Source: Candidatus Lachnoclostridium avicola (GTDB lineage: Bacteria > Bacillota > Clostridia > Lachnospirales > Lachnospiraceae). Taken from it: a stretch of DNA of 64,000 nt. Positions 1 through 64,000 of the stretch are shown in pieces. The first letter of the stretch is position 1. Every line of letters begins with the position of its first letter. A program made the position numbers and the translations under genes. The notes beneath the pieces are model-generated. The model was given only the letters and a program-made list of their open reading frames with translations. It was not told where the DNA came from and ran no database searches. The stretch covers positions 1 through 64,000 of the forward strand of contig DXFM01000048.1 in assembly GCA_019114465.1 (NCBI GenBank), in the 5' to 3' direction.

Positions 1-5
1 AGAAA

Positions 6-26
6 ACCGGCAGTTTCTCTGCCGGC
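6..26 (+). other. Short perfect hairpin at window edge
   Basis: CCGGCAG and CTGCCGG form a 7-bp inverted repeat around a 5-nt loop. No T-run follows on the plus strand, so it is not a convincing terminator in that direction. It may belong to a transcript that starts outside the window. Confidence 0.35.
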
Positions 27-40
27 TAAAGGGGGATAGT

Positions 41-130
41 ATGAAAAAGAATTTATGTAAAAAGGATCATCTCCTTGTTTGTGATTATAGGATACCGTTT
101 ACCTGTGACCAAACTGTGACCATTTTCTGA
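41..130 (+). CDS. Possible 29-residue peptide ORF
   Basis: An ATG preceded by AAAGGGGGATAGT opens a 29-codon frame (MKKNLCKKDHLL...) that ends in TGA. It is below the length cut-off of the ORF track. The peptide has a basic start and three cysteines, and no recognisable domain. The ribosome binding site is the only positive sign; the frame could be chance. It sits upstream of the promoter of the next gene, so it would belong to a transcript entering from the left. Confidence 0.2.
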   Translation: MKKNLCKKDHLLVCDYRIPFTCDQTVTIF

Positions 131-173
131 AAGCTTTGTGAAGGAATCTGGAAAAAAGTATAAAGCGGAACGG

Positions 174-202
174 TTGAAATGGCGGGAAAAAGCCGGTATA
201 AT
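174..202 (+). promoter_or_regulatory. Sigma-A-type promoter for the cytidylate-kinase-like gene
   Basis: TTGAAA, a 17-bp spacer and a perfect TATAAT lie 54 bp upstream of the ATG at 256. Confidence 0.6.
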
Positions 203-255
203 ATCTGGAATACGAGATTGCAAAGAGCTGGCCCGGTCAGCGGAAAGGAAGGAAA

Positions 256-924
256 ATGGAACACGGTGATGTGAGGAAAGTTTTGGATCAGATCAAGGGA
301 CAGGAAGTATTTGAGAAGAACATGAAGCGGCCGGACTGTGTGATTCTGGACAGCGAGTACTGCAGCATGGGACGGATGGTTGCCGTGAAGGCCTGCGAGG
401 GAACTGCCTATACCTACTATGACGCCTCCCTTCTTCTGGATCTGCTTCCGGAGGAGAGGGAACAGAAGGAAAAGATTCTGGAATACGACGCGGTTCTGGC
501 CGGCTGGAAGGGGACTGCACAGGAGCTGGCAGAAGATCCGGAGTTTCAGAGAATCTCCGGAATCTACCGGAAAGCGGTGAAGGCGGCGCTGGAAAAGGGC
601 CCCTGTCTGATCCATGAGCGGGGAATCCGGGAAGACGTGGAGGCCATGGGGTACTCCTGCCTCAGCGCCATCACCTACGGTACGGTTCAGGAAAACAAGA
701 GAATCCGTGCCAGGGTAACTCCCGACTACGCTGGTCTGGAGACAGATGGGGAGCTGGACCAGATCATTGCCGCCGAGGACAAAAAGAGACGGCTGTACCA
801 TGACGGGCTGAGCCGGAAGCCCTGGGGAGCAAAGGAAACCTATGATCTGTGCGTCAATACGGAGATTCTGGGAAAAGAAACGGGAATCCGGCTGCTCCGC
901 CTCCTGCTGACGGGAGAAAACTGA
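256..924 (+). CDS. Cytidylate kinase-like family protein
   Basis: This 222-residue protein resembles the AAA_26 / cytidylate-kinase-like family that is common in Clostridia. The C-terminal part carries the family pattern: an R-rich basic stretch (DKKRRLYHDGLS), then KPWGAKETYDLCVNT and an EILGKETGI helix. The N-terminal segment aligns with the place where these proteins have a glycine-rich nucleotide loop, but here it reads ILDSEYCSMGRMVAV, so the canonical loop glycines are degraded. Nucleotide binding is therefore uncertain. The start at ATG 256 is supported by AAGGAAGG just upstream. The gene has its own promoter and is followed by nth after 35 bp. The physiological role of this family is not established. 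Confidence 0.65.
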   Translation: MEHGDVRKVLDQIKGQEVFEKNMKRPDCVILDSEYCSMGRMVAVKACEGTAYTYYDASLLLDLLPEEREQKEKILEYDAVLAGWKGTAQELAEDPEFQRISGIYRKAVKAALEKGPCLIHERGIREDVEAMGYSCLSAITYGTVQENKRIRARVTPDYAGLETDGELDQIIAAEDKKRRLYHDGLSRKPWGAKETYDLCVNTEILGKETGIRLLRLLLTGEN

Positions 925-959
925 TGATCTGAAATATGAGGATAAGGGAAGAGAGAGTT

Positions 960-1598
960 ATGACGAAAGAGGAACTGGCACTGGCGGTGATTGACCGCCT
1001 GAAAAAAGAATATCCGAATGCGGGCTGCACCCTGGATTATAATGAGGCATGGAAATTGCTGGTGAGCGTGCGTCTGGCGGCCCAGTGTACGGACGCCAGA
1101 GTGAATGTGGTGGTGGAAAAGCTGTATGAAAAATATCCGGACGTCAACGCCCTGGCGGACGCGGATGTGGATGACATTGAGGCGATTGTCAGACCCTGCG
1201 GACTGGGCCGCAGCAAGGCCAGGGACATCAGCGCCTGCATGAAGGTTCTGAGGGATGAGTACGGGGGAAAGGTTCCCGACGATTTCAACGCCCTGCTGAA
1301 GCTTCCCGGGGTGGGGAGAAAGAGCGCAAACTTGATCATGGGGGATGTATTTGGAAAGCCGGCTATTGTGACGGATACCCACTGCATCCGCCTGGTGAAC
1401 CGGATCGGCCTGGTGGACGGAATCAAGGAGCCGAAGAAGGTGGAGATGGCTCTCTGGAAACTGATTCCCCCGGAGGAAGGCAGTGATTTCTGCCACCGTC
1501 TGGTTTACCACGGACGGGATGTGTGTACGGCCCGGACAAAACCCCACTGTGACTGGTGCTGTCTGCAGGACATCTGCGGCAGAGTGGGAGTGGAGTGA
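960..1598 (+). CDS. nth: Endonuclease III
   Basis: This is a base-excision-repair DNA glycosylase/AP lyase of 212 residues, the usual family length. The helix-hairpin-helix LPGVGRKSAN carries the catalytic lysine, and the VTDTH segment supplies the catalytic aspartate. Four C-terminal cysteines form the [4Fe-4S] site with spacing C-X7-C-X2-C-X5-C; the first gap is one residue longer than the X6 of E. coli Nth. The start was moved from 936 to the ATG at 960 because the homologous region begins at MTKEEL and GGGAAGAGAGAG precedes it. It lies 35 bp after the cytidylate-kinase-like gene and is probably co-transcribed with it. Confidence 0.93.
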   Translation: MTKEELALAVIDRLKKEYPNAGCTLDYNEAWKLLVSVRLAAQCTDARVNVVVEKLYEKYPDVNALADADVDDIEAIVRPCGLGRSKARDISACMKVLRDEYGGKVPDDFNALLKLPGVGRKSANLIMGDVFGKPAIVTDTHCIRLVNRIGLVDGIKEPKKVEMALWKLIPPEEGSDFCHRLVYHGRDVCTARTKPHCDWCCLQDICGRVGVE

Positions 1599-1740
1599 TA
1601 TCTGGAAAAAGAACAGGCGGCAGGAAAATATCCTGCCGCCAAATTGTACCATTTTCGGAGCAAATGTTCGTGTGGTATTTGGGTGTTCACCAGGCGCATA
1701 AATGTTGTTTTCCGGTGATATTATTTTGCATTTAACAATC

Positions 1741-1788
1741 AAAAAACCTCGTATTTATCAACAATTCCGCTTAAATACGAGGTTTTTT
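1741..1788. terminator. Bidirectional intrinsic terminator between nth and the tRNAs
   Basis: AAAAAACCTCGTATTTA and TAAATACGAGGTTTTTT form a 17-bp inverted repeat. T-runs follow on both strands, so it can end nth from the left and the tRNA transcript from the right. Confidence 0.85.
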
Positions 1789-1791
1789 CAG

Positions 1792-1865
1792 TGGAAGCAA
1801 TGGGGCTCGAACCCATGACCTCTCGCGTGTGAGGCGAACGCTCATCCCAGCTGAGCTATGCTTCC
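1792..1865 (-). tRNA. tRNA-Val (CAC)
   Basis: The reverse complement folds as a 74-nt cloverleaf. It has a 7-bp acceptor GGAAGCA/TGCTTCC, D stem GCTC/GAGC, anticodon loop CTCACAC (anticodon CAC, reading GUG), and T arm ATGGG-TTCGAGC-CCCAT. The 3' CCA is not encoded. It is downstream of tRNA-Ala and probably shares its transcript. Confidence 0.93.
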
Positions 1866-1928
1866 GAACGGTATGTATTATAGCACTCACTGGAAAAAAA
1901 TGCAAGTCCAAATTTTTCCGGAGTAAAA

Positions 1929-2001
1929 TGGAGACAACGGGATTCGAACCCGCGACCTTTGCGTTGCGAACGCAACGCTCTCCCAGCTGAGCTATGTCCC
2001 C
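1929..2001 (-). tRNA. tRNA-Ala (CGC)
   Basis: The reverse complement folds as a 73-nt cloverleaf: acceptor GGGGACA/TGTCTCC, D stem GCTC/GAGC, anticodon stem TTGCG/CGCAA with loop TTCGCAA (anticodon CGC), and T arm GCGGG-TTCGAAT-CCCGT. The CCA is not encoded. It is the first tRNA of the pair. Confidence 0.93.
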
Positions 2002-2071
2002 TTTACCCATCTAGTATATCACTAAATGGGAAAAATGCAAGCAAAATAACAAAAAATATAAATTATTCCAA

Positions 2072-2698
2072 CTATTTTTTCTTTTTAACAATAGCCCTGG
2101 CCAGGCAGGTTTCGTAGCAGTTTCCGCAGTGAAGACAGTTTTCCTGGTTGATCACAGCCGGACGCCGGCTGATGTCGATGCACTTCTGGGGGCATTTGGA
2201 GTAGCAGAGGCGGCAGAGCACGCACCGGTCGGTGATGAAAAAGTATTCGCCCTCCTCTTCCATGCCTCCGAAAGAAAAGCTGTCCCGTTCAATGGGGCGT
2301 TTTGACAGGTCAAACCACTCTCCGGTCCCTTTATAGAGCTGGAATACTGTGAGATTTTCCCTGGATGGGCCGTCGGGATAGATGGATGCCATATAGGGAT
2401 TTTTTTCAAACAGCCTGGGAAGGGGGGCCTGTCCCAGCTCCCGTACGGTTCCCCTCAGGGTCAGGGAACGGCAGGAGAGAGTGTCCGTCCCCTTCATGCC
2501 GGTGACTGACAGAAAATTCTTTTTCGTGAGCCGTCTGTAAAAGCTTTTTCCTTTTGCGGTGAGAAAATAAATGCCATGGTCATCCCAGTCCATGATGTCA
2601 ATGACGCAGGTGACCGGCAGTCCGCTTTCATCCACAGTGGCGGCAACTGTGGAGTGGATTTCATCGGTCAGATATGAGAAATAGTCCCGTACTTCCAT
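2072..2698 (-). CDS. Pyridoxamine-oxidase-like flavin protein fused to a 2[4Fe-4S] ferredoxin
   Basis: This 208-residue cytoplasmic protein has two parts. Residues 1-130 resemble the PNPOx-like split-barrel flavin-binding fold (starting MEVRDYFSYLTDEIHSTVAA). The C-terminal 60 residues carry two ferredoxin motifs, CVLCRLCYSKCPQKC and CLHCGNCYETC. The second motif lacks the usual proline after the last cysteine (CL instead of CP). The combination suggests a small flavin-to-iron-sulfur electron carrier or reductase; the substrate is unknown. An AGGAGG-type site lies just upstream of the ATG on the minus strand. It is a single gene transcribed toward the tRNAs. Confidence 0.8.
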   Translation of the reverse strand: MEVRDYFSYLTDEIHSTVAATVDESGLPVTCVIDIMDWDDHGIYFLTAKGKSFYRRLTKKNFLSVTGMKGTDTLSCRSLTLRGTVRELGQAPLPRLFEKNPYMASIYPDGPSRENLTVFQLYKGTGEWFDLSKRPIERDSFSFGGMEEEGEYFFITDRCVLCRLCYSKCPQKCIDISRRPAVINQENCLHCGNCYETCLARAIVKKKK

Positions 2699-2874
2699 AA
2701 ATACATTCCTCCTCGCCGTTCAGTATAACAGGGAAGGGCGTCAATGACAAGAAAAAAAGGAATCCATTATCAATTGCGCAGTCTGATAGAATGTGCTACA
2801 ATTGGAGAGACCGGGATTTGGAACGGAACCGGGCTGCCGCCGGCCGGCGGCGGCCGAAAGGAGAACGAACAGAT

Positions 2875-3744
2875 ATGAGTTTAGAAGCAAAATTACCGAA
2901 TGATACAGGATTTCACGGCCTTCTGGAGCGGCTGAGAACGGCTCCGGAGCTGTTTGCCCTGATGTCCGTGTGCACGAAGGAACCCTACGTCATCTGTGAT
3001 CCGGAGACCTTCGACGATGAGACGGAGCTGTTTTTTGACGAGGAGGATGCGAAGAAGGAGGCGGAGCGCCTGGCCGGAGAGAAGATTCCCGTCACGGTGA
3101 TAAAACTGGAAAACAGCCAGATGCTTCCCTTCTACACCAGCCTGTACACCATGGGCATCAATGCGCTGCTGGTCTGCGAGGAAGACGAGAAGACCATGGT
3201 GCAGCTGACGGATTTTGTGAGAAGAAAGAAAAATGAGGAGATTCCCGAGGGAAAGGTGTGGGTGGAAAATCCCGCCCTTCATCTGACGGCTCTCTATTTC
3301 CTTCAGGAGGCAAGAAGGAAACCGGCTCAGGAGATGAGCGAGGAGACGAAGGGAATGCAGGAGGAACTGCTGGCCCATTTTACCCAGGGAAGGTACATTT
3401 TCCCCATCCGCAAGGACGGCAAGGGAGTGCCGCTGGCACGCCTGGGCAACGGGGATACCTATCAGCCGATTTTTACGGATATTCTGGAATTCCAGAAATT
3501 TAATAAAGATGACCAGCTGAAGGGAGTGGTGGTGGATGCCGCGAAGATCCCCCAGGTGCTGTCCAGCGAGGCAAAGGGTGTGCTGTTAAACCTGATGGGA
3601 ATTAATCTTCCCCTGCCCATCCGGAGAAAAACTCCGGCGGGAGCTGCGGGAGCAGCTGCATCCGGCCAGGCCCCGGCTGATACTGCGTCCCCGAAGGAAA
3701 ACGGGACGGAGGAGAAGGCCCCGGCAGAGGAAAAACAACAGTAG
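2875..3744 (+). CDS. SseB-family protein
   Basis: This 289-residue protein starts at ATG 2875, behind AAAGGAG. The ORF track start at 2791 adds a 28-residue basic leader with no homology look and no ribosome site. Residues 20-125 look like an SseB N-terminal domain, and the IFTDILEFQKF segment with KGVVVDAAK and LP-rich tail resembles the second SseB-type module. The last 30 residues are Ala/Pro/Glu-rich and probably disordered. SseB is named for enhanced serine sensitivity in enterobacteria; its biochemical role is unclear. It is a single gene ending at a strong terminator. Confidence 0.7.
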   Translation: MSLEAKLPNDTGFHGLLERLRTAPELFALMSVCTKEPYVICDPETFDDETELFFDEEDAKKEAERLAGEKIPVTVIKLENSQMLPFYTSLYTMGINALLVCEEDEKTMVQLTDFVRRKKNEEIPEGKVWVENPALHLTALYFLQEARRKPAQEMSEETKGMQEELLAHFTQGRYIFPIRKDGKGVPLARLGNGDTYQPIFTDILEFQKFNKDDQLKGVVVDAAKIPQVLSSEAKGVLLNLMGINLPLPIRRKTPAGAAGAAASGQAPADTASPKENGTEEKAPAEEKQQ

Positions 3745-3762
3745 AAAATGTGTCAGAAATCA

Positions 3763-3820
3763 GCGCGGAAGAAGGACCGCCCCCAGGTGGGCGGGATTCT
3801 TTTCCGCGCGTTTTTTATTT
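3763..3820 (+). terminator. Intrinsic terminator after the SseB-like gene
   Basis: GCGCGGAA pairs with TTCCGCGC around a GC-rich inner hairpin (CCGCCC...GGGCGG). GTTTTTTATTT follows. Confidence 0.85.
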
Positions 3821-4015
3821 GCTGTGAAGGCCGCGGCCTGGAGGCGGTTTCCGTGATCTGCAAATCCGGTCGGCGCTGTTTGCTGGACCAAGGAGTATTA
3901 CAGAGGAAAATTGTAGAAACCGCCCCAGCCCTTTCCTAATGGTTTTCCGGTCATTCTATGATATGATGATTTTGTAACAAAAATGTAATATTTATGTAAA
4001 ACAGGAGAACATATC

Positions 4016-4768
4016 ATGAAAAAAATATGGAATCGCATACTTATGACGGCTGCGGCAGTGGTTATGGCGGGAAGCTGGACGATCCCCGCCCAGGGAGCGT
4101 ATGTCTCCTTTCCGGTTTCCGGGGGAGGCGTGGTGATTGCGGGAGGCAGCGGACTGGACGGGCTGGAAAACTGGAAGGATCTGGCAGACCGGATCGGCGC
4201 CGTCCTCGGGGAAAACTGCGGAAACTGGCAGCCCGGGAGGCCGGAAGAGCCGGAGATCCCGAACTGGCCTGGGACGCCGGAGATCCCGGACCGGCCTGGG
4301 ACGCCGGAGATCCCGGACCGCCCGGAGACGCCGGGGGAGCCGAACCAGCCAGAGATCCCGGACCAGCCCGGCTCCGGGGAGACGGGAACAGTGGATGAGT
4401 TCACCGTGGAAGTAGTGCGCCTAGTGAATCAGGAGAGGGAGAAGGCGGGACTTTCTCCGCTGACTGTAAATGCGCAGGCGGCGGAAGCAGCCCAGGTGCG
4501 GGCCGGAGAAATCGAGAATTTGTTTTCCCACACCAGGCCGGATGGAACCAGCTTTGTGACGGCTCTTCAGGAGGCAGGAGTCTCCTACAGGGGAGCCGGG
4601 GAGAACATCGCCTACGGCCAGAAGACTCCGGAGCAGGTGATGGAGGGGTGGATGAACAGTCAGGGCCACCGGGCCAATATTTTAAATCCCAACTTCACGG
4701 CCATCGGAGTGGGACATTATCAGAACAGCCGGGGCGTGAGCTATTGGACCCAGCTGTTTGTCCGCTGA
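4016..4768 (+). CDS. Secreted CAP-domain (SCP/PR1-like) protein
   Basis: The 250-residue precursor has a signal peptide (basic KK start, hydrophobic ILMTAAAVVMAG, cleavage near AQGA). A short linker is followed by a Pro/Glu-rich region of 9-residue repeats of the type PEIPDRPGT, and residues 125-250 are a CAP domain. The CAP hallmarks are visible: VRLVNQEREKAGL at the start, FSHTRPDG with the conserved His, GENIAYG, and GHRANILNPNFTAIGVG. Bacterial CAP proteins of this type (YkwD-like) are secreted and often sit in the envelope; their activity is mostly unknown. The start follows AGGAGAACATATC. The TATGATATGATG sequence about 55 bp upstream may be its -10 region. Confidence 0.9.
   Translation: MKKIWNRILMTAAAVVMAGSWTIPAQGAYVSFPVSGGGVVIAGGSGLDGLENWKDLADRIGAVLGENCGNWQPGRPEEPEIPNWPGTPEIPDRPGTPEIPDRPETPGEPNQPEIPDQPGSGETGTVDEFTVEVVRLVNQEREKAGLSPLTVNAQAAEAAQVRAGEIENLFSHTRPDGTSFVTALQEAGVSYRGAGENIAYGQKTPEQVMEGWMNSQGHRANILNPNFTAIGVGHYQNSRGVSYWTQLFVR
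4253..4333 (+). repeat. 27-bp coding tandem repeat, three copies
   Basis: GAGATCCCGGACCGGCCTGGGACGCCG is repeated at a 27-bp period (starts at 4253, 4280 and 4307) with few changes. It encodes the Pro/Glu linker of the CAP protein and probably varies in copy number between strains. Confidence 0.85.
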
Positions 4769-4913
4769 CTCTAAGGGAAACGGTCAATTTATGCCTCTGT
4801 CTAAAAGATGCACAATTACAGGGGCTTTTACAGATTGAAATCCGAAAAAATTACATATAGATGCAAAAATAACCGACAAATCCTCGAATTATTCCGAAAG
4901 TTTATGCACAATT

Positions 4914-4940
4914 TTAGCACTCGGCCATTGACAGTGCTAA
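4914..4940 (+). promoter_or_regulatory. CIRCE element (HrcA operator) of hsp20
   Basis: TTAGCACTC-N9-CAGTGCTAA matches the CIRCE consensus TTAGCACTC-N9-GAGTGCTAA at 17 of 18 arm positions. It overlaps the -35 box of the hsp20 promoter, as expected for HrcA repression. hrcA itself is not in the window. Confidence 0.92.
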
Positions 4941-4955
4941 AAGCAGTGGTATAAT
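4928..4955 (+). promoter_or_regulatory. Sigma-A promoter of hsp20
   Basis: Perfect TTGACA and TATAAT hexamers are separated by 16 bp. The -35 box lies inside the CIRCE element, 72 bp upstream of the hsp20 start. Confidence 0.88.
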
Positions 4956-5026
4956 AAAGACGTAAAAAAGAAAAGGACCTGAATGGTTACGATAACATAG
5001 GAATGATCTTGAAGGAGGAATGAGTT

Positions 5027-5476
5027 ATGTTATATGTACCGAGTTTATTCAGTGAGAATTTAATGGATGATTGGATGGATGATTTTGAGTCAGAATTTTT
5101 TGGCAGAAAGAATCCTCTTTACGGCAAACATGCCAAAAATATGATGAAGACCGATGTGAAGGAAACGGAGAACGGCTATGAAGTGGCTGTGGATCTTCCG
5201 GGATTTAAGAAAGACGAGATCAGCCTGGAACTGAAGGACGGCTACCTTACCATCACTGCCAGCAAGGGACTGGACAAAGATGAAGAGGACAAGAAGGGCC
5301 GCATGATCCGTCAGGAGAGATATGCGGGAGCCATGAGCAGAAGCTTCTACGTGGGCGACGGCATCACCGAGGAAGATGTAAAGGCTAAATTTGAAAACGG
5401 CGTGCTGATGCTGGATATTCCGAAGAAGGAAGAAAAACCTCAGGAGCCGGAGCGGAAACTGATCACCATTGAATAA
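5027..5476 (+). CDS. Hsp20/alpha-crystallin small heat-shock protein
   Basis: This is a 149-residue ATP-independent holdase that binds unfolding proteins. The alpha-crystallin domain spans roughly residues 40-135, with ENGYEVAVDLPGFKKDEIS at the start and the signature FENGVLMLDIPKKE at the end. The N-terminal arm MLYVPSLFSENLMDDW is typical of clostridial Hsp18-type proteins. The last residues carry the LITIE tail. The start follows AAGGAGG. Control is by the CIRCE element and consensus promoter just upstream, and a strong terminator follows, so it is a monocistronic heat-shock gene. Confidence 0.95.
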   Translation: MLYVPSLFSENLMDDWMDDFESEFFGRKNPLYGKHAKNMMKTDVKETENGYEVAVDLPGFKKDEISLELKDGYLTITASKGLDKDEEDKKGRMIRQERYAGAMSRSFYVGDGITEEDVKAKFENGVLMLDIPKKEEKPQEPERKLITIE

Positions 5477-5504
5477 TAGACGGCGGGAAGAGCGGAGATT
5501 TCGC

Positions 5505-5533
5505 AAAAAGAGCGGAAGCTCCGCTCTTTTTTT
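5505..5533 (+). terminator. Intrinsic terminator after hsp20
   Basis: AAAAAGAGCGG-AAGCT-CCGCTCTTTTT is a perfect 11-bp stem ending in a T-run. Confidence 0.9.
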
Positions 5534-5619
5534 GCCCATTTTCCGCAAATCCCCTTTGCGTTGGGGCGGCTCCAGGTTATAATCGGTTCCAGGACCGGCG
5601 GAGGGAAGGGAGGAGAGAC

Positions 5620-6504
5620 ATGCACGATATATGGAATCCCTGGCATGGGTGCGTAAAGTGCAGCGAGGGCTGCAAAAACTGTTATATGTACTATCTTGAC
5701 CGGCAGCGGGGACAGAGCGGCGCCCAGATCTACAAAACAGATAATTTCAGCTATCCTCTGAAGAAGGACCGGAAGGGAAAATATAAGGTGCAGAGCGGGG
5801 AGCAGATCCGGGTGTGCATGACGTCGGACTTTTTTCTGGAGGAAGCGGACCGGTGGAGGCCGGAGGCGTGGGAGATCATGAGAAGCCGTCCCGACGTGGT
5901 CTTTTTTCTCCTGACCAAACGTCCCGGCCGGGTGAGGGAATGCCTTCCGCCCCGGTGGGGAGACGGCTGGGAAAACATATTTTTCCATGTGACCTGTGAA
6001 AATCAGCGGCGGGCGGATGAGCGAATTCCCCTTCTGCTGGATCTGCCGTTTAAGCACAAGGGCATCATGTGCGCGCCGCTGATCGGACCGGTGACGATGA
6101 AAACCTATCTGGAGACGGGGCAGATAGAACAGGTGATCTGCGGCGGCGAGAATTACGGAGGAGCAAGGCCCTGCGACTTTGACTGGGTAAAATCGCTGCA
6201 GGGGGAGTGCGTGGACCGGGGCGTTACGTTCTGCTTTATAGAAACCGGATCGGTGTTTATCAAGGACGGGCGGAGGTACGACCTTCCCGGCAAGCAGGTG
6301 CAGAGTCTGATGGCCCACAAATCTGGGATGAACTATCAGGGCCGTCCCATCCGGTTCCGGCTGACGGATGTCTATGGGAGAGAACTGTCTCCGGCCCAGC
6401 TGTATCAGCCCCATTTCAGAGAAACCTGCGCCTCCTGCGGCAGCCGACTGATCTGCAGCGGCTGTTTTGACTGCGGAAAATGCGGCCGTCCAGAAAGCTA
6501 TTGA
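5620..6504 (+). CDS. DUF5131 (phage Gp37/Gp68-like) family protein
   Basis: This 294-residue protein opens with the DUF5131 hallmark IWNPWHGCVKCSEGCKNCY, a cluster of four cysteines that suggests an iron-sulfur or metal site. Further family-type segments are MTSDFFLEEADRWRPEAW, FFLLTKRPGRV, and ICGGENYGGARPCDFDWVKSL. The tail adds a second cysteine cluster (CASCGSRLICSGCFDCGKC) that looks like a zinc ribbon. The family is known from phages and bacterial genomes, and its function is unproven. The start follows GGGAGGAGAGAC. Its stop codon lies inside the -35 box of the thiC promoter, so the two genes are very tightly packed. Confidence 0.8.
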   Translation: MHDIWNPWHGCVKCSEGCKNCYMYYLDRQRGQSGAQIYKTDNFSYPLKKDRKGKYKVQSGEQIRVCMTSDFFLEEADRWRPEAWEIMRSRPDVVFFLLTKRPGRVRECLPPRWGDGWENIFFHVTCENQRRADERIPLLLDLPFKHKGIMCAPLIGPVTMKTYLETGQIEQVICGGENYGGARPCDFDWVKSLQGECVDRGVTFCFIETGSVFIKDGRRYDLPGKQVQSLMAHKSGMNYQGRPIRFRLTDVYGRELSPAQLYQPHFRETCASCGSRLICSGCFDCGKCGRPESY

Positions 6505-6529
6505 CAGAGGCTGCCCCGGGTGCTAGGAT
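6501..6529 (+). promoter_or_regulatory. Promoter of the TPP riboswitch/thiC transcript
   Basis: TTGACA, a 17-bp spacer and TAGGAT. The TGA stop of the DUF5131 gene (6502-6504) is part of the -35 hexamer. Confidence 0.75.
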
Positions 6530-6531
6530 TA

Positions 6532-6626
6532 ACATATAACAGGGAGCTCGTTTGCGGGCTGAGAGGAAGTCATCCAACTTCGACCTATATCACCTGATTT
6601 GGGTAATGCCAACGTAGGGAAATATG
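6532..6626 (+). promoter_or_regulatory. TPP riboswitch (THI element)
   Basis: The conserved THI-box segments are all present in order: AGGGAGC, GGGCTGAGAGG, the variable P3 arm, TATCACCTGATTTGG, and GTAATGCCAACGTAGGGAA. CATAT (6533-6537) can pair with ATATG (6621-6625) to close P1. It precedes thiC, a standard target of TPP-dependent control. Confidence 0.95.
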
Positions 6627-6644
6627 CGACGGAAATTCAGCGGT

Positions 6645-6672
6645 CTGCGCCATACGTGGCGCAGATTTTTTT
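6645..6672 (+). terminator. Riboswitch expression-platform terminator
   Basis: CTGCGCCA-TACG-TGGCGCAG followed by ATTTTTTT sits between the TPP aptamer and the thiC start. It indicates transcription attenuation when TPP is bound. Confidence 0.88.
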
Positions 6673-6764
6673 GTAAAAATATCCTGGTTTTGGAAGGTGC
6701 GGGAGAAGGCTGGCGGCGGCGTTTCAGGAGGAGACGGCTCCCCATACAGGAAGGGAGAAACGGT

Positions 6765-8072
6765 ATGAGCTATACGACGCAGATGGATGCCGCCAGACAG
6801 GGCATTCTCACAAGGGAACTGAAAATCGTGGCGGAGAAAGAAGGCTGGGCTCCGGAGGAGCTGATGAAGCTGGTGGCGGAGGGAAAGGTGGCCATTCCCG
6901 CCAACCGTCTCCACACCTGCCTGGATCCCAACGGCATCGGATCCATGCTGAAGACGAAGATCAACGTCAATCTGGGCACCTCCAGGGACTGCAGGGATCT
7001 GGACATGGAGCTGGCGAAGGTGAACCGGGCGGTGGAAATGGGGGCTGAGTCCATTATGGATTTAAGTTCCTGGGGAGATACCAGGACATTCCGCCGGAAG
7101 CTGACGGCGGAGTGCCCGGCCATCATCGGGACAGTGCCTATTTATGACGCGGTGGTGTACTACCACAAGCCGTTAAAAGAGATCACGGCGGAGGAGTGGC
7201 TGCAGATCGTGGAGATGCACGCGAAGGACGGAGTGGATTTCATGACCATCCATGTGGGCATCAACCGCCGAACGGCGGACCGGTTCAAGCAGGCCAGGAG
7301 ACTGACCAACATTGTGTCCAGGGGCGGATCCATCATCTTTGCCTGGATGGAGATGACCGGGGAGGAAAATCCCTTTTATGCTCAGTTTGACCGGATCCTG
7401 GACATCTGCCGGGAGTATGACGTGACCCTGAGCCTGGGGGATGCCTGCCGTCCCGGATGTCTGGCGGACGCCTCCGACATTTCCCAGGTGGAGGAACTGG
7501 TGACTCTGGGAGAACTGACGGCCAGAGCCTGGAAAAAGGATGTGCAGGTGATCGTGGAAGGACCGGGACATATGCCTTTGGATCAGATCGCAGCCAATAT
7601 GAAGCTGCAGCAGACCATCTGCAAGGGGGCTCCCTTCTATGTGCTGGGACCGCTGGTGACGGATGTGGCGCCTGGATACGACCACATTACCGCTGCCATC
7701 GGCGGAGCGGTGGCGGCAGCGGCAGGAGCTTCCTTCCTCTGCTATGTGACGCCGGCGGAACATCTGCGTCTGCCGGATGAGGAGGATGTGAAGGAGGGCA
7801 TCATCGCTTCGAAGATCGCTGCCCATGCTGCCGACATCGCCAAAGGCGTAAAGGGGGCGAGACAGTGGGATGACCAGATGAGCAAAGCCAGAAAGGAGCT
7901 GGACTGGGAGACTATGTTCCAGCTGTCTGTGGATCCGGAGAAGGCCAGAAGATACCGGGCGTCAGCCAAGCCGGAAAAGGAGGATACCTGCTCCATGTGC
8001 GGCAATTTCTGCGCGGTGAAGAACATGAACCGGATTCTGGACGGGGAGATCGTCAGCATTTTTGATGAATGA
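6765..8072 (+). CDS. thiC: Phosphomethylpyrimidine synthase ThiC
   Basis: ThiC is a radical SAM enzyme that converts aminoimidazole ribotide to hydroxymethylpyrimidine phosphate in thiamine synthesis. The 435-residue protein is the short form without the N-terminal extension. Family blocks include [53 protein letters not shown], and [12 protein letters not shown]. The C-terminal cysteine site reads C409-X2-C412-X3-C416, one residue shorter than the CX2CX4C of E. coli/Caulobacter ThiC. The start was set to ATG 6765, behind AAGGGAG; the longer ORF start at 6624 overlaps the riboswitch terminator. No other thiamine genes follow. Confidence 0.95.
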
Positions 8073-8124
8073 CAGCCGGCGGGACAATCCGCCAAAAAAG
8101 AGTTTGGAACGACTAACTTTTTTC

Positions 8125-8153
8125 TTGACAGCCATCCGCTGCCATGGTATCCT
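8125..8153 (+). promoter_or_regulatory. Promoter upstream of eno
   Basis: TTGACA, a 17-bp spacer and TATCCT. A GTTAGT palindrome begins 7 bp downstream of the -10 box. Confidence 0.65.
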
Positions 8154-8160
8154 ACTAATA

Positions 8161-8176
8161 GTTAGTGATAACTAAC
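8161..8176. promoter_or_regulatory. Palindromic operator GTTAGT-N4-ACTAAC upstream of eno
   Basis: GTTAGTGATAACTAAC is a perfect 6-4-6 palindrome, extended to 7-4-7 by A and T. It covers the expected transcription start. The same 16-bp architecture occurs at the ahpC promoter (9728-9743). The pattern resembles DtxR/IdeR-type operators built on TTAG/CTAA half sites (inference). Confidence 0.65.
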
Positions 8177-8198
8177 TTCTGTGAATAAATCCTAAACC

Positions 8199-8233
8199 GT
8201 CGCCAGGGACTGCCTATACCGCTTCCTGGCGAC
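8199..8233 (+). other. Hairpin in the eno 5' leader
   Basis: GTCGCCAGG and CCTGGCGAC form a perfect 9-bp stem with a 17-nt loop. No T-run follows, so it is a leader structure rather than a terminator. It may stabilise the mRNA or take part in regulation. Confidence 0.5.
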
Positions 8234-8270
8234 AAACTCCGTAAAGGGACGAAAAGTGAGAAAAAAATGA

Positions 8271-9587
<1,317 letters not shown>

Positions 9588-9618
9588 TAAGGAGGACGGC
9601 CCGGGAGGCCGGCAGCAG

Positions 9619-9648
9619 ACAGCCGCGGTGTGGATCCGCGGCTGTTTT
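9619..9648 (+). terminator. Intrinsic terminator after eno
   Basis: ACAGCCGCGG-TGTGGAT-CCGCGGCTGT is a perfect 10-bp stem followed by a short T-run (TTTC). Confidence 0.8.
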
Positions 9649-9689
9649 CGCGTTAGAGAAAAAATGCAGGAGACAAATTTGATTCCTGC

Positions 9690-9717
9690 TTGACAAAAAT
9701 CGGGAGTTTGGTATACT
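9690..9717 (+). promoter_or_regulatory. Promoter of ahpC operon
   Basis: TTGACA, a 16-bp spacer and TATACT lie upstream of ahpC. Confidence 0.75.
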
Positions 9718-9727
9718 TAACTCATTA

Positions 9728-9743
9728 GTTAGTTTTAACTAAC
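9728..9743. promoter_or_regulatory. Palindromic operator GTTAGT-N4-ACTAAC upstream of ahpC
   Basis: GTTAGTTTTAACTAAC is a perfect 16-bp palindrome (7-2-7) starting 10 bp downstream of the -10 box. It has the same core and length as the site upstream of eno. Confidence 0.68.
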
Positions 9744-9773
9744 CACAAAAATTCTATCAGGAGGTGCTTTACC

Positions 9774-10337
9774 ATGTCTATGATCAACAAAGAAATCGGA
9801 GAATTTACGGCTCAGGCTTACTGGAACGGGGGGTTCCAGACGGTGACGAAGGAGAATGTGCTGGGAAAGTGGGCAGTATTTTTCTTCTATCCGGCGGACT
9901 TTACCTTTGTATGCCCCACGGAGCTGGAGGATCTGGCGGAAAAATACGAAGAGTTCAGAAAGATCGGCTGTGAGATCTATTCCGTCTCCTGCGACAGCCA
10001 CTATGTGCACAAGGCGTGGCACGACGCTTCTGACCGGATCAAAAAGATACAGTATCCCATGCTGGCTGATCCCAATCATGTGCTGGCAAAGGATTTCGAC
10101 GTGCTCATTGAGAGCGATGGGATGGCGGAGCGGGGAAGCTTTATTGTAAATCCCCAGGGAAAGATCGTGGCCTATGAGGTGACCGCGGGCAATGTGGGAC
10201 GGAATGCGGAAGAGCTGCTTCGGAGAGTCCAGGCCAGTCAGTTTGTGGCGGAGCACGGCGACCAGGTCTGCCCGGCCAAATGGCAGCCGGGGGCTGAGAC
10301 GTTAAAGCCCAGTCTGGATCTGGTGGGGCTGTTATGA
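9774..10337 (+). CDS. ahpC: Peroxiredoxin AhpC
   Basis: This typical 2-Cys peroxiredoxin of 187 residues reduces H2O2 and organic hydroperoxides in the cytoplasm. The peroxidatic Cys47 is in DFTFVCPTELEDL, and the resolving Cys166 is in GDQVCPAKWQPG. The start follows AGGAGG. The gene overlaps the next one by 4 bp (ATGA), so the peroxidase and its flavoprotein reductase are translationally coupled. The promoter region contains the GTTAGT-N4-ACTAAC palindrome shared with eno. Confidence 0.96.
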   Translation: MSMINKEIGEFTAQAYWNGGFQTVTKENVLGKWAVFFFYPADFTFVCPTELEDLAEKYEEFRKIGCEIYSVSCDSHYVHKAWHDASDRIKKIQYPMLADPNHVLAKDFDVLIESDGMAERGSFIVNPQGKIVAYEVTAGNVGRNAEELLRRVQASQFVAEHGDQVCPAKWQPGAETLKPSLDLVGLL

Positions 10338-11992
10338 GAGAGAACGTGTACGACGCGGTGGTGGTGGGCGGAGGGCCGGCGGGCCTGACCGCCGCCATCT
10401 ATCTGGCCAGGGCCCGCTACCGGGTTCTGGTGGTGGAGAAGGAAAAGTTTGGAGGCCAGATTACTATCACCTCTCAGGTGGTAAACTATCCGGGGGTGGA
10501 ATCCGCCGGAGGAGAGGAGCTGACGGCGGTGATGCGCCGCCAGGCCATGAATTTCGGGGCGGAATTTCTCATGGCGGAGGTAGAAGGCCTGGAGCTGGAT
10601 GGAGACGTGAAGACGGTGAAAACCTCCGCAGGCCCCCTTCAGACTTTCGGGGTTCTGCTGGCCACAGGGGCTCATCCCAGAAAGGTGGGATTTCAGGGAG
10701 AGGAGGAGTTCAGGGGCCGGGGGGTGGCTTACTGCGCCACCTGCGACGGAGAGTTTTTTACGGGAAAGGACGTGTATGTGGTGGGAGGCGGCTTCGCGGC
10801 GGCGGAGGAGAGCGTATTTCTCACCCGCTACGCGAAAACTGTGACCATTCTCATGGTGACGGAGGATTTCACCTGTGCCCAGGCGGTGGCGGATCCCGCC
10901 AGGAATCATGAAAAGATCCGCATCTTAACCAGGACGACGGTGAAGGAAGCCGGGGGAGACCATACCCTGCGCTATGTGGTCTGCGAAAACCTGGACACAG
11001 GGGAGGAGCAGATCTTTCGCGCTCCGGAAGGAGAGGGTCTGGGCCTGTTTGTGTTTGCAGGCTATGAGCCGGCGACGGAACTGGTGAAAGACCTGGGCGT
11101 GCTGGACGAACAGGGCTATGTAAAGACGGACACCGATCAGAAAACAGCGGTGGAGGGACTGTACGCGGCCGGGGACGTGTGCGTGAAAAACCTCCGCCAG
11201 GTGGTGACGGCAGTGGGGGATGGCGCCCGGGCGGCCACAGAGCTGGAAAAATACGCCAGAGCCATGCAGGAGAAGACGGGGATTCATCCCAGACAGCCGG
11301 TGACCAGGCTGGAAAAATCCGGGGAAACAGGCAGCCGGGATGGAGAGGCTGCCGCTGAAAAGAGAGGCAGTTTTATCACGGAGGAGATGAAAGGACAGCT
11401 GGAAGGCGTGTTTGGACGGATGGAGCGTCCGCTGAGGCTGAAGCTCCGTCTGGACGAGCGTCCCGTTTCCTCGGAGCTGAAGGCCTTTATGGAGGAATTG
11501 GCGGCCCTGACGGAGAAGCTTTCCGTCTCCATGGAAGAGAATGAGAAGGACGGTTCGGCCGGCGGGCCGCGTCCCCGGGTGTCTGTCTGCCTGGAGGACG
11601 GGACGGACACCGGTCTGGCCTTTTACGGCGCGCCGGGGGGCCATGAATTTAATTCCTTTATCATCGGCCTTTACAACGCCGCCGGGCCGGGACAGCCGCT
11701 GGACCTCCGGGTTTTAGAGCGGATCCGCAGAATCAGCGGGCCGGTAAAAATGCAGATCCTGGTCTCCCTCACCTGCACCATGTGCCCGGAGCTGGTGATG
11801 GCAGCCCAGCGCATGGCGGCGGAGAATCCCCGGATCAGCGCCTGTGTTTACGACCTGAATCATTTCCCGGAGCTGAGGGAGAAGTACCAGGTCATGAGCG
11901 TGCCGTGTCTGGTGATCAATGAAAACCAGATCTATTTTGGCAAAAAGAATGTGGGGCAGCTGCTGGAGATTCTGGAGAAACCGGTTGTTTAA
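10334..11992 (+). CDS. Thioredoxin-reductase-like flavoprotein with C-terminal glutaredoxin/AhpF-type domain (AhpC reductase)
   Basis: This 552-residue protein is a fusion. Residues 1-310 are a thioredoxin reductase: FAD site GGGPAGLTAAIYLARA, redox pair C134-ATC-137, NAD(P)H site VVGGGFAAAEESVF, and GLYAAGDVCVKNLRQV. A charged linker follows. Residues 355-552 look like the tandem thioredoxin folds normally found at the N-terminus of AhpF, with a redox motif CTMC at residues 481-484 and a YQVMSVPCLVIN strand. It probably passes electrons from NAD(P)H to AhpC. The domain order is the reverse of classical AhpF. Coupling to ahpC through an ATGA overlap supports the partnership. Confidence 0.9.
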   Translation: MRENVYDAVVVGGGPAGLTAAIYLARARYRVLVVEKEKFGGQITITSQVVNYPGVESAGGEELTAVMRRQAMNFGAEFLMAEVEGLELDGDVKTVKTSAGPLQTFGVLLATGAHPRKVGFQGEEEFRGRGVAYCATCDGEFFTGKDVYVVGGGFAAAEESVFLTRYAKTVTILMVTEDFTCAQAVADPARNHEKIRILTRTTVKEAGGDHTLRYVVCENLDTGEEQIFRAPEGEGLGLFVFAGYEPATELVKDLGVLDEQGYVKTDTDQKTAVEGLYAAGDVCVKNLRQVVTAVGDGARAATELEKYARAMQEKTGIHPRQPVTRLEKSGETGSRDGEAAAEKRGSFITEEMKGQLEGVFGRMERPLRLKLRLDERPVSSELKAFMEELAALTEKLSVSMEENEKDGSAGGPRPRVSVCLEDGTDTGLAFYGAPGGHEFNSFIIGLYNAAGPGQPLDLRVLERIRRISGPVKMQILVSLTCTMCPELVMAAQRMAAENPRISACVYDLNHFPELREKYQVMSVPCLVINENQIYFGKKNVGQLLEILEKPVV

Positions 11993-12013
11993 ACGAAGCC
12001 GTTTTGCTATAAT
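11985..12013 (+). promoter_or_regulatory. Promoter of the DtxR-type regulator
   Basis: TTGTTT, a 17-bp spacer and a perfect TATAAT. The -35 box overlaps the end of the AhpF-like gene. Confidence 0.55.
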
Positions 12014-12056
12014 AGGCGTGGAAGTATAGAGTATTTTACAGAAAGGGTGAAACGGT

Positions 12057-12443
12057 ACGCAAAGATTAGGAAAATCACTGGAAGACTACCTGGAAGCCAT
12101 CTACTGCTTGCAAATGGAGATGGGCCAGGTACATTCGATTGATGTGGCAGAATATCTGAAAGTGTCCAAGCCCAGCGTTTCCGGCGCTATGAAGGCGCTT
12201 CGGGAAAAGAAGCTGGTGATCAAAGAGGAGGACGGAGTCCTTCACCTCACCGCAGAGGGAGAAGAGCTGGCAAAAGCCGTGTATGAAAAGCATGTGTTTT
12301 TCCAGCAGATGTTCATGCAGCTGGGGGTGGACGAACAGGTGGCGGGACGGGATGCCTGCCTGGTGGAGCACGCAGTCAGCGACGAAGTATTTGAAAAACT
12401 GAAGGAAAAATACGATCATGTGCTGACAGGCGGCAAGGAATAA
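12057..12443 (+). CDS. DtxR/MntR-family metal-dependent regulator (no canonical start codon)
   Basis: The frame encodes a DtxR-type N-terminal helix-turn-helix (QRLGKSLEDYLEAIYCLQ, then DVAEYLKVSKPSVSGAMKALREKKLV) and the helical dimerisation/metal region (KHVFFQQMFMQLGVDEQ, DACLVEHAVSDEVFEKL). The SH3 domain is absent, as in short clostridial members. Homology must begin near 12057, but that codon is ACG; the frame is open only from 12051 and has no ATG, GTG or TTG before 12108. GAAAGGG lies 9 nt before the ACG. The ORF track start (TTG 12108) would delete the first helix. Translation from ACG gives 128 residues. It may be a weak start, a point mutation or a sequencing error. Confidence 0.72.
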   Translation, partial: TQRLGKSLEDYLEAIYCLQMEMGQVHSIDVAEYLKVSKPSVSGAMKALREKKLVIKEEDGVLHLTAEGEELAKAVYEKHVFFQQMFMQLGVDEQVAGRDACLVEHAVSDEVFEKLKEKYDHVLTGGKE

Positions 12444-12454
12444 AAAGTTGTATG

Positions 12455-12496
12455 CCGGATAAGAATGCAGCGGCGCTGCCTCTTATCCGGTTTTTT
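12455..12496 (+). terminator. Intrinsic terminator after the DtxR-type gene
   Basis: CCGGATAAG and CTTATCCGG form the stem around GCAGCGGCGCTGC (itself palindromic). TTTTTT follows. Confidence 0.88.
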
Positions 12497-12566
12497 CAAG
12501 GGGTAAGACCGGCAGACAGGGGAATTTTTACCGGCCGGAAAGATTTTCTGAGGGGAGACGAGAGGG

Positions 12567-13259
12567 ATGGATATCAGACTGCACTGGGAGGAAAAGGGAG
12601 AGGGGAAGCCGCTGATCCTGCTCCACGGCAACGGAGAGGACGGGAGTTATTTTAAACACCAGATGGAGGAATTTTCCCAGGATTACCGGGTCATTGCCCT
12701 GGATACCAGAGGACATGGGAAAAGTCCCAGGGGAACGGCTCCCTTTTCTCTGTCTCAGTTTGTGGAGGATTTAAAGGAGTTTCTGGACGAGAGAGGCATC
12801 AGACGCGGGATTTTCTTAGGCTTCAGCGACGGGGGAAACATCGCCTTGCTGTTTGCACTGAAATATCCTTCCTATGTGGAGGCCCTCATTGTCAACGGCG
12901 CAAATCTGGATCCGTCGGGGGTAAAGCGGTCCGTCCAGCTTCCCATTGAGCTGGGCTACGGGATCACCGGCCTGTTCGCTCCCTTTTCCCGGAAAGCGAA
13001 GAGAAACCGGGAGCTGCTGGGACTGATGGTGAAAGAGCCCCACATCCGCCCGGAGGAGCTGAAAAAAATTTCGGTTCCCGCCCTTGTCATCGCCGGCACA
13101 GATGATATGATAAAAGAAGAACATACCCGGCTGATTGGGGCGTCTCTGCCCGGCGGACGGCTGAAGTTTGTAAAGGGCAGCCATTTTGCTGCCAGGGACA
13201 ACAGCCGGGAGTTTAACCGGGCAGTGAGGGAGTTTTTAGAGAGGGAGGTTCAGTCATGA
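12567..13259 (+). CDS. Alpha/beta hydrolase
   Basis: This 230-residue alpha/beta-fold hydrolase shows the oxyanion segment LILLHGNGEDG, ALDTRGHGKS, and the nucleophile elbow GFSDGG with Ser87. The likely acid is in VIAGTDDMIKEEH, and the catalytic His is in KGSHFAARD. It is a cytoplasmic esterase/lipase-type enzyme; the substrate is unknown. The start at ATG 12567 follows GGGGAGACGAGAGG. The gene overlaps the downstream EFR1 gene by 4 bp, so the two are coupled. Confidence 0.88.
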   Translation: MDIRLHWEEKGEGKPLILLHGNGEDGSYFKHQMEEFSQDYRVIALDTRGHGKSPRGTAPFSLSQFVEDLKEFLDERGIRRGIFLGFSDGGNIALLFALKYPSYVEALIVNGANLDPSGVKRSVQLPIELGYGITGLFAPFSRKAKRNRELLGLMVKEPHIRPEELKKISVPALVIAGTDDMIKEEHTRLIGASLPGGRLKFVKGSHFAARDNSREFNRAVREFLEREVQS

Positions 13260-14005
13260 TTTACTATTTTACGGGAACTGGCAATTCTCAGGCGGCGGCA
13301 GGTTTCTTTTCCAGCAGAATGGGAGAGGACATGAAGAATATGGCGGAGGCCGTCAGAAAGAAAGATTTTTCCTGCGAGATCGGGGAGAATGAGACTTTGG
13401 GACTGGTGTTTCCAGTCTATTACTGGGGTCTTCCCACTGTGGTAGTCCACTTTCTCTCACGGCTGAAGCTGTCCGGGAAAAAGCCCTATGTGTGGGCGGT
13501 CATCACCTGCGGAAGCAGCACGGGGGCGGCAGACCGCCAGCTGAAAGCAGTGGGAAAGAAGGCGGGGATAGAAGTAAACGCCGTGTTTTCCCTGGTGATG
13601 CCGGACAATTTTGTGCCCATGTTCCGGGCGCCGGAGGAAAAACAGGTGAAGGAGATCCTGGCGAAGGCGGATGTGAGGATGGAAGAGATTCTGAAAGAGA
13701 TCCGGCGGCGCGGAAGCGGGGAGGAGTCGAAGGCAAAGGATCTGATGCTCAGCGCGTCCATGCAGGCCCTGTACCGCAACGGAAGAAAAACCGCCCGTTT
13801 TACGGTGGACGACACCTGTATCGGCTGCGGGCAGTGCGCGTCGTTCTGTCCGGTGGGAGCCATTGAGATGGTGGGCGGACGGCCGTCCTGGAAAAAGGAG
13901 CGGTGCGCGTTCTGCATGGGCTGCCTGAACCGGTGTCCGAAGTCGGCAATCCAGTACGGGAAGAGCACGAGAAAAAACGGCCGTTATGTCTATCCCAGAG
14001 GCTGA
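13256..14005 (+). CDS. EFR1-family flavodoxin/ferredoxin fusion
   Basis: This 249-residue protein has an N-terminal flavodoxin-like domain (IYYFTGTGNSQAAA phosphate loop; GLVFPVYYWGLP; WAVITCGSSTGAA). A C-terminal ferredoxin domain carries two [4Fe-4S] motifs, CIGCGQCASFCP and CAFCMGCLNRCP. This is the EFR1 architecture that is common in anaerobic Firmicutes. It probably transfers electrons between flavin and low-potential carriers; the partner is unknown. The start ATG overlaps the stop of the hydrolase gene. Confidence 0.9.
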   Translation: MIYYFTGTGNSQAAAGFFSSRMGEDMKNMAEAVRKKDFSCEIGENETLGLVFPVYYWGLPTVVVHFLSRLKLSGKKPYVWAVITCGSSTGAADRQLKAVGKKAGIEVNAVFSLVMPDNFVPMFRAPEEKQVKEILAKADVRMEEILKEIRRRGSGEESKAKDLMLSASMQALYRNGRKTARFTVDDTCIGCGQCASFCPVGAIEMVGGRPSWKKERCAFCMGCLNRCPKSAIQYGKSTRKNGRYVYPRG

Positions 14006-14084
14006 GGGGCTTAAGCCCCCGGCCGATGAAAACGTAGGCTTACGGGCTGCTTTACAGGAGCTTCCGGCCGGCGGGAAATAATTC

Positions 14085-14113
14085 TTGACTGCCGGCCGGG
14101 GAAGTGTTATAGT
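14085..14113 (+). promoter_or_regulatory. Promoter upstream of the surface-protein cluster
   Basis: TTGACT, a 17-bp spacer and TATAGT. A leader of about 195 nt would separate it from the first surface gene. Confidence 0.6.
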
Positions 14114-14122
14114 GAGAATACG

Positions 14123-14192
14123 ATTCTGGCGGGAGGGTCTTCCTGCTGTTTCACACGATGCAGTCGCATCAGAATTCCAGTTTTTATTTTTT
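14123..14192 (+). terminator. Terminator-like structure in the leader of the surface cluster
   Basis: ATTCTG (14123-14128) pairs with CAGAAT (14170-14175), with an inner hairpin GATGC-AGTC-GCATC. TCCAGTTTTTATTTTTT follows. It lies between the promoter and the first gene, so it could attenuate the cluster. The pairing is partly open and the call is moderate. Nothing else is apparent in the 310 bp between 14005 and 14316. Confidence 0.45.
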
Positions 14193-14315
14193 AATTGAAT
14201 TTGTCTCAGTGGGTCAGTGCAGATGGCGCAGATCTTTTTTGCATTTCATTTTTGTTCATTTTCTGCAGTTTCGCAGACAGTCACCATTGGAAAAATCGGA
14301 AAAAGGAGGATGGAA

Positions 14316-15896
14316 TTGAAGAAAAAACAGGAAAAATCAGGAAGCAGGGGTCTGCTCTGCCTTCTGGCAGGATTTCTGGCATCAGGGCTGTGGTCTGTTC
14401 CGGTCATGGCGGGATGGGAAGGAAACAGCCGGGATGGATGGAGATTGGTGGAACAGGGGGAGGAAAAGAAGAATTCCTGGTACTGGGACGGAGCCTGGTG
14501 GTATCATCTGGGACCGTCGGGGAGAATGGACACGGGCTGGCTTCAGGAAAACGGCCAGTGGTATTATCTTCTGCCGGAACCAGGAGGGCCTGAGGGGAGC
14601 GCGGCCTGGGGATGGAGAGAAATTGAGGGGAAATGGTATTACTTCCATCCGGTTCATGACGGGAACTTCGGGCGTATGGAGGCGGATCTGTGGGTGGACG
14701 GCTGTCTTCTGGGACCGGACGGAGCCTGGACGGGAGAACAGAGGGGAGACGCCGGCCGGAGGAAAACCGGGAGCGGAGCCGGGAGAGCGGGAGCTGGTTC
14801 CGGCGGGAGCAGTTCCCGCCGGGAGGAGGCGGAATCCGCCGGGGACGGAGCCGGAAAGACGGAGCCGGAATCCGCCGCCGGCCAGGAAAAAGCAGAGCCT
14901 GGGGAGGAACAGCCGCCGGCCCTGGAACGGCTGGCCTTCTGGGAGGAAACAGCCGGCCAGGCGGACAGCGAGCTGCTGAAGAAAGAGGTTTTTCCCGGTC
15001 ATGACTGGCTGGTAGAGAACCGGAAGGAGAATGACAGCCGGATCAGCGGGATTCTGTCCGCGGTCAGGGACGAAGAATCCCATCGGTTTTACTTGATCGG
15101 AGTGAATTATCAGCCGGAATCTTTGGTATTCGGCAGCTGGCCGGAATTTCAGTATACATTTCGGGAGGAGGACCGTTTTGAGGCGGGAGGAAACCAGTAT
15201 ACGGTGACTGGGGTCACCGTGAACAAAATTGCCGCTTCGGAGGAAGAACCCGGAAAGAGGCGTTGGAGAGAGGGAGAGATTCAGGAGAGAATGGTGGGCA
15301 GCAGAAAGCTGAGGTTCCGGTGCGTCGACAGTGAATACCGCTCCGGCGGAGAGGTGCTTGCCCTGTTTCTGTGTGAGGAGGTAATTCCGGCGGATGAGGA
15401 CAGCGACGAGTTTGCCCGGAGAGTGCTCTCCTTTGGGGAGAACAGCAGCTATAAGACGTCCCAGGTCCGAAGCTGGCTTCGAGAGAACGGGCGGGATCTT
15501 CGGGAAATCGCAGCGGTTTCCACCGGCGTAACCCGGGCTTATACGGGGGAGACCAGGCCGGGCACCTTTGAGGATCTGGATTTGGATCAGCTGAAGCCGG
15601 AGGAGATCGGAGCCCAGAACATGGAGGACTATTATTTCAGCCTGTCTCTGGAGGAAGCCATCAGGTACCGGGAAGAACTGTGGACTTTTGAGGAGGGAAG
15701 GGGGCCGGAAAGCCAGCTGGGACCCTGCTGTGAGGGATACTGGCTGCGGACCCCAGTGTACGGGGAAGGCAAAGACGGCTTTGCCTACGGTGGGGAAGTT
15801 TACATTGTGGATCTGGATGAGGGATGTATCCGGCCGGCATCGGTGGATCGGACGGACGTGGGCATCCGGCCGGCCTACGGGGCGGTGCAGGAGTGA
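14316..15896 (+). CDS. Secreted cell-wall-binding-repeat protein with a DUF6273-like domain
   Basis: The 526-residue precursor has a signal peptide (KKKQEK start, hydrophobic LLCLLAGFLASGLW, cleavage near VMAG). Residues 45-140 carry aromatic cell-wall/choline-binding-type repeats such as GWLQENGQWYYLLPEPGG and KWYYFHPVHDGNFGRM. A charged Gly/Ala/Glu linker follows. The C-terminal 270 residues resemble DUF6273, with SYKTSQVRSWLREN, GYWLRTPVYG and DVGIRPAYG. GGAGG ends directly before an ATG at 14310, so the TTG at 14316 has the better 6-nt spacing; the two differ by two residues. The function is probably envelope-associated. It is first in a three-gene surface cluster. Confidence 0.8.
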   Translation: MKKKQEKSGSRGLLCLLAGFLASGLWSVPVMAGWEGNSRDGWRLVEQGEEKKNSWYWDGAWWYHLGPSGRMDTGWLQENGQWYYLLPEPGGPEGSAAWGWREIEGKWYYFHPVHDGNFGRMEADLWVDGCLLGPDGAWTGEQRGDAGRRKTGSGAGRAGAGSGGSSSRREEAESAGDGAGKTEPESAAGQEKAEPGEEQPPALERLAFWEETAGQADSELLKKEVFPGHDWLVENRKENDSRISGILSAVRDEESHRFYLIGVNYQPESLVFGSWPEFQYTFREEDRFEAGGNQYTVTGVTVNKIAASEEEPGKRRWREGEIQERMVGSRKLRFRCVDSEYRSGGEVLALFLCEEVIPADEDSDEFARRVLSFGENSSYKTSQVRSWLRENGRDLREIAAVSTGVTRAYTGETRPGTFEDLDLDQLKPEEIGAQNMEDYYFSLSLEEAIRYREELWTFEEGRGPESQLGPCCEGYWLRTPVYGEGKDGFAYGGEVYIVDLDEGCIRPASVDRTDVGIRPAYGAVQE

Positions 15897-15912
15897 AAGG
15901 AGTGGAGAGGAA

Positions 15913-18900
15913 ATGAAACGGAGCAGAAAACGCCTGGCGGCGGTGCTGGTTATGGGCCTGGCGCTCCGCGGAGCGGTCATGGTTTACGGAGATCCGGGAG
16001 CAGAAGGAAAGAATTCCGGGCAGGCGGAAATGGGGGCAGCCACAGAAAGTGAGTGGGAGGAGAAGGCCACTGCCTCCCAGTATGGGATCCGGCTGACGGC
16101 CGGAACAGACACTGAAAATCTGTGGGATGGATGGACGGGAGATTTTTCCTTTTTAAGCGGAGACCGGGGAGACGGGTCAGAAACCAGTCCCTATGAGATC
16201 CGCACCGCGGCTCAGCTGAAGGCCCTGTCCAGACTGGCGGCCATGGGGATGGCCCTGGAGGAGGGAGAGACGGCGGGAGATTACAGAGGCTGCTTCTTCT
16301 CTCTGGAAGCCGATCTGGATCTGGACGGCCTGGACTGGATTCCCATAGGATACGGGGAGGAAGCGGGAGATCCCGGCGGTTTTGAGGGGACATTTCTGGG
16401 AAACGGACACAAAATTTCCGGATTCCGCCTGAAGAGGGAGTTTCCATTCTGCGGTCTTTTCGGCCTGGTCCAAAACGGAAGAATTGAGGATCTCCGGGTA
16501 GAGCCGTCCGGCACCGTGGCCGGGGCGGACCGGGCTGGACTTCTGGCCGGAAAGGCGGAGGATTCGGTGATCTATAACTGCCGCACTGCCGGAGAAATCC
16601 ATGGAGGAAAAGCGGTGGGCGGCATCGTGGGCGAGGCGGAAAATGCCATTGTGGAGGACTGCCTGGCCAGCGCAGTGTTAAACAGCGAAGAAGGAGATTC
16701 CGCAGTGGGAGGAATCGCCGGCCTGGCCGGGGACAGCGTCATTGTGGACGGAGAGGTGTCTACAGGGGACAATCACACCTCGAGAATCCGGGGAAAGGGC
16801 ATAGTGGGCGGCGTCGTCGGCGTGCAGAAAAATTCCAGGATCTACAACGTGCGGGTCACCGGAACCGTGGGCGGGGCCGGGACGCAGACGGCCGGCGGAA
16901 TCACCGGCCGGTTTGCAGGCGGATATCTGAAGGTTGCCAGGTTTGAGGGAACGATGGGAAATTCCGGTCTGGGCGGCCAGGGCCGAAGGGGGACGTTTAT
17001 CGGTTCGCGGGAAGAGGGAGATTACTTCCGCTACGGGGATCAGGTGGCCTATCTGTTTGCGGACAGGGAGGAAAAGATCGCCGCCAATGTGTGCGGAAGC
17101 CAGATCCCTGATGACAACCGCTATGGCTGGGAGGATCACATCGGATATTTTCACCGGGGAGACCTGTTTTTTACCCTGGTTCAGGAGAGCAGGGACAGGG
17201 ACGTGACCGACCGGTATTTTTATCAGGAGCTGGAGGAGGGGATTCTCCAGATTATGGACCGGGATAACGGCGGGGCCCTTCCCTGGGAGTTAGGTTATAC
17301 CATCAACCATTTTGCCGCCAGTGAAGTGGGACGGCCGGTGAGGGGATATCTGGTGACCATCCCGAGAATTGACGCGGCCGGTCTGACCGGCTGGGAGGAT
17401 GTGGCCGTTCTGGAGGCCAGGCCGTCGGGGGCCTACGGGGTGAAAATCGATCAGCTGCACCGGGGAGCGGTGGCCGCCGGGCGGACAGTGACGGTGTACA
17501 CTTCCCCGAAACACACGGACACGGCAAAATTTCAGCTGGAAGGACCGCCGGTGTTTCTGAAGGGAGGGAAAAATGTGGAGATGTCCCGGGGGCTGGCGGG
17601 AGAGTATGTATTTACCATGCCGCCGGAGGATACGGAAATTTCCGCAGTATATACGAAAGTGGCGGCGTCGGTGAGGACGGAGCCGGCCGTCTGCCCCATA
17701 TCCGTGGTTCAGGAGCGGACGGGGGACCGGAGGGATCCGGTGAAGACCACCAGGATCTTTGATCCGTCGGGAAAGCTGATCGCCACCTACATTAACGGGG
17801 AACTGGAGCAGGGGACGAAGGTCCAGCCGGTTTACATCTCCGCGGTGGTGGATGAGAACAACGACGTGTCCGACCCGTCGGTAAAATGGAGTGTGGACGA
17901 CCCGGATCTGATCCGGCTGCGAAGAAGCGGGGAGGAAGATGATCTGGGCTATACGGGAAAGAGCGCGGCCATTGAGGTGAATTTAGATGCCGGGTTTTTC
18001 CGGGATATTCTGGCCAGGGCGGAGGAAGCCCAGGCTCAGACGGGATACCGGGAACCCATCTCCGATGTCGTGTACGGCTACGGCGGACAGGGCGGGGGAG
18101 TGGCAGTTCTCACAGCCTCCACCAGGCCGTCCGCTTCCTACGAGGGGAAGGTCCGAATGGCCAACTGTGACATTCGTGTGACCTTTCAGATTCTGGACCG
18201 GACGGAGACGGCAGTGGAAAGGGTATCCCTGGATCAGGAATCCCTGGAGTTTACAGTGACCAGAAAGATTACCGGCAGCAGAAGCCGGCCGAAGGAGACG
18301 GTGACAGTGACCTCTCCCCAGATTCTTACGGCAGAATTTTCCCCTGGCTATTATTCCAGAAAAGAGGTGGTCTGGACAGCGGGGGAGGATTCGCCGGTGG
18401 AGGTGAGGGCGGAAAATGACAGCTCGGCCCTGGTCACAGCTGTGGCAGACAGAAAGTGGATCCGGGATATTATGGAGGCAGATGACGCCGCCAGAGCCGC
18501 GGGCTCGGCGGAAAGGCTGAAAGGAGCGGGGGAGAAGGCAGGGACGGTGACAGTGACGGCGGAGGACCGGCTGGGAAACAGGCAGACGGCGGTGTGCGCC
18601 GTGAAGGTGCGGTTCGTCACCGATGACCGGACGGGAACCGGCTCCGGCGGCTCGGGAGGTTCCGGCAGTTCAGGAGGCTCCGGCGGTTCCAGTGGCTCGT
18701 CCGGCGGTTCCGGCGGTCCTTCCGGCAGCTCTGCCTCCGGTGCCGGAAGCGCCTCCCCGGGTCCGGGCAGTGTTTCCGGAGAAAACGGACAGGCGGGAAC
18801 AGGGACAGTTCCGGCGGTGGAAGGAACCTGGATTTTGAAGGAGGACGGCCGGTGGATGTTTGAAAGTGGCGGAAAGATTCTCCGGGATGAGTGGGCCTAT

Positions 18901-19218
18901 ATTGTCAATCCCTATGCGGGGGATGGACGGGCGGACTGGTTTTCCTTTGACAGCCAGGGATATATGAGAACCGGCTGGTACCAGGAACCGGACGGAAGCT
19001 GGTTTTATCTTTCCCCGGTGAGCGACGGCTCCATGGGGAGAATGGTGACTGGCTGGAACTGGATAGACGGGGCCTGCTATTATTTCCATCCGGTTTCTGA
19101 CGGTTTCATGGGCAGACTGTGGGTGTCGGAGGCGACTCCGGACGGATATCAGGTGGACAGTCTGGGCCGGTGGGTCAGCTCCGGCCGGGTCATGACCGGG
19201 ACGGAAGGAGCAGCTTAA
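15913..19218 (+). CDS. Secreted GLUG-repeat protein with C-terminal cell-wall-binding repeats
   Basis: The 1,101-residue precursor starts at ATG 15913, behind GGAGAGGAA, with a signal peptide (KRSRKR, then LAAVLVMGLAL). Residues 90-200 contain PYEIRTAAQLKALSRLA, LEADLDLDG and GTFLGNGHKISGF, which commonly lead into GLUG beta-helix repeats. Residues 205-360 carry several GLUG-like turns (GGIVGEAENAIVEDC, GGIAGLAGDSVIVDG, GGVVGVQKNSRIYNV). Ig-like segments follow. A Gly/Ser linker (about 908-956) leads to C-terminal wall-binding repeats (GWYQEPDGSWFYLSPVSDG). The domain plan fits a non-covalently bound surface adhesin. It begins 16 bp after the preceding gene. The ORF track start at 15688 overlaps that gene and adds a non-homologous leader. 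Confidence 0.82.
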   Translation: MKRSRKRLAAVLVMGLALRGAVMVYGDPGAEGKNSGQAEMGAATESEWEEKATASQYGIRLTAGTDTENLWDGWTGDFSFLSGDRGDGSETSPYEIRTAAQLKALSRLAAMGMALEEGETAGDYRGCFFSLEADLDLDGLDWIPIGYGEEAGDPGGFEGTFLGNGHKISGFRLKREFPFCGLFGLVQNGRIEDLRVEPSGTVAGADRAGLLAGKAEDSVIYNCRTAGEIHGGKAVGGIVGEAENAIVEDCLASAVLNSEEGDSAVGGIAGLAGDSVIVDGEVSTGDNHTSRIRGKGIVGGVVGVQKNSRIYNVRVTGTVGGAGTQTAGGITGRFAGGYLKVARFEGTMGNSGLGGQGRRGTFIGSREEGDYFRYGDQVAYLFADREEKIAANVCGSQIPDDNRYGWEDHIGYFHRGDLFFTLVQESRDRDVTDRYFYQELEEGILQIMDRDNGGALPWELGYTINHFAASEVGRPVRGYLVTIPRIDAAGLTGWEDVAVLEARPSGAYGVKIDQLHRGAVAAGRTVTVYTSPKHTDTAKFQLEGPPVFLKGGKNVEMSRGLAGEYVFTMPPEDTEISAVYTKVAASVRTEPAVCPISVVQERTGDRRDPVKTTRIFDPSGKLIATYINGELEQGTKVQPVYISAVVDENNDVSDPSVKWSVDDPDLIRLRRSGEEDDLGYTGKSAAIEVNLDAGFFRDILARAEEAQAQTGYREPISDVVYGYGGQGGGVAVLTASTRPSASYEGKVRMANCDIRVTFQILDRTETAVERVSLDQESLEFTVTRKITGSRSRPKETVTVTSPQILTAEFSPGYYSRKEVVWTAGEDSPVEVRAENDSSALVTAVADRKWIRDIMEADDAARAAGSAERLKGAGEKAGTVTVTAEDRLGNRQTAVCAVKVRFVTDDRTGTGSGGSGGSGSSGGSGGSSGSSGGSGGPSGSSASGAGSASPGPGSVSGENGQAGTGTVPAVEGTWILKEDGRWMFESGGKILRDEWAYIVNPYAGDGRADWFSFDSQGYMRTGWYQEPDGSWFYLSPVSDGSMGRMVTGWNWIDGACYYFHPVSDGFMGRLWVSEATPDGYQVDSLGRWVSSGRVMTGTEGAA

Positions 19219-19281
19219 GGCGGCCGGGGATGAAAAAGAGGAGCGGCGGATGCCGCCGGAAGGTGTACGAGGAGAGAAGAT

Positions 19282-22200
19282 ATGGGTATATGGGGAATAG
19301 TGAGGGGAACATGGAAGAATACAGCCAGGGCAGGAGCCGCCCTGACAGCGGCTTTGCTGATCCTGACAGCCGTTTTCTGGGGCGGGCGGGGAGCGGTGGA
19401 AGCTTCCCAGTCAGATGATGCCATGGCCAAAGGGTATCCCGGCCTGTGTATGGACGGTGTGGGGTATTCTTCCAGAAGTATACGGGCGGGAGGAGATGTC
19501 TATGAGGAGACAGAGGAAGCCCTGGAGACGGGCCGGAACCGGGCGCTGCTGTACTGGGCGTTTATTTCCAATCGGGAGGACGGACAGTCTGCCGGGCAGA
19601 AATACCGGACCTTCCGGGAGACGGTAAACCGCAGGATCCGGGAAGGGGAGAGCGGCCTGCCGCCCATCACCTCCGTCTCTGTGGCGGACATTAAAAAGCT
19701 CATCCATCAGGACCCTCAGGTGGCCGGCCGGTATCCCTGGCTGGAAGCCGCCCTGAAACACCCGGAGGAGTACCTGAGCCTGGGATTGTCCGGCCGGGCG
19801 GCCGGAGCTGAGGAAAAGGAGGTGCCCTCCTGGCTGGCCGGCGCCCTGTCGCCGGATCAGGCCTATCTGCTGGAGGGGGAGGCCGGGCCGGCGGGCTACG
19901 TGCTGTCTGTGGCCGATCAGGGACTGATCGACCAGGCGGAGATCTCCTTTGTGACCGGCGGGGAGGGCTGGAGCTGGACCAAAGGCCCGGGAACGGTCAC
20001 CTTCTGGAATACAGGGGGAAGTCCGGGAGCTGTGGCGGCTCTGGATCTTTCCGGCACTGGATACCGGACAGCCAAAATGCAGTGGCCGGGAAACCGTCTC
20101 TATGAAGACTATATGCACTGGTATACGGTGACAAGGTGCGGGGGAGATCATTTCTTTCAGGGCTACCGGGATGGGGTCTGCCCGCTGGAAAAGCATCAGC
20201 GCCTGTACTCGGCGGAGCTTCCGGACCCGGGAGGGCAGATTCTTTATGTGAAGATGGGGGAAGTTCCCTCCGGATCGGGAGAAAACGGGGAGAAGCTGTA
20301 CAGACATGAGGAAACTTTTACTGCCCACTACACCATAGAGGGAATCAAGAGAGATCATGAGACAGGCAGGCCCCTGGAGGGAGCGCTGTTTCAGGTTTTG
20401 GAATCGTTCCCAGACAGGAATCTGGTAAAAGAGGAAGAAGGAGACGGCGTTCTGTGCAGGGAGAACTGTTCGCCGTCCCCGGCGGTATGGGAAGGATTCC
20501 GCCAGTGCGGCAGCCTGGTGACGGACAAAAACGGCCGGCTGTCCCACACGGATATCCGGACTTACGACTATTCAAAAACTTACTGCGGAGGCCACCCGAC
20601 CCCAGGGTTTCTCCGGATTCCGGAAAAAGACCGGGATCCGGAGACGGGAGAAGTGACCAATCAGGGGGAAATCGACCGGGCCAGAGCAGCCAACGGGGTG
20701 ATGGCAGCCGCGTGGCTGCAGGCCCTGGATGACTGCCGGGAACGGGAGGAGGAAAATCAGGGAAAACATTTTCACTGGATGATCGACAGCGGGGCGGAAG
20801 CGGCGGTGAGGGGAACGAAAGATACGGGGGAGCCCTGCCGGGCGGTGGGAGCTGTCTCTGTGGAGACTGCCTTTGAGAAATCCGGATGCCGGGAAGACTG
20901 TGAAAATTCTTATGAGGCATTTATCAATCTGAAATACAGCTATACCCTGAAAGAGGAGACTGCCAGATCCGGCTATACGGTTCACGGGGCGCACGGAGAT
21001 GACGTGCCGGTGGAGGTGATCACCACCGATTCCTCAGAGGCCGGGGCAAATGAATCCTTTGCCGGAATTTACAGCAGAGATGTGAGCGCGGTCGGGGATG
21101 AGGGGAATTTTTACAGGAAAAATGACACTGGGCAGGAAAAGGAAGCTTCCGTGTCAGACGGAATCTCTCCCCTCCCCGGCGGGGATCCGGAATTTTCCAG
21201 GGAGGAGACGATTTTACCATCCGCCGTTCAAAGTCTGCTGACGGTCCGGTTCCGGCCGGAGACGAAAATTTTAGAGGAGGCAGACAGAGGAAAGGCGGGA
21301 GAAGAGATTTTGACGGCCACTCCCTCGGAGCGGGAGACAGAGCTGCTCCGGGGCACAAGGTCTGAATGGGGAGAAGCAGTTTCCCCGGAAAAAAATAAGG
21401 CCACCCCGTCTCAGTTTTCCATGCCTGCCTCCTTCGCGGGGCAGACAGCCGTCCGGGCGGGGACCTTCTCTGGTGAGACCATTCCCCCAATCCGACTGAG
21501 CAGTTTCCGCCGGGCTGGGGCTGAGGGAGCTGCGGCAGATGGAATCCGCCACCTGGGAGAGGGGGAAGACGGGGAGAATGTCTCCCATGTATTTCAGATC
21601 TACGACCACCGGACGGAAGGGGAGATCCATTTTAATAAGAGAGATCTGGATCTGTACCGGCAGGAGGAGAAGGCGGAGAGCTCTTACGGCCAGTCCCAGG
21701 GGGACGGGACGCTGGAAGGCGCCGTTTACGGTCTTTTCGCGGCGGAGGATATTATCCATCCCGACGGTGGGACGGGGGTGGTCTATGAGAAAGGCAGCCT
21801 GACAGCGGTGGCGTCCACGGATAAAAACGGGGATGGGGCGTTTCTGGTCTATACAGAGGCGCCGGGAACCATATTTTCCTATGAGACGGGAACCATCCGG
21901 CCTGGAACTTTTTCCGGCCCGGACAATCTGTATCACGGGATGGCTTTGGACGATTACATGGGAGACGGGGAAAATGGGACGAGAATTTACGGAGACAACG
22001 AAACTCAGAATGGAAATGTGTGGATCGGCCGTCCGCTGATCATGGGAAAATATGAGATCAGGGAACTTTCCAGATCGGAGGGCTACGAGCTGTCTGTCAA
22101 TGGAAAATCCGGCGCAGTCACCAATTTCGGCGCGTCTCTGGAGACGGAGACAGAGGAGACGGCCGGGACAGCGGTTCTCACCCGTCCGCTGGGGGAAGAT

Positions 22201-25200
22201 GTGCAGACGGACGAGAGCGGGTATGGGGAGCTGGAGTTTGCGGTCCTGTCCAGCGGTACGTCAGCTGCCGGGTACGATATTCTGGTGGAAGGCTACCCGG
22301 AAGGTACGGAATTTTTCCGGGAGGATGAGGGAACGGAAGAGGTATGGATGGAGATTGGAACCGGCAGCTTTGAGAAAATCCTTCTGTGGGAGGATCTCCA
22401 GGAGACTGTTCCCAGATACCGCCGGGCCAGGTCTGACACCAGCGATCCGGTCTATGAAAACGGCCGGCTGAAAACAGAGCTGAGGCAGATGGAGAGAACA
22501 GGGCTGAAGCTGCCTCAGGCAAAAGAGCAGAAGCTGGAGGAAGAAGAGCTGATCAAAATTCTCAGGGGAGAGCCCGGAGAAGATGGGACAGGGGCCTTCA
22601 CAGACGACGAGAAAAACCAGTCTCCGTTTCTTGGAGGAACAGACCAGAAAAATTACATAAAATATAAGCTGGAACAGGCCCTGCGCACCGGAGGCTATGC
22701 CACTCCCCGGGACCGGGAGGGAAGATATTCCACGGAGACCGTCCCGGTTTACGACCGGGGAGTCCGAAAGGGGGAGAAGGATCTTTACGGGATCTCCGGC
22801 TGCCGTCCGGGAGAGCGGGCGGAGAAGACTGTCTGGGGGAGCGCAGTGGCGGACGTGGGTATTTCCGATGGGGAATCCCTCACGGTGGGGGATGTGATCT
22901 GGACGCTGATTTCCTTTTACCGGGAACGGCCCTGGTGGAGCTGCGGAGGTTTGGATGCCGTGGATAGGGAGAACGGCGGCTGGGTCTTCACCCTGTACCA
23001 GTCTGCGCCGGAACTGGGGGATGGATTTTTCGTGGCAGCGGAAGATCAGTCCCTGGCGGAGCGGATCTATCTGCGGAAGGGCTGGGATCCAGCCGATCCG
23101 GAAAAATGTCCCCGCTGGGTGTATGCCGTTTACGGGGCAGCGGAAGATTTTGGCCGGATTCTTCATCAGGAGATGGAGACGGTTTTTGCAGGAGGGGCGG
23201 AGGTGTCCGCCGTCTCCGCTGCCGTGACTCCCGATTTTACCGTGACGCCGGAGGGAGAGCTGAAACCCTGGCTCCAGGAATTTCCCGTATATTATAAAAT
23301 GGGAGAGATTGTGCTGGGGGCGGATGGAAAACCGGAGCAGGACTGGGAAGAACGGGAAGTGACGGAGCGGTTCCTGGTGGAAAAACAGTCGGTCCGGCAG
23401 CAGCGCCTGCCGGCGGAGTATGACAGGGAAACGGGAGTATACCGGATCCATGTGGATACGGCAGGCACTGACAGCTTCGGCCGTCCCCTGGAGGATGGGG
23501 AAGGAGCGGAACTTCTTTTCCGGGCGGTGACTCCGGAAAAAGAGCGGACGCTGACCGGAGAGGATATTCAGCGTCTGAAAGAGAACTGGATGGGATGGAA
23601 GGCCGGAGATACTGTGGGATACGGCCGCTACCTGCTTCAGTCGGGGGCGGAGGTCCGGGTGGTTTTGAGCGGAGACCGGGGGGAAGAGCCGGGGGATCAC
23701 ACCTTCATTCAGAGAGCGGAGCTTCAGTCTCAGGATCAGGAGGTCCCGTGGGAGGACGGGGGAACCAGGACCGAACCGGTGCAGGTTCTGGAACGGCCCA
23801 TCCGCCAGAAGGTCCGTATCCGGAAAACCATCGCCTCCCATGAGGACAATACCTATCCGGTACCGGAGCCGTCGTCTCTGCCGGGATTTCAGTTTAAAAT
23901 CTATCTCCGCTCCAACCTGGAGCGTCTCTGCCGGGACGGGGAGGGAAATATCGTCTTTATTGACCGGAACGGCCGGCGGGAAAATCCCCTGGATGACGGG
24001 TTTCACGGCCTGGTCTGGGAGGAGTCTGCGGCGGTGCCTCAGCTTTACACCAGGATTTCCCACCGGGAAGATTCTCTCACCGCTGGTCCGGTGAGCAACA
24101 ATGTGAGGGCGGAAGCGGTAAATGCGGCGGAGAGACTGTACCCTTACGACGGCGGCCTTCTCCGGGACGAGCCGGAGTCCGGCTATGTCCGTCTCCTGGA
24201 ACCAATGCGTTCCGAACCGGGGGAAGATTTGCCCGAATCCCCCGGGGGAGAAAGGATATACAATGGGGAGACCGTATATAATTATGAAAAGTTTTTTGAC
24301 GGGATCCGCGGGGCAAACGAGGTCAAATGGGACCGGGATTCAGAGGACGGGGCTGAGTATGAGGAGTGGATCCGCCAGTTCGCTATCCGGTGGTACCTGG
24401 ACGATGAGGTAAAAAAGCGGACCAGGGATAACGGGATGGGCCTGAGGGAAGGAGCGGAGGGAGCTTCCGCCTCACAGATGGAAATTCACGACCAGGCTCT
24501 GGCGGAGGCCCGGAAAAAGGCGGAAAACTATCTGAAGCCGTTTCTGGACTGGGATCTGGATGAGATCTGCGCCGTTCCCTGGGATGGCGGCGACGGCGGG
24601 GAGGACAAAGATCTGACCACCCTGACGGCGGACCAGCCGGACGGGAGCGGGTATTATACCGGCGTTTCCCGCTATCTGCCCTACGGAGTCTATGTGATCG
24701 CGGAGCAGATCCCCGGGGCCGGACAGTTCCGGCAGAAGCACTACGAGGCGGATCCGCCCAGGGAAATAGTCCTGCCCGCGGTTCTGGACGGGGAAGGGCA
24801 GCCGGATCACCGATATGACTATGATCCGGAGCTTTCCCTGGAAAACCAGGCGGCGGATTTTCACATCCGTTTTGGAGAAGAGTGGGGAGAAGGATGGAAA
24901 ACCGGCCATGTGATCCAGGCCCACAGCGGGGACGGAGATTTTGAGGTCTACAAGTTCGGCCTGGAACCGGACCGGATCCAGGGAGAGGAGTGCCTGGGCT
25001 ACCGGGTGACCCAGGCGGAATTTAAGCCCTTTAAAGATCTGTACAGCTGGGAAAATGTGAACAGCCGCTACCACAATGAGCGGGTGGGAGAGTACTATCC
25101 CTACGGATCTCTGTCGGAGGACGGGAGAGTGGAGCATGGAATCCGCCTGATGCTGGGATCCCTGACAGCCAGAGAAGGGGAGTACGCGCCGGCTCTGGTT

Positions 25201-28200
25201 CCGTGGACTGTGAGGGAGCCGGCAGGATCCTGGGATACCGGCCCCTTTGTGGGCTATGCCTCCCAGATCCGGAAGAACCGGCTCTACCGCAGCGTTCTGC
25301 GCATTGAAAAGACAGACCGGGAAACCGGCGAGATGATTCTCGGGGACAGCGGCGCATTTGCCCTGTACCGGGGCCTGCGCCGGGAAGACGGAGAGGGGGA
25401 AGCCCTGTTTTATGAGGAGGACACGGTGATCTCCGGTTCCAGGGAATTTCTGGAGGCCATGGGAGCCCGGCAGATCACTCCCGCGGCACGGGAAGATCCG
25501 CCTTATCTGGGAAAATACTATGGCACCGTTCCTGAAGGGACTCCCATATGCCGGGAGGAGGATTTGGTGTCCATGACGGATGAACTGGGAAAGAAGACCG
25601 GAGAGTTTCTGGCTTTTTCCACAGTCAGAGATGGGCGGATGCCGGATGAGGAAGGAAAGGATCTCCTATGGGCGGACCAGAATTCCGGTTATGTCCGGCT
25701 GCTCCAGCCTCTGGGAGCGGGAGTGTATGTCCTGGCGGAGCTGCGTCCGCCGGCGGGATATGTGAGAAGCCGGCCGATTGCGGTGGAGATTTATTCAGAC
25801 CGGGTGACCTATTACCGGGATGGAGAGCGGGAGCAGAAGACCGCCGCCTGGAAGTATGAAAGCCGGGAGGAATCGCCGGTTTCTCAGGGAAGTCAGGCGT
25901 CAGCCGCGGCGGAAAAGAGCGGGCCGGATCTGGTTAGAATTCCCGTGGAAAATCAGCCGGTGCGGCTGACGGTGGAAAAAAAGAAAGGGGTCCAGGAACA
26001 GGCGCAGACAGTTCTGGACGGCCGCGTCACCGGAAGCCTGGGAGAGCTGAACGGGAAATACGGCCTGGAAAACCTGGAGCTTGCCTTCAACGCTTCCGGT
26101 ACCTATCTGGGATATGGCTGGAAGAAGGGCTTTGTGGAAGAACTGGAAGGACTGAGGGCGTCAGGGACGGATGTGGAGCTGATCTATGAAGACGGGGTTT
26201 TCTCAGGGAGGGCGAAGCTGTCCCGGAAAGTGGACCAGCCCCAGTCTTTGGATTCCTGGCTTCCGGGAGCGGAATTGACCCTGCTTGAGGGAATCCCCCT
26301 GAAAGAGAGCGGGGAGACAGAGGATCTTCGGTATGAAGGGCTGAGAATCCTTCGGGGAGAGGACGGAAACGTGTCCCGGATGTATGTGGAGAAAGGATAC
26401 GGGGGAGAGCGGCTGGTCTTTGTGAAGGACAGGAGCAGTCCGGAAAAGGATCCGGAGGAAACCGCTATGGAATATTCTTTCCGTCAGCAGGAGGACGACC
26501 GGGGAGAGGGAACCTGGACGGTTAAGCGGGCCTGGCGGGAGGACACGGACATTTTATATTACCGCCTGGACAATCTGTCAGTGCTGCGGCGGCAGAAAGG
26601 CCGAATTTTGGGCTATGACCGGAACGGGGCGGAGGCAGGCGTAAAAAACGGGGAGTCTTCCTTTGCCTTAAAGGACGGACGCCTGTTTCTGGAGATCATC
26701 TGTCCCGATTATGAGAATTTAAATTACAATTCCAGCGACCATGTATTCGACGCTGTGCCGGAGGGCACGGTGATGTACCATCTGGATGAAAACGGAAACC
26801 GGGACAGCCTGGTGGATCCCTATACCGGGATGGCCTATGTGGAAAACCCGGAGGGCGGCGTCATGGTGTGGCCGGTCCGATTCCCGGAGGGAAAAGAAGA
26901 ACCGGCAGAAAAAATCAGAACCTTCCGGATCGCCGCCCCCAGGACGGAGGAGGGACGGACCTACACCGTCGGTACCTACGGCAGCGATGACAGGGGAGAA
27001 AAACGCCTTCTGTGCCGGGTAAATCCTGCGGTGGACGAGCACGGTCTGCCGGTTTTCTATCAGAAGTCGGAGGAATCCTTCGAAAGGGGATCGCCTGTTT
27101 TTGACCGGGACGGAGATTTTCTCTGGTGTTGGCCTGATCCCGCCCTGGAGCAGCAGAACCGGAACGGATATGAGATTCATTCATCGGAGGAGCTGAATCA
27201 GACCGGGAGGAGTCTGTACCGGCGCCAGGGGGAGAGTTTTCTCATGGAAAATACCTGGCGGACCGGGGACCAGCAGGTAAATGATCCCTTTGCAGAGACC
27301 ATAGGCCCCGGCCAGGCGGATGTGCTGGAGCGGATCATGCCTGGGAGTTATATTCTGGAGGAGAAAACTCCGCCGGCAGGCTGGACCAAAGGACTGCCCC
27401 AGGCGGTGACGGTGAAGGAGAGCCTGGAGAATCAGACCATTTCCGTGGAAAACTCCCCCACCAGGGTCCTGATCTGGAAAATTGACGGGACGGAGAACTG
27501 GCGGACGGAGGTGGAGGATCTGTCCGGGATTTTGGCTGAGCCGGAATACCGGATCAGCAGAAAAGGGAGCTACCGCTTTGACTCGGTGGCCGGCGCGAAG
27601 CTGGCCCTGTATCCGGCCAGGAAAGTGTATGAACCGGGCGGGGAATTTCGGTATGAAAAGACCTCTGAGAAGCCCATCTCCTGGACGTCGGGGACAAAGA
27701 ATGGAAAGGAGGAGCGGACGGCCGCAGTGTGGGAGAGCGGGAAAGAGCCGAAGATGTTGGAGGGAATTCCGGCGGGAATCTATCTGCTGGAAGAGACGGA
27801 CACTCCCCCGGGATATCTCCCCGCATCCATGCCGGTGGAAATCCGCCCTTCCGGGGAGCTGCAGTATTTCAGCCTGAAAAACGATCACACCAGAGTGGCG
27901 TTTTTCAAGTACATAAATGAGGATGGCACCCTCACTTCCCTGACAAACCGGAACCGGGCGGAGTTTTCCCTGTATCCGGCGAGGATGGATGAGGAGGGAA
28001 CTGTGCAGAGGGCAGAGGATGGAACTCCTCTCTATGACCCCGGCAGTCCGGTGGAAGTCTGGCAGACAGAGGACTGTCTGGAGTACACCAAAACGGTGGA
28101 TACCCGGAAGTATGGAGAGAGCACGGTATTTTCCAGGTTCCTTTCATGGCTTCAGGAGCTTGCGGGCGTGGGGGATCGGTATCTGACCGGCTTTACCTGG

Positions 28201-30852
28201 GACTATGAGAAGCTGTTCGACGAGTACGGAACGGATTTTGACGTGGTATCCTGGAAGGAGGAGCGGACGGCAGTGCGCAGCTCTGTCCATGACCGGGTGT
28301 GGCTGTCCCCGGAGGGAGGCAGAATCGTCACCGGCGGCGGGGAGATCCTGTATCCGGAGGATATGGATGATACGGACCGGAAAGAGTTTGAGAAAGAGCT
28401 GAAGGGGGGAGAGGACCGGCAGGAGCTTTCCTGGCTGAGAGAACGGCAGGCACACCGGATCGCATCAGAAGAGACGGAGGGAAAAGAGCGCGTTGTTCAG
28501 ATGTGGGAGACGGACAGCGGGGATATGATCCGCGTCTGTTCGGGACGGAACCTGCTGAATGCGGGGGAACCCTCCCATGACGGAACCTACGGGGACGGAC
28601 GGAGTTTCGGGAGAACCTTTGAATATCAGTTTCACTACCGGGAATTTCCGGTGGGAGACGGGACTATGGCGGTCAGTTACAATATGGCGGACGGAGGACA
28701 TTACCTGGAACGGCTTCCCTCGTCGGGGGAAGAAAAGGGAAGCGGCTGTTACGTGCTGGCGGAGACCGGAACTCCGGAAGGTATGATCCCATCCAAACCC
28801 GTTCTGGTGGAGATCCGGGAGACACCGAAGCTTCAGATCTGCTCCGTGGAAAACAGGAGGCGCTGTGTGCTGGCGGACAAGCAGGGGACAGACGGCCGGC
28901 CGGTGGAAGGAGCGCTGCTGGGCCTTTACCGGGCGGACGGGCAGGGAATGCCTGTTCTGGACGAAGAACATCTGGTCACCAGCTGGAGATCAGGAACGGA
29001 CGGGGTCTACAGCCGGCGGGAGAAAGAAGAGGGAACTATCCCAGAGGGGAGAGCGGAAGGAGATCTTCGGCCTCACCGGATCGAAGGGATTGAAGAAGGA
29101 GAATATTATCTGGCGGAGCTGGAGGCACCGCCCTATTACCGGAAAATGGAGCCGAAAAAGCTGATGATTCTGGGAGAGGAGACGGAGCTTATCAGGGGAG
29201 TCAATGAGATCAAGCTGGGACGTCTGGAGGTTGAAAAGGAGGGAGAGGACGGCCGCCTTCTGGCCGGAGCGGAATTTACTCTGACCAATGAGGAGACGGG
29301 GGAAGTCCGCCGTCTGGTCACCGGGGTGGATGGAAAGGCGTCTGCTTCCGATCTGATTGTGGGTCTGGCAGGAGAAGGCGGAGCGGTAACGCCCTGTACC
29401 TACCGGCTGGAGGAGACGGTTCCGCCGCCATTTTATCAGAAGTCCCGGGAACCGCTGCGGTTTTCCTTTGAAGACGGGGAGGAGGCGGAGCTTTTCCGGA
29501 GCCTGAGAGTGGAAAACAGGCAGACGGAATTTGAGATTTCAAAGACGGATGCAGGTTCCGGGGCGCCGGTAAAAGGGGCGCTGCTGGAAATTTACCGGGC
29601 GGTGGGGACATCGGAAGGATTGGAAAGGGAAGGAGAAGTCCTGGACACCTGGATCTCCGATGGAAGCCCTCACAAGATCCGGGGAAAGATTTCCGGAGGA
29701 GAATCCGCCATTTTGGCGGAGAAGAAAACGCCCGCTGGACGGATGCCGGCGGAGCCGGTGGCATTTACCCTGTCGGCGGACGGCAGGGAAGTGGAGCAGG
29801 TGGACTGCGGCTTTGCCAAAATCTCCGTTGCCGCAGATGAGGACTCCGGCGGCAGAATTCTGGAGGTGAAGGGACGGCAGCCGGAATCTGCAAAACGGCA
29901 GACCACCTGTGTGCCGGAAAACGGGGAGGCTGAAGAGAACAAAAACCTGTACCGGATCCAGGAGAAAGTGCTGTATTCAGATGGCAGGGAAGAACGGACC
30001 TCCTCTGTGCTGGTGAGAATGGAAAAGGGAGAGCGGGAGGCAGCGGAAGCCAGAGAGCCTGTGTACACGGAGCTTACGCTGGCCGGGGAGGATGAGGGCC
30101 GTTTCTGGCGGTGGAGACCCGGCGGGGACGGGAAAGATTCCTGGAAGCTGTCCGGGAAAGAGGAGAACGGCAGTCTTCCAGGCGGCGTGTTTGTGCTGAA
30201 GGAAACCACGGTGTTTTCCGACGGCACGGGAATAGTGACAGGCACATTCGCATTTCGCCTGGATGAGGACGGCCGCCTGACCGAGCTGATGCTTCCCAAC
30301 CGGGAGACCGAGCTCTCCATATGGAAGCAGACCGCAGACGGCCGGGGGCTGCCCGGCGCCCTGCTTTCCCTGAACCGTCAGGACGGGACCAGGGTGGATC
30401 GCTGGATCTCCGGCGGCGGGCCCCACAGAATACAGGGAAAAGCGGAGCCGGGAGAGCTTCTGATATTGGAAGAGCTCCGCCCTCCCGCCGGATATGAGAG
30501 GGCAGCCCCCATGGCGTTTCAGGTACTGGAAGATGGACGGGGGGAACTGGTGATCATGAGAGACCAAAAGCTGCCCGGGGACGGGGGAGAAGGGACGGAC
30601 GAAAAAGAACCGGATGAAAAAGAACCGGAACAGCCGGACCGGGCGAATCCGCCGGAAGAGAGGGCGGAAGAGGAAAATTCGGGTGAAACGGTGGGCAGAA
30701 TCCTGGCCTGTTATCCCCGGGACAGGAGAGAAATGCGGCGCGGCCTTCCCCCTTTGGGGGAGACGGCCGGACGCCTTCTTCCTCTCCTGGGAACAGGAGC
30801 AGGTCTTCTTCTGCTGGCATATTTCTTCGCCGGCAGGGGTAAAAGAAAATAG
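19282..30852 (+). CDS. Giant SpaA/Cna-B-type surface protein (3,856 residues)
   Basis: The protein has a signal peptide (residues 1 to about 41) and an N-terminal region with GLCMDGVGY and ALLYWAFIS, which could be a divergent thioester-type adhesin domain (uncertain). Many SpaA/Cna-B-like modules follow, recognised by their closing strands: YEIRELSRSEGYEL, YVLAELRPPAGY, YILEEKTPPAGW, YLLEETDTPPGYL, YVLAETGTPEGM, YYLAELEAPPYY, YRLEETVPPPFY, ILAEKKTPAGRM, and LILEELRPPAGY. The Glu in the LEE/LAE strand is the usual isopeptide catalytic residue. An acidic Pro/Glu spacer and a C-terminal anchor follow: LPPLGETAGR, a hydrophobic stretch, and RGKRK. The motif is not a canonical LPXTG. No sortase is encoded nearby. 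The start follows GAGGAG. It is likely a long stalk-like adhesin. Confidence 0.88.
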   Translation: MGIWGIVRGTWKNTARAGAALTAALLILTAVFWGGRGAVEASQSDDAMAKGYPGLCMDGVGYSSRSIRAGGDVYEETEEALETGRNRALLYWAFISNREDGQSAGQKYRTFRETVNRRIREGESGLPPITSVSVADIKKLIHQDPQVAGRYPWLEAALKHPEEYLSLGLSGRAAGAEEKEVPSWLAGALSPDQAYLLEGEAGPAGYVLSVADQGLIDQAEISFVTGGEGWSWTKGPGTVTFWNTGGSPGAVAALDLSGTGYRTAKMQWPGNRLYEDYMHWYTVTRCGGDHFFQGYRDGVCPLEKHQRLYSAELPDPGGQILYVKMGEVPSGSGENGEKLYRHEETFTAHYTIEGIKRDHETGRPLEGALFQVLESFPDRNLVKEEEGDGVLCRENCSPSPAVWEGFRQCGSLVTDKNGRLSHTDIRTYDYSKTYCGGHPTPGFLRIPEKDRDPETGEVTNQGEIDRARAANGVMAAAWLQALDDCREREEENQGKHFHWMIDSGAEAAVRGTKDTGEPCRAVGAVSVETAFEKSGCREDCENSYEAFINLKYSYTLKEETARSGYTVHGAHGDDVPVEVITTDSSEAGANESFAGIYSRDVSAVGDEGNFYRKNDTGQEKEASVSDGISPLPGGDPEFSREETILPSAVQSLLTVRFRPETKILEEADRGKAGEEILTATPSERETELLRGTRSEWGEAVSPEKNKATPSQFSMPASFAGQTAVRAGTFSGETIPPIRLSSFRRAGAEGAAADGIRHLGEGEDGENVSHVFQIYDHRTEGEIHFNKRDLDLYRQEEKAESSYGQSQGDGTLEGAVYGLFAAEDIIHPDGGTGVVYEKGSLTAVASTDKNGDGAFLVYTEAPGTIFSYETGTIRPGTFSGPDNLYHGMALDDYMGDGENGTRIYGDNETQNGNVWIGRPLIMGKYEIRELSRSEGYELSVNGKSGAVTNFGASLETETEETAGTAVLTRPLGEDVQTDESGYGELEFAVLSSGTSAAGYDILVEGYPEGTEFFREDEGTEEVWMEIGTGSFEKILLWEDLQETVPRYRRARSDTSDPVYENGRLKTELRQMERTGLKLPQAKEQKLEEEELIKILRGEPGEDGTGAFTDDEKNQSPFLGGTDQKNYIKYKLEQALRTGGYATPRDREGRYSTETVPVYDRGVRKGEKDLYGISGCRPGERAEKTVWGSAVADVGISDGESLTVGDVIWTLISFYRERPWWSCGGLDAVDRENGGWVFTLYQSAPELGDGFFVAAEDQSLAERIYLRKGWDPADPEKCPRWVYAVYGAAEDFGRILHQEMETVFAGGAEVSAVSAAVTPDFTVTPEGELKPWLQEFPVYYKMGEIVLGADGKPEQDWEEREVTERFLVEKQSVRQQRLPAEYDRETGVYRIHVDTAGTDSFGRPLEDGEGAELLFRAVTPEKERTLTGEDIQRLKENWMGWKAGDTVGYGRYLLQSGAEVRVVLSGDRGEEPGDHTFIQRAELQSQDQEVPWEDGGTRTEPVQVLERPIRQKVRIRKTIASHEDNTYPVPEPSSLPGFQFKIYLRSNLERLCRDGEGNIVFIDRNGRRENPLDDGFHGLVWEESAAVPQLYTRISHREDSLTAGPVSNNVRAEAVNAAERLYPYDGGLLRDEPESGYVRLLEPMRSEPGEDLPESPGGERIYNGETVYNYEKFFDGIRGANEVKWDRDSEDGAEYEEWIRQFAIRWYLDDEVKKRTRDNGMGLREGAEGASASQMEIHDQALAEARKKAENYLKPFLDWDLDEICAVPWDGGDGGEDKDLTTLTADQPDGSGYYTGVSRYLPYGVYVIAEQIPGAGQFRQKHYEADPPREIVLPAVLDGEGQPDHRYDYDPELSLENQAADFHIRFGEEWGEGWKTGHVIQAHSGDGDFEVYKFGLEPDRIQGEECLGYRVTQAEFKPFKDLYSWENVNSRYHNERVGEYYPYGSLSEDGRVEHGIRLMLGSLTAREGEYAPALVPWTVREPAGSWDTGPFVGYASQIRKNRLYRSVLRIEKTDRETGEMILGDSGAFALYRGLRREDGEGEALFYEEDTVISGSREFLEAMGARQITPAAREDPPYLGKYYGTVPEGTPICREEDLVSMTDELGKKTGEFLAFSTVRDGRMPDEEGKDLLWADQNSGYVRLLQPLGAGVYVLAELRPPAGYVRSRPIAVEIYSDRVTYYRDGEREQKTAAWKYESREESPVSQGSQASAAAEKSGPDLVRIPVENQPVRLTVEKKKGVQEQAQTVLDGRVTGSLGELNGKYGLENLELAFNASGTYLGYGWKKGFVEELEGLRASGTDVELIYEDGVFSGRAKLSRKVDQPQSLDSWLPGAELTLLEGIPLKESGETEDLRYEGLRILRGEDGNVSRMYVEKGYGGERLVFVKDRSSPEKDPEETAMEYSFRQQEDDRGEGTWTVKRAWREDTDILYYRLDNLSVLRRQKGRILGYDRNGAEAGVKNGESSFALKDGRLFLEIICPDYENLNYNSSDHVFDAVPEGTVMYHLDENGNRDSLVDPYTGMAYVENPEGGVMVWPVRFPEGKEEPAEKIRTFRIAAPRTEEGRTYTVGTYGSDDRGEKRLLCRVNPAVDEHGLPVFYQKSEESFERGSPVFDRDGDFLWCWPDPALEQQNRNGYEIHSSEELNQTGRSLYRRQGESFLMENTWRTGDQQVNDPFAETIGPGQADVLERIMPGSYILEEKTPPAGWTKGLPQAVTVKESLENQTISVENSPTRVLIWKIDGTENWRTEVEDLSGILAEPEYRISRKGSYRFDSVAGAKLALYPARKVYEPGGEFRYEKTSEKPISWTSGTKNGKEERTAAVWESGKEPKMLEGIPAGIYLLEETDTPPGYLPASMPVEIRPSGELQYFSLKNDHTRVAFFKYINEDGTLTSLTNRNRAEFSLYPARMDEEGTVQRAEDGTPLYDPGSPVEVWQTEDCLEYTKTVDTRKYGESTVFSRFLSWLQELAGVGDRYLTGFTWDYEKLFDEYGTDFDVVSWKEERTAVRSSVHDRVWLSPEGGRIVTGGGEILYPEDMDDTDRKEFEKELKGGEDRQELSWLRERQAHRIASEETEGKERVVQMWETDSGDMIRVCSGRNLLNAGEPSHDGTYGDGRSFGRTFEYQFHYREFPVGDGTMAVSYNMADGGHYLERLPSSGEEKGSGCYVLAETGTPEGMIPSKPVLVEIRETPKLQICSVENRRRCVLADKQGTDGRPVEGALLGLYRADGQGMPVLDEEHLVTSWRSGTDGVYSRREKEEGTIPEGRAEGDLRPHRIEGIEEGEYYLAELEAPPYYRKMEPKKLMILGEETELIRGVNEIKLGRLEVEKEGEDGRLLAGAEFTLTNEETGEVRRLVTGVDGKASASDLIVGLAGEGGAVTPCTYRLEETVPPPFYQKSREPLRFSFEDGEEAELFRSLRVENRQTEFEISKTDAGSGAPVKGALLEIYRAVGTSEGLEREGEVLDTWISDGSPHKIRGKISGGESAILAEKKTPAGRMPAEPVAFTLSADGREVEQVDCGFAKISVAADEDSGGRILEVKGRQPESAKRQTTCVPENGEAEENKNLYRIQEKVLYSDGREERTSSVLVRMEKGEREAAEAREPVYTELTLAGEDEGRFWRWRPGGDGKDSWKLSGKEENGSLPGGVFVLKETTVFSDGTGIVTGTFAFRLDEDGRLTELMLPNRETELSIWKQTADGRGLPGALLSLNRQDGTRVDRWISGGGPHRIQGKAEPGELLILEELRPPAGYERAAPMAFQVLEDGRGELVIMRDQKLPGDGGEGTDEKEPDEKEPEQPDRANPPEERAEEENSGETVGRILACYPRDRREMRRGLPPLGETAGRLLPLLGTGAGLLLLAYFFAGRGKRK

Positions 30853-30881
30853 AGGTGTATGAGAAATGCCTCATATACCTC
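30839..30881. terminator. Hairpin terminator, mainly for the minus-strand XRE gene
   Basis: GAGGTGTATGAG-AAATGC-CTCATATACCTC forms a 12-bp stem with one G-T pair. On the minus strand it is followed by TATTTTCTTTTA. On the plus strand only CTTCAGACC follows, so it would end the giant gene weakly. Confidence 0.65.
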
Positions 30882-30897
30882 TTCAGACCCCCAAATT

Positions 30898-31122
30898 TCA
30901 GTTGTGATAATAATTATTTTCCGGATCCAGCTTTACTTCCATGACATCCTCCACATTACATCTGAGAATGTTGCACAGCATATCAATGGTATGTGTGGAA
31001 ACGTACATATTTTTCTTCAGTCTTCCAATCTGTCCGGCGCTGACACCATAGTATTTGATCAGGCGGTATTGGCTGATATTAGACCGTTTCATGGTTTCCC
31101 ACAGCCTGTCATAACTGACCAT
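30898..31122 (-). CDS. Small XRE-type helix-turn-helix regulator
   Basis: This 74-residue protein has a lambda-repressor-like fold: YDRLWETMKRSNISQYRLIKYYGVSAGQIGRLKKN, then TIDMLCNILRCNVEDVMEV. On the minus strand, AAAGGAG lies 8 nt before the ATG at 31122. Earlier ATGs at 31128 and 31161 are too close to, or upstream of, that site. The gene and its flank are more AT-rich than the rest of the window. It is convergent with the giant surface gene and faces away from the candidate RNA; a regulatory link with either is possible but not shown. It is a single-domain DNA-binding protein with no partner toxin visible. Confidence 0.82.
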   Translation of the reverse strand: MVSYDRLWETMKRSNISQYRLIKYYGVSAGQIGRLKKNMYVSTHTIDMLCNILRCNVEDVMEVKLDPENNYYHN

Positions 31123-31403
31123 CTGCATCACTCCTTTTATGACTATTAAACCGTTATTCACCGTATATGTACATTATCCAAAACTGGAACAGGGACTGAA
31201 AAAACAAGGAAAATACGGGAAAAAACGGCCCTGGGAAAGGTGCTGGAAATTATTTCCAGCAGCCTGTTTCCGGGGCGGAAAAAGAGTGCATTCCAGGACA
31301 GTGGAAAATGCAGATAATTTTTATAATAATTTTAAAAATTCTAATAACAATAGAAAATTAGAAAATATAGACAAATAAAAATTGAAATAAATCCAAAAAA
31401 GTA
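31123..31403. other. AT-rich non-coding stretch
   Basis: About 280 bp contain no convincing gene. The ORF at 31139-31378 lacks a ribosome site and a domain. From 31310 to 31403 the sequence is extremely AT-rich (runs such as TAATAATTTTAAAAATTC), and it directly precedes a consensus promoter. It may act as an UP-like element for that promoter. Confidence 0.5.
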
Positions 31404-31432
31404 TTGACAAATTCTGCTACATAAACTATACT
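31404..31432 (+). promoter_or_regulatory. Strong promoter of the candidate ncRNA
   Basis: A perfect TTGACA, a 17-bp spacer and TATACT, preceded by an A/T-rich tract. Confidence 0.8.
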
Positions 31433-31438
31433 GAAGAT

Positions 31439-31846
31439 ACCAAAAGAGAAGAGAGATTAGAAGATGAGAAAAAGAAACGACAAAAAATAAAAAGGAAAGG
31501 GTGAGACCGCCGGGCACGTAAATATCGTTTCACTTTCTGATCCCAGATGTGACAGAAAAGCGGAACAGAGGAAACCTTGGAATCCGAAAGCGGATAAGAT
31601 GGAAAAGGACAGGAACCTGCAGTGAGAGATGTTTTTCTCCGGTTGCCGTATGACGAGAAAGTACAGTGACAAGACGAGAGGTCTGCAGGCAAGAGAATGA
31701 AAGATGTCAGGAAAGCTTAAAACGCGCGGAGGAAGAGAAAAGTTCATAGGAAAAACAGAATAAAGAAAGGAAATCAGTCCAATGGATGAGATAGTTTAAG
31801 GGCGGATGTCGAAACAGTGAAGATTCGATATCCGCCTTTCCTTTTG
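31439..31846 (+). ncRNA. Candidate structured non-coding RNA, about 400 nt
   Basis: A consensus promoter and an intrinsic terminator bracket about 400 nt of purine-rich sequence with no convincing ORF. Local pairings are visible: CTTTCTG (31533-31539) with CAGAAAAG (31553-31560, one bulge), a perfect ATCCG-AAAG-CGGAT hairpin (31582-31595), and CCTGCAG (31616-31622) with CTGCAGG (31683-31689), enclosing about 60 nt. It does not show hallmarks of RNase P RNA, tmRNA, SRP RNA or a riboswitch that I know. Two tiny frames with plausible ribosome sites (MRKRNDKK at 31464 and a GTG frame at 31501) leave a leader or small-peptide explanation open. Confidence 0.5.
31801..31846 (+). terminator. Intrinsic terminator of the candidate ncRNA
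   Basis: GGCGGATGTCGAA and TTCGATATCCGCC form a 13-bp stem with one G-T pair. TTTCCTTTT follows on the plus strand. Confidence 0.82.
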
Positions 31847-31871
31847 CTCTGTTTTCCACACCTTCCGCTTT

Positions 31872-32804
31872 TTACCGGTGATCCTGGGACGGCGGCAGGG
31901 TTGGATCCACTCCCTCCAGATCGAAGGGCGGCGTGTACTCCTCCCTGGCGCTGCTTTTTTTCTGCATGAAGCCGGCGGTAAGTCCCAGACTGATGGCGAA
32001 GTCCAGCACCTGATTGTACTCGTAGGTGGTGATTCTCCGGTTGATCTCCGGAAATTCACTGCTTCGGAAAAAGGGCGTGTACTGGCTGAGGAGACTGAGA
32101 AAGAAATGGCCCTCAGGAAGGGATTCCTTCATCCACCGGAGAAGCTTCTTTGAGTCTTCCTTCTGGCCGGGAAGCACCATGTGGCGGATGATCACTCCTT
32201 TTTTCATCAGAGTGCAGCCCTCTTCCTCCGCCAGCACGGGAGCGCCTGTCTGGCGGATCATGGCGGAGATGGCCCGGGAGGCGAAAGAAAAGTAGTCGGG
32301 TGCTGCGGAGTATCTGCCGGAGAGGCTGCTGTCGAAGTATTTGAGATCCGGCAGGTAAATATCGACATATCCGTCCAGCTCCCGGATGGTTTCCGGCCGC
32401 TCATATCCCCCGGAATTGTATACAATGGGAATGGTCAGACGGTGGCGCACCAAATCCAGGGCTGCCAGAATGGAGGGGAGGTACTGGGTGGGGGTTACCA
32501 GATTGATGTTGTGGGCTCCCTTATCCTCCAGTTCAAGAAAAATATCTCCCAGGCGCCGGACGTCGATGTCTTTGCCGAAGCCGCCGCTGCTGATGGAGTA
32601 GTTCTGGCAGAAGCAGCACTTCAGGGTGCAGCCGCTGAAAAATACAGTGCCGCTTCCCCGGACACCGCTGATGCAGGGCTCCTCCCAGAAGTGGAGGGCG
32701 GCCCTGGCAACCCGGGGAGAGGAGCCGCAGCGGCAGAAGCCGGCGGCTTCCAGGCGGTTGACTCCGCACTGGCGGGGACAGAGACGGCAGTGGGTGTAAT
32801 CCAT
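31872..32804 (-). CDS. Radical SAM protein, PflX-like (COG1313 type)
   Basis: This 310-residue protein has an N-terminal cysteine region (HCRLCPRQCGVNR, GFCRCG). The radical SAM motif CX3CX2C is in FFSGCTLKCCFCQNY. Later segments NINLVTPTQYLPSI, YNSGGYE, DIYLPDLKYFD, and RHMVLPGQ match the PflX-like, pyruvate-formate-lyase-activase-related group. It binds [4Fe-4S] and S-adenosylmethionine in the cytoplasm; the substrate is unknown. On the minus strand, GAGGTG lies shortly before the ATG. It is divergent from azlC and convergent with the candidate ncRNA. Confidence 0.88.
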   Translation of the reverse strand: MDYTHCRLCPRQCGVNRLEAAGFCRCGSSPRVARAALHFWEEPCISGVRGSGTVFFSGCTLKCCFCQNYSISSGGFGKDIDVRRLGDIFLELEDKGAHNINLVTPTQYLPSILAALDLVRHRLTIPIVYNSGGYERPETIRELDGYVDIYLPDLKYFDSSLSGRYSAAPDYFSFASRAISAMIRQTGAPVLAEEEGCTLMKKGVIIRHMVLPGQKEDSKKLLRWMKESLPEGHFFLSLLSQYTPFFRSSEFPEINRRITTYEYNQVLDFAISLGLTAGFMQKKSSAREEYTPPFDLEGVDPTLPPSQDHR

Positions 32805-32822
32805 TTAAAATCACCTCGTTCA

Positions 32823-32851
32823 TTGACAAATATTGTCAGAATCGTTACAAT
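32823..32851 (+). promoter_or_regulatory. Promoter of azlCD with overlapping inverted repeat
   Basis: TTGACA, a 17-bp spacer and TACAAT. TGACAA-ATA-TTGTCA (32824-32838) is a perfect 6-3-6 palindrome that overlaps the -35 box, so it could bind a repressor. Confidence 0.6.
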
Positions 32852-32896
32852 AAAATACAATTTTACGGAAAGAGGCCGGCGTTTGTCAAGTGGGAC

Positions 32897-33634
32897 ATGA
32901 ATTTGAAAAACAGGCGCCGGATGGGATGGATGAATATGAAAAAGCAGAAAACAGAACTGGGATATGCCTTTCCCAGAACGGTGCCTGTGATGGCCGGATA
33001 CCTGGTGCTGGGGGCGGCTTACGGGATTTTGATGGCGGACAGCGGATACGGGCCGGTGTGGTCTGTGCTCATCAGCGTGATTGTCTATGCGGGAAGCCTG
33101 CAGTACCTGGGGGTGTCGTTGCTGGCGGCGGCGGTGAATCCGCTGTACAGTTTTTTTATGTCCCTGATGCTCAATGCCAGGCATCTGTTTTACGGGATTT
33201 CCATGCTGGACAAGTACAGGACGGTGAAGCGGTTTAAGCCCTACCTGATTTTTGCTCTGACGGATGAGACTTTTTCCGTGGTGTGCGCGGAAAATCCGCC
33301 CCAGGAGATGGACCGGGACAAGGTGTTTTTCTGGATCTCTTTCCTGGATCAGTGCTACTGGGTGGGAGGAACTCTTCTGGGAGCTCTGCTGGGAAGTCTG
33401 CTCACCTTTGACACCACCGGGATGGATTTTGCCCTCACGGCGCTGTTTGTGGTGATTTTTGTGGGACAATGGGAGGAGAAAAAGGGGCATTCCTCCGCCC
33501 TGCTGGGATTGGGGGCTACCTTAGTCTGTCTGCTCATCTTCGGGGCGGATCAGTTCATCATTCCCGCCATGGCGGTGATTCTGGCAGTGTTGTTTGTTGT
33601 TTATCAGGGAAAAAAGAGAAAGGAGGAGGCGTGA
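32897..33634 (+). CDS. azlC: AzlC-family branched-chain amino acid exporter subunit
   Basis: This 245-residue integral membrane protein matches AzlC, the large subunit of the AzlCD branched-chain amino-acid exporter. Visible features are AFPRTVPVMAGYLVLGAAYGILM, the family signature LMLNARHLFYGISML, and several hydrophobic helices through the C-terminus. The start is uncertain: ATGs at 32921, 32930 and 32936 also fit, and no ribosome site is strong. Only one base separates its stop from the azlD ATG, so the two are an operon. Confidence 0.9.
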   Translation: MNLKNRRRMGWMNMKKQKTELGYAFPRTVPVMAGYLVLGAAYGILMADSGYGPVWSVLISVIVYAGSLQYLGVSLLAAAVNPLYSFFMSLMLNARHLFYGISMLDKYRTVKRFKPYLIFALTDETFSVVCAENPPQEMDRDKVFFWISFLDQCYWVGGTLLGALLGSLLTFDTTGMDFALTALFVVIFVGQWEEKKGHSSALLGLGATLVCLLIFGADQFIIPAMAVILAVLFVVYQGKKRKEEA

Positions 33635-33635
33635 G

Positions 33636-34004
33636 ATGGCGCAGATAGGTACAGCGGCCGGGATTGTTGCGGCCATGACAGCGGCTACCCTTCTCAGCCG
33701 TTTTCTGCCTTTTATCATATTCCGGGGGGACAGGAAGACGCCGCCCTTTGTGGAGTTTCTGGGCAGGACTCTGCCCTATGCCACCATCGGTCTTCTGGTG
33801 ATCTACTGTCTCAGGACCCCTCTTTTATTAATCGGCCGACAGATCAGACAGGGCGGAGGGGGAGGCGCTTCCGACTGGGGAGTGCCGGAGTTTGCCGCCG
33901 TGGCTGTGGTGGCTCTTCTTCACCGGTGGAAGAAAAATTCCCTTCTGAGTATCGGGCTGGGAACAGTTTTTTATATGGTGTTAAAACAGGTGGTATTCGG
34001 CTGA
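33636..34004 (+). CDS. azlD: AzlD-family exporter small subunit
   Basis: This 122-residue membrane protein has three to four hydrophobic helices. It resembles AzlD, the small partner of AzlC in branched-chain amino-acid export. TLLSRFLPFIIFRG and FVEFLGRTLPYATIGLLVIY are typical of the family. The start at ATG 33636 follows AGGAGGAGGCGTGAG; the ORF track start at 33594 lies inside azlC. The central GRQIRQGGGGGASDW loop is longer and more glycine-rich than I would expect. Confidence 0.88.
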   Translation: MAQIGTAAGIVAAMTAATLLSRFLPFIIFRGDRKTPPFVEFLGRTLPYATIGLLVIYCLRTPLLLIGRQIRQGGGGGASDWGVPEFAAVAVVALLHRWKKNSLLSIGLGTVFYMVLKQVVFG

Positions 34005-34017
34005 AGCCGTGCTGACA

Positions 34018-34052
34018 GAAAAAACGCCGCGGGGACATTCCGCGGCGTTTTT
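34018..34052 (+). terminator. Intrinsic terminator after azlCD
   Basis: AAAAACGCCGCGG-GGACATT-CCGCGGCGTTTTT is a perfect 13-bp stem. A and T runs flank it, so it can act on both strands. Confidence 0.92.
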
Positions 34053-34067
34053 CCATTTTCCCGTCTC

Positions 34068-34244
34068 CTACTTTGTGTTTGCAGTGGCCCGTGGGAGGTA
34101 GGGATACATCTCATCGTAAAACTCGATCTCCGCTTCCGAGGAAGGGAGAGACGGGATCAGTCCGGTGCAGTCGGTGGAAGAACCGGCCCGGTGCAGATCA
34201 AAGCCGTCATGTTCCCTGTAATCCATATTTTTTTGTCTGTTCAT
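34068..34244 (-). CDS. Small conserved-looking protein, 58 residues
   Basis: This ORF is just below the track cut-off. On the minus strand GGGAGGTGATGGC lies directly before the ATG, one of the best ribosome sites in the window. The peptide (MNRQKNMDYREHDGFDLH...) contains SSTDCTGLIPSLPSSEAEI and ends YDEMYPYLPRATANTK. The [S/T]DCTGLIP...YPYLP pattern reminds me of small uncharacterised clostridial proteins, from memory only. It has no signal peptide or membrane helix. It is divergent from ftsH and ends at the bidirectional azlD terminator. Confidence 0.72.
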   Translation of the reverse strand: MNRQKNMDYREHDGFDLHRAGSSTDCTGLIPSLPSSEAEIEFYDEMYPYLPRATANTK

Positions 34245-34314
34245 GCCATCACCTCCCTATTAGTCTGGCGGATAGAAGGCGGAGAATACCTGGGAAAATT
34301 TTATTTTTTGTTTA

Positions 34315-34343
34315 TTGATTTATGAATGGAGTGACATTATAAT
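34315..34343 (+). promoter_or_regulatory. Promoter of ftsH
   Basis: TTGATT, a 17-bp spacer and a perfect TATAAT. Confidence 0.65.
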
Positions 34344-34390
34344 AATGTGGGGTAGGAGAGGATTCTATCCAGAATGGAGAACAGACACAT

Positions 34391-36370
34391 ATGAATAATA
34401 ACCAACAGAACAACAATGGCAAAACGCCCAAGAGCAACCAGACGATCACCATTCTTCTGATCGCGGCCCTGATCACGTTTGCCACTGTTTATTTCATGAA
34501 AAATGCCCTCACCAGCAGCTCGGAGGAGGAACTGACTTACAATCAGTTTATCCAGATGGTGGAAAATGATCAGATTGATTCTGTGGCAGTGAGCAGCTCG
34601 GAGATTGAGATCCATCCCAAGAGCAGCGTGGACGGATATTCTCCCCTGAAGCGGTATTATACAGTTCGGATGGAAAGCGACGATCAGCTGACCCAGCGGC
34701 TGGAGGATCGGGGGATTGAGATACGAAAGCTGCAGCAGACAGACAGCCTGATGCTGGATATTGTGGGATCGCTGCTGTGGTTCGGTTTTCTGGTATTTTT
34801 AATGACCATGATGATGCGCCGCATGGGCGGAGGCGGAATCATGGGCGTGGGAAAGAGCAACGCCAAGGTCTATGTCCAGAAGGAAACCGGCGTTACCTTT
34901 AAAGATGTGGCCGGCGAGGATGAGGCAAAGGAATCCCTCACAGAGATTGTGGATTTCCTTCACAATCCGGAAAAATATACGAAGATCGGAGCAAAGCTGC
35001 CCAAGGGCGCTCTTCTGGTGGGACCGCCTGGAACGGGAAAAACCCTGCTGGCAAAGGCAGTAGCGGGAGAGGCCCACGTGCCGTTTTACTCCCTCACCGG
35101 TTCTGATTTTGTGGAAATGTTTGTGGGCGTGGGTGCGTCCCGTGTCCGCGACCTGTTTAAGCAGGCCCAGGAGTCCGCTCCCTGCATCATCTTTATCGAC
35201 GAGATCGATGCCATCGGAAAAAGCCGTGATTCCCGCTATGGCGGCGGAAATGACGAGCGGGAGCAGACGTTAAACCAGCTCCTGTCGGAGATGGATGGAT
35301 TTGATTCTTCCAAAGGACTTCTGGTGCTGGGAGCCACCAACCGTCCGGAGATCCTGGATCCGGCCCTGCTGCGTCCGGGCCGTTTCGACCGGAGAGTGAT
35401 TGTGGACAAGCCGGACTTAAAGGGCCGGGTAAACATTCTGAAGGTCCATTCCAAGGATGTGCTTCTGGATGACACGGTGGATTTTGAGGAGATCGCCCTG
35501 GCCACTTCCGGAGCCGTGGGTGCGGATCTGGCCAATATGATGAACGAGGCCGCCATTATGGCAGTCAAGCACGGCAGGAAAGCAGTTTCCCAGAAGGATC
35601 TGTTTGAGGCAGTGGAAGTGGTGCTGGTGGGCAAGGAGAAGAAGGACCGCATCCTGAGCAGGGAAGAGCGGAGAATCGTCTCCTACCACGAAGTGGGCCA
35701 CGCCTTAGTGTCCGCTCTGCAGAAAGACGCGGAGCCGGTGCAGAAGATCACCATTGTGCCCCGCACCATGGGAGCTCTGGGCTATGTGATGCATGTGCCG
35801 GAAGAGGAGAAGTATCTGAACACCAAGAAAGAGATCGACGCCATGCTGGTGGGCTATCTGGCCGGCCGGGCGGCGGAGGAGCTGGTGTTTGACACGGTGA
35901 CCACGGGAGCGGCCAACGACATTGAGCAGGCCACCAGAGTGGCGAGAGCCATGGTCACCCAGTACGGAATGTCAGAGAAATTCGGGCTCATGGGTCTGGC
36001 TACCCAGGAGAATCAGTATCTCAGCGGCAGAGTGGTGCTCAACTGCAGCGACAAGACAGAGGCCGAGGTGGACGAGGAAGTGATGCAGATCCTCAAGCGG
36101 GCTTATGAGGAGGCCAAGAGGCTGCTGTCTGAGAACCGGGAGGCCATGGATAAGATTGCAGAGTTCCTGATTGAGAAGGAGACCATCACCGGAAAAGAGT
36201 TTATGAAGATTTTCCGGGAGGTAAAGGGAATCCCGGAGCCGGAGGAAGACGGCGGGAAGGAAGAGACCAGCCGGGTGACGGAGAAGCATGCGGCTGAGGA
36301 GGATCATCCCGGGACGGAAGAACATCCGGAGAAGGAAGACAGCTCAGAGAAGGCTGAGAAAACAGAATAA
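34391..36370 (+). CDS. ftsH: ATP-dependent zinc metalloprotease FtsH
   Basis: FtsH is a membrane-anchored AAA+ protease that degrades misfolded membrane and regulatory proteins. The 659-residue protein has a first membrane helix (about 19-36), an extracytoplasmic domain, and a second helix (about 121-140). Walker A is GPPGTGKT at 211-218 and Walker B is [11 protein letters not shown]. The arginine-finger region is RPGRFDRR, and the zinc site is H433-EVGH. The C-terminal 45 residues are highly acidic and probably disordered. It has its own promoter and terminator. The small divergent gene upstream may share the control region. Confidence 0.97.
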
Positions 36371-36385
36371 AGCACAAAACTTAAG

Positions 36386-36421
36386 TCCGGTTCTGCGAAG
36401 AAAGCAGAGCCGGATTTTTTT
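36386..36421 (+). terminator. Intrinsic terminator after ftsH
   Basis: CCGGTTCTGC-GAAGAAA-GCAGAGCCGG (one G-T pair) is followed by ATTTTTTT. Confidence 0.88.
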
Positions 36422-36583
36422 GCCGGAATCGGCCGGAAGGCCGCGGGGACCGGGCAGCGGCGGCCTGTTTCGGGCTGCTGTCCGGCCGTGTTTCGGGCAA
36501 GCTGTCCGGCCGCCGCTTGCCTGAGGGAAGATCCCATGGTATAATCGAACTGCAATACAGCAAGAGAGAGCGGAGGAGGAAGC

Positions 36584-37678
36584 ATGGAGAGAAACGATAT
36601 TATCATTATACACGGTACGGATTACAAGGAGATGGCAAAGAAAGTCCTGGAGCGGGCGGATGTGGCCGGGGACATTGGAGACCGGAAAAAGAAGGTGGCG
36701 TTAAAGCCCAATCTGGTGACGGCCAGGGATCCCTCTGCCGGGGGCACTACCCATAAGGAGCTGCTGGAGGGAACCATTGAGTACCTGAGGGAGCACGGCT
36801 TTGAGGATGTGACCATCATGGAAGGCTCCTGGGTGGGAGATTCCACGGAGGCGGCGTTTTCCGCTGCCGGCTACCGGGAAGTGGCCAGGAAGTACGGGGT
36901 GGAGCTGGTGGATCTGCAGAAGGACAGCTACAAGGAGTACGAGGCGAAGGGTATGAAGATTGCCATCTGCGACCGGGCGGCGGAGGTGGATTACATGATC
37001 AACATGCCGGTGCTGAAGGGACACTGCCAGACCATTGTCACCTGCGCCCTGAAAAATAATAAGGGCATTATGCCCAACAAGGAGAAGCGCCGTTTCCACA
37101 CCATGGGGCTGCACAAGCCCATCGCTCACTTAAATACCATCGCTCCCAACAGCTTTATTCTGGTGGATAATATCTGCGGGGATCTGGATTTTGAGGAGGG
37201 AGGAAATCCGGTGGTGATGAACCGGGTGCTGGGATTTAAAGATCCGGTGCTCTGCGACAGCTATGTGTGCGACTGTATGGGCTATTCTGTGGACGACGTG
37301 CCCTATATCCGCATGGCGGAAAAGCTGGGAGTGGGAAGTACGGACACAGACCATGCCAATTTTATCTACCTGAATGAGGATACGGTGGGGAAAAGCAAGT
37401 TCCGCATGACGCGCCGGGTGGAAAATCTGGCAAAGTACGCCGATGCGAAGGACGCCTGCAGCGCCTGCTACGGCTCTCTGATCTACGCTCTGGACCGGTT
37501 AAACGACGCCGGGGAACTGAGAGGGAAAAAGGAGACCATCTGCATCGGACAGGCATACCGGGGAAAGACGGGAGCCATCGGCGTGGGACAGTGCACCTGC
37601 GGTTTTCAGAAGAGCTTAAAGGGCTGCCCGCCGAAAGCCATCGACATGGTGAAATTCCTGGAAGAAGAATGGAAATAG
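36584..37678 (+). CDS. DUF362-domain protein
   Basis: This 364-residue protein matches DUF362: VALKPNLVTARDPSAGGTTH near the start, INMPVLKGHCQTIVTCALKNNKGIMPN in the middle, and FILVDNICGDLDFEEGGNPV. The C-terminal part carries clustered cysteines (DACSACYGSL, GVGQCTCGFQKSLKGCPP) that could bind an iron-sulfur cluster, though not in a ferredoxin pattern. The family function is unknown. The start follows GCGGAGGAGGAAGC, and a TATAAT lies about 45 bp upstream. It ends near a bidirectional terminator. Confidence 0.85.
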   Translation: MERNDIIIIHGTDYKEMAKKVLERADVAGDIGDRKKKVALKPNLVTARDPSAGGTTHKELLEGTIEYLREHGFEDVTIMEGSWVGDSTEAAFSAAGYREVARKYGVELVDLQKDSYKEYEAKGMKIAICDRAAEVDYMINMPVLKGHCQTIVTCALKNNKGIMPNKEKRRFHTMGLHKPIAHLNTIAPNSFILVDNICGDLDFEEGGNPVVMNRVLGFKDPVLCDSYVCDCMGYSVDDVPYIRMAEKLGVGSTDTDHANFIYLNEDTVGKSKFRMTRRVENLAKYADAKDACSACYGSLIYALDRLNDAGELRGKKETICIGQAYRGKTGAIGVGQCTCGFQKSLKGCPPKAIDMVKFLEEEWK

Positions 37679-37709
37679 GAAGAGCGTGAGAATAAGAAAA
37701 TAGAAAAGG

Positions 37710-37747
37710 AAAAGGGGCAGGTTCAGTGATAGGCCTGCTCCTTTTTT
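37710..37747. terminator. Bidirectional terminator between DUF362 and DUF1846 genes
   Basis: AAAAGGGGCAGG and CCTGCTCCTTTT form a 12-bp stem with one G-T pair. T-runs follow on both strands, as the convergent genes require. Confidence 0.85.
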
Positions 37748-37756
37748 GCGCGATAC

Positions 37757-37803
37757 GCCCGGCAAGCGGCCGCCATGCCTGCATGGGCGGACATTTGCCG
37801 GGC
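37757..37803. repeat. Extragenic palindrome
   Basis: GCCCGGCAA (37757-37765) and TTGCCGGGC (37795-37803) are perfect inverted arms. Inside them, GCCGCCATGC and GCATGGGCGG form a second imperfect stem. No T-run follows on either strand. Confidence 0.6.
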
Positions 37804-37842
37804 AACGGACAGCGAACAGCTCTGCTGTAGCTGCCCGTGGTA

Positions 37843-39321
37843 TCAGTGATAGATTTTTCTCTCCTCGTAAACCGGCTCGGAGGTCAGTCCGACGCCCAGC
37901 TTCTTGAAGATGTTGATATCCACGTCGGAGAGCATGACGGAGGTATGTACCTGGCAGTCTCTCAATTTGGACAGCTGATTTAAGGCGATCTGGGCATTCT
38001 CATCGGTGGCCGCGCACATGGAGAGGGCGATGAGTACTTCGTCCGTGTGGAGCCTGGGGTTTTTGCTGCCCAGGTAGTTGACCTTCAGTTTCTGGATCGG
38101 CTCGATGGCTGTGGGGGCGATCAGATGGACGTCGTGGTCAATGTGTCCCAGAGCCTTCACCGCGTTGAGCAGAAGGGCTGCGGAAGCGCCTAACAGGTTG
38201 GAGGTCTTTCCGGTGACGATGGTTCCGTCGGGAAGTTCCATGGCTGCGGCGGGAGCCTCGGTTGCCTTCGCCAGGTCGTTGGCCGCCTTCACTGTGCTTC
38301 TCATATCGGGAGAGATCTTTGCCTGCTTCATCAGAAGCTCGATCTTGTACACCTCATCCCGGCTGCCCTGCTCCTTTGCCATGCGGTTGAGAGCCTGATA
38401 ATAGCGGCGGATGATCTCCTGGTAGGAAGCCTCCCTGCATGCCTCGTCGTCGATGATGCAGTTGCCCGCCATGTTGACGCCCATGTCTGTGGGGGATTTG
38501 TAAGGGCTGGTGCCGTAGATTCCCTCAAAGATGGCGTTGAGCACCGGGAAGATCTCCACATCCCGGTTGTAGTTTACAGTGGTCACGCCGTAGGCTTCCA
38601 GGTGGAAGGGATCGATCATGTTTACGTCGTTTAAGTCGGCGGTGGCCGCCTCATAGGCCAGGTTGACCGGGTGCTTTAAAGGAATGTTCCAGATGGGGAA
38701 AGTCTCAAATTTCGCATATCCGGCTTTGACGCCCCGTATGTTTTCGTGATAGAGCTGGGAGAGGCAGGTGGCCATTTTTCCGCTTCCCGGTCCGGGGGCG
38801 GTGATGATCACCAGGGGCTTGGTGGTTTCAATGTAATCGTTCTTGCCGTAGCCCTCGGGGCTTACGATCAGGGAAACATTGTTGGGATAGCCGTCGATCA
38901 CATAATGGCGGTAAACGCGGATTCCCATGTGCTCCAGCTTGCTCTTGAACAGGTCAGCCGCCGGCTGTCCGCTGTACTGGGTGATGACCACGCTTCCCAC
39001 GTAAAGTCCCTTGTCGGTAAATGCCTGAATGAGCCGGAGCACGTCCACGTCGTAGGTGATACCCAGATCGTAGCGCACCTTGTTCTTTTCAATGTCCGCC
39101 GCGTTGATGGCGATGACGATTTCCGCCTGGTCAGCCAGCTGAAGCAGCATCCGCAGCTTGCTGTCCGGGGCAAAGCCGGGAAGAACCCGGGACGCGTGGT
39201 AGTCGTCAAACAGCTTTCCGCCGAATTCCAGGTAGAGCTTGTCCCCAAACTGGCTGATTCGCTCCCGGATGTGTTCCGACTGCATTTTCAGATACTTTTC
39301 ATTATCAAATCCAATTCGCAT
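37843..39321 (-). CDS. DUF1846-domain protein
   Basis: This 492-residue protein matches DUF1846, a large uncharacterised family common in Firmicutes. The start MRIGFDNEKYLKMQSEHI, GKLFDDYHASRVLPGF, VVITAPGPGSGK-like PLVIITAPGPGSGKMATC, and the TGVNMAG-like TDMGVNMAGNCIIDDEA are characteristic. The GPGSGK segment resembles a nucleotide-binding loop. The reaction is unknown. A GGAGGCAG ribosome site precedes the ATG on the minus strand. It is divergent from the AlkD-like gene. Confidence 0.88.
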   Translation of the reverse strand: MRIGFDNEKYLKMQSEHIRERISQFGDKLYLEFGGKLFDDYHASRVLPGFAPDSKLRMLLQLADQAEIVIAINAADIEKNKVRYDLGITYDVDVLRLIQAFTDKGLYVGSVVITQYSGQPAADLFKSKLEHMGIRVYRHYVIDGYPNNVSLIVSPEGYGKNDYIETTKPLVIITAPGPGSGKMATCLSQLYHENIRGVKAGYAKFETFPIWNIPLKHPVNLAYEAATADLNDVNMIDPFHLEAYGVTTVNYNRDVEIFPVLNAIFEGIYGTSPYKSPTDMGVNMAGNCIIDDEACREASYQEIIRRYYQALNRMAKEQGSRDEVYKIELLMKQAKISPDMRSTVKAANDLAKATEAPAAAMELPDGTIVTGKTSNLLGASAALLLNAVKALGHIDHDVHLIAPTAIEPIQKLKVNYLGSKNPRLHTDEVLIALSMCAATDENAQIALNQLSKLRDCQVHTSVMLSDVDINIFKKLGVGLTSEPVYEERKIYH

Positions 39322-39405
39322 ATCCTGCCTCCGTCTATGGTAAATTAATAATTGCTCATAAAGTAATAATATAGCATAATCTGTCGGGCGGGGGCAATGA
39401 AAAAT

Positions 39406-39433
39406 TTGAAATATAAGGAAAATATGTTATAAT
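39406..39433 (+). promoter_or_regulatory. Promoter of the alkD-like/map operon
   Basis: TTGAAA, a 16-bp spacer and a perfect TATAAT. Confidence 0.6.
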
Positions 39434-39461
39434 TGGCGGTAGTGTATGCGAAGGAGGAGCA

Positions 39462-40175
39462 ATGGAACAGATAAAAGAACGGCTGCGGGAGCTGGCAGAT
39501 CCCGGCTATCGGGAATTTCACGGCAGGCTGCTGCCGGGGACAGAAGACATTCTGGGGGTGAGAATCCCGGATCTGAAGCGGCTGGCGAAGGAGATTCTGA
39601 AGGGAGACTGGAGAGAATTTCTGGAGCACGCGGAGGACGGCACCTATGAGGAGCGGCAGCTTCAGGGTCTGGTGATCGCCGGCGCGTGGAAAAAGATGGA
39701 GCCGGAGGAGCTGTTTGAGAGAACGGCGGGATTTGTGCCGAAGATTGACAATTGGGCGGTCTGCGACGTGTTCTGCGGAGCCTACAGGGCGGCGGAGAGC
39801 GGACTTCGCCGGGAAGTATGGGAGTTTGTCCGCCCTTATTTTAAAAAGACGGGGGAGTATGAGCTGCGGTTTGCAGCGGTGATGGCCCTGTCCCACTACT
39901 GTGATAGAGAACACGCGGAAGAGGTGTTCGGCTTTCTGGATGAAATCAGGAGTGAGGCTTATTATGTGCGCATGGCTGTGGCCTGGGCGGTGTCCGTTTA
40001 TTATGTGAAGCTGCCGGAACAGACCATGGATTATCTGAAACGCTGCCGGCTGGATGACTGGACCTACAACAAGGCCCTGCAGAAGATCATCGAGTCCAAC
40101 CGGGTGGACCGGGAGACAAAGGCAGTGATACGGGGAATGAAAAGGAAAGACAGGAAAGGAGAGACAAAATCATGA
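39462..40175 (+). CDS. DNA alkylation repair protein (AlkD-like, HEAT repeats)
   Basis: This 237-residue, all-helical protein resembles AlkD DNA glycosylases, which remove bulky alkylated bases without flipping them. Segments such as GVRIPDLKRLAKEI, YEERQLQGLVIAGAW, VPKIDNWAVCDVFC, and VRMAVAWAVSVYYV fit the family, including the conserved DNWAVCD block around the catalytic-site aspartate. The start follows AAGGAGGAGCA. Its stop overlaps the map ATG by 4 bp, so both are in one operon. Confidence 0.9.
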   Translation: MEQIKERLRELADPGYREFHGRLLPGTEDILGVRIPDLKRLAKEILKGDWREFLEHAEDGTYEERQLQGLVIAGAWKKMEPEELFERTAGFVPKIDNWAVCDVFCGAYRAAESGLRREVWEFVRPYFKKTGEYELRFAAVMALSHYCDREHAEEVFGFLDEIRSEAYYVRMAVAWAVSVYYVKLPEQTMDYLKRCRLDDWTYNKALQKIIESNRVDRETKAVIRGMKRKDRKGETKS

Positions 40176-40924
40176 AACCCATCGTAAAAACGCCGGAACA
40201 GGTGGAGAAGATCCGCAGAGCAGGGCTGGTGAACAACCAGGTGCTGGATGCGGTGGACGCCATGATCCGGGAGGGAATTTCCACGGAGGATATTAATCAG
40301 GCGGTGCATCAGAAGACCCTGGAGCTGGGAGGCATCCCGGCGCCCCTGAATTTTGAAGGTTTTCCCAAAAGTGTGTGTACTTCCTTAAATGACATTGTCT
40401 GCCATGGAATCCCGTCGAAGGATGTGATTCTGGTAAATGGAGATATTATCAATGTGGATGTGACTACCATTGTGGACGGATATTACGCGGACGCGTCCCG
40501 GATGTACTGCATCGGCCAGGTGACGCCGGAGGCCAGGAAACTAGTGGATGTGACCAAGGAATGTCTGGAGCTGAGCCTGAAAGCGGTCCATCCCGGCGGA
40601 TATTTAAACGAGATCGGAGCGATCATCCAGGAGCATGCGGAGAAAAACGGATTTTCCGTGGTTCCGGACATCTGCGGCCATGGAGTGGGACTGGATTTCC
40701 ACGAGGAGCCCCTGGTATTTCACGTGAAGAGAAGGGGAAAAGGACCGAAGCTGGAGCCGGGCATGATTTTTACCATTGAGCCGATGATCAACGCAGGGGA
40801 CAGCGACTGGTTTGTGGACGCGGACGACGACTGGACTGTCTGGACGGAGGATGGAAGTCTGTCCGCCCAGTGGGAGTACACCGTGCTGGTGACAGAGACG
40901 GGATACGAGATTCTGGCCTGGTAG
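40172..40924 (+). CDS. map: Type I methionine aminopeptidase
   Basis: Map removes the initiator methionine from nascent proteins using two metal ions. The 250-residue length is usual for the short class. The metal ligands are visible in order: VDVTTIVDGYYADASR (two Asp), GHGVGLDFHEEP (His), FTIEPM (Glu), and WEYTVLV (Glu). It is coupled to the AlkD-like gene by an ATGA overlap. It is not in the ribosomal spc operon, so this may be an additional map copy. Confidence 0.95.
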   Translation: MKPIVKTPEQVEKIRRAGLVNNQVLDAVDAMIREGISTEDINQAVHQKTLELGGIPAPLNFEGFPKSVCTSLNDIVCHGIPSKDVILVNGDIINVDVTTIVDGYYADASRMYCIGQVTPEARKLVDVTKECLELSLKAVHPGGYLNEIGAIIQEHAEKNGFSVVPDICGHGVGLDFHEEPLVFHVKRRGKGPKLEPGMIFTIEPMINAGDSDWFVDADDDWTVWTEDGSLSAQWEYTVLVTETGYEILAW

Positions 40925-40970
40925 GAAGGAGCTGCCGGGACCGGACGAAAATACGGGAAAGGTGGATGGC

Positions 40971-42338
40971 ATGAAAAAGTGGCTGTTGGCGGTACTCTGT
41001 GCGGCGGCGCTCAGCGGGTGCAGCCGGTATGGGGCGGCGGAGGATATCACTTCTCCGCCGGAAGAGACGGAGGAAGAGCAGGCAGGGACGGATTCCGAGG
41101 CTGTGGAGGCGGATGCGGACAAGCCGGGAAACCAGGCCGGAGCGCCGGAAGAGGCGGAACCATCTGAAGAGGCAGAGAGTTTAGAACTGTCAGAGACAGA
41201 GGGAGAGCCGGAGCGGACTCCTGTGCAGGCCAGGGGAATCTATATATCTGCCCCTGCCGCCGGCAGCGGAGAGATGATGGAGGGGATCCTGGCCCGGATC
41301 CCGGGCACGGAAATCAACGCCGTGGTCATTGATCTGAAGGACGACAACGGGCGGGTGACCTGCCCCATGGAATCGCCGATGGTGATGGAGACGGAGGCCA
41401 GCAGGCCTTACGTGACCGATATGGCGGAGCTGGTCCGCCGCCTGAAGGAGGACTATGGACTTTATGTGATCGCCCGGGTGGTGGCGTTCCGGGATCCCTG
41501 GCTGGCGGAGAAAAAGCCGGAGTGGTGCCTGAAGCTGCCGGACGGCACCGTGTTTCGGGACCGTTCCGGCCTGGCCTGGATCAATCCCTACCGGGAGGAG
41601 GTCTGGGATTATCTGGTGGAAATCGGGACTCAGGCGGCCGCCATGGGCTTTGACGAGGTTCAGTTTGACTATATCCGGTTCTGCACGGAAAAGGGGGTCA
41701 ACGACGTGGTGTTCGACGAGGCGGACACGAGGGGCCGTTCCAAAACGGATGTGATCACGGAGTTTACGGCCTACGCCAGCCAGGAGCTGGCGCCCCGGGG
41801 AGTGTTTGTGTCGGCGGACGTGTTCGGCGCCATCATCGGCAGCGAGGTGGACGCCCAGTCTGTGGGGCAGATCTATGTGGACATGGCGAAAAACCTGGAC
41901 TATATCTGTCCCATGATCTACCCGTCCCACTACGGGGACGGCAATTTCGGAATCGAACATCCGGATACGGAGCCATACCGCACGGTTCTGGCGGCCCTTC
42001 AGGGGTCTGCCAGGGAGCTGGCGGAGGCAGAGCAGGAAGGCGGGGATTTGGCGGTGGTCCGTCCCTGGCTCCAGGATTTCACAGCTTCCTATCTGGATCA
42101 CTATATTGAATACGGGCCGGAGGAAATTCAGGCCCAGATCCAGGCCACCTATGACGCGGGCTACGAGGAATGGCTTCTGTGGTCTGCGGCCTGCAGCTAC
42201 ACCTGGGACGGGCTGGAGGCCGGGGCGACGGCGGCTGCCGGAGAGACGTCAGATGCGGGGGAGGTCCCTGAGACTGGAGAGACCCCGGCGGCCTATGATC
42301 CGGTGGTTCCGGAGATCCCTCAGATGGGGATGGATTAA
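40971..42338 (+). CDS. DUF4015 putative glycoside-hydrolase lipoprotein
   Basis: This 455-residue lipoprotein has the lipobox LSGC (AVLCAAALSGC). A long acidic Glu/Pro linker follows, and then the DUF4015 TIM-barrel-like domain at roughly residues 85-425: ARGIYISAPAAGSG, INAVVIDLKDDNGRVT, YVIARVVAFRDPW, GFDEVQFDYIRF, and YICPMIYPSHYGDGNFG. The acidic DEVQFDYIRF strand suggests a glycosidase active site; the substrate is unknown. The ATG at 40971 was preferred over 40962 because it lies 9 nt after AAAGGTGG. It is the third gene of the group after map. Confidence 0.88.
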   Translation: MKKWLLAVLCAAALSGCSRYGAAEDITSPPEETEEEQAGTDSEAVEADADKPGNQAGAPEEAEPSEEAESLELSETEGEPERTPVQARGIYISAPAAGSGEMMEGILARIPGTEINAVVIDLKDDNGRVTCPMESPMVMETEASRPYVTDMAELVRRLKEDYGLYVIARVVAFRDPWLAEKKPEWCLKLPDGTVFRDRSGLAWINPYREEVWDYLVEIGTQAAAMGFDEVQFDYIRFCTEKGVNDVVFDEADTRGRSKTDVITEFTAYASQELAPRGVFVSADVFGAIIGSEVDAQSVGQIYVDMAKNLDYICPMIYPSHYGDGNFGIEHPDTEPYRTVLAALQGSARELAEAEQEGGDLAVVRPWLQDFTASYLDHYIEYGPEEIQAQIQATYDAGYEEWLLWSAACSYTWDGLEAGATAAAGETSDAGEVPETGETPAAYDPVVPEIPQMGMD

Positions 42339-42352
42339 CGGAGGAGAAGACA

Positions 42353-42997
42353 TTGAGCGAATCGAGAAGAAAACCTATGCCGGGAGAATGTTACCGGCAT
42401 TTTAAGAATAAACTCTACCAGGTGGTTGCCGTGGCAGAGCACACGAAGACGGGGGAGGAGCTGGTGGTTTACCAGGCTCTTTACGGGAGTTTCCGGGTCT
42501 TTGCCAGGCCCCTTGCCATGTTTTTAAGCCCGGTGGACCGGGAAAAATACCCGGACGCCGATCAGGAGTACCGGTTTGAGCTGGTGGACCGGGAAACCCT
42601 GGAGCGGGAGGACAGCGGCTGGGCCGGAGAGAAATCCCAGCGGGAGGCAGAAGAATCCCTCTGGGCCGGGGAGAAATCCCAGCGGGAGGCAGAAGAATCC
42701 CGCCGGGCCGGAGAGGAGCCCCGGCGGGCGGAGGATGACTGGTCCCGGGAGGAGGACGGCCGGAGAGATGACGGAGAAAGCTTTATTCTCCGCTTTTTTG
42801 ATGAGGAAACCTATGAGGGAAAGTGGCGTCTGCTGGAGCGGGAGGGCGGACGGCTTTCCCAGAAGACGCTGGAGATCATCTGCGGAGGCATGGAGATCCC
42901 GGGCGGCAGGGAGGAGAGCGCGGAGGAGCTGCTCTATGACTTAAAACGCTACCTGGAGACCCAGATGAAATTTGAGGGAAACCGGTTCAGGAGGTAA
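42353..42997 (+). CDS. DUF1653-domain protein with internal repeats
   Basis: This 214-residue protein begins at a TTG, which has GGAGGAG 8 nt upstream; an ATG at 42377 has no ribosome site. Residues 8-70 are a DUF1653 domain (PGECYRHFKNKLYQVVAVAEHTKTGEELVVYQALYG). A low-complexity charged region follows, made of a 14-residue repeat (WAGEKSQREAEESL). The C-terminal part, ESFILRFFDEETYEGKWRLLE, resembles nothing I can name. It lies between the DUF4015 gene and uvrC with 3-14 bp gaps, so it is part of the same run of genes. Confidence 0.78.
   Translation: MSESRRKPMPGECYRHFKNKLYQVVAVAEHTKTGEELVVYQALYGSFRVFARPLAMFLSPVDREKYPDADQEYRFELVDRETLEREDSGWAGEKSQREAEESLWAGEKSQREAEESRRAGEEPRRAEDDWSREEDGRRDDGESFILRFFDEETYEGKWRLLEREGGRLSQKTLEIICGGMEIPGGREESAEELLYDLKRYLETQMKFEGNRFRR
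42620..42720 (+). repeat. 42-bp coding tandem repeat, about 2.5 copies
   Basis: TGGGCCGGAGAGAAATCCCA and the following 22 bp recur at a 42-bp period (42620, 42662, and a degenerate third copy near 42704). They encode the charged linker of the DUF1653 protein. Confidence 0.85.
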
Positions 42998-43000
42998 TTC

Positions 43001-44857
43001 ATGTTCAACATAGAGGAGGAATTGAAAAAGCTTCCGGCCCAGCCGGGCGTTTATCTGATGCACGACGCCAAGGATGAGATCATCTATGTGGGAAAGGCGG
43101 TCAGCCTGAAAAACCGGGTGCGCCAGTATTTTCAGAGCAGCCGGAACAAGACGGCAAAGATCGAGCAGATGGTGTCCAGGATCGCCCGGTTTGAATACAT
43201 CATCACCGATTCAGAGCTGGAGGCTCTGGTGCTGGAATGCAATCTGATCAAGGAATACCGCCCCCGGTACAACACCATGCTGAAGGATGACAAGACCTAC
43301 CCCTACATCAAGGTGACTGTGGGAGAACCGTTCCCCAGGGTGCAGTTTTCCCGCCAGATGAAAAAGGACAAGAGCCGGTACTTCGGCCCCTACACCAGCG
43401 CCGGGGCGGTGAAGGATACCATCGAGCTGATCCACAAGCTGTACAAGATCCGCACCTGCAACCGTTCCCTGCCCAAGGACATCGGCAAAGAGCGGCCCTG
43501 CCTCAACTACCACATCAAACAGTGCGACGCCCCCTGCCAGGGCTATATCAGCCAGGAGGAATACCGGGAGCGGATCGAACAGGTGGTGGAGTTTCTGAGC
43601 GGAAAATACGATAAGATTTTAAAACGGCTGGAGAAAAGCATGATGGAGGCCTCGGAGGCCATGGACTACGAGAAGGCCATTGAGTACCGGGATCTGTTAA
43701 ACAGCGTGAAGCAGGTGGCCCAGAAGCAGAAGATCACCAGCGGTTCCACGGATGACCGGGACGTGATCGCCATGGCCAGAGATGAACAGGACGCGGTGGT
43801 TCAGGTCTTTTTCGTCCGGGAGGGAAAGCTGATCGGAAGAGAGCATTTTCACCTGCGGACGGCGGTGGAGGAGGATGTGCCCCAGATTCTCACCTGTTTT
43901 GTCAAGCAGTTCTATTCCGGCACCCCCTTTGTGCCGAGGGAGCTGTGGGTGCAGGAACGGCTGGAGGATGAGGACACCATCAGCCAGTGGCTCACGGCGA
44001 AGAAGGGACAGAAAGTGCGGGTGGTGGTGCCCCAGAAGGGACAGAAGGAGCGGCTGGTGGAGCTGGCCCAGAAAAATGCCGCCATGGTGCTGGAACAGGA
44101 TAAGGAAAAGATCAAGCGGGAGGAGCTGCGCACCATTGGCGCCATGAACCAGATCGGGGACTGGCTGGGCTTAAACTGGGTGCGCCGCATTGAGGCCTAC
44201 GACATTTCCAACATCAGCGGCTTTGACTCCGTGGGTTCCATGGTGGTCTATGAGGACGGCCGCCCGAAGCGGAACGACTACCGGAAATTCAAGATCAAAT
44301 GGGTCAAAGGCGCCAACGACTACGCTTCCATGCGGGAGGTGCTGACCCGGAGGTTCTCCCACGGCCTGGAGGAGCATGAGCTGTTAAAGGAAAAGGGAGT
44401 GGGGGAGGAGTACGGCAGCTTTACCCGTTTCCCCGATCTGATCATGATGGACGGAGGAAGGGGACAGGTGAACGTGGCCCTGGAAGTGCTGGACGAGCTG
44501 GGTTTGGAGATACCGGTGTGCGGCATGGTGAAGGACGACAATCACCGCACCAGGGGGCTGTACTACCACAATGAGGAGATTCCCATTGACCGCCACTCCG
44601 AGGGCTTTAAGCTGATCACCAGGATCCAGGATGAGGCCCACCGCTTTGCCATTGAGTACCATCGGAGCCTGCGCAGCAAGGGCCAGGTCCGTTCCGTGCT
44701 GGATGACATTGAGGGCATCGGGGAGACCAGGCGGAAGGCTCTGATGCGTTATTTTAAATCCATCGAGGCGGTAAAAGACGCGGATGTGGAGGAGCTGAGC
44801 CAGGTTCCGGGCATGAATCGAAGGGCTGCTCAGAGCGTTTACAATTTCTTCCACTGA
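43001..44857 (+). CDS. uvrC: Excinuclease ABC subunit C
   Basis: UvrC makes both incisions in nucleotide excision repair. The 618-residue protein has an N-terminal GIY-YIG nuclease ([20 protein letters not shown]), a cysteine-containing region around RTCNRSLP, and a UVR motif ([21 protein letters not shown]). The C-terminal RNase-H-like nuclease includes [19 protein letters not shown] and [12 protein letters not shown], and a tandem helix-hairpin-helix ends the protein ([16 protein letters not shown]). The start follows AGGAGG. It is only 3 bp after the DUF1653 gene. Confidence 0.97.
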
Positions 44858-44869
44858 AAGGTTTCCGTA

Positions 44870-44898
44870 ATGACAAGAGGCGGAATTTATGGTAGGAT
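44870..44898 (+). promoter_or_regulatory. Putative promoter of the hprK-murB-rapZ-whiA operon
   Basis: ATGACA, a 17-bp spacer and TAGGAT lie in the gap between uvrC and hprK. Confidence 0.45.
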
Positions 44899-44934
44899 AG
44901 GACAAAAGAAGGATGGAAAGAAGGAGGGTGCATT

Positions 44935-45861
44935 ATGCACGGAGTTGAAATTACGGAGCTGATCAAAAAGTTTCAGTTAAAGAATATGACGCCGGATATT
45001 GACGCGGAAAAAATCGTGCTGACTCATCCGGAGGTAAACCGCCCGGCGCTGCAGCTGGCCGGATTTTTTGACCACTTTGACAATGAGAGAGTGCAGATTA
45101 TCGGAAATGTGGAACAGGCGTACATTTCCGCCATGGAGCACGATGTGAAGATCAAGCGGTATGAGCAGCTGGTGTCCAGCAAGATCCCCTGCATGGTGTT
45201 CAGCCGGGGCATTGCGCCGGACGAGGACATGATCACCGTGTGCAACTACTACGGCGTGCCCTGCCTGGTTTCGGAGAAATCCACCTCCGATCTCATGGCT
45301 GAGGTGATCCGGTGGCTGAATGTGAAGCTGGCGCCGATGATCAGCATCCACGGAGTGCTGGTGGACGTGTTCGGCGAGGGCGTGCTGATCATGGGTGAGA
45401 GCGGCATTGGAAAGAGCGAGGCGGCCCTGGAGCTGATCAAGAGAGGACACCGCCTGGTGACCGACGACGTGGTGGAGATCCGCAAGGTCAGCGACGACAC
45501 CCTGGTGGGAAGCGCCCCCGACATCACGAAGCACCTGATTGAGCTGCGGGGCGTGGGCATCATCGACGTGAAGGCTCTGTTCGGCGTGGAGAGCGTAAAG
45601 GACAGCCAGCAGATCAATATGGTGATCAAGCTGGAGGAATGGGACAAGGATAAAGAGTACGACCGTCTGGGCCTGGAGGATCAGTACACGGAATTTCTGG
45701 GCAACAAAGTGGTCTGCCACTCCATCCCCATCCGTCCCGGCCGTAACCTGGCGATTATCACGGAGACGGCTGCGGTCAACTACCGGCAGAAGAAGATGGG
45801 ATATAATGCGGCTCAGGAGCTGTACCGCAGGGTACAGGCCAACTTTGCCCACACAGACTGA
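44935..45861 (+). CDS. hprK: HPr kinase/phosphorylase
   Basis: HprK phosphorylates and dephosphorylates Ser46 of HPr and Crh, linking glycolytic state to catabolite repression by CcpA. The 308-residue protein has the Walker A motif GESGIGKS at 154-161. The catalytic region is LVTDDVVEI, followed by the family signature LRGVGIIDVKALFG. The N-terminal region (VNRPALQLAGFFDHF) is also typical. The start follows GAAGGAGGGTGC. Together with the HPr-like gene five positions on, it forms a local regulator/substrate set. Confidence 0.96.
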   Translation: MHGVEITELIKKFQLKNMTPDIDAEKIVLTHPEVNRPALQLAGFFDHFDNERVQIIGNVEQAYISAMEHDVKIKRYEQLVSSKIPCMVFSRGIAPDEDMITVCNYYGVPCLVSEKSTSDLMAEVIRWLNVKLAPMISIHGVLVDVFGEGVLIMGESGIGKSEAALELIKRGHRLVTDDVVEIRKVSDDTLVGSAPDITKHLIELRGVGIIDVKALFGVESVKDSQQINMVIKLEEWDKDKEYDRLGLEDQYTEFLGNKVVCHSIPIRPGRNLAIITETAAVNYRQKKMGYNAAQELYRRVQANFAHTD

Positions 45862-45881
45862 TCTGGAATCGGAGGAAAGCT

Positions 45882-46817
45882 ATGAAAAGTTTGCTGGAAG
45901 AACTGATCCAGGCGGCCGGTGAGGACCGGGTCAGGACCATGGAACCCATGGGCCCTCACGTGACATTCCGGGCCGGCGGAAAGGCAGATTATTTTGTGTC
46001 CCCTTCCGGAGAACAGGAGCTGGCCGGTGTGATCCGGGCCTGCTGCAGTCAGAAGACGCCCTTTTACATCCTGGGCAACGGGAGCAATCTGCTGGTGGGC
46101 GACAAAGGATACCGGGGAGTGATCATCCACATGGGAGAGGACTGGAACTTCTGCCGGTTTCAGGGCACCCGGGTCCGGGCAGGAGCGGGGATTCTGCTGT
46201 CCCGCCTGTCAAAGGAAGCCTGCCGTCTGGGCCTGTCCGGCCTGGAAGCGGCGGGGGGAATCCCGGGAACTCTGGGAGGGGCCCTGGTGATGAACGCGGG
46301 GGCCTATGGATTTGAGATGAAGGACGTGGTCCGTTCGGCCAGAGTGATGACGGAAGATGGAGAGATCCTGGAGCTGACGGCAGAGGAGCTGGGGTTCGGC
46401 TACCGCAGAAGCGTTATTCCGGAGCGGAAACTCATCGCCCTGGAGGCGGAGCTGGAGCTGACGGAAGGACAGGAGGAGGAAATCCGTGCCAGGATGGAAG
46501 AGCTGGCCGCCCTGCGCAGGGAAAAACAGCCTCTGGAGTATCCCAGCGCCGGCAGCACCTTCAAACGCCCGGAAGGATATTTTGCCGGAAAACTGATCCA
46601 GGACGCCGGGCTGAAAGGATACCGGGTGGGAGGCGCCCAGGTATCGGAAAAGCACAGCGGGTTTGTGATCAACCGGGGAGGGGCCACGGCCGGAGAGATT
46701 ATGAGACTGTGCAGAGATGTGCAGCGGATCGTCAGGGAGCAGACCGGCGTTACCCTGGAAATGGAAGTGAAGACCCTGGGAGAGTTTGAGGAGCCGGAGG
46801 AAGGAAAGCAGCCATGA
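45882..46817 (+). CDS. murB: UDP-N-acetylenolpyruvoylglucosamine reductase
   Basis: MurB is the FAD/NADPH enzyme that completes UDP-MurNAc in peptidoglycan synthesis. The 311-residue length and the lack of an extra loop indicate the Gram-positive type II form. Key segments are MGPHVTFRAGGKADYFV, ILGNGSNLLVGDKGYRG, GLSGLEAAGGIPGTLGGALVMNAGAY (cut here into family blocks), and YPSAGSTFKRPEGYFAGKLI with the catalytic serine. It overlaps rapZ by 4 bp (ATGA). Confidence 0.96.
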   Translation: MKSLLEELIQAAGEDRVRTMEPMGPHVTFRAGGKADYFVSPSGEQELAGVIRACCSQKTPFYILGNGSNLLVGDKGYRGVIIHMGEDWNFCRFQGTRVRAGAGILLSRLSKEACRLGLSGLEAAGGIPGTLGGALVMNAGAYGFEMKDVVRSARVMTEDGEILELTAEELGFGYRRSVIPERKLIALEAELELTEGQEEEIRARMEELAALRREKQPLEYPSAGSTFKRPEGYFAGKLIQDAGLKGYRVGGAQVSEKHSGFVINRGGATAGEIMRLCRDVQRIVREQTGVTLEMEVKTLGEFEEPEEGKQP

Positions 46818-47689
46818 AGCTGGTGATTGTGACTGGAATGTCGGGGGCGGGAAAGACCGTTGCCTTAAAGATGCTGGAGGATCTGGGATTTTACTGTGTG
46901 GACAATATGCCGGTCCAGCTCATGGAAAAGTTCGTGGATCTTCTCCGGGAGAACCCGGGGGAACCGGAAAATGTGGCCATGGGAGTGGATAGCCGCAGCG
47001 GGGATGAGCTTCCTCAGCTTCAGGAGGTCCTGGACCGGTGGAAGATGAGAAAAATTCCCTGCCAGATCCTGTTTCTGGACGCGTCGGATGAGGTGCTTAT
47101 CAAGCGCTACAAGGAGACCAGACGGAACCACCCCCTGGCGGGAAACGGCCGCCTGGACCGGGGAATCGCCAGGGAGCGGGAGAAGATCGCCTTTTTAAAG
47201 CGCCAGGCCGATTACATCCTGGACACCAGCAGTCTGCTCACCAGAGAGCTTCGGGAGGAGCTGGCCAGAATTTTTTCCGGCGGGCAGCCCTATGAAAATC
47301 TCTTCGTCACCGTACTTTCCTTCGGGTTTAAGTACGGAATTCCGGTGGACGCAGATCTGGTGTTCGACGTCCGCTTTCTGCCCAATCCCTATTATGTGGA
47401 AGAGTTAAAGTACAGGACCGGGGAAGAAAAACAGGTGCAGGAATATGTGATGCAGGGCGGGACCTGTGAAATATTCCTGGAAAAACTGTTTGACCTGATG
47501 GAATTTCTCATTCCCAACTACATAAAAGAGGGGAAAAACCAGCTGGTGATCGCTGTGGGCTGCACCGGCGGAAAACACCGCTCCGTCACGGTGGCGGGAG
47601 CGCTCTATGAGAAGCTGAAGGAGAAAAAAGAGCTGGGAGTGAAGCTGGAACACCGGGATATTGATAAGGATAACAAGCGGATGAGCTGA
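46814..47689 (+). CDS. rapZ: RNase adapter/nucleotide-binding protein RapZ
   Basis: This is a 291-residue P-loop protein of the YvcJ/RapZ family. Walker A is GMSGAGKT at residues 8-15. Other markers are LGFYCVDNMP, LDASDEVLIKRYKETRRNHPL, DTSSLLTRELRE, SFGFKYGIPVDADLVFDVRFLPNPY, and CTGGKHRSV. RapZ controls GlmS small-RNA decay in E. coli; the Bacillus homologue YvcJ binds and hydrolyses GTP, but its role is less clear. It is translationally coupled to murB and sits 8 bp before whiA. In Bacillus the order is yvcJ-yvcK-yvcL-crh; yvcK is absent here. Confidence 0.95.
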   Translation: MKLVIVTGMSGAGKTVALKMLEDLGFYCVDNMPVQLMEKFVDLLRENPGEPENVAMGVDSRSGDELPQLQEVLDRWKMRKIPCQILFLDASDEVLIKRYKETRRNHPLAGNGRLDRGIAREREKIAFLKRQADYILDTSSLLTRELREELARIFSGGQPYENLFVTVLSFGFKYGIPVDADLVFDVRFLPNPYYVEELKYRTGEEKQVQEYVMQGGTCEIFLEKLFDLMEFLIPNYIKEGKNQLVIAVGCTGGKHRSVTVAGALYEKLKEKKELGVKLEHRDIDKDNKRMS

Positions 47690-47697
47690 GGTGCGGG

Positions 47698-48672
47698 ATG
47701 TCATTTTCTTCCAGAGTGAAAGAGGAACTGTCCCGGCAGATCAGTCCGGCCAGGCACTGCCGGATCGCGGAGATCGCGGCGATATTAAGCCTCTGCGGCC
47801 GGATCCAGATTTCTGCAGAGGACCGCTACTGCATCAGGATCCATACGGAAAATGTGGCAGTTGCAAGAAAGTACTTTACATTATTGAAAAAAACATTTAA
47901 TATAGTTACGGATGTGACGATACGTCGTAATGTGCATCTGCGGAAGAATCACGTCTACACCGTGACCGTGGGAAATCACGAGGACGCGCTGCGGGTTCTT
48001 CAGGCTACGAAGCTCATCGGGCCGGACGGCGAGATCGGGGAAAATCTTTCCGTGATCCGGAATGTGGTCACCCAGCAGGCGTGCTGCAGGCGTGCGTTTA
48101 TCCGCGGTGCGTTTTTGGCGGCCGGTTCCATCAGCGATCCGGAAAAGTTTTATCATTTTGAGATTGTCTGTGCTGCGGAGGCAAAGGCGGAGCAGCTGAG
48201 AGAGATCATGAGCACGTTTCAGCTGGACGCCAAGATCGTAAAGCGCAAGAAATATTATGTGGTGTATATCAAGGAAGGCAGTCAGATCGTAGATGTTCTG
48301 AATGTGATGGAGGCTCCCGTTTCCCTCATGGAGCTGGAAAACATCCGGATTCTGAAAGAGATGAGAAACAGTGTGAACCGCCAGGTCAACTGTGAGACCG
48401 CCAATATTAACAAGACGGTAGCTGCTTCCGTAAAGCAGATAAGGGATATTGAATATATCCGTGATACAATTGGCTTTGAGAGTCTTCCTGAGAATCTGGA
48501 ACAGGTAGCCCAGGCAAGGCTGTTGAAGCCGGATGCAACACTAAAGGAGCTTGGGGAAGCTCTTGAACCGCCTGTGGGAAAGTCCGGTGTCAATCACAGA
48601 CTTCGCCGTCTCAGCGAACTCGCGGAAAAGCTGAGGGAACAGGCACCGGAAACGGATGTTTCCAAGGAATGA
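47698..48672 (+). CDS. whiA: DNA-binding protein WhiA
   Basis: WhiA is a conserved Gram-positive DNA-binding protein linked to cell division. The 324-residue protein has the N-terminal LAGLIDADG-like fold (MSFSSRVKEELSRQ, RAFIRGAFLAAGSISDPEKFYHFEI). The C-terminal helix-turn-helix lies around SLPENLEQVAQARLLKPDATLKEL and VGKSGVNHRLRRLSELAE. It lies between rapZ and an HPr-like gene, the same arrangement as rapZ-(yvcK)-whiA-crh in Bacillus. Confidence 0.96.
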   Translation: MSFSSRVKEELSRQISPARHCRIAEIAAILSLCGRIQISAEDRYCIRIHTENVAVARKYFTLLKKTFNIVTDVTIRRNVHLRKNHVYTVTVGNHEDALRVLQATKLIGPDGEIGENLSVIRNVVTQQACCRRAFIRGAFLAAGSISDPEKFYHFEIVCAAEAKAEQLREIMSTFQLDAKIVKRKKYYVVYIKEGSQIVDVLNVMEAPVSLMELENIRILKEMRNSVNRQVNCETANINKTVAASVKQIRDIEYIRDTIGFESLPENLEQVAQARLLKPDATLKELGEALEPPVGKSGVNHRLRRLSELAEKLREQAPETDVSKE

Positions 48673-48683
48673 GGAGGATTATT

Positions 48684-48938
48684 ATGACAAGAAAGACAAT
48701 CAGGATTGAACTCGCGTCAGGACTTGAAGCAAGACCGGTGGCAATGCTGGTGCAGATCGCCAGCCAGTTTGAAAGCAGCATCTACGTGGAGAACGGAGGA
48801 GCCCGCTTTAACGCCAAGAGCATTATGGGAATGATGACTTTGGGACTGGCCAGCGGTGAGGAGATCACTGTTAGCGCCGACGGAAAGGACGAGGAAGCGG
48901 CGATTTGCGAGATCGAGAAGTATCTGAGCACAAAATAA
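48684..48938 (+). CDS. Crh-like HPr protein with Glu at position 15
   Basis: This 84-residue HPr-fold protein starts at ATG 48684, behind GAGGAGG; the ORF track start at 48669 overlaps whiA. The PEP-phosphorylation site normally reads G-L-H-A-R-P with His15; here it is GLEARP, so His15 is replaced by Glu15. The regulatory Ser46 is kept in NAKSIMGMM. It therefore cannot act as a normal PTS phosphocarrier, but it can still be an HprK substrate, as Bacillus Crh (Gln15) is. Its position after whiA matches crh. A strong terminator ends the operon. Confidence 0.93.
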   Translation: MTRKTIRIELASGLEARPVAMLVQIASQFESSIYVENGGARFNAKSIMGMMTLGLASGEEITVSADGKDEEAAICEIEKYLSTK

Positions 48939-48990
48939 ACGGAAGGTTCTGGCCCGGCCAGATTGGAAAAGAAAAGGTTGAAAACATTTC

Positions 48991-49017
48991 GGAGACAGCA
49001 CAGGCTGTCTCCTTTTT
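48991..49017 (+). terminator. Intrinsic terminator after the HPr-like gene
   Basis: GGAGACAGC-ACAG-GCTGTCTCC is a perfect 9-bp stem followed by TTTTT. Confidence 0.92.
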
Positions 49018-49043
49018 AAATTCTGCTGACATTTCTTATGATT

Positions 49044-49742
49044 TTACATTTCCTGGCACTTCAGCTGATAGCCGATTCCGCGGATGGTTTTTAAATATTT
49101 CGGATGGTTGGGATCTTCCTCTATCTTCATGCGAAGACGGCGGATGTGGACCATGATGGTGTTGTCGTCCACCATGCTGTCATTCCAGACATTGGTATAA
49201 ATCTGCTCTTTTGTCAGAATCCGGTTGACGTTGTGCATGAAATATTTCATGAGAAGGGCTTCCTTGCTGGAAAGGGGGATCTCCTTCCCGTTTTTGTACA
49301 GCTTCATCTCGTCACAGACATACCGGAATTCCCCGGCTTTCAGAACCGTATGCCCACTGGGAGCGGACAGAGAGATCCGTCTCAGACAGGCTTTTACCTT
49401 TGCGCACAGAACCATGGTGCTGAAGGGTTTGGTAATGTAGTCATCGGCACCGATTCCCAGGGCCAGTACCTTGTCCGTCTCCGCCTGGCGGCCGCTGAGA
49501 ACGAAGACCGGGGTCAGAATCCCGTGGGTGCGCAGGTAATTAATCACCTGAAAACCGTCCATCTCCTCCATGATCAGGTCCAGGATGATCAGAGAATAGG
49601 AGCGCTGTTCTGCCAGATGCACCGCTTCGATGCCTCCAGGGGCTTCCTCTGTGGAAAATTCTTCCGCTCTCAGAACCCGGCAGATGATCCGACGGATGGC
49701 TGGATCGTCATCGACTACCAGTATATGCTGCTGTTCTGCCAT
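49044..49742 (-). CDS. OmpR/PhoB-family response regulator
   Basis: This 232-residue regulator has an N-terminal receiver domain (HILVVDDDPAIRRI; phosphoacceptor in LIILDLIMEE; lysine in DDYITKPFS). The C-terminal winged-helix DNA-binding domain spans about 130-230 (LSSKEALLMKYF, VDDNTIMVHIRRLRMKI, IRGIGYQLK). No kinase is adjacent; the nearest is the hybrid kinase at 53.4 kb, beyond the tct operon. It is divergent from tctC, so it may control that operon. A TATACT box and AAGGAG lie upstream on the minus strand. Confidence 0.92.
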   Translation of the reverse strand: MAEQQHILVVDDDPAIRRIICRVLRAEEFSTEEAPGGIEAVHLAEQRSYSLIILDLIMEEMDGFQVINYLRTHGILTPVFVLSGRQAETDKVLALGIGADDYITKPFSTMVLCAKVKACLRRISLSAPSGHTVLKAGEFRYVCDEMKLYKNGKEIPLSSKEALLMKYFMHNVNRILTKEQIYTNVWNDSMVDDNTIMVHIRRLRMKIEEDPNHPKYLKTIRGIGYQLKCQEM

Positions 49743-49891
49743 AATCGAGCTCCTTTCAGTAAACGTCTTGTTCCATTAGTATAACATGAACGCAGGGGAA
49801 AATCAGTAACGCAGGTTTACCTTACAAAAATTTAAGGAAACATAGATACCCAGTTAAGATGCACATAGTAAAATCGTATTTAACAGAAAAA

Positions 49892-49908
49892 TTGTGCAAA
49901 AAGCACAA
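49892..49908. promoter_or_regulatory. Inverted repeat just upstream of tctC
   Basis: TTGTGC-AAAAA-GCACAA is a perfect 6-5-6 palindrome 20 bp before the tctC ATG. It may be an operator or a leader hairpin. Confidence 0.4.
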
Positions 49909-49928
49909 AAAGAAAGAGAGGGAATGAG

Positions 49929-50990
49929 ATGAGGAAAAAAATGATGAAGTTGGCGGCTCTGGCCATGTCAGCGGTGATGGCACTGTCTCTGGCGGCGTGC
50001 GGAGGCGGCTCCGGCAGCGGGACATCCGGGGGCAGCGGAGACGGCGCCCAGGGAGATGAAGCGGACTGGACATGGGAGAGAAAAGTGACCCTGGTATGCC
50101 CCTGGGGCGTGGGCGGCGGCGCTGACGGCACCCTGAGACCGCTGCAGCCCCTTCTGGAAGAAGAACTGGGGGTACCGGTGGAGATTGTAAATGTGGAAGG
50201 CGCCGGCGGAGCCAACGGCGTAAACTACGCCTACAAGCAGCCGGCGGACGGCTATACCTATATGCTGGGAACCCAGTCTCTGATCATGCTGGATCTGCAG
50301 AAAATTCTGCCCATGGATTTCAAAGCAGAGTTTATTCCGGTGTCCAAGCTGGTGCACTCTATTTTGATCGTGGGATCTTCCGCGAAAGCCATGGAAGGAA
50401 AGTATACCAATTTTGATGAGTTTATTGAGTACGCGAAGAATCATCCCCAGGAACTGAGCTGCGGCATGCTCACCGCCACAGGCGCGGATTCAGTGGCCAT
50501 GAAGCAGACGCTGGCCGGCGGCCTGGGCTGTGATGTGACGGAAGTGGAGAATTACGTGAAGATCGTCAGCTATTCCAGCGGTTCTGAGATGAGTTCCGCC
50601 ATGGCCGGAGGCCACATCCATATCAGCATCAGCGGCGTGGACGAAGTAAAAGGCCTGATCGATTCCGGCGATATTGTTCCGCTGATTTCACTGTCTGAGG
50701 AGAGAATGTCCACCTACCCGGAGATCGAGTGCACGGGAGAGAAGGGCATTGATTCCTACATCGGAACCTGGAGAGGAATTTTCTGTCGTACAGATACTCC
50801 GGCGGCAGCAGTGAAGGCGATGGACGAGGCCATCAAGAAGGCCTGGGAGAGTCCGGATTATCAGGAATTCTTAAAGAACGCCGTATATCTGGACCGGGAA
50901 GGCTATCAGACGGGATCAGAATTCCAGAATCTGATCGACCAGGAGTACACTACTTTTGAAGATTACCTGAAGGGCGCGGGGCTGATGTGA
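49929..50990 (+). CDS. tctC: Tripartite tricarboxylate transporter binding protein
   Basis: This 353-residue lipoprotein has the lipobox SLAAC followed by a Gly/Ser linker. The mature part is a Bug/TctC-type binding domain: VTLVCPWGVGGGADGTLRPL, VNVEGAGGANGVNYAYKQPADGYTYMLG, and the C-terminal FCRTDTPAAAVKAMDEAIKKAW. Such proteins capture carboxylates for the TctAB membrane subunits. The start follows GAGAGGGAATGAG. It is first in tctCBA. Confidence 0.93.
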   Translation: MRKKMMKLAALAMSAVMALSLAACGGGSGSGTSGGSGDGAQGDEADWTWERKVTLVCPWGVGGGADGTLRPLQPLLEEELGVPVEIVNVEGAGGANGVNYAYKQPADGYTYMLGTQSLIMLDLQKILPMDFKAEFIPVSKLVHSILIVGSSAKAMEGKYTNFDEFIEYAKNHPQELSCGMLTATGADSVAMKQTLAGGLGCDVTEVENYVKIVSYSSGSEMSSAMAGGHIHISISGVDEVKGLIDSGDIVPLISLSEERMSTYPEIECTGEKGIDSYIGTWRGIFCRTDTPAAAVKAMDEAIKKAWESPDYQEFLKNAVYLDREGYQTGSEFQNLIDQEYTTFEDYLKGAGLM

Positions 50991-51022
50991 CAGGTTCTGT
51001 ATAATGATAAGGGGATAACAGT

Positions 51023-51544
51023 ATGGTAATAGAATTAATCGTAAACATATTGCTGCTTGGATTCTGTATTTTCTGTTTCGGCTATGTGGGGGCGACCATG
51101 CCTGTCTCGGCGGTCAATGAGCTGGGGGCGGAGCAGTGGCCCCAGGGAATCCTGATTCTGCTGATTCTGGCGATCCTGTGGAATATTTTCAAATTTTTCC
51201 GGGTTCACAAGACGGCGGAAGTGGCGGAAGCCTTTAAAGAATTTCCGGGAGATGTGGTTGGCTTTTTCAAGAGCAAGCTGTTCATCGGCATGGTGCTGGT
51301 GGTAATTATGGCTTTGGCCTACGAGCCGGTGGGATTTATGGTGACCTGCTTCGCGTTTCTTATGGCCTACGGTCTGCTTCTGGGACAGAGAAATATCGCC
51401 CTTCTGGTGGGGACTTCCCTGCTGATCACCGTGATTTTATATGTGGGCTTCTCTGTCTTTCTGGGCGTGCTCCTTCCCAGAGGAAATATTTCCTTCCTGA
51501 GAGACTTTGCACTGTTTGTGGAATCGCTGATTCCGTCGTTTTAA
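51023..51544 (+). CDS. tctB: Tripartite tricarboxylate transporter small membrane subunit
   Basis: This 173-residue membrane protein has four predicted helices (about 2-20, 43-60, 83-103, 110-150). This size and the position between tctC and tctA identify TctB. GAEQWPQGILILLILAIL near residue 35 is typical of the family. The start follows AAGGGGATAACAGT. It works with TctA to import the carboxylate delivered by TctC. Confidence 0.9.
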   Translation: MVIELIVNILLLGFCIFCFGYVGATMPVSAVNELGAEQWPQGILILLILAILWNIFKFFRVHKTAEVAEAFKEFPGDVVGFFKSKLFIGMVLVVIMALAYEPVGFMVTCFAFLMAYGLLLGQRNIALLVGTSLLITVILYVGFSVFLGVLLPRGNISFLRDFALFVESLIPSF

Positions 51545-51556
51545 GGGAGGTAGCAT

Positions 51557-53062
51557 ATGGAATTATTGACAAGTGGATTATCTGTAGTATTTCAGCCCAC
51601 AATGTTTCTGCTGATTATTTTCGCCGTGTTCCTGGGCACCCTCTTCGGGGCCCTTCCCGGAGTGTCGGCGACCATGGCTGTGACGCTGGGAATTCCGTTC
51701 ACCTACAAAATGGATGCGGTGAGCGCCATCGCCTTTCTGGTGGCCATCTACTGCGCCTCCATCACCGGCGGCGGCATGACGGCCATCCTGTTTAAGATTC
51801 CGGGCGTGCCCTCCAGCGCTCCCACCACCTATGACGGCTATCCCATGGCCCAGAGAGGAGAGGCCGGAAAGGCTCTGGGCATGCAGCTGGTCTGCTCCGC
51901 CATCGGCGGAATGTTCGCGGCGGTCTGCATGCTGCTTTTGAGCCCCCAGCTGACCCAGGCGGCGTTGAGCTTCGGCCCGTCTGAGCTGTTTGCCATTTCC
52001 TTTATGGGACTGTCCATTCTGACCAGCCTGGAGACGGACAATATCTGCCGCACCATTATCTCCGGCCTGCTGGGCCTGCTGCTGGCCTGCATCGGCCTGG
52101 ACCCGCTGCTGGGTGTGCCGAGACTGACGTTCGGGACCCGTTTCCTCACATCGGGAATTGAGATGATTCCGGTGATGATCGGATTTTTCGCTGTGACAGA
52201 GGTGTTAAAGCAGACGGCGAAGCCTTCCAAGCTGACAGCGGTGGGAGGAAACAGCAGCATGTCCGCCAAGATGCCGAGCCTGAAGGAATTCCTTTCGGTA
52301 AAATGGATTGTGGCCAGATGTTCCGTGGTGGGAACCATCATCGGCATTCTTCCCGGAGCGGGAGCCACCATCGCTTCCTTTATGTGCTATTCCATGGAGC
52401 AGAAACTCTCCAAACACCCGGAGAAATTCGGAACGGGATGTCTGGACGGCATCGCGGCTCCCGAGACCGGCAATAACGCCGCCACCGGAGGAGCTATGGT
52501 ACCCCTGCTGTCCCTGGGAATTCCCGGCGGAAACGCGGCAGCTATTATGATGTCCGCCCTGGTGCTGAAAGGCGTGACCATGGGACCTCTGCTTCTGATT
52601 GATCAGCCCCAGTTTTTGTCCGCCACCTTCGCGTCCATGTTTGTGTCCAACATTGTGATGGTGTTTGCCGCCATTGTGATCGCAAAGGTATTTGTGCAGA
52701 TTCTGAAGGTGCCCTACAGCATTCTCGGACCCACCATTATTATGATGGCCACCATCGGAGCTTACGCCACAAAGAATACGGCAGTGGATGTGATCCTGAT
52801 GGCTGTGGCAGGTCTGGCAGGGTTCCTGCTGGTAAAGTGCAAGTTCAACAGCTCCGCCATGATCCTCGGTCTGGTGCTGGGAACGATCTGCGAGTCCAAT
52901 CTGCGCCGGGCAGTGACTATCGTTCAGGGCGATACCCTGCTGGAAGCTTTCATTAATCTGTTAAAGCGTCCGGTGACCGGAATCATCATGGCAGTATGTA
53001 TCGTCGTTCTGCTGTGGCCGGTGGTTAAACCCATGGTTGCCAAAAAGGCGAAGGCAAAGTAA
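51557..53062 (+). CDS. tctA: Tripartite tricarboxylate transporter large membrane subunit
   Basis: This 501-residue protein has about 12 hydrophobic helices. Family signatures are FGALPGVSATMAVTLGIPFTY, TSSTTYDG-like PSSAPTTYDGYPMA, GTIIGILPGAGATIASFM, and ETGNNAATGGAMVPLLSLGIPG. TctA is the main permease of the sodium- or proton-coupled system. The start follows GGGAGGTAGCAT. A terminator-like hairpin lies just after its stop. Confidence 0.95.
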   Translation: MELLTSGLSVVFQPTMFLLIIFAVFLGTLFGALPGVSATMAVTLGIPFTYKMDAVSAIAFLVAIYCASITGGGMTAILFKIPGVPSSAPTTYDGYPMAQRGEAGKALGMQLVCSAIGGMFAAVCMLLLSPQLTQAALSFGPSELFAISFMGLSILTSLETDNICRTIISGLLGLLLACIGLDPLLGVPRLTFGTRFLTSGIEMIPVMIGFFAVTEVLKQTAKPSKLTAVGGNSSMSAKMPSLKEFLSVKWIVARCSVVGTIIGILPGAGATIASFMCYSMEQKLSKHPEKFGTGCLDGIAAPETGNNAATGGAMVPLLSLGIPGGNAAAIMMSALVLKGVTMGPLLLIDQPQFLSATFASMFVSNIVMVFAAIVIAKVFVQILKVPYSILGPTIIMMATIGAYATKNTAVDVILMAVAGLAGFLLVKCKFNSSAMILGLVLGTICESNLRRAVTIVQGDTLLEAFINLLKRPVTGIIMAVCIVVLLWPVVKPMVAKKAKAK

Positions 53063-53075
53063 AATAAATAGAAGG

Positions 53076-53137
53076 AAAAAGAGAGGATGTTGTGGAACCG
53101 GGCGGACCGTCCGCCTGGTTTCGCGGCACCCTCTTTT
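53076..53137 (+). terminator. Terminator-like hairpin after tctA
   Basis: AAAAGAGAGG pairs with CCCTCTTTT (one bulge). The inside contains AACC-GGCGGA-CCG-TCCGCC-GGTT. The stem ends in T residues. It separates tctCBA from the downstream kinase genes and may allow partial read-through. Confidence 0.6.
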
Positions 53138-53157
53138 GGAATGGAAAGGGACAGGCT

Positions 53158-53415
53158 GTGAATCGGAAAAAATTTAAAATCAAGATGGAGCTTGCCATGG
53201 TGAAGCCGGTGTGCGTCGGAGCCGTGCTTCTGGGCATTTTCTTTTTCGCCGCGGGCAGATGGGCGGCGGCTCTCTGCATGCTTCTGGGTTCTTATCTGTT
53301 TGAAAAATCCATGTACCGCTGTCCGGCCTGCGGTAGAAAACTGGACATGAAGTATCCTCTGCCGGCGGGATCCCGCTGTCCGTTTTGCGGGGCGCAGCTG
53401 AGGGCGAAAAAATAA
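53158..53415 (+). CDS. Small membrane protein with zinc-ribbon-like cysteines
   Basis: This 85-residue protein begins at GTG 53158, behind GGAAAGGGACAGGCT. The ORF track start at 53092 lies inside the terminator hairpin. It has two hydrophobic segments (roughly 14-27 and 31-43) and then CPACGRKLDMKYPLPAGSRC and PFCG, a two-CxxC zinc-ribbon pattern. No family is recognised. It sits between tctA and the kinase, 30 bp before the latter. Confidence 0.65.
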   Translation: MNRKKFKIKMELAMVKPVCVGAVLLGIFFFAAGRWAAALCMLLGSYLFEKSMYRCPACGRKLDMKYPLPAGSRCPFCGAQLRAKK

Positions 53416-53445
53416 GAGCTGCCGGCAGCAAAGGAGGTGGGGGGA

Positions 53446-55845
53446 ATGAGCTGGCTGAGGCGAAATGCAAAAAAACTGGTCATACCGCTGATCGGGATTC
53501 TGATCTTTCTGATGACTTACCTGATGAGAGTGACCTATTCTGCCTACCTGGACGTGGTGAGAGAGGAGCGGCAGGAAAATCTTCTGCTGATCTCCCGGGC
53601 AGTCTCCCGCAATCTCCAGAATTTTTTTGCCGAGCAGATTCAGAAGGTGGATATCCTGACCCGGACTCCCGGTTTTCAGAGGGGTTTTGAGACTTACTAT
53701 GAAAACGGGGATGACAGGGGGATGAAGGAGTACATTTTTTCCTATATGCAGTCCCATCAGCAGGGACTGGCCGGCATCTATGTGCTGGACCGGGTGGGCG
53801 AGCCGGTATTCCACTACGACCAGTACCCTTTTGTGGGAATCTTAAACGGTATTGATCTGGACCTTAAGCAGTATGCCGACGGGAACAGGAGCGGGATCGG
53901 TGAGCTGGTGGGGCTTCTGGACGGACAGTACGGAGTGACCCTGGCCAACAATATTTACGATGGAAACGGGTATCTGGGAACGGTGGTCTGCGTGCTGGAT
54001 ATGGGAGAGATTTCCCGCCAGTATGTGGAGATACTCAGCCCGGAAAACGGCGGATATATTGCGGTGAAGGATGAAAACGGGACGGTGATCCTCCACCCGG
54101 ATGAGCGGATGGTGAGATTTAACTACAAACGGGATCTGGAAGGATTTGACCAGTATGCCAGATACGATTCCCTCCGCCGGATGCTGGAACAGCAGTACAG
54201 CGAGGAAGAGGGAAGCAGTGTGTATGTGGAGTACACCAACAATATTATGCCGCCGGTTCAGGTGATGGCCTCGTTTTCCAGAATGAATCTGAACGGGATT
54301 TCCTGGTATGTCTCCGCGGTGATGCCCTATCGCGCGGCCATGCAGACGGAGACCTCCGGGATGCGCCATCTGGGACTGCTGGCGGTGGTGATCTGCGCAC
54401 TGATTCTGACAGGCGGAGCCATTATTTACCATCAGCGGAGAGAACGGCAGAAGCTGAAGCTGGAGACCAGATACCTGCGGGATATGAATCGAACCCTGGA
54501 AGAGCTGCACCAGAGTCAGGAACAGGCCCGCCACTATCAGAAACTGACCACCATCGGCATGCTGGCCGGAGGAATTGTCCATGAGTTTAACAATCTGCTC
54601 ACCCCGGTCATCGGATATTCGGAATTTCTGATGGAGCAGCTGGGGAAAGACAATGAATATTACGGGGACATGGAGGAGATCTACAAGGCGGGGATGAGAG
54701 GAAAAGAGATTGTGGAGCAGATCCTTCCTTTCAGCAGAAAGGAGATGGAAGCCGGTCTGTTTTCCCCCGTGAGTATCGATACGGTGGCGGAGGAGGCTCT
54801 GCGGGCGGTGGAGCTGCTCAAGCCGTCCAATGTGCAGATCTGCAGAGAGCTGAACGCTTCTGGAGTCAATGTATACGGAAATGCCACCCAGATCTACCAG
54901 GTGCTTCTGAACCTGTACTCCAACGGCTGTCAGGCCATGGAGAAGGACGGCGGAATTCTGACGGTGGAGAGCCGAAGCATTCCCGGAAGCGAGATCCCGG
55001 AGGCGTACCGGGAGGCGGCGGATATGGACTATGCGGAGATCACCATCTCCGATACGGGCTGCGGCATGGGAAAAGAGATGCTGAAACAGATCTTCGACCC
55101 GTTTTTTACCACCAAGCAGAAGGGAACCGGGCTGGGCCTTTCTGTGGTGAAAAATATTATGGTCAACCACGGAGGTTTTATTCTGGCGGACAGCCAGGAG
55201 GGAAAGGGAAGCCGGTTTCGTCTGTATTTTCCGGCCACCCGGCTGTCTGCAGCTGAAATGGAGCCGGGCCGGGAGGAAAAGGGCGCAGGCGGAAGGGCCG
55301 CGGTCCTCCTGGTGGATGATGACGAGCAGGTGGTCAAGTACTTAAAGAGGAGGCTGCGGCTGCGGGGCTATCAGACGGAAGCGTATACCGATGCCCAGAA
55401 GGCCATGGAAGTTTTGTGCGGAGGAGAGGGAAGCTGGCAGTTTCTGATCGTGGACGATACGATGCCAAAATACAGGGGGACAGTTCTGGCGAGAAAAGCC
55501 AAACAGAGGAGCGGGCTGAAGGTGATCCTGCTCACCGGCCTGGTGGGACAGGATACGGTGCTGATGAAGGAGCAGGGAATTGTGGATGAATTTCTGCTCA
55601 AGCCGGTCCGGTTTAAGGAACTGCTGGACACAATGGAACGGATGACGAAACAGAGGGAAGGGAGAGAGAATGGTTGGGAAGGTTTATGCGAAGAGGAGAA
55701 GGGCACTGCTGATTATGGCTGTGGCTCTCATGGCGGCGTTTCTGATGAGCTGCACTGTGAAAGAGACGGAAACAATGGGAACCAGCGGCTACCCGAAGGA
55801 AGCGGTGGAGATGATTGCCCCGGCAGGCCCGGGAAGCGGTTTTGA
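53446..55845 (+). CDS. Hybrid sensor histidine kinase with C-terminal receiver
   Basis: The 799-residue protein starts at ATG 53446, 8 nt after AAGGAGG. It has a membrane helix (about 13-30), an extracellular sensor domain (about 35-300, PAS/Cache-like), and a second helix (about 307-330). The histidine-kinase core has H379 in GGIVHEFNN, ATP lid DTGCGMGKEM, and KGTGLGLSVVKNIM. A receiver domain follows (AVLLVDDDEQ, Asp670 in IVDDTMPK, LLKPVRF). After the receiver the frame runs 59 codons into the next gene, a Gly-rich tail with no domain look. It probably senses a substrate of the transport system and signals to the receiver or a response regulator. Confidence 0.9.
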   Translation: MSWLRRNAKKLVIPLIGILIFLMTYLMRVTYSAYLDVVREERQENLLLISRAVSRNLQNFFAEQIQKVDILTRTPGFQRGFETYYENGDDRGMKEYIFSYMQSHQQGLAGIYVLDRVGEPVFHYDQYPFVGILNGIDLDLKQYADGNRSGIGELVGLLDGQYGVTLANNIYDGNGYLGTVVCVLDMGEISRQYVEILSPENGGYIAVKDENGTVILHPDERMVRFNYKRDLEGFDQYARYDSLRRMLEQQYSEEEGSSVYVEYTNNIMPPVQVMASFSRMNLNGISWYVSAVMPYRAAMQTETSGMRHLGLLAVVICALILTGGAIIYHQRRERQKLKLETRYLRDMNRTLEELHQSQEQARHYQKLTTIGMLAGGIVHEFNNLLTPVIGYSEFLMEQLGKDNEYYGDMEEIYKAGMRGKEIVEQILPFSRKEMEAGLFSPVSIDTVAEEALRAVELLKPSNVQICRELNASGVNVYGNATQIYQVLLNLYSNGCQAMEKDGGILTVESRSIPGSEIPEAYREAADMDYAEITISDTGCGMGKEMLKQIFDPFFTTKQKGTGLGLSVVKNIMVNHGGFILADSQEGKGSRFRLYFPATRLSAAEMEPGREEKGAGGRAAVLLVDDDEQVVKYLKRRLRLRGYQTEAYTDAQKAMEVLCGGEGSWQFLIVDDTMPKYRGTVLARKAKQRSGLKVILLTGLVGQDTVLMKEQGIVDEFLLKPVRFKELLDTMERMTKQREGRENGWEGLCEEEKGTADYGCGSHGGVSDELHCERDGNNGNQRLPEGSGGDDCPGRPGKRF

Positions 55846-56710
55846 TTTGACAATCCGGGCGGTGTCCCAGTGCCTGATCGGCACCAGCCTGGTGCTGGTG
55901 CCTCTCCCGGTAACCAATAAGCCGGGAAAGGGCGGGAGCGCGGCGCTGGAATATTTGGCGGGAAAGCGGGGAGAGGACAACGTGCTGTCCATATTTTCTC
56001 CGCCCATCTGTCTGATACACCTAAATGGGACTACCTCTTACAATTATCGGGAGAATACCACCCCTGTGGCGAAGCTGCTGGTGGATTACGGCTGCTTTGC
56101 GGTGAGAAGTGATTCCCCTTATCGGAGTATCCTGGATGTGATGGAGGCTCTGAAAAAGGATCCGGGGAGCCTGAAGATCGGCGGTACCTCGTCGGTCTGG
56201 TCCATGGATCACGTGCAGTTTTTGGAGGTAGCCAGGGCGGCGGGAGTCACCGGGCTGGATCAGATTGTCTATGAGGGCTATGAAAACGGGGGAGCGGTGT
56301 CCAGCCTTATGGGAGGCCGCATTGATGTGCTCTCCGCCGGTGCCAGCGATGTGATGGGGCTGATGGAGAGCGGGGATCTGCGGGTTCTGGCGGTGACGGC
56401 GGATAAACGTCTGGAAAACCGGCTGATGGCAGAGATTCCCACCTGCATGGAGGAGGGAATCGACGTGGAATTTTCCAACTGGAGAGGATTGTTCGGGCCG
56501 GCGGATATGCCCGACTATGCTCTGGATTACTGGGAGACAACGCTGAGGGAGATGGCGGAGACGGAGATGTGGAAGGATACCTGCAGCCGTTATGGATGGA
56601 AGGAAGATTTTCAGGGGCATGAAGAATTTGAAAAATTCCTGGATGAGATGAATGAGGATTACCGGGAACTGCTGGAGGAAGTCAGAGGACTGGAGCCCGC
56701 AGTTCCGTAG
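55670..56710 (+). CDS. Second TctC-like binding lipoprotein
   Basis: The 346-residue precursor has a basic start (KRRR), a hydrophobic stretch and the lipobox LMSC. The mature part is TctC/Bug-like: IAPAGPGSGFDLTIRAV, PVTNKPGKGGSAALEYLAG, GTSSVWSMDHVQFLEVARAAG, YEGYENGGAVSSLMGGRIDV, and a C-terminal WRGLFGPADMP. It begins inside the kinase gene, overlapping it by 176 bp in another frame. GGGAGAGAGA precedes the ATG. The close link to the kinase suggests it presents ligand to the sensor domain rather than to the permease, as proposed for BctC/BctE in Bordetella (inference). Confidence 0.88.
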   Translation: MVGKVYAKRRRALLIMAVALMAAFLMSCTVKETETMGTSGYPKEAVEMIAPAGPGSGFDLTIRAVSQCLIGTSLVLVPLPVTNKPGKGGSAALEYLAGKRGEDNVLSIFSPPICLIHLNGTTSYNYRENTTPVAKLLVDYGCFAVRSDSPYRSILDVMEALKKDPGSLKIGGTSSVWSMDHVQFLEVARAAGVTGLDQIVYEGYENGGAVSSLMGGRIDVLSAGASDVMGLMESGDLRVLAVTADKRLENRLMAEIPTCMEEGIDVEFSNWRGLFGPADMPDYALDYWETTLREMAETEMWKDTCSRYGWKEDFQGHEEFEKFLDEMNEDYRELLEEVRGLEPAVP

Positions 56711-56713
56711 GAA

Positions 56714-56749
56714 AGGGCCGGCGCGGAAGGCAGTTCCGCTGCCGGCCCT
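56714..56749 (+). other. Hairpin after the second TctC-like gene
   Basis: AGGGCCGGC and GCCGGCCCT form a perfect 9-bp stem. No T-run follows, so it is not a standard terminator. Confidence 0.5.
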
Positions 56750-56796
56750 GATTGCGTGCAGTCCCCCGGCGCCGGCGAACCCCGGCACTTTTTGCA

Positions 56797-56825
56797 TTGA
56801 TGGAATCCGCCCGGTGTGATAAGAT
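56797..56825 (+). promoter_or_regulatory. Putative promoter of dnaE
   Basis: TTGATG, a 17-bp spacer and TAAGAT lie about 46 bp upstream of dnaE. Confidence 0.4.
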
Positions 56826-56870
56826 GAATGTAAATGACTGACGGAAACAGGAACGGAAGGGAGAGGGACG

Positions 56871-60353
<3,483 letters not shown>

Positions 60354-60404
60354 AATAACTTTTGATCAATGTATATAAATAAGAACAATATGGAGGGATT
60401 GGCT

Positions 60405-61379
60405 ATGGCGAAAGAAGTGAAAACGATTGGTGTATTGACAAGCGGCGGTGATGCACCGGGCATGAATGCAGCAATCCGGGCAGTAGTCAGAACCGCGATT
60501 CATAAAGGGTTAAAGGTTAAGGGAATCATGAGAGGCTACGCCGGCCTGCTTCAGGAAGAGATTGTGGACATGGACGGTTTGAGTGTGGCAGACATCATCA
60601 ACCGCGGCGGCACCATTCTGTATACGGCAAGATGCCAGGAGTTCACCACTCCCGAGGGCCAGCAGAAGGGCGCGGAGATCTGCCGGAAGCACGGCATTGA
60701 CGGAATCGTTGTCATCGGCGGCGACGGATCTTTCCAGGGAGCCGGAAAACTCTCTGCCCTGGGCATCAACACCATCGGACTTCCGGGCACCATTGACCTG
60801 GACATCGCATGTACGGACTACACCATCGGCTTTGACACGGCTGTGAATACGGCCATGGAAGCCATCGACCGGATCCGCGACACTTCCACCTCCCATGAGC
60901 GCTGCAGCATCGTAGAGGTTATGGGCCGCAACGCCGGATATATCGCTCTCTGGTGCGGAATCGCCAACGGAGCGGAGGACATCCTGCTTCCGGAGAAATA
61001 CAACGGAGATGAGCAGGAGCTGATCAACCGGATCATCGACAACCGCAAGAGAGGCAAGAAGCATCATATTATTGTCAACGCAGAGGGAATCGGACATTCC
61101 GCATCCATGGCAAAGAGAATTGAGGCGGCCACTGGCATTGAGACGAGAGCCACCATCCTGGGCCATATGCAGAGAGGCGGCACCCCCACCTGCAAGGACA
61201 GAATGTACGCATCCATCATGGGCGCCAAGGCCGTAGACCTTCTGGCCGAGGGCAAGAGCAACCGCGTGGTAGCCTACAAGGGCGGTGCCTTCGTAGACTT
61301 CGACATCCAGGAGGCTCTGGCTATGACCAAGCATATCCCGGAGGACGAGTACGAGATCAGCAAGATCCTGGTAAGATAA
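60405..61379 (+). CDS. pfkA: ATP-dependent 6-phosphofructokinase
   Basis: PfkA commits fructose 6-phosphate to glycolysis. The 324-residue protein starts at ATG 60405, behind GGAGGGATTGGCT. It has VLTSGGDAPGMNAAIRA, GGDGSFQGA (Gly at the position that is Asp in PPi-dependent enzymes, so ATP-dependent), and the catalytic PGTIDLDIACTDYTIGFDTAV. The usual motif is TIDND; the Leu at the third position is as I remember in Lachnospiraceae. HHIIVNAEG and RGGTP segments follow. A strong terminator ends the gene. Confidence 0.96.
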   Translation: MAKEVKTIGVLTSGGDAPGMNAAIRAVVRTAIHKGLKVKGIMRGYAGLLQEEIVDMDGLSVADIINRGGTILYTARCQEFTTPEGQQKGAEICRKHGIDGIVVIGGDGSFQGAGKLSALGINTIGLPGTIDLDIACTDYTIGFDTAVNTAMEAIDRIRDTSTSHERCSIVEVMGRNAGYIALWCGIANGAEDILLPEKYNGDEQELINRIIDNRKRGKKHHIIVNAEGIGHSASMAKRIEAATGIETRATILGHMQRGGTPTCKDRMYASIMGAKAVDLLAEGKSNRVVAYKGGAFVDFDIQEALAMTKHIPEDEYEISKILVR

Positions 61380-61406
61380 TAAAACTGGCAGATACAGAAA
61401 CCAGAC

Positions 61407-61455
61407 CAGCGCCTTTCCCGGCGGATAACGCCCGGGAAAGGCGCTGCTTTTATTT
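61407..61455 (+). terminator. Intrinsic terminator after pfkA
   Basis: CAGCGCCTTTCCCGG and CCGGGAAAGGCGCTG form a perfect 15-bp stem. CTTTTATTT follows. Confidence 0.93.
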
Positions 61456-61504
61456 CCCAGAATTCTTTTTGTTCCCCAGAACCTCCCTCCCCCGGTTTTT
61501 TGCC

Positions 61505-61533
61505 TTGCATAATGAAATGGGGGATGGTATAAT
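61505..61533 (+). promoter_or_regulatory. Putative promoter upstream of nusB
   Basis: TTGCAT, a 17-bp spacer and a perfect TATAAT. It would give a leader of roughly 400 nt containing the palindrome, the tandem repeats and a hairpin. Confidence 0.5.
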
Positions 61534-61557
61534 GTCCACGTTGGCAATGAGCAGTGC

Positions 61558-61622
61558 GCCGGAAGGCGGAACCCAGGCGGCGTTGTGCTCGCACAAAAGC
61601 AGCCTGGGTTCCGCCTTCCGGC
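61558..61622. repeat. Perfect 21-bp inverted repeat with nested stem
   Basis: The arms 61558-61578 (GCCGGAAGGCGGAACCCAGGC) and 61602-61622 are exact reverse complements. The loop contains TTGTGC-TC-GCACAA, another perfect stem. It looks like an extragenic palindromic element. Confidence 0.85.
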
Positions 61623-61686
61623 ATAGGGCGAAGCCCGTGAGTGAGGGTGAGCGAAGCGAACCCGAACCCCCGGCCGGCCGCAACCT

Positions 61687-61800
61687 GCCGGCAAGGCCCC
61701 GCCAAAGCCGGCCCGCCAGTATCCGCCGGCGAGGCCCCGCCAAAGCCGTCCGGCCAGCATTCGCCGGCGAGGCCCCGCCAAAGCCGCCCCCCGGCTCCGC
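61687..61800. repeat. 38-bp tandem repeat, three copies
   Basis: GCCGGCGAGGCCCCGCCAAA and 18 further bases recur at a 38-bp period (61687, 61725, 61763), with variation mainly in the second half of the unit. The stretch is GC-rich and lies in the nusB leader. No plausible gene is present from 61456 to 61939. Confidence 0.85.
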
Positions 61801-61827
61801 TGCCATATCCAATGCAGAAAAAGACCG

Positions 61828-61875
61828 AATGTAAATCTCCGCCCACTCCGCGCAGACTTACATTTGCCCTTTTTC
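61828..61875 (+). terminator. Attenuator-like hairpin before nusB
   Basis: AATGTAAATCT and AGACTTACATT pair (one mismatch) around a C-rich loop. TGCCCTTTTT follows. It lies between the putative promoter and nusB. Confidence 0.4.
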
Positions 61876-61939
61876 ACTCCGCAGTGCCCCAGGGCATTCT
61901 GCGGATTTCACAGCAACACAACACTCAGGAGGAGAGAAT

Positions 61940-62383
61940 ATGACCAGAAGAGAACTGCGGGAGCACTGCTTCAAGATGCTTTTCAGTGCCAATTTTTATG
62001 ATACGGAAGAGGCAGAGCAGCAGCTGGACCGTTATTTTGACGCTCCCGAGGAGGACGAGATGGACCCGGACGGAAAGACGGAGGTGGTTCATCAGGTCGG
62101 TCTCAGGGAGGAAGATAAAGAATATCTCCACAATCGTGTGGAGCACATTATAGAGAGCATTCCGGAGCTGGACGCCAGACTGAACCAGGTGGCGGAAGGC
62201 TGGAAGACCAGGCGTATGGGCAAGGTGGAGCTGACGATTCTCCGCCTGGCGCTCTATGAGATGAAGCTTGACGACACCATCCCGGAGAAGGTGGCGATCA
62301 ATGAGGCGGTGGAGCTTGCCAAGAAGTACGGCGGCAATGACTCCCCGGCATTTGTGAACGGAATACTGGCAAAGCTGGTGTAG
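61940..62383 (+). CDS. nusB: Transcription antitermination factor NusB
   Basis: NusB binds boxA RNA with S10 and supports rRNA antitermination. The 147-residue protein begins MTRRELREHCFKMLF, the family start, and ends with the conserved MGKVELTILRLALYEM, VAINEAVELAKKYGG, and FVNGILAKL. The start follows CAGGAGGAGAGAAT. It is first in nusB-xseA-xseB-ispA, with xseA 3 bp downstream. Confidence 0.95.
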   Translation: MTRRELREHCFKMLFSANFYDTEEAEQQLDRYFDAPEEDEMDPDGKTEVVHQVGLREEDKEYLHNRVEHIIESIPELDARLNQVAEGWKTRRMGKVELTILRLALYEMKLDDTIPEKVAINEAVELAKKYGGNDSPAFVNGILAKLV

Positions 62384-62386
62384 TCT

Positions 62387-63610
62387 ATGGCCAGCGTGTA
62401 TTCTGTATCCCAGGTGAACGCTTACATTAAAAATATGTTTCTGCAGGATTTCGCCCTCAGCCGCATTTCCGTGAGGGGTGAGGTTTCCAACTGCAAATAT
62501 CACACATCAGGACACATCTATTTCACCCTAAAAGACGGAAACAGCGCCATTTCCGCCGTCATGTTCGCAGGCAGCCGGAGCGGCCTCTCCTTTAAGCTTC
62601 AGGAAGGCCAGCGGGTGGTGGCGGACGGCTCCATCGACGTGTATGAGAGAGACGGCCGCTATCAGCTGTACGCGAAAAAAATCACCCTGGACGGGACGGG
62701 AGACCTGTTTCTCCGCTTCCAGAAACTGCGGGATGAGCTGGAGGAGATGGGCATGTTTGCCCGGGAGTACAAGCAGCCCATTCCCCGCTATGCCATGACG
62801 GTGGGCATCGTCACCGCCAGCACGGGAGCGGCCATCCGGGATATTATCAACATCGCCAGGCGGCGCAATCCCTACGTGCAGCTGGTTCTCTGCCCTGCCC
62901 AGGTGCAGGGAGAGCAAGCGAAATACAGCATTGTGAGAGGAATTGAGACTCTGGACGCACTGGGACTGGACGTGATGATCGTAGGCCGGGGAGGCGGTTC
63001 CATTGAGGATCTGTGGGCGTTTAATGAAGAAATGGTGGCGAGAGCCATTTTCAACTGCCGGACGCCGGTGATCTCGGCGGTGGGCCATGAGACGGATGTG
63101 ACCATCGCGGATTATGTGGCGGATCTGCGGGCTCCCACCCCATCTGCGGCGGCGGAGCTGGCAGTTTTTGATTACAGGCAGTTTGACGAGCAGGTGCGTT
63201 TTGGAAGAGAACGGCTGGAGCGGGCCATGGCAAGAATTCTGGAGCGGAAGAAATTTCAGACCAGAGATCTGGAGTACCGCTTAAAGCTCCGCCATCCGGA
63301 ACGCCAGCTCAATGAAAAACGGCAGTTTCTGGCGGATGCCCAGGACCGCATGGAGCAGCTGATGCAGACGAGGCTGGAGAGAAGCCGTCACCGGTTGGCT
63401 CTCATGTCCGGGCGCCTGTCCGGATTATCTCCCCTGGAAAAACTGAGCGGCGGCTACGGTTTTGTGACCGATGAGAAGGGAAAACGGCTGAAGTCCGTAG
63501 ACCAGGTGCAGGAGAAAGATCATATTTTAGTATATCTGTCAGACGGGAGTCTGACAGCCTCTGTGACGGAAAAGCGCCGGGGACAGCCCTGGACGGACAA
63601 TAAGGAATAA
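62387..63610 (+). CDS. xseA: Exodeoxyribonuclease VII large subunit
   Basis: XseA is the catalytic subunit of the single-strand-specific nuclease ExoVII. The 407-residue protein has an N-terminal OB fold (YSVSQVNAYIKNMF, VSNCKYHTSGHIYFTLKDG). The catalytic domain has VGIVTASTGAAIRDI, MIVGRGGGSIEDLWAFN, VISAVGHETDVTIADYVADLRAPTPSAAAEL (family core), and a coiled-coil C-terminus ending GYGFVTDEKG. It begins 3 bp after nusB; the ribosome site is weak, so translation may be coupled. Confidence 0.95.
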   Translation: MASVYSVSQVNAYIKNMFLQDFALSRISVRGEVSNCKYHTSGHIYFTLKDGNSAISAVMFAGSRSGLSFKLQEGQRVVADGSIDVYERDGRYQLYAKKITLDGTGDLFLRFQKLRDELEEMGMFAREYKQPIPRYAMTVGIVTASTGAAIRDIINIARRRNPYVQLVLCPAQVQGEQAKYSIVRGIETLDALGLDVMIVGRGGGSIEDLWAFNEEMVARAIFNCRTPVISAVGHETDVTIADYVADLRAPTPSAAAELAVFDYRQFDEQVRFGRERLERAMARILERKKFQTRDLEYRLKLRHPERQLNEKRQFLADAQDRMEQLMQTRLERSRHRLALMSGRLSGLSPLEKLSGGYGFVTDEKGKRLKSVDQVQEKDHILVYLSDGSLTASVTEKRRGQPWTDNKE

Positions 63611-63656
63611 CCGCCGGCTTCAGGCCGGGTTGGCATTGACAGGAGGGAAGAGAGAC

Positions 63657-63887
63657 ATGGCGCCGAGAAAGAAGGCAGAGCCGGAACAGGAAAAGGAACT
63701 GTCCATAGAGGAGACCTTTGTCCGGCTGGAAGAAGTGTTGAAGAAACTGGAGGAGGGCGAGTGCTCTCTGGAAGATTCGTTCCGCTATTACGAAGAGGGA
63801 ATGAAGCTGGTAAAATCATGCCATGATAAAATAGACCAGGTGGAAAAGCAGATTCAGGTGCTCGGAGGAGAAGGAGAAGAGGAATGA
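63657..63887 (+). CDS. xseB: Exodeoxyribonuclease VII small subunit
   Basis: XseB is the small helical partner of XseA. The 76-residue protein starts at ATG 63657, about 9 nt after AGGAGGG; the TTG at 63630 in the ORF track lacks this support. It has the XseB pattern SIEETFVRLEEVLKKLEEGECSLEDSFRYYEEGMKLV. Its stop overlaps the ispA ATG by 4 bp. Confidence 0.93.
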   Translation: MAPRKKAEPEQEKELSIEETFVRLEEVLKKLEEGECSLEDSFRYYEEGMKLVKSCHDKIDQVEKQIQVLGGEGEEE

Positions 63888-64000
63888 CAGGAGAAGAAAA
63901 GCTGGCCCAGCGGACGGCTGAAGCTGAGGCCATTGTTAAAAAATATCTTCCGCCGGCGGAGGGGTTTCAGAAGACGGTGCTGGATGCCATGGATTACAGC
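63884..64000 (+). CDS. ispA: Polyprenyl synthetase (IspA-like), 5' part only
   Basis: The first 39 codons of a gene run off the window end. The translation MTGEEKLAQRTAEAEAIVKKY and LPPAEGFQKTVLDAMDYS resembles the N-terminus of clostridial farnesyl/geranyl diphosphate synthases, just before the conserved AGGKRLRP block. The ATGA overlap with xseB and the nusB-xseA-xseB context support ispA. The catalytic Asp-rich motifs are outside the window. Confidence 0.75.
   Translation, partial: MTGEEKLAQRTAEAEAIVKKYLPPAEGFQKTVLDAMDYS

Follow-up and report, generated by a model that had tools for sequence, protein, structure and literature searches.

The window, a stretch of 64,000 nucleotides from Candidatus Lachnoclostridium avicola (contig DXFM01000048.1, positions 1 to 64,000 of the forward strand), carries a gene for a DtxR/MntR-type metalloregulator that lacks a canonical start codon. 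Its frame runs from 12060 to 12443 and ends with a TAA stop at 12444–12446; ATG, GTG and TTG are all absent from the frame before the homology begins, and the first of them to appear is TTG 12108. A sequence-only reading had described the missing start and placed the onset of homology at the codon after ACG 12057, and both the letters and the Pfam matches agree. From 12048, the in-frame order is TGA, AAC GGT ACG (12057) CAA AGA TTA GGA AAA TCA CTG GAA GAC TAC, and the codons after ACG read into RLGKSLEDYLE. The GAAAGGG (12041–12047) that this reading had located 9 nt before ACG 12057 and the stop at 12048 are both present as described, and an alignment with MntR confirms that the next possible start, TTG 12108, would cost the protein helix 1. 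The features of the locus are the following:

11985–11990, + strand: −35 element TTGTTT (GTTGTTTAA invariant in 7/7 orthologues), with a 17-nt spacer to TATAAT
12004–12013, + strand: extended −10 element TTGCTATAAT (TGn-TATAAT); TTTTG[CT]TATAAT invariant in 7/7
12020–12056, + strand: predicted short mRNA leader, its putative transcription start ~7 nt past the −10 element
12040–12047, + strand: Shine–Dalgarno (SD) region AGAAAGGG, identical in 5/7 orthologues, with purine-rich variants in the other two
12048–12050, + strand: in-frame TGA that closes the frame upstream, present in 6/7 orthologues and lost in L019
12057–12059, + strand: ACG, putative start codon, invariant in 7/7 species
12060–12446, + strand: coding region of the DtxR/MntR-type metalloregulator, 127 amino acids after the start (Pfam PF01325 and PF02742; PDB MntR/DtxR)
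12063–12074, + strand: AGA TTA GGA AAA, four codons unchanged at the DNA level in seven species (codon comparison)
12078–12080, + strand: CTG (TTG in L017), rival start (codon comparison)
12108–12110, + strand: TTG, first canonical start codon, rejected; CTG in L017, L018 and L019

The encoded protein, which begins QRLGKSLEDYLEAIYCLQ when numbered from the codon following ACG, matches PF01325 (Fe_dep_repress, the N-terminal winged-helix domain) from residue 3 with 43.5 bits against a cut-off of 26, and PF02742 (Fe_dep_repr_C, the metal-binding and dimerisation domain) over residues 64–120 with 48.3 bits against a cut-off of 27. MntR and DtxR are its closest solved structures in a PDB comparison. 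The NCBIfam MntR equivalog cut-offs are missed (79.1 versus 153 bits, and 60.8 versus 138 bits), and by its sequence the regulator is a relative outside the named equivalog. B. subtilis and E. coli MntR and C. diphtheriae DtxR are homologous to it in sequence, and the metal ligands align: residues D9, E12, H78, C100, E103 and H104 correspond to D8, E11, H77, E99, E102 and H103 of MntR, which we take to be the MntR ligands. The cysteine at the place of MntR E99 is found in DtxR as well, and the metal site is mixed, with an MntR-like Asp and a DtxR-like Cys. The regulator is shorter than DtxR, without room for the DtxR C-terminal domain, and also differs from MntR and DtxR in its ACG start. The gene product is predicted to function as a metal-dependent DtxR/MntR-type repressor, and this prediction is part of the explanation favoured below.

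The −35 element scores 3/6 and was hence missed by the promoter scan. By duplex energy the SD is moderately strong, at −12.6 to −15.2 kcal/mol compared with −8.0 to −14.3 kcal/mol for five neighbouring genes of the window; these energies use an assumed standard 16S tail sequence, and the 16S 3′ end was not found in the genus genomes. A stable structure was not found in the start region by folding (z = +0.8). In L019, no canonical start was found in place of the lost TGA 12048.

A search of nine genomes of the genus yielded seven orthologues including that of the window. The other six, with 84–92% protein identity to the window's regulator, come from Candidatus Lachnoclostridium stercorigallinarum, L. 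stercoripullorum, L. pullistercoris, Lachnoclostridium sp. An14, and two uncultured Lachnospiraceae MAGs, while the two remaining genomes contain paralogues only (~44% identity). The ACG is in place in all seven orthologues, together with the SD region, the −35 element, the 17-nt spacer and the extended −10 element, and every ACG case comes from this one genus. Pairwise dS among the seven ranges from 0.72 to saturation (>2) with a dN of 0.04–0.12, pN is ~0.04–0.11 versus a pS of 0.46–0.79 between orthologue pairs, and variation is seen at 29 of 39 fourfold-degenerate sites and in 70 of 87 amino-acid-fixed codons. These comparisons indicate that the regulator is under strong purifying selection; a dS of 0.7 to >2, together with a pN far below pS, implies a functional gene and an old ACG. 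As judged from the alignments, the ACG is old and retained, and is neither a sequencing error nor a fresh mutation.

Neutral invariance is 26% per site, which makes three fixed bases a ~2% event, and the codon-level invariance of the ACG is by itself only moderately improbable. The stronger argument is that every species lacks any other codon that could serve as a start before the conserved coding segment. From TCA 12075 onward, the codons differ synonymously among the orthologues, and the stretch at 12063–12074 is the sole run of at least four invariant codons in the gene (the chance of any such run is 0.037). The slightly longer AGATTAGGAAAATC at 12063–12076 is DNA-invariant in the seven species and contains a short GATT/AATC inverted repeat; it is possible that it represents an overlapping operator or a downstream translation element. 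A role of GATTAGGAAAATC as a repeated operator was rejected: every one of the seven gene-carrying genomes has a single exact copy, located within the gene itself, and copies with one mismatch are scattered.

Homologues in other genera indicate where coding begins. They encode LG[KR]SLEDYLE behind ATG, GTG or TTG, with mostly synonymous differences: L030 reads ATG ATA TTA GGT AAA TCG, L038 ATG CTT GGA AAA TCC, L045 GTG ACA TTG GGA AAG TCA, and L034 TTG AAG TTA GGC AGA TCA. Within LGKS, the differences are exclusively synonymous save one K/R exchange. Because LGKS is coding behind ordinary starts in these genera, the segment is protein and the start has to lie upstream of 12066; the comparison thus shows that the coding region extends upstream at least to TTA 12066. 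The in-frame candidates before 12066 are AAC, GGT, ACG, CAA and AGA, and only ACG is one base from ATG and at the right distance from the SD, which leaves ACG as the sole near-cognate start available; this holds for each of the seven species. In a tree of 48 sequences, the seven ACG orthologues form one supported clade (100/96) whose nearest neighbours have ATG, and the deeper forks are weak. Weak starts recur in the regulator family, with TTG in L010 and L034 and GTG in L045.

The infC gene of the same genome (L095:1486–1491) served as a positive control. Its apparent start is ATT, in the order ATT AGC GAT TTA ATG ATT AAC; the ATT is conserved in family and order relatives, and the codons just before it vary, in line with the known AUU-type start of IF3. 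The same comparison is therefore able to find a genuine non-AUG start. An in-frame ACG two codons before the ATT was rejected as the infC start, since it is not conserved and the ATT is. An unusual initiator tRNA was not found among the 26 loci scanned, which comprised only ordinary tRNAs, including one Met-CAU and one Thr-CGT.

From these comparisons, we infer initiation at ACG 12057, and several other accounts of the start must be weighed against it. Translation could begin at CTG 12078 (TTG in L017) to give M-E-D-Y-L-E, with AGGA at 12068–12071, 6 nt upstream, as the SD and the invariant 12063–12074 as leader. CTG and TTG initiate more strongly than ACG, Met occupies the aligned position in B. 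subtilis MntR, and the lack of synonymous change in 12063–12074 is by itself compatible with a leader. This account is nevertheless improbable, as four other genera conserve LGKS as coding sequence behind an ATG, GTG or TTG start, and neither the ACG nor the upstream SD region would then have cause to be conserved. A start at GTG 12047 in another frame, followed by a +1 frameshift near 12059 into the regulator frame, would fit the presence of this GTG in 6/7 species and the near-invariance of the GGTACG block; it is very improbable, given that L019 has GGG and no start in that frame, that the GTG overlaps the SD instead of following one, and that a recognisable slippery site was not found. Initiation at TTG 12108, the first canonical start and the one used by the mechanical ORF call, or at ATG 12114, would produce a truncated protein, and seems even more improbable than a frameshift. 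Three species have CTG in place of the TTG, ATG 12114 is absent in L017–L019, the preceding codons vary almost only synonymously, and along with helix 1 the protein would lose the predicted counterparts of the MntR ligands D8 and E11; initiation at 12108, envisaged earlier, is thus contradicted by a TTG that is not conserved and by upstream codons that evolve as coding sequence. The sequence-only reading had offered a weak start, a sequence error and a natural knock-down, of which the weak start stands, as a long-retained feature. ACG is one T-to-C difference from ATG, as a sequencing error, a recent loss-of-start mutation or a pseudogene would have it, but such an origin is hardly credible: the ACG is common to seven species, which include a named strain, and purifying selection is strong. 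The seven genomes in agreement, An14 and the MAGs, stem from several assembly projects, the presence of the ACG throughout the clade rules out a recent knock-down, and the suggestion that an assembly error hides an ATG at 12057 is answered indirectly by the same ACG in related genomes.

A further alternative accepts the ACG as the start and disputes only its purpose, attributing its conservation to neutrality, or to an operator or RNA element that overlaps it, rather than to selection for low output. The invariant block at 12063–12076 that follows the ACG fits this alternative, as does the invariance of 26% of the fourfold sites. C-to-T is, however, a frequent mutation that would give ATG, and across these species the neighbouring hydrolase gene has changed its start, with ATG in some and GTG in others, indicating that starts drift here, yet the ACG stayed. 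On balance, this alternative is doubtful, though it deserves serious attention.

The explanation favoured here, which we consider quite probable, is that the gene product is a working DtxR/MntR-type repressor, that initiator fMet-tRNA begins its translation at ACG 12057, and that the weak start has been retained as useful. ACG initiates poorly in E. coli and other bacteria. At this locus, the adequate, well-spaced SD would hold the 30S subunit and allow the A–C mismatch at the middle position to pass at a low rate, IF3 would discriminate against the ACG, and the combination of a good promoter and a weak start would produce few repressor molecules. The start would be retained since a low repressor level is useful, possibly in an IF3- or growth-dependent manner; it is the retention of the codon that suggests selection for low output. 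By analogy with other weak starts, the ACG probably acts as an inherent brake on how much protein is made. The chances seem evenly divided for the wider proposal that ACG, mismatched to the initiator anticodon at its middle position, has been the sole start of a chromosomal gene through the divergence of the genus, as an adaptive metalloregulator brake that is perhaps sensitive to IF3 or growth.

To our knowledge, natural bacterial starts (AUG, GUG, UUG, CUG, AUU, AUA, AUC) all have a middle U. A natural bacterial ACG start was not found in open-licence PMC text, where the matches were organelle, viral, eukaryotic, engineered or unrelated; work on IF3 kinetics includes ACG solely as a model triplet (PMC8266586). 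The regulator resembles infC (IF3), whose AUU/AUA start is likewise a long-conserved non-AUG start and limits output, but infC has a third-position mismatch and autoregulation via IF3, whereas the regulator has a second-position mismatch and a metalloregulator product. Conserved weak starts are also found in staphylococcal ccpN (AUA), cvfC1 (AUU) and infC (AUA), and these native starts gave ~10–30% of the AUG reporter (PMC13009471). Staphylococcus CcpN is comparable in that it represses transcription and its gene has a non-canonical start that is conserved, behind a good SD (PMC13009471), although ccpN and cvfC1 have third-position mismatches, an extended SD, and products of other protein families. 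The weaker GTG start of lacI, which lowers repressor, raises basal operon expression and has a fitness effect (PMC11445065), is comparable as a weak repressor start, but GTG is a canonical alternative start. Chloroplast ndhD, psbL and rpl2 have ACG at the start position and bacterial-type ribosomes; their ACG is converted to AUG by C-to-U RNA editing, which is not observed in bacteria (PMC9845219). With a start other than ATG, GTG or TTG in 7/7 clade orthologues, the regulator matches the conserved non-canonical start kind of infC and ccpN. Its ACG lacks their middle U, a feature that does not define the kind, and the second-position mismatch makes it a variant rather than a plain member.

If the favoured explanation is true, the conserved ACG shows that second-position mismatches are usable, and can be kept, as regulatory starts. 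Gene finders restricted to ATG, GTG and TTG would truncate or miss the regulator across the clade, and other genomes could be screened for a conserved non-start signature of the same kind.

The surroundings of the gene vary among the orthologues, and the promoter and SD region are conserved despite the different upstream genes. The upstream gene is TrxR-like (trxR) in the window and L015, and an ORF that is presumably ThiC-like, named by resemblance only, in L017 and L018; downstream, a hydrolase and a 4Fe–4S/flavodoxin-like gene are found in 5/6 other species. In the window, the TAA stop of the TrxR-like gene overlaps the −35 region of the regulator (11985–11992). The An14 orthologue ends differently, which suggests that in the window the upstream gene became attached to the regulator promoter. 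One same-genus genome carries a divergent paralogue, L013 (G002:C45:25105–25452), with one in-frame TAA, which may be a pseudogene or have a short C-terminus. In L031 and L058, a canonical start was not found nearby, and CTG GAG AAT TTA GGA AAA follows AAAGGGGG. In L058, which is from another genus (G191; minus strand, ~1537–1560), the CTG at 1539–1537 after AAAGGGGG is the best start candidate, and an out-of-frame ATG overlaps it. The L058 homologue is flanked on one side by the end of a FeoB-like transporter plus a small FeoC-like gene, and on the other by an MntP-like gene, all named by resemblance.

Follow-up and report, generated by a model that had tools for sequence, protein, structure and literature searches.

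The window, that is, the whole stretch of DNA analysed, comprises 64,000 nt of Candidatus Lachnoclostridium avicola (GCA_019114465.1, contig DXFM01000048.1, positions 1 to 64,000, forward strand). It contains three consecutive genes on the plus strand, ORF1, ORF2 and ORF3, and each of the three products begins with a hydrophobic, signal-peptide-like segment. The features of the cluster are listed below; ORF3 and its homologues are referred to as giants.

14085..14113 (+): sigma-70-like promoter, TTGACT-17-TATAGT with an extended -10 (consensus scan, 10/12)
14310..15896 (+): ORF1, 528 aa; the ATG at 14310, after AGGAGG, is the best start
15435..15875 (+): DUF6273-like domain of ORF1, residues 376-522 (Pfam 0.0021; matches of relatives)
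15913..19218 (+): ORF2, 1101 aa
18934..19128 (+): wall-binding repeats of ORF2, residues 1008-1072 (Pfam)
19282..30852 (+): ORF3, giant surface protein of 3856 aa
19402..20295 (+): thioester-like domain of ORF3, residues 41-338, assigned as a diverged class II TED (chain of profiles)
19447..19449 (+): codon of Cys56, the predicted thioester Cys (identical in 67/67 giants)
20197..20199 (+): codon of Gln306 (HQRLY), the predicted thioester Gln (identical in 67/67 giants)
20293..21081 (+): first CnaB-type module, with a helical insert, K356/E558 (conservation, AF2)
21604..22086 (+): second CnaB-type module, K786/E928 (Lys/Glu position)
23824..30564 (+): stalk of ten CnaB units, D3-D12 (K-E-N/D triads, SpaA Pfam, SpyCatcher match)
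30745..30849 (+): predicted C-terminal anchor, consisting of LPPLGE, a hydrophobic helix and an RGKRK tail (sequence)

ORF1 and ORF2 are separated by 16 bp, ORF2 and ORF3 by 63 bp. The earlier note had given these gaps and the gene coordinates correctly (stops at 15896 and 19218, starts at 15913 and 19282). Position 14085, from which it counted the cluster, coincides with the -35 box of the highest-scoring promoter match upstream, and this promoter was the sole plus-strand match of at least 10/12 ahead of the operon in a consensus scan. No plus-strand terminator-like site was found by consensus scan in either gap of the trio. Joint expression of ORF1, ORF2 and ORF3 appears plausible and, because the promoter and terminator calls come from consensus scans, joint transcription is put no higher than that.

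Further features were observed in the window. Directly downstream of the giant gene lies a convergent ORF of 74 aa on the minus strand (30898-31122; translation beginning MVSYDRLWETMKRSNISQYRLIKYYGVSAGQIGRL), which reads like a helix-turn-helix protein of the Cro/C1 type; its DNA is 85-94% identical in three relatives and is conserved more than the giant. A candidate unannotated noncoding RNA of about 400 nt (31404-31842, plus strand) has a promoter match (TTGACA-17-TATACT, 11/12) and ends in a 16-bp terminator-like hairpin. The candidate had no match in Rfam, and in a fold of three sequences, too small a set for a judgement, 14 of 60 pairs were changed on both sides. DNA from 31300 to 31850 is matched, in full or in part, in each of the eight other genomes of this genus, several of which lack the trio. 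A TPP riboswitch (6530-6638, plus strand; Rfam RF00059, 64.3 bits) lies upstream of the gene at 6624-8072.

A search for ORF2 over genome contigs yielded 77 loci. Order and strand of the trio were kept in 61 of the 65 loci with enough flank, with a DUF6273 gene upstream and a giant downstream of ORF2, and the trio was found across Lacrimispora, Hungatella, Enterocloster, Lachnoclostridium and others. Synteny, which the earlier note had named as a test of its reading, is thus conserved far beyond the genus. The median gaps across loci were 42 and 94 bp, some loci carrying extra genes between ORF2 and the giant. Among 51 loci, the pairwise distances of the three proteins were correlated (0.92, 0.63 and 0.57; shuffled maxima at most 0.17), which shows that the block is inherited together; the statistic does not distinguish joint function from common descent of linked genes. 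At the level of sequence, the case for a conserved, co-inherited gene cluster is strong. A homologue of the giant N-terminus was present in 25 of 397 sampled genomes of the family (20 genera).

In many relatives, the gene inserted between ORF2 and the giant encodes a secreted protein in which choline-binding repeats and a Cys motif like that of transglutaminases are common (for example L168:13828-14724, L116:13780-14769 and L140:13384-14544). The inserted protein of L168 matches Pfam Transglut_core (1.7e-10), and others have similar C-x-G-F/Y motifs. The locus of genome G002 (L111:14586-18641) adds a small secreted protein of the SYFTN type, TasA/camelysin-like by eye and with no Pfam match, together with a leucine-rich repeat protein of the BspA type and a protein of 531 aa that carries wall-binding repeats; genome G080 has a similar gene set. 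At loci L185-L187, the DUF6273 protein extends to about 2,100 aa, the homologue of ORF2 to some 2,750-3,490 aa. Two further loci, L175 and L184 (one on a Lacrimispora xylanisolvens chromosome, one in a draft), carry an ORF2 homologue and a giant split into several frames, which suggests that in some strains the cluster is decaying.

ORF1 consists of the signal peptide, choline-binding-type repeats (about residues 44-113), a linker, an alpha/beta domain and the C-terminal DUF6273-like domain. The repeats matched Choline_bind_3 (2.6e-8; 34.1 bits, Pfam cutoff 27). The DUF6273 match of ORF1 itself lies under the Pfam cutoff (0.0021; 18.4 bits vs 23.5), though 33 of 34 aligned members of the ORF1 family match the domain at E 0.01 or better (best 3.8e-11). 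Hence, we regard ORF1 as a divergent DUF6273 relative, and the description of the protein as wall-binding repeats joined to a DUF6273-like domain holds. The repeats are optional on ORF1 homologues (29 of 66 DUF ORFs). An AF2 model of residues 196-528 showed ordered domains (pLDDT 92.6). A fold search with ORF1 against the PDB gave nothing convincing, no match having an E below 0.1; a search against viral models returned one 1436-aa protein (E 6e-5), and a profile search against PDB sequences found no meaningful relatives. In phage tentaclins, DUF6273 domains form the receptor-binding heads, and their model resembles C-type lectins (PMC10743442). This likeness suggests that ORF1 may add a non-covalent binding function. 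The tentaclins and the N-terminal domain of the M64 IgA peptidase ThomasA (PMC12402451) belong to the same Pfam family as ORF1, but ORF1 differs from both in being a predicted wall-bound bacterial protein encoded in an operon, and the lectin-like fold of the tentaclins was not confirmed by the ORF1 fold search.

ORF2 comprises the signal peptide, a GLUG region, a long middle region and C-terminal choline-binding-type repeats. Both domain matches are over the Pfam cutoff (Glug 2.4e-7, 31.1 bits vs 20.5; Choline_bind_3 4.8e-7, 30.1 bits vs 27), in agreement with the earlier assignment of GLUG-type repeats joined to wall-binding repeats. The N-terminal half with the GLUG region shows sequence similarity to the N-terminal part of IgA1 proteases (1.3e-15); a catalytic peptidase domain was not matched in ORF2 by domain search. 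In some relatives, the middle region contains Big_2. The wall-binding repeats are nearly constant on ORF2 homologues (73 of 74). LicD-family genes, which can put phosphocholine on the wall, number two in the genome studied and are present in all genomes of the genus, so that choline-type wall binding of ORF1 and ORF2 is plausible. Both proteins resemble choline-binding proteins with repeats of the PspA/PspC type in that Choline_bind_3 is matched over the cutoff. They differ from them in the displayed domains, which are DUF6273-like and of the GLUG/Big type, and in that choline binding is putative.

ORF3 carries a series of CnaB-type domains. SpaA (PF17802) was matched over eight stretches (1.6e-49, Pfam), the last CnaB unit matched SpyCatcher/FbaB CnaB2 (1.4e-5), and by position there are 12 CnaB-like Lys/Glu pairs, ten of them followed by Asn/Asp. 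CnaB-type domains, whose absence the earlier note had named as refuting its reading, are present, and the earlier count of at least nine isopeptide-like units, correct as to the kind of domain, was too low. The triads of the stalk run from K1515/E1808/N1855 to K3682/E3731/D3761. For units D1 and D2, no Asn/Asp could be located in ORF3; units D3 and D10 have one that varies among giants. In ten units, both Lys and Glu are aligned in 20 or more of the 21 full-length giants; the other two units are absent or altered in some. These 21 proteins, with lengths of 3,410-5,268 aa, form a colinear alignment in which 369 positions reach a conservation of 90% or more. Judged by this alignment, the giant has a fixed-order architecture, unlike repeat stalks of freely varying copy number. 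Like the SpaA/CnaB pilins and the CnaB2 domain of FbaB, from which SpyCatcher is derived, ORF3 has the CnaB fold with Lys-Glu-Asn/Asp; unlike the pilins, it is a single giant chain in a cluster without genes for pilin polymerisation.

At the C-terminus, the clade of ORF3 has L in place of T in the LPXTG position, the signals reading LPPLG in ORF3, LPGLG in genome G001 and IPKLG in G004. Several giants of relatives have a canonical [IL]PxTG[DE], others only a membrane helix. No sortase is encoded near the trio; three sortase matches (PF04203) in the same genome lie on contigs C46 and C38, the trio being on contig C27.

The first CnaB-type module contains a set of Cys and His residues (module residues 338-600). 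Among 67 giants, H342, C435, H438, C485, H568 and H571 are conserved in 100% and H498 in 99%. AF2 pLDDT is above 90 over most of this module, the larger model of residues 41-880 having ordered domains with a mean pLDDT of 77. Across 391 genomes of the class, full-length matches to the Cys/His module were found only in ORF3 and one related giant. Our guess is that the Cys/His set stabilises the tip, by way of a structural metal ion or a disulfide.

Ahead of this module lies the thioester-like domain. Its only near-invariant residues are Cys56 and Gln306 (67 of 67 giants each) and Trp230 (97%). According to PMC6194298, TEDs share no universally conserved residues other than the Cys and Gln that form the bond; the Cys sits in a [YFL]C(hydrophobic)(hydrophilic) motif and the Gln in a weaker one, (hydrophobic)Q(hydrophilic)(hydrophobic)(hydrophobic). 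The context of Cys56, LCMD, fits the former. That of Gln306, HQRLY, was counted as fitting the latter, though the residue before the Gln is His and not hydrophobic. The motif TQXX(hydrophobic)W, of which neither the Gln nor the Trp is required to form the bond (PMC6194298), is missing in the clade of ORF3, and a similar AQTAVW occurs in relatives such as L148. Consequently, ORF3 is treated as a TIE-like variant and not as a typical TIE member.

The assignment of this domain was approached through a series of profiles. Lachnospiraceae TEDs, defined as proteins of the family that pass the Pfam TED cutoff, gave a profile that matched the solved SaTIE-TED (6fx6) with an E of 3.9e-17. In HHalign comparisons, these TEDs matched L148-clade giants at 91-94% over about 220 columns and L168-clade giants at 93.5%, and the L148-clade giants in turn matched the clade of ORF3 at 89.6%; three unrelated control profiles reached at most 0.9%. 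The profile alignments set the TED Cys and Gln onto the Cys and Gln of the giants. A direct comparison of the Lachnospiraceae TEDs with the clade of ORF3 was weak (3.5%), and the assignment of the ORF3 tip is transitive for this reason. No giant reached the Pfam TED cutoff. Searched by fold against the PDB, the model of residues 41-880 returned only weak matches to CnaB pilins, with no TED among the best 50, and a profile search with the giant N-terminus against PDB sequences found no meaningful relatives. By the chain of profiles, the N-terminus of ORF3 is predicted to be a diverged class II TED. This thioester-type domain is the main clue to function. The earlier picture of the giant as an isopeptide-type protein stands as far as the CnaB domains are concerned; it overlooked both the tip, with which the giant is more than a simple stalk, and the invariant Cys/His module.

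ORF3 is probably an extra-long covalent adhesin of the TIE type, with ORF1 and ORF2 as its co-inherited, predicted wall-bound partners. Sequence homology, residue conservation, gene order and co-inheritance were computed directly, and isopeptide and thioester formation, wall binding and adhesion are predicted by analogy with known families. ORF3 would be exported by Sec and anchored by its C-terminus. Its approximately 12 CnaB-type domains, in most of which Lys, Glu and Asn/Asp are placed as for spontaneous isopeptide bonds, would build a long stalk resistant to force and proteases, and this stalk would hold the N-terminal thioester domain of class II at a distance from the cell. There, an internal thioester between Cys56 and Gln306 would react with an amine on the target surface and tether the bacterium covalently. 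Candidate targets are glycoproteins of the host mucosa or of food, and neighbouring cells; the identity of the target, like physical contact between the three proteins, is a guess. ORF1 and ORF2 would be co-produced, secreted and kept on the wall by their choline-binding-type repeats, most likely aiding display or adding secondary non-covalent binding, and the Cys/His set of the first CnaB module would most likely stabilise the tip.

The TIE proteins BaTIE, SaTIE and EfmTIE86 (PMC6194298) share with ORF3 the Sec signal, the N-terminal TED (predicted in ORF3) with its Cys motif and weak Gln motif, the CnaB isopeptide domains that follow and a C-terminal anchor, which in ORF3 is likewise predicted. 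They have three to five isopeptide domains (PMC6194298), whereas ORF3 has about 12 CnaB units in fixed order over 3856 aa. ORF3 further differs in its diverged TED without TQXX(hydrophobic)W, its unique Cys/His module, the L for T in its sorting signal and its fixed partnership with DUF6273 and GLUG/wall-binding proteins. Open-licence literature on DUF6273, SpaA-type proteins, the combination of GLUG and choline-binding, and TEDs in Lachnospiraceae yielded no account of the cluster. Its components are all of known kinds; of their conserved association as a trio, of the giant's length and fixed unit order and of the Cys/His module, this literature likewise gave no description.

Other readings of the locus were weighed. 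The tip or other sites of the giant might react with ORF1 and ORF2 on the cell's own wall, giving a self-assembled, cross-linked coat. This would fit the co-inheritance of the three genes, the near-constant wall-binding repeats of ORF2 and the transglutaminase-like gene with the same repeats that several relatives insert between ORF2 and the giant. That gene, however, is absent from the cluster studied, and the TEDs described so far have external targets (PMC4450167); we consider such a coat quite unlikely. Equally improbable in our estimate is that the tip has lost its thioester chemistry in the clade of ORF3, leaving the giant as a non-reactive stalk beside adhesive ORF1 and ORF2. The loss of TQXX(hydrophobic)W and the weak direct match to the TED profile are what one would then expect, but Cys56 and Gln306 have stayed identical in every one of the 67 giants despite the divergence of the rest of the domain.

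The remaining two readings were dropped. That the giant is a pilin within a sortase-polymerised pilus is very unlikely: SpaA-type domains are present and NCBIfam SpaH/EbpB was matched (1.6e-5, far below the family cutoff), but the sortases of the genome lie on other contigs and none within the cluster, the giant is several-fold longer than known pilins and encoded by one gene per cluster, and several giants of relatives lack any sorting signal. We rejected the pilus operon because the cluster has no sortase. Just as unlikely is a mobile-element adhesin aiding conjugation, for which PMC8092201 provides a precedent, a class II TED adhesin with a reported conjugation role in Bacillus subtilis. 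The trio is flanked here by housekeeping genes (enolase, EFR1 ferredoxin, AzlC, FtsH and DnaE), a scan of the ten flanking ORFs turned up no gene for conjugation, and this reading was set aside on account of the flanks.

An extension of the favoured reading, the TIE-type covalent adhesin, is that the trio forms a multi-protein covalent adhesion machine of the Lachnospiraceae, in which the family-specific Cys/His module, as a metal or redox module, controls the adjacent tip and which works only with both wall-bound partners. We think this extension rather unlikely in full.

Giant CnaB proteins of gut Lachnospiraceae are usually labelled generically as pilin-like. ORF3 resolves such a label into a conserved fixed-order architecture, a predicted covalent tip and conserved partners. 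Should the chemistry prove real, attachment via covalent bonds would be shared by many commensal species of the gut, and the Cys/His module would offer a direct handle on the stabilisation or switching of the tip.
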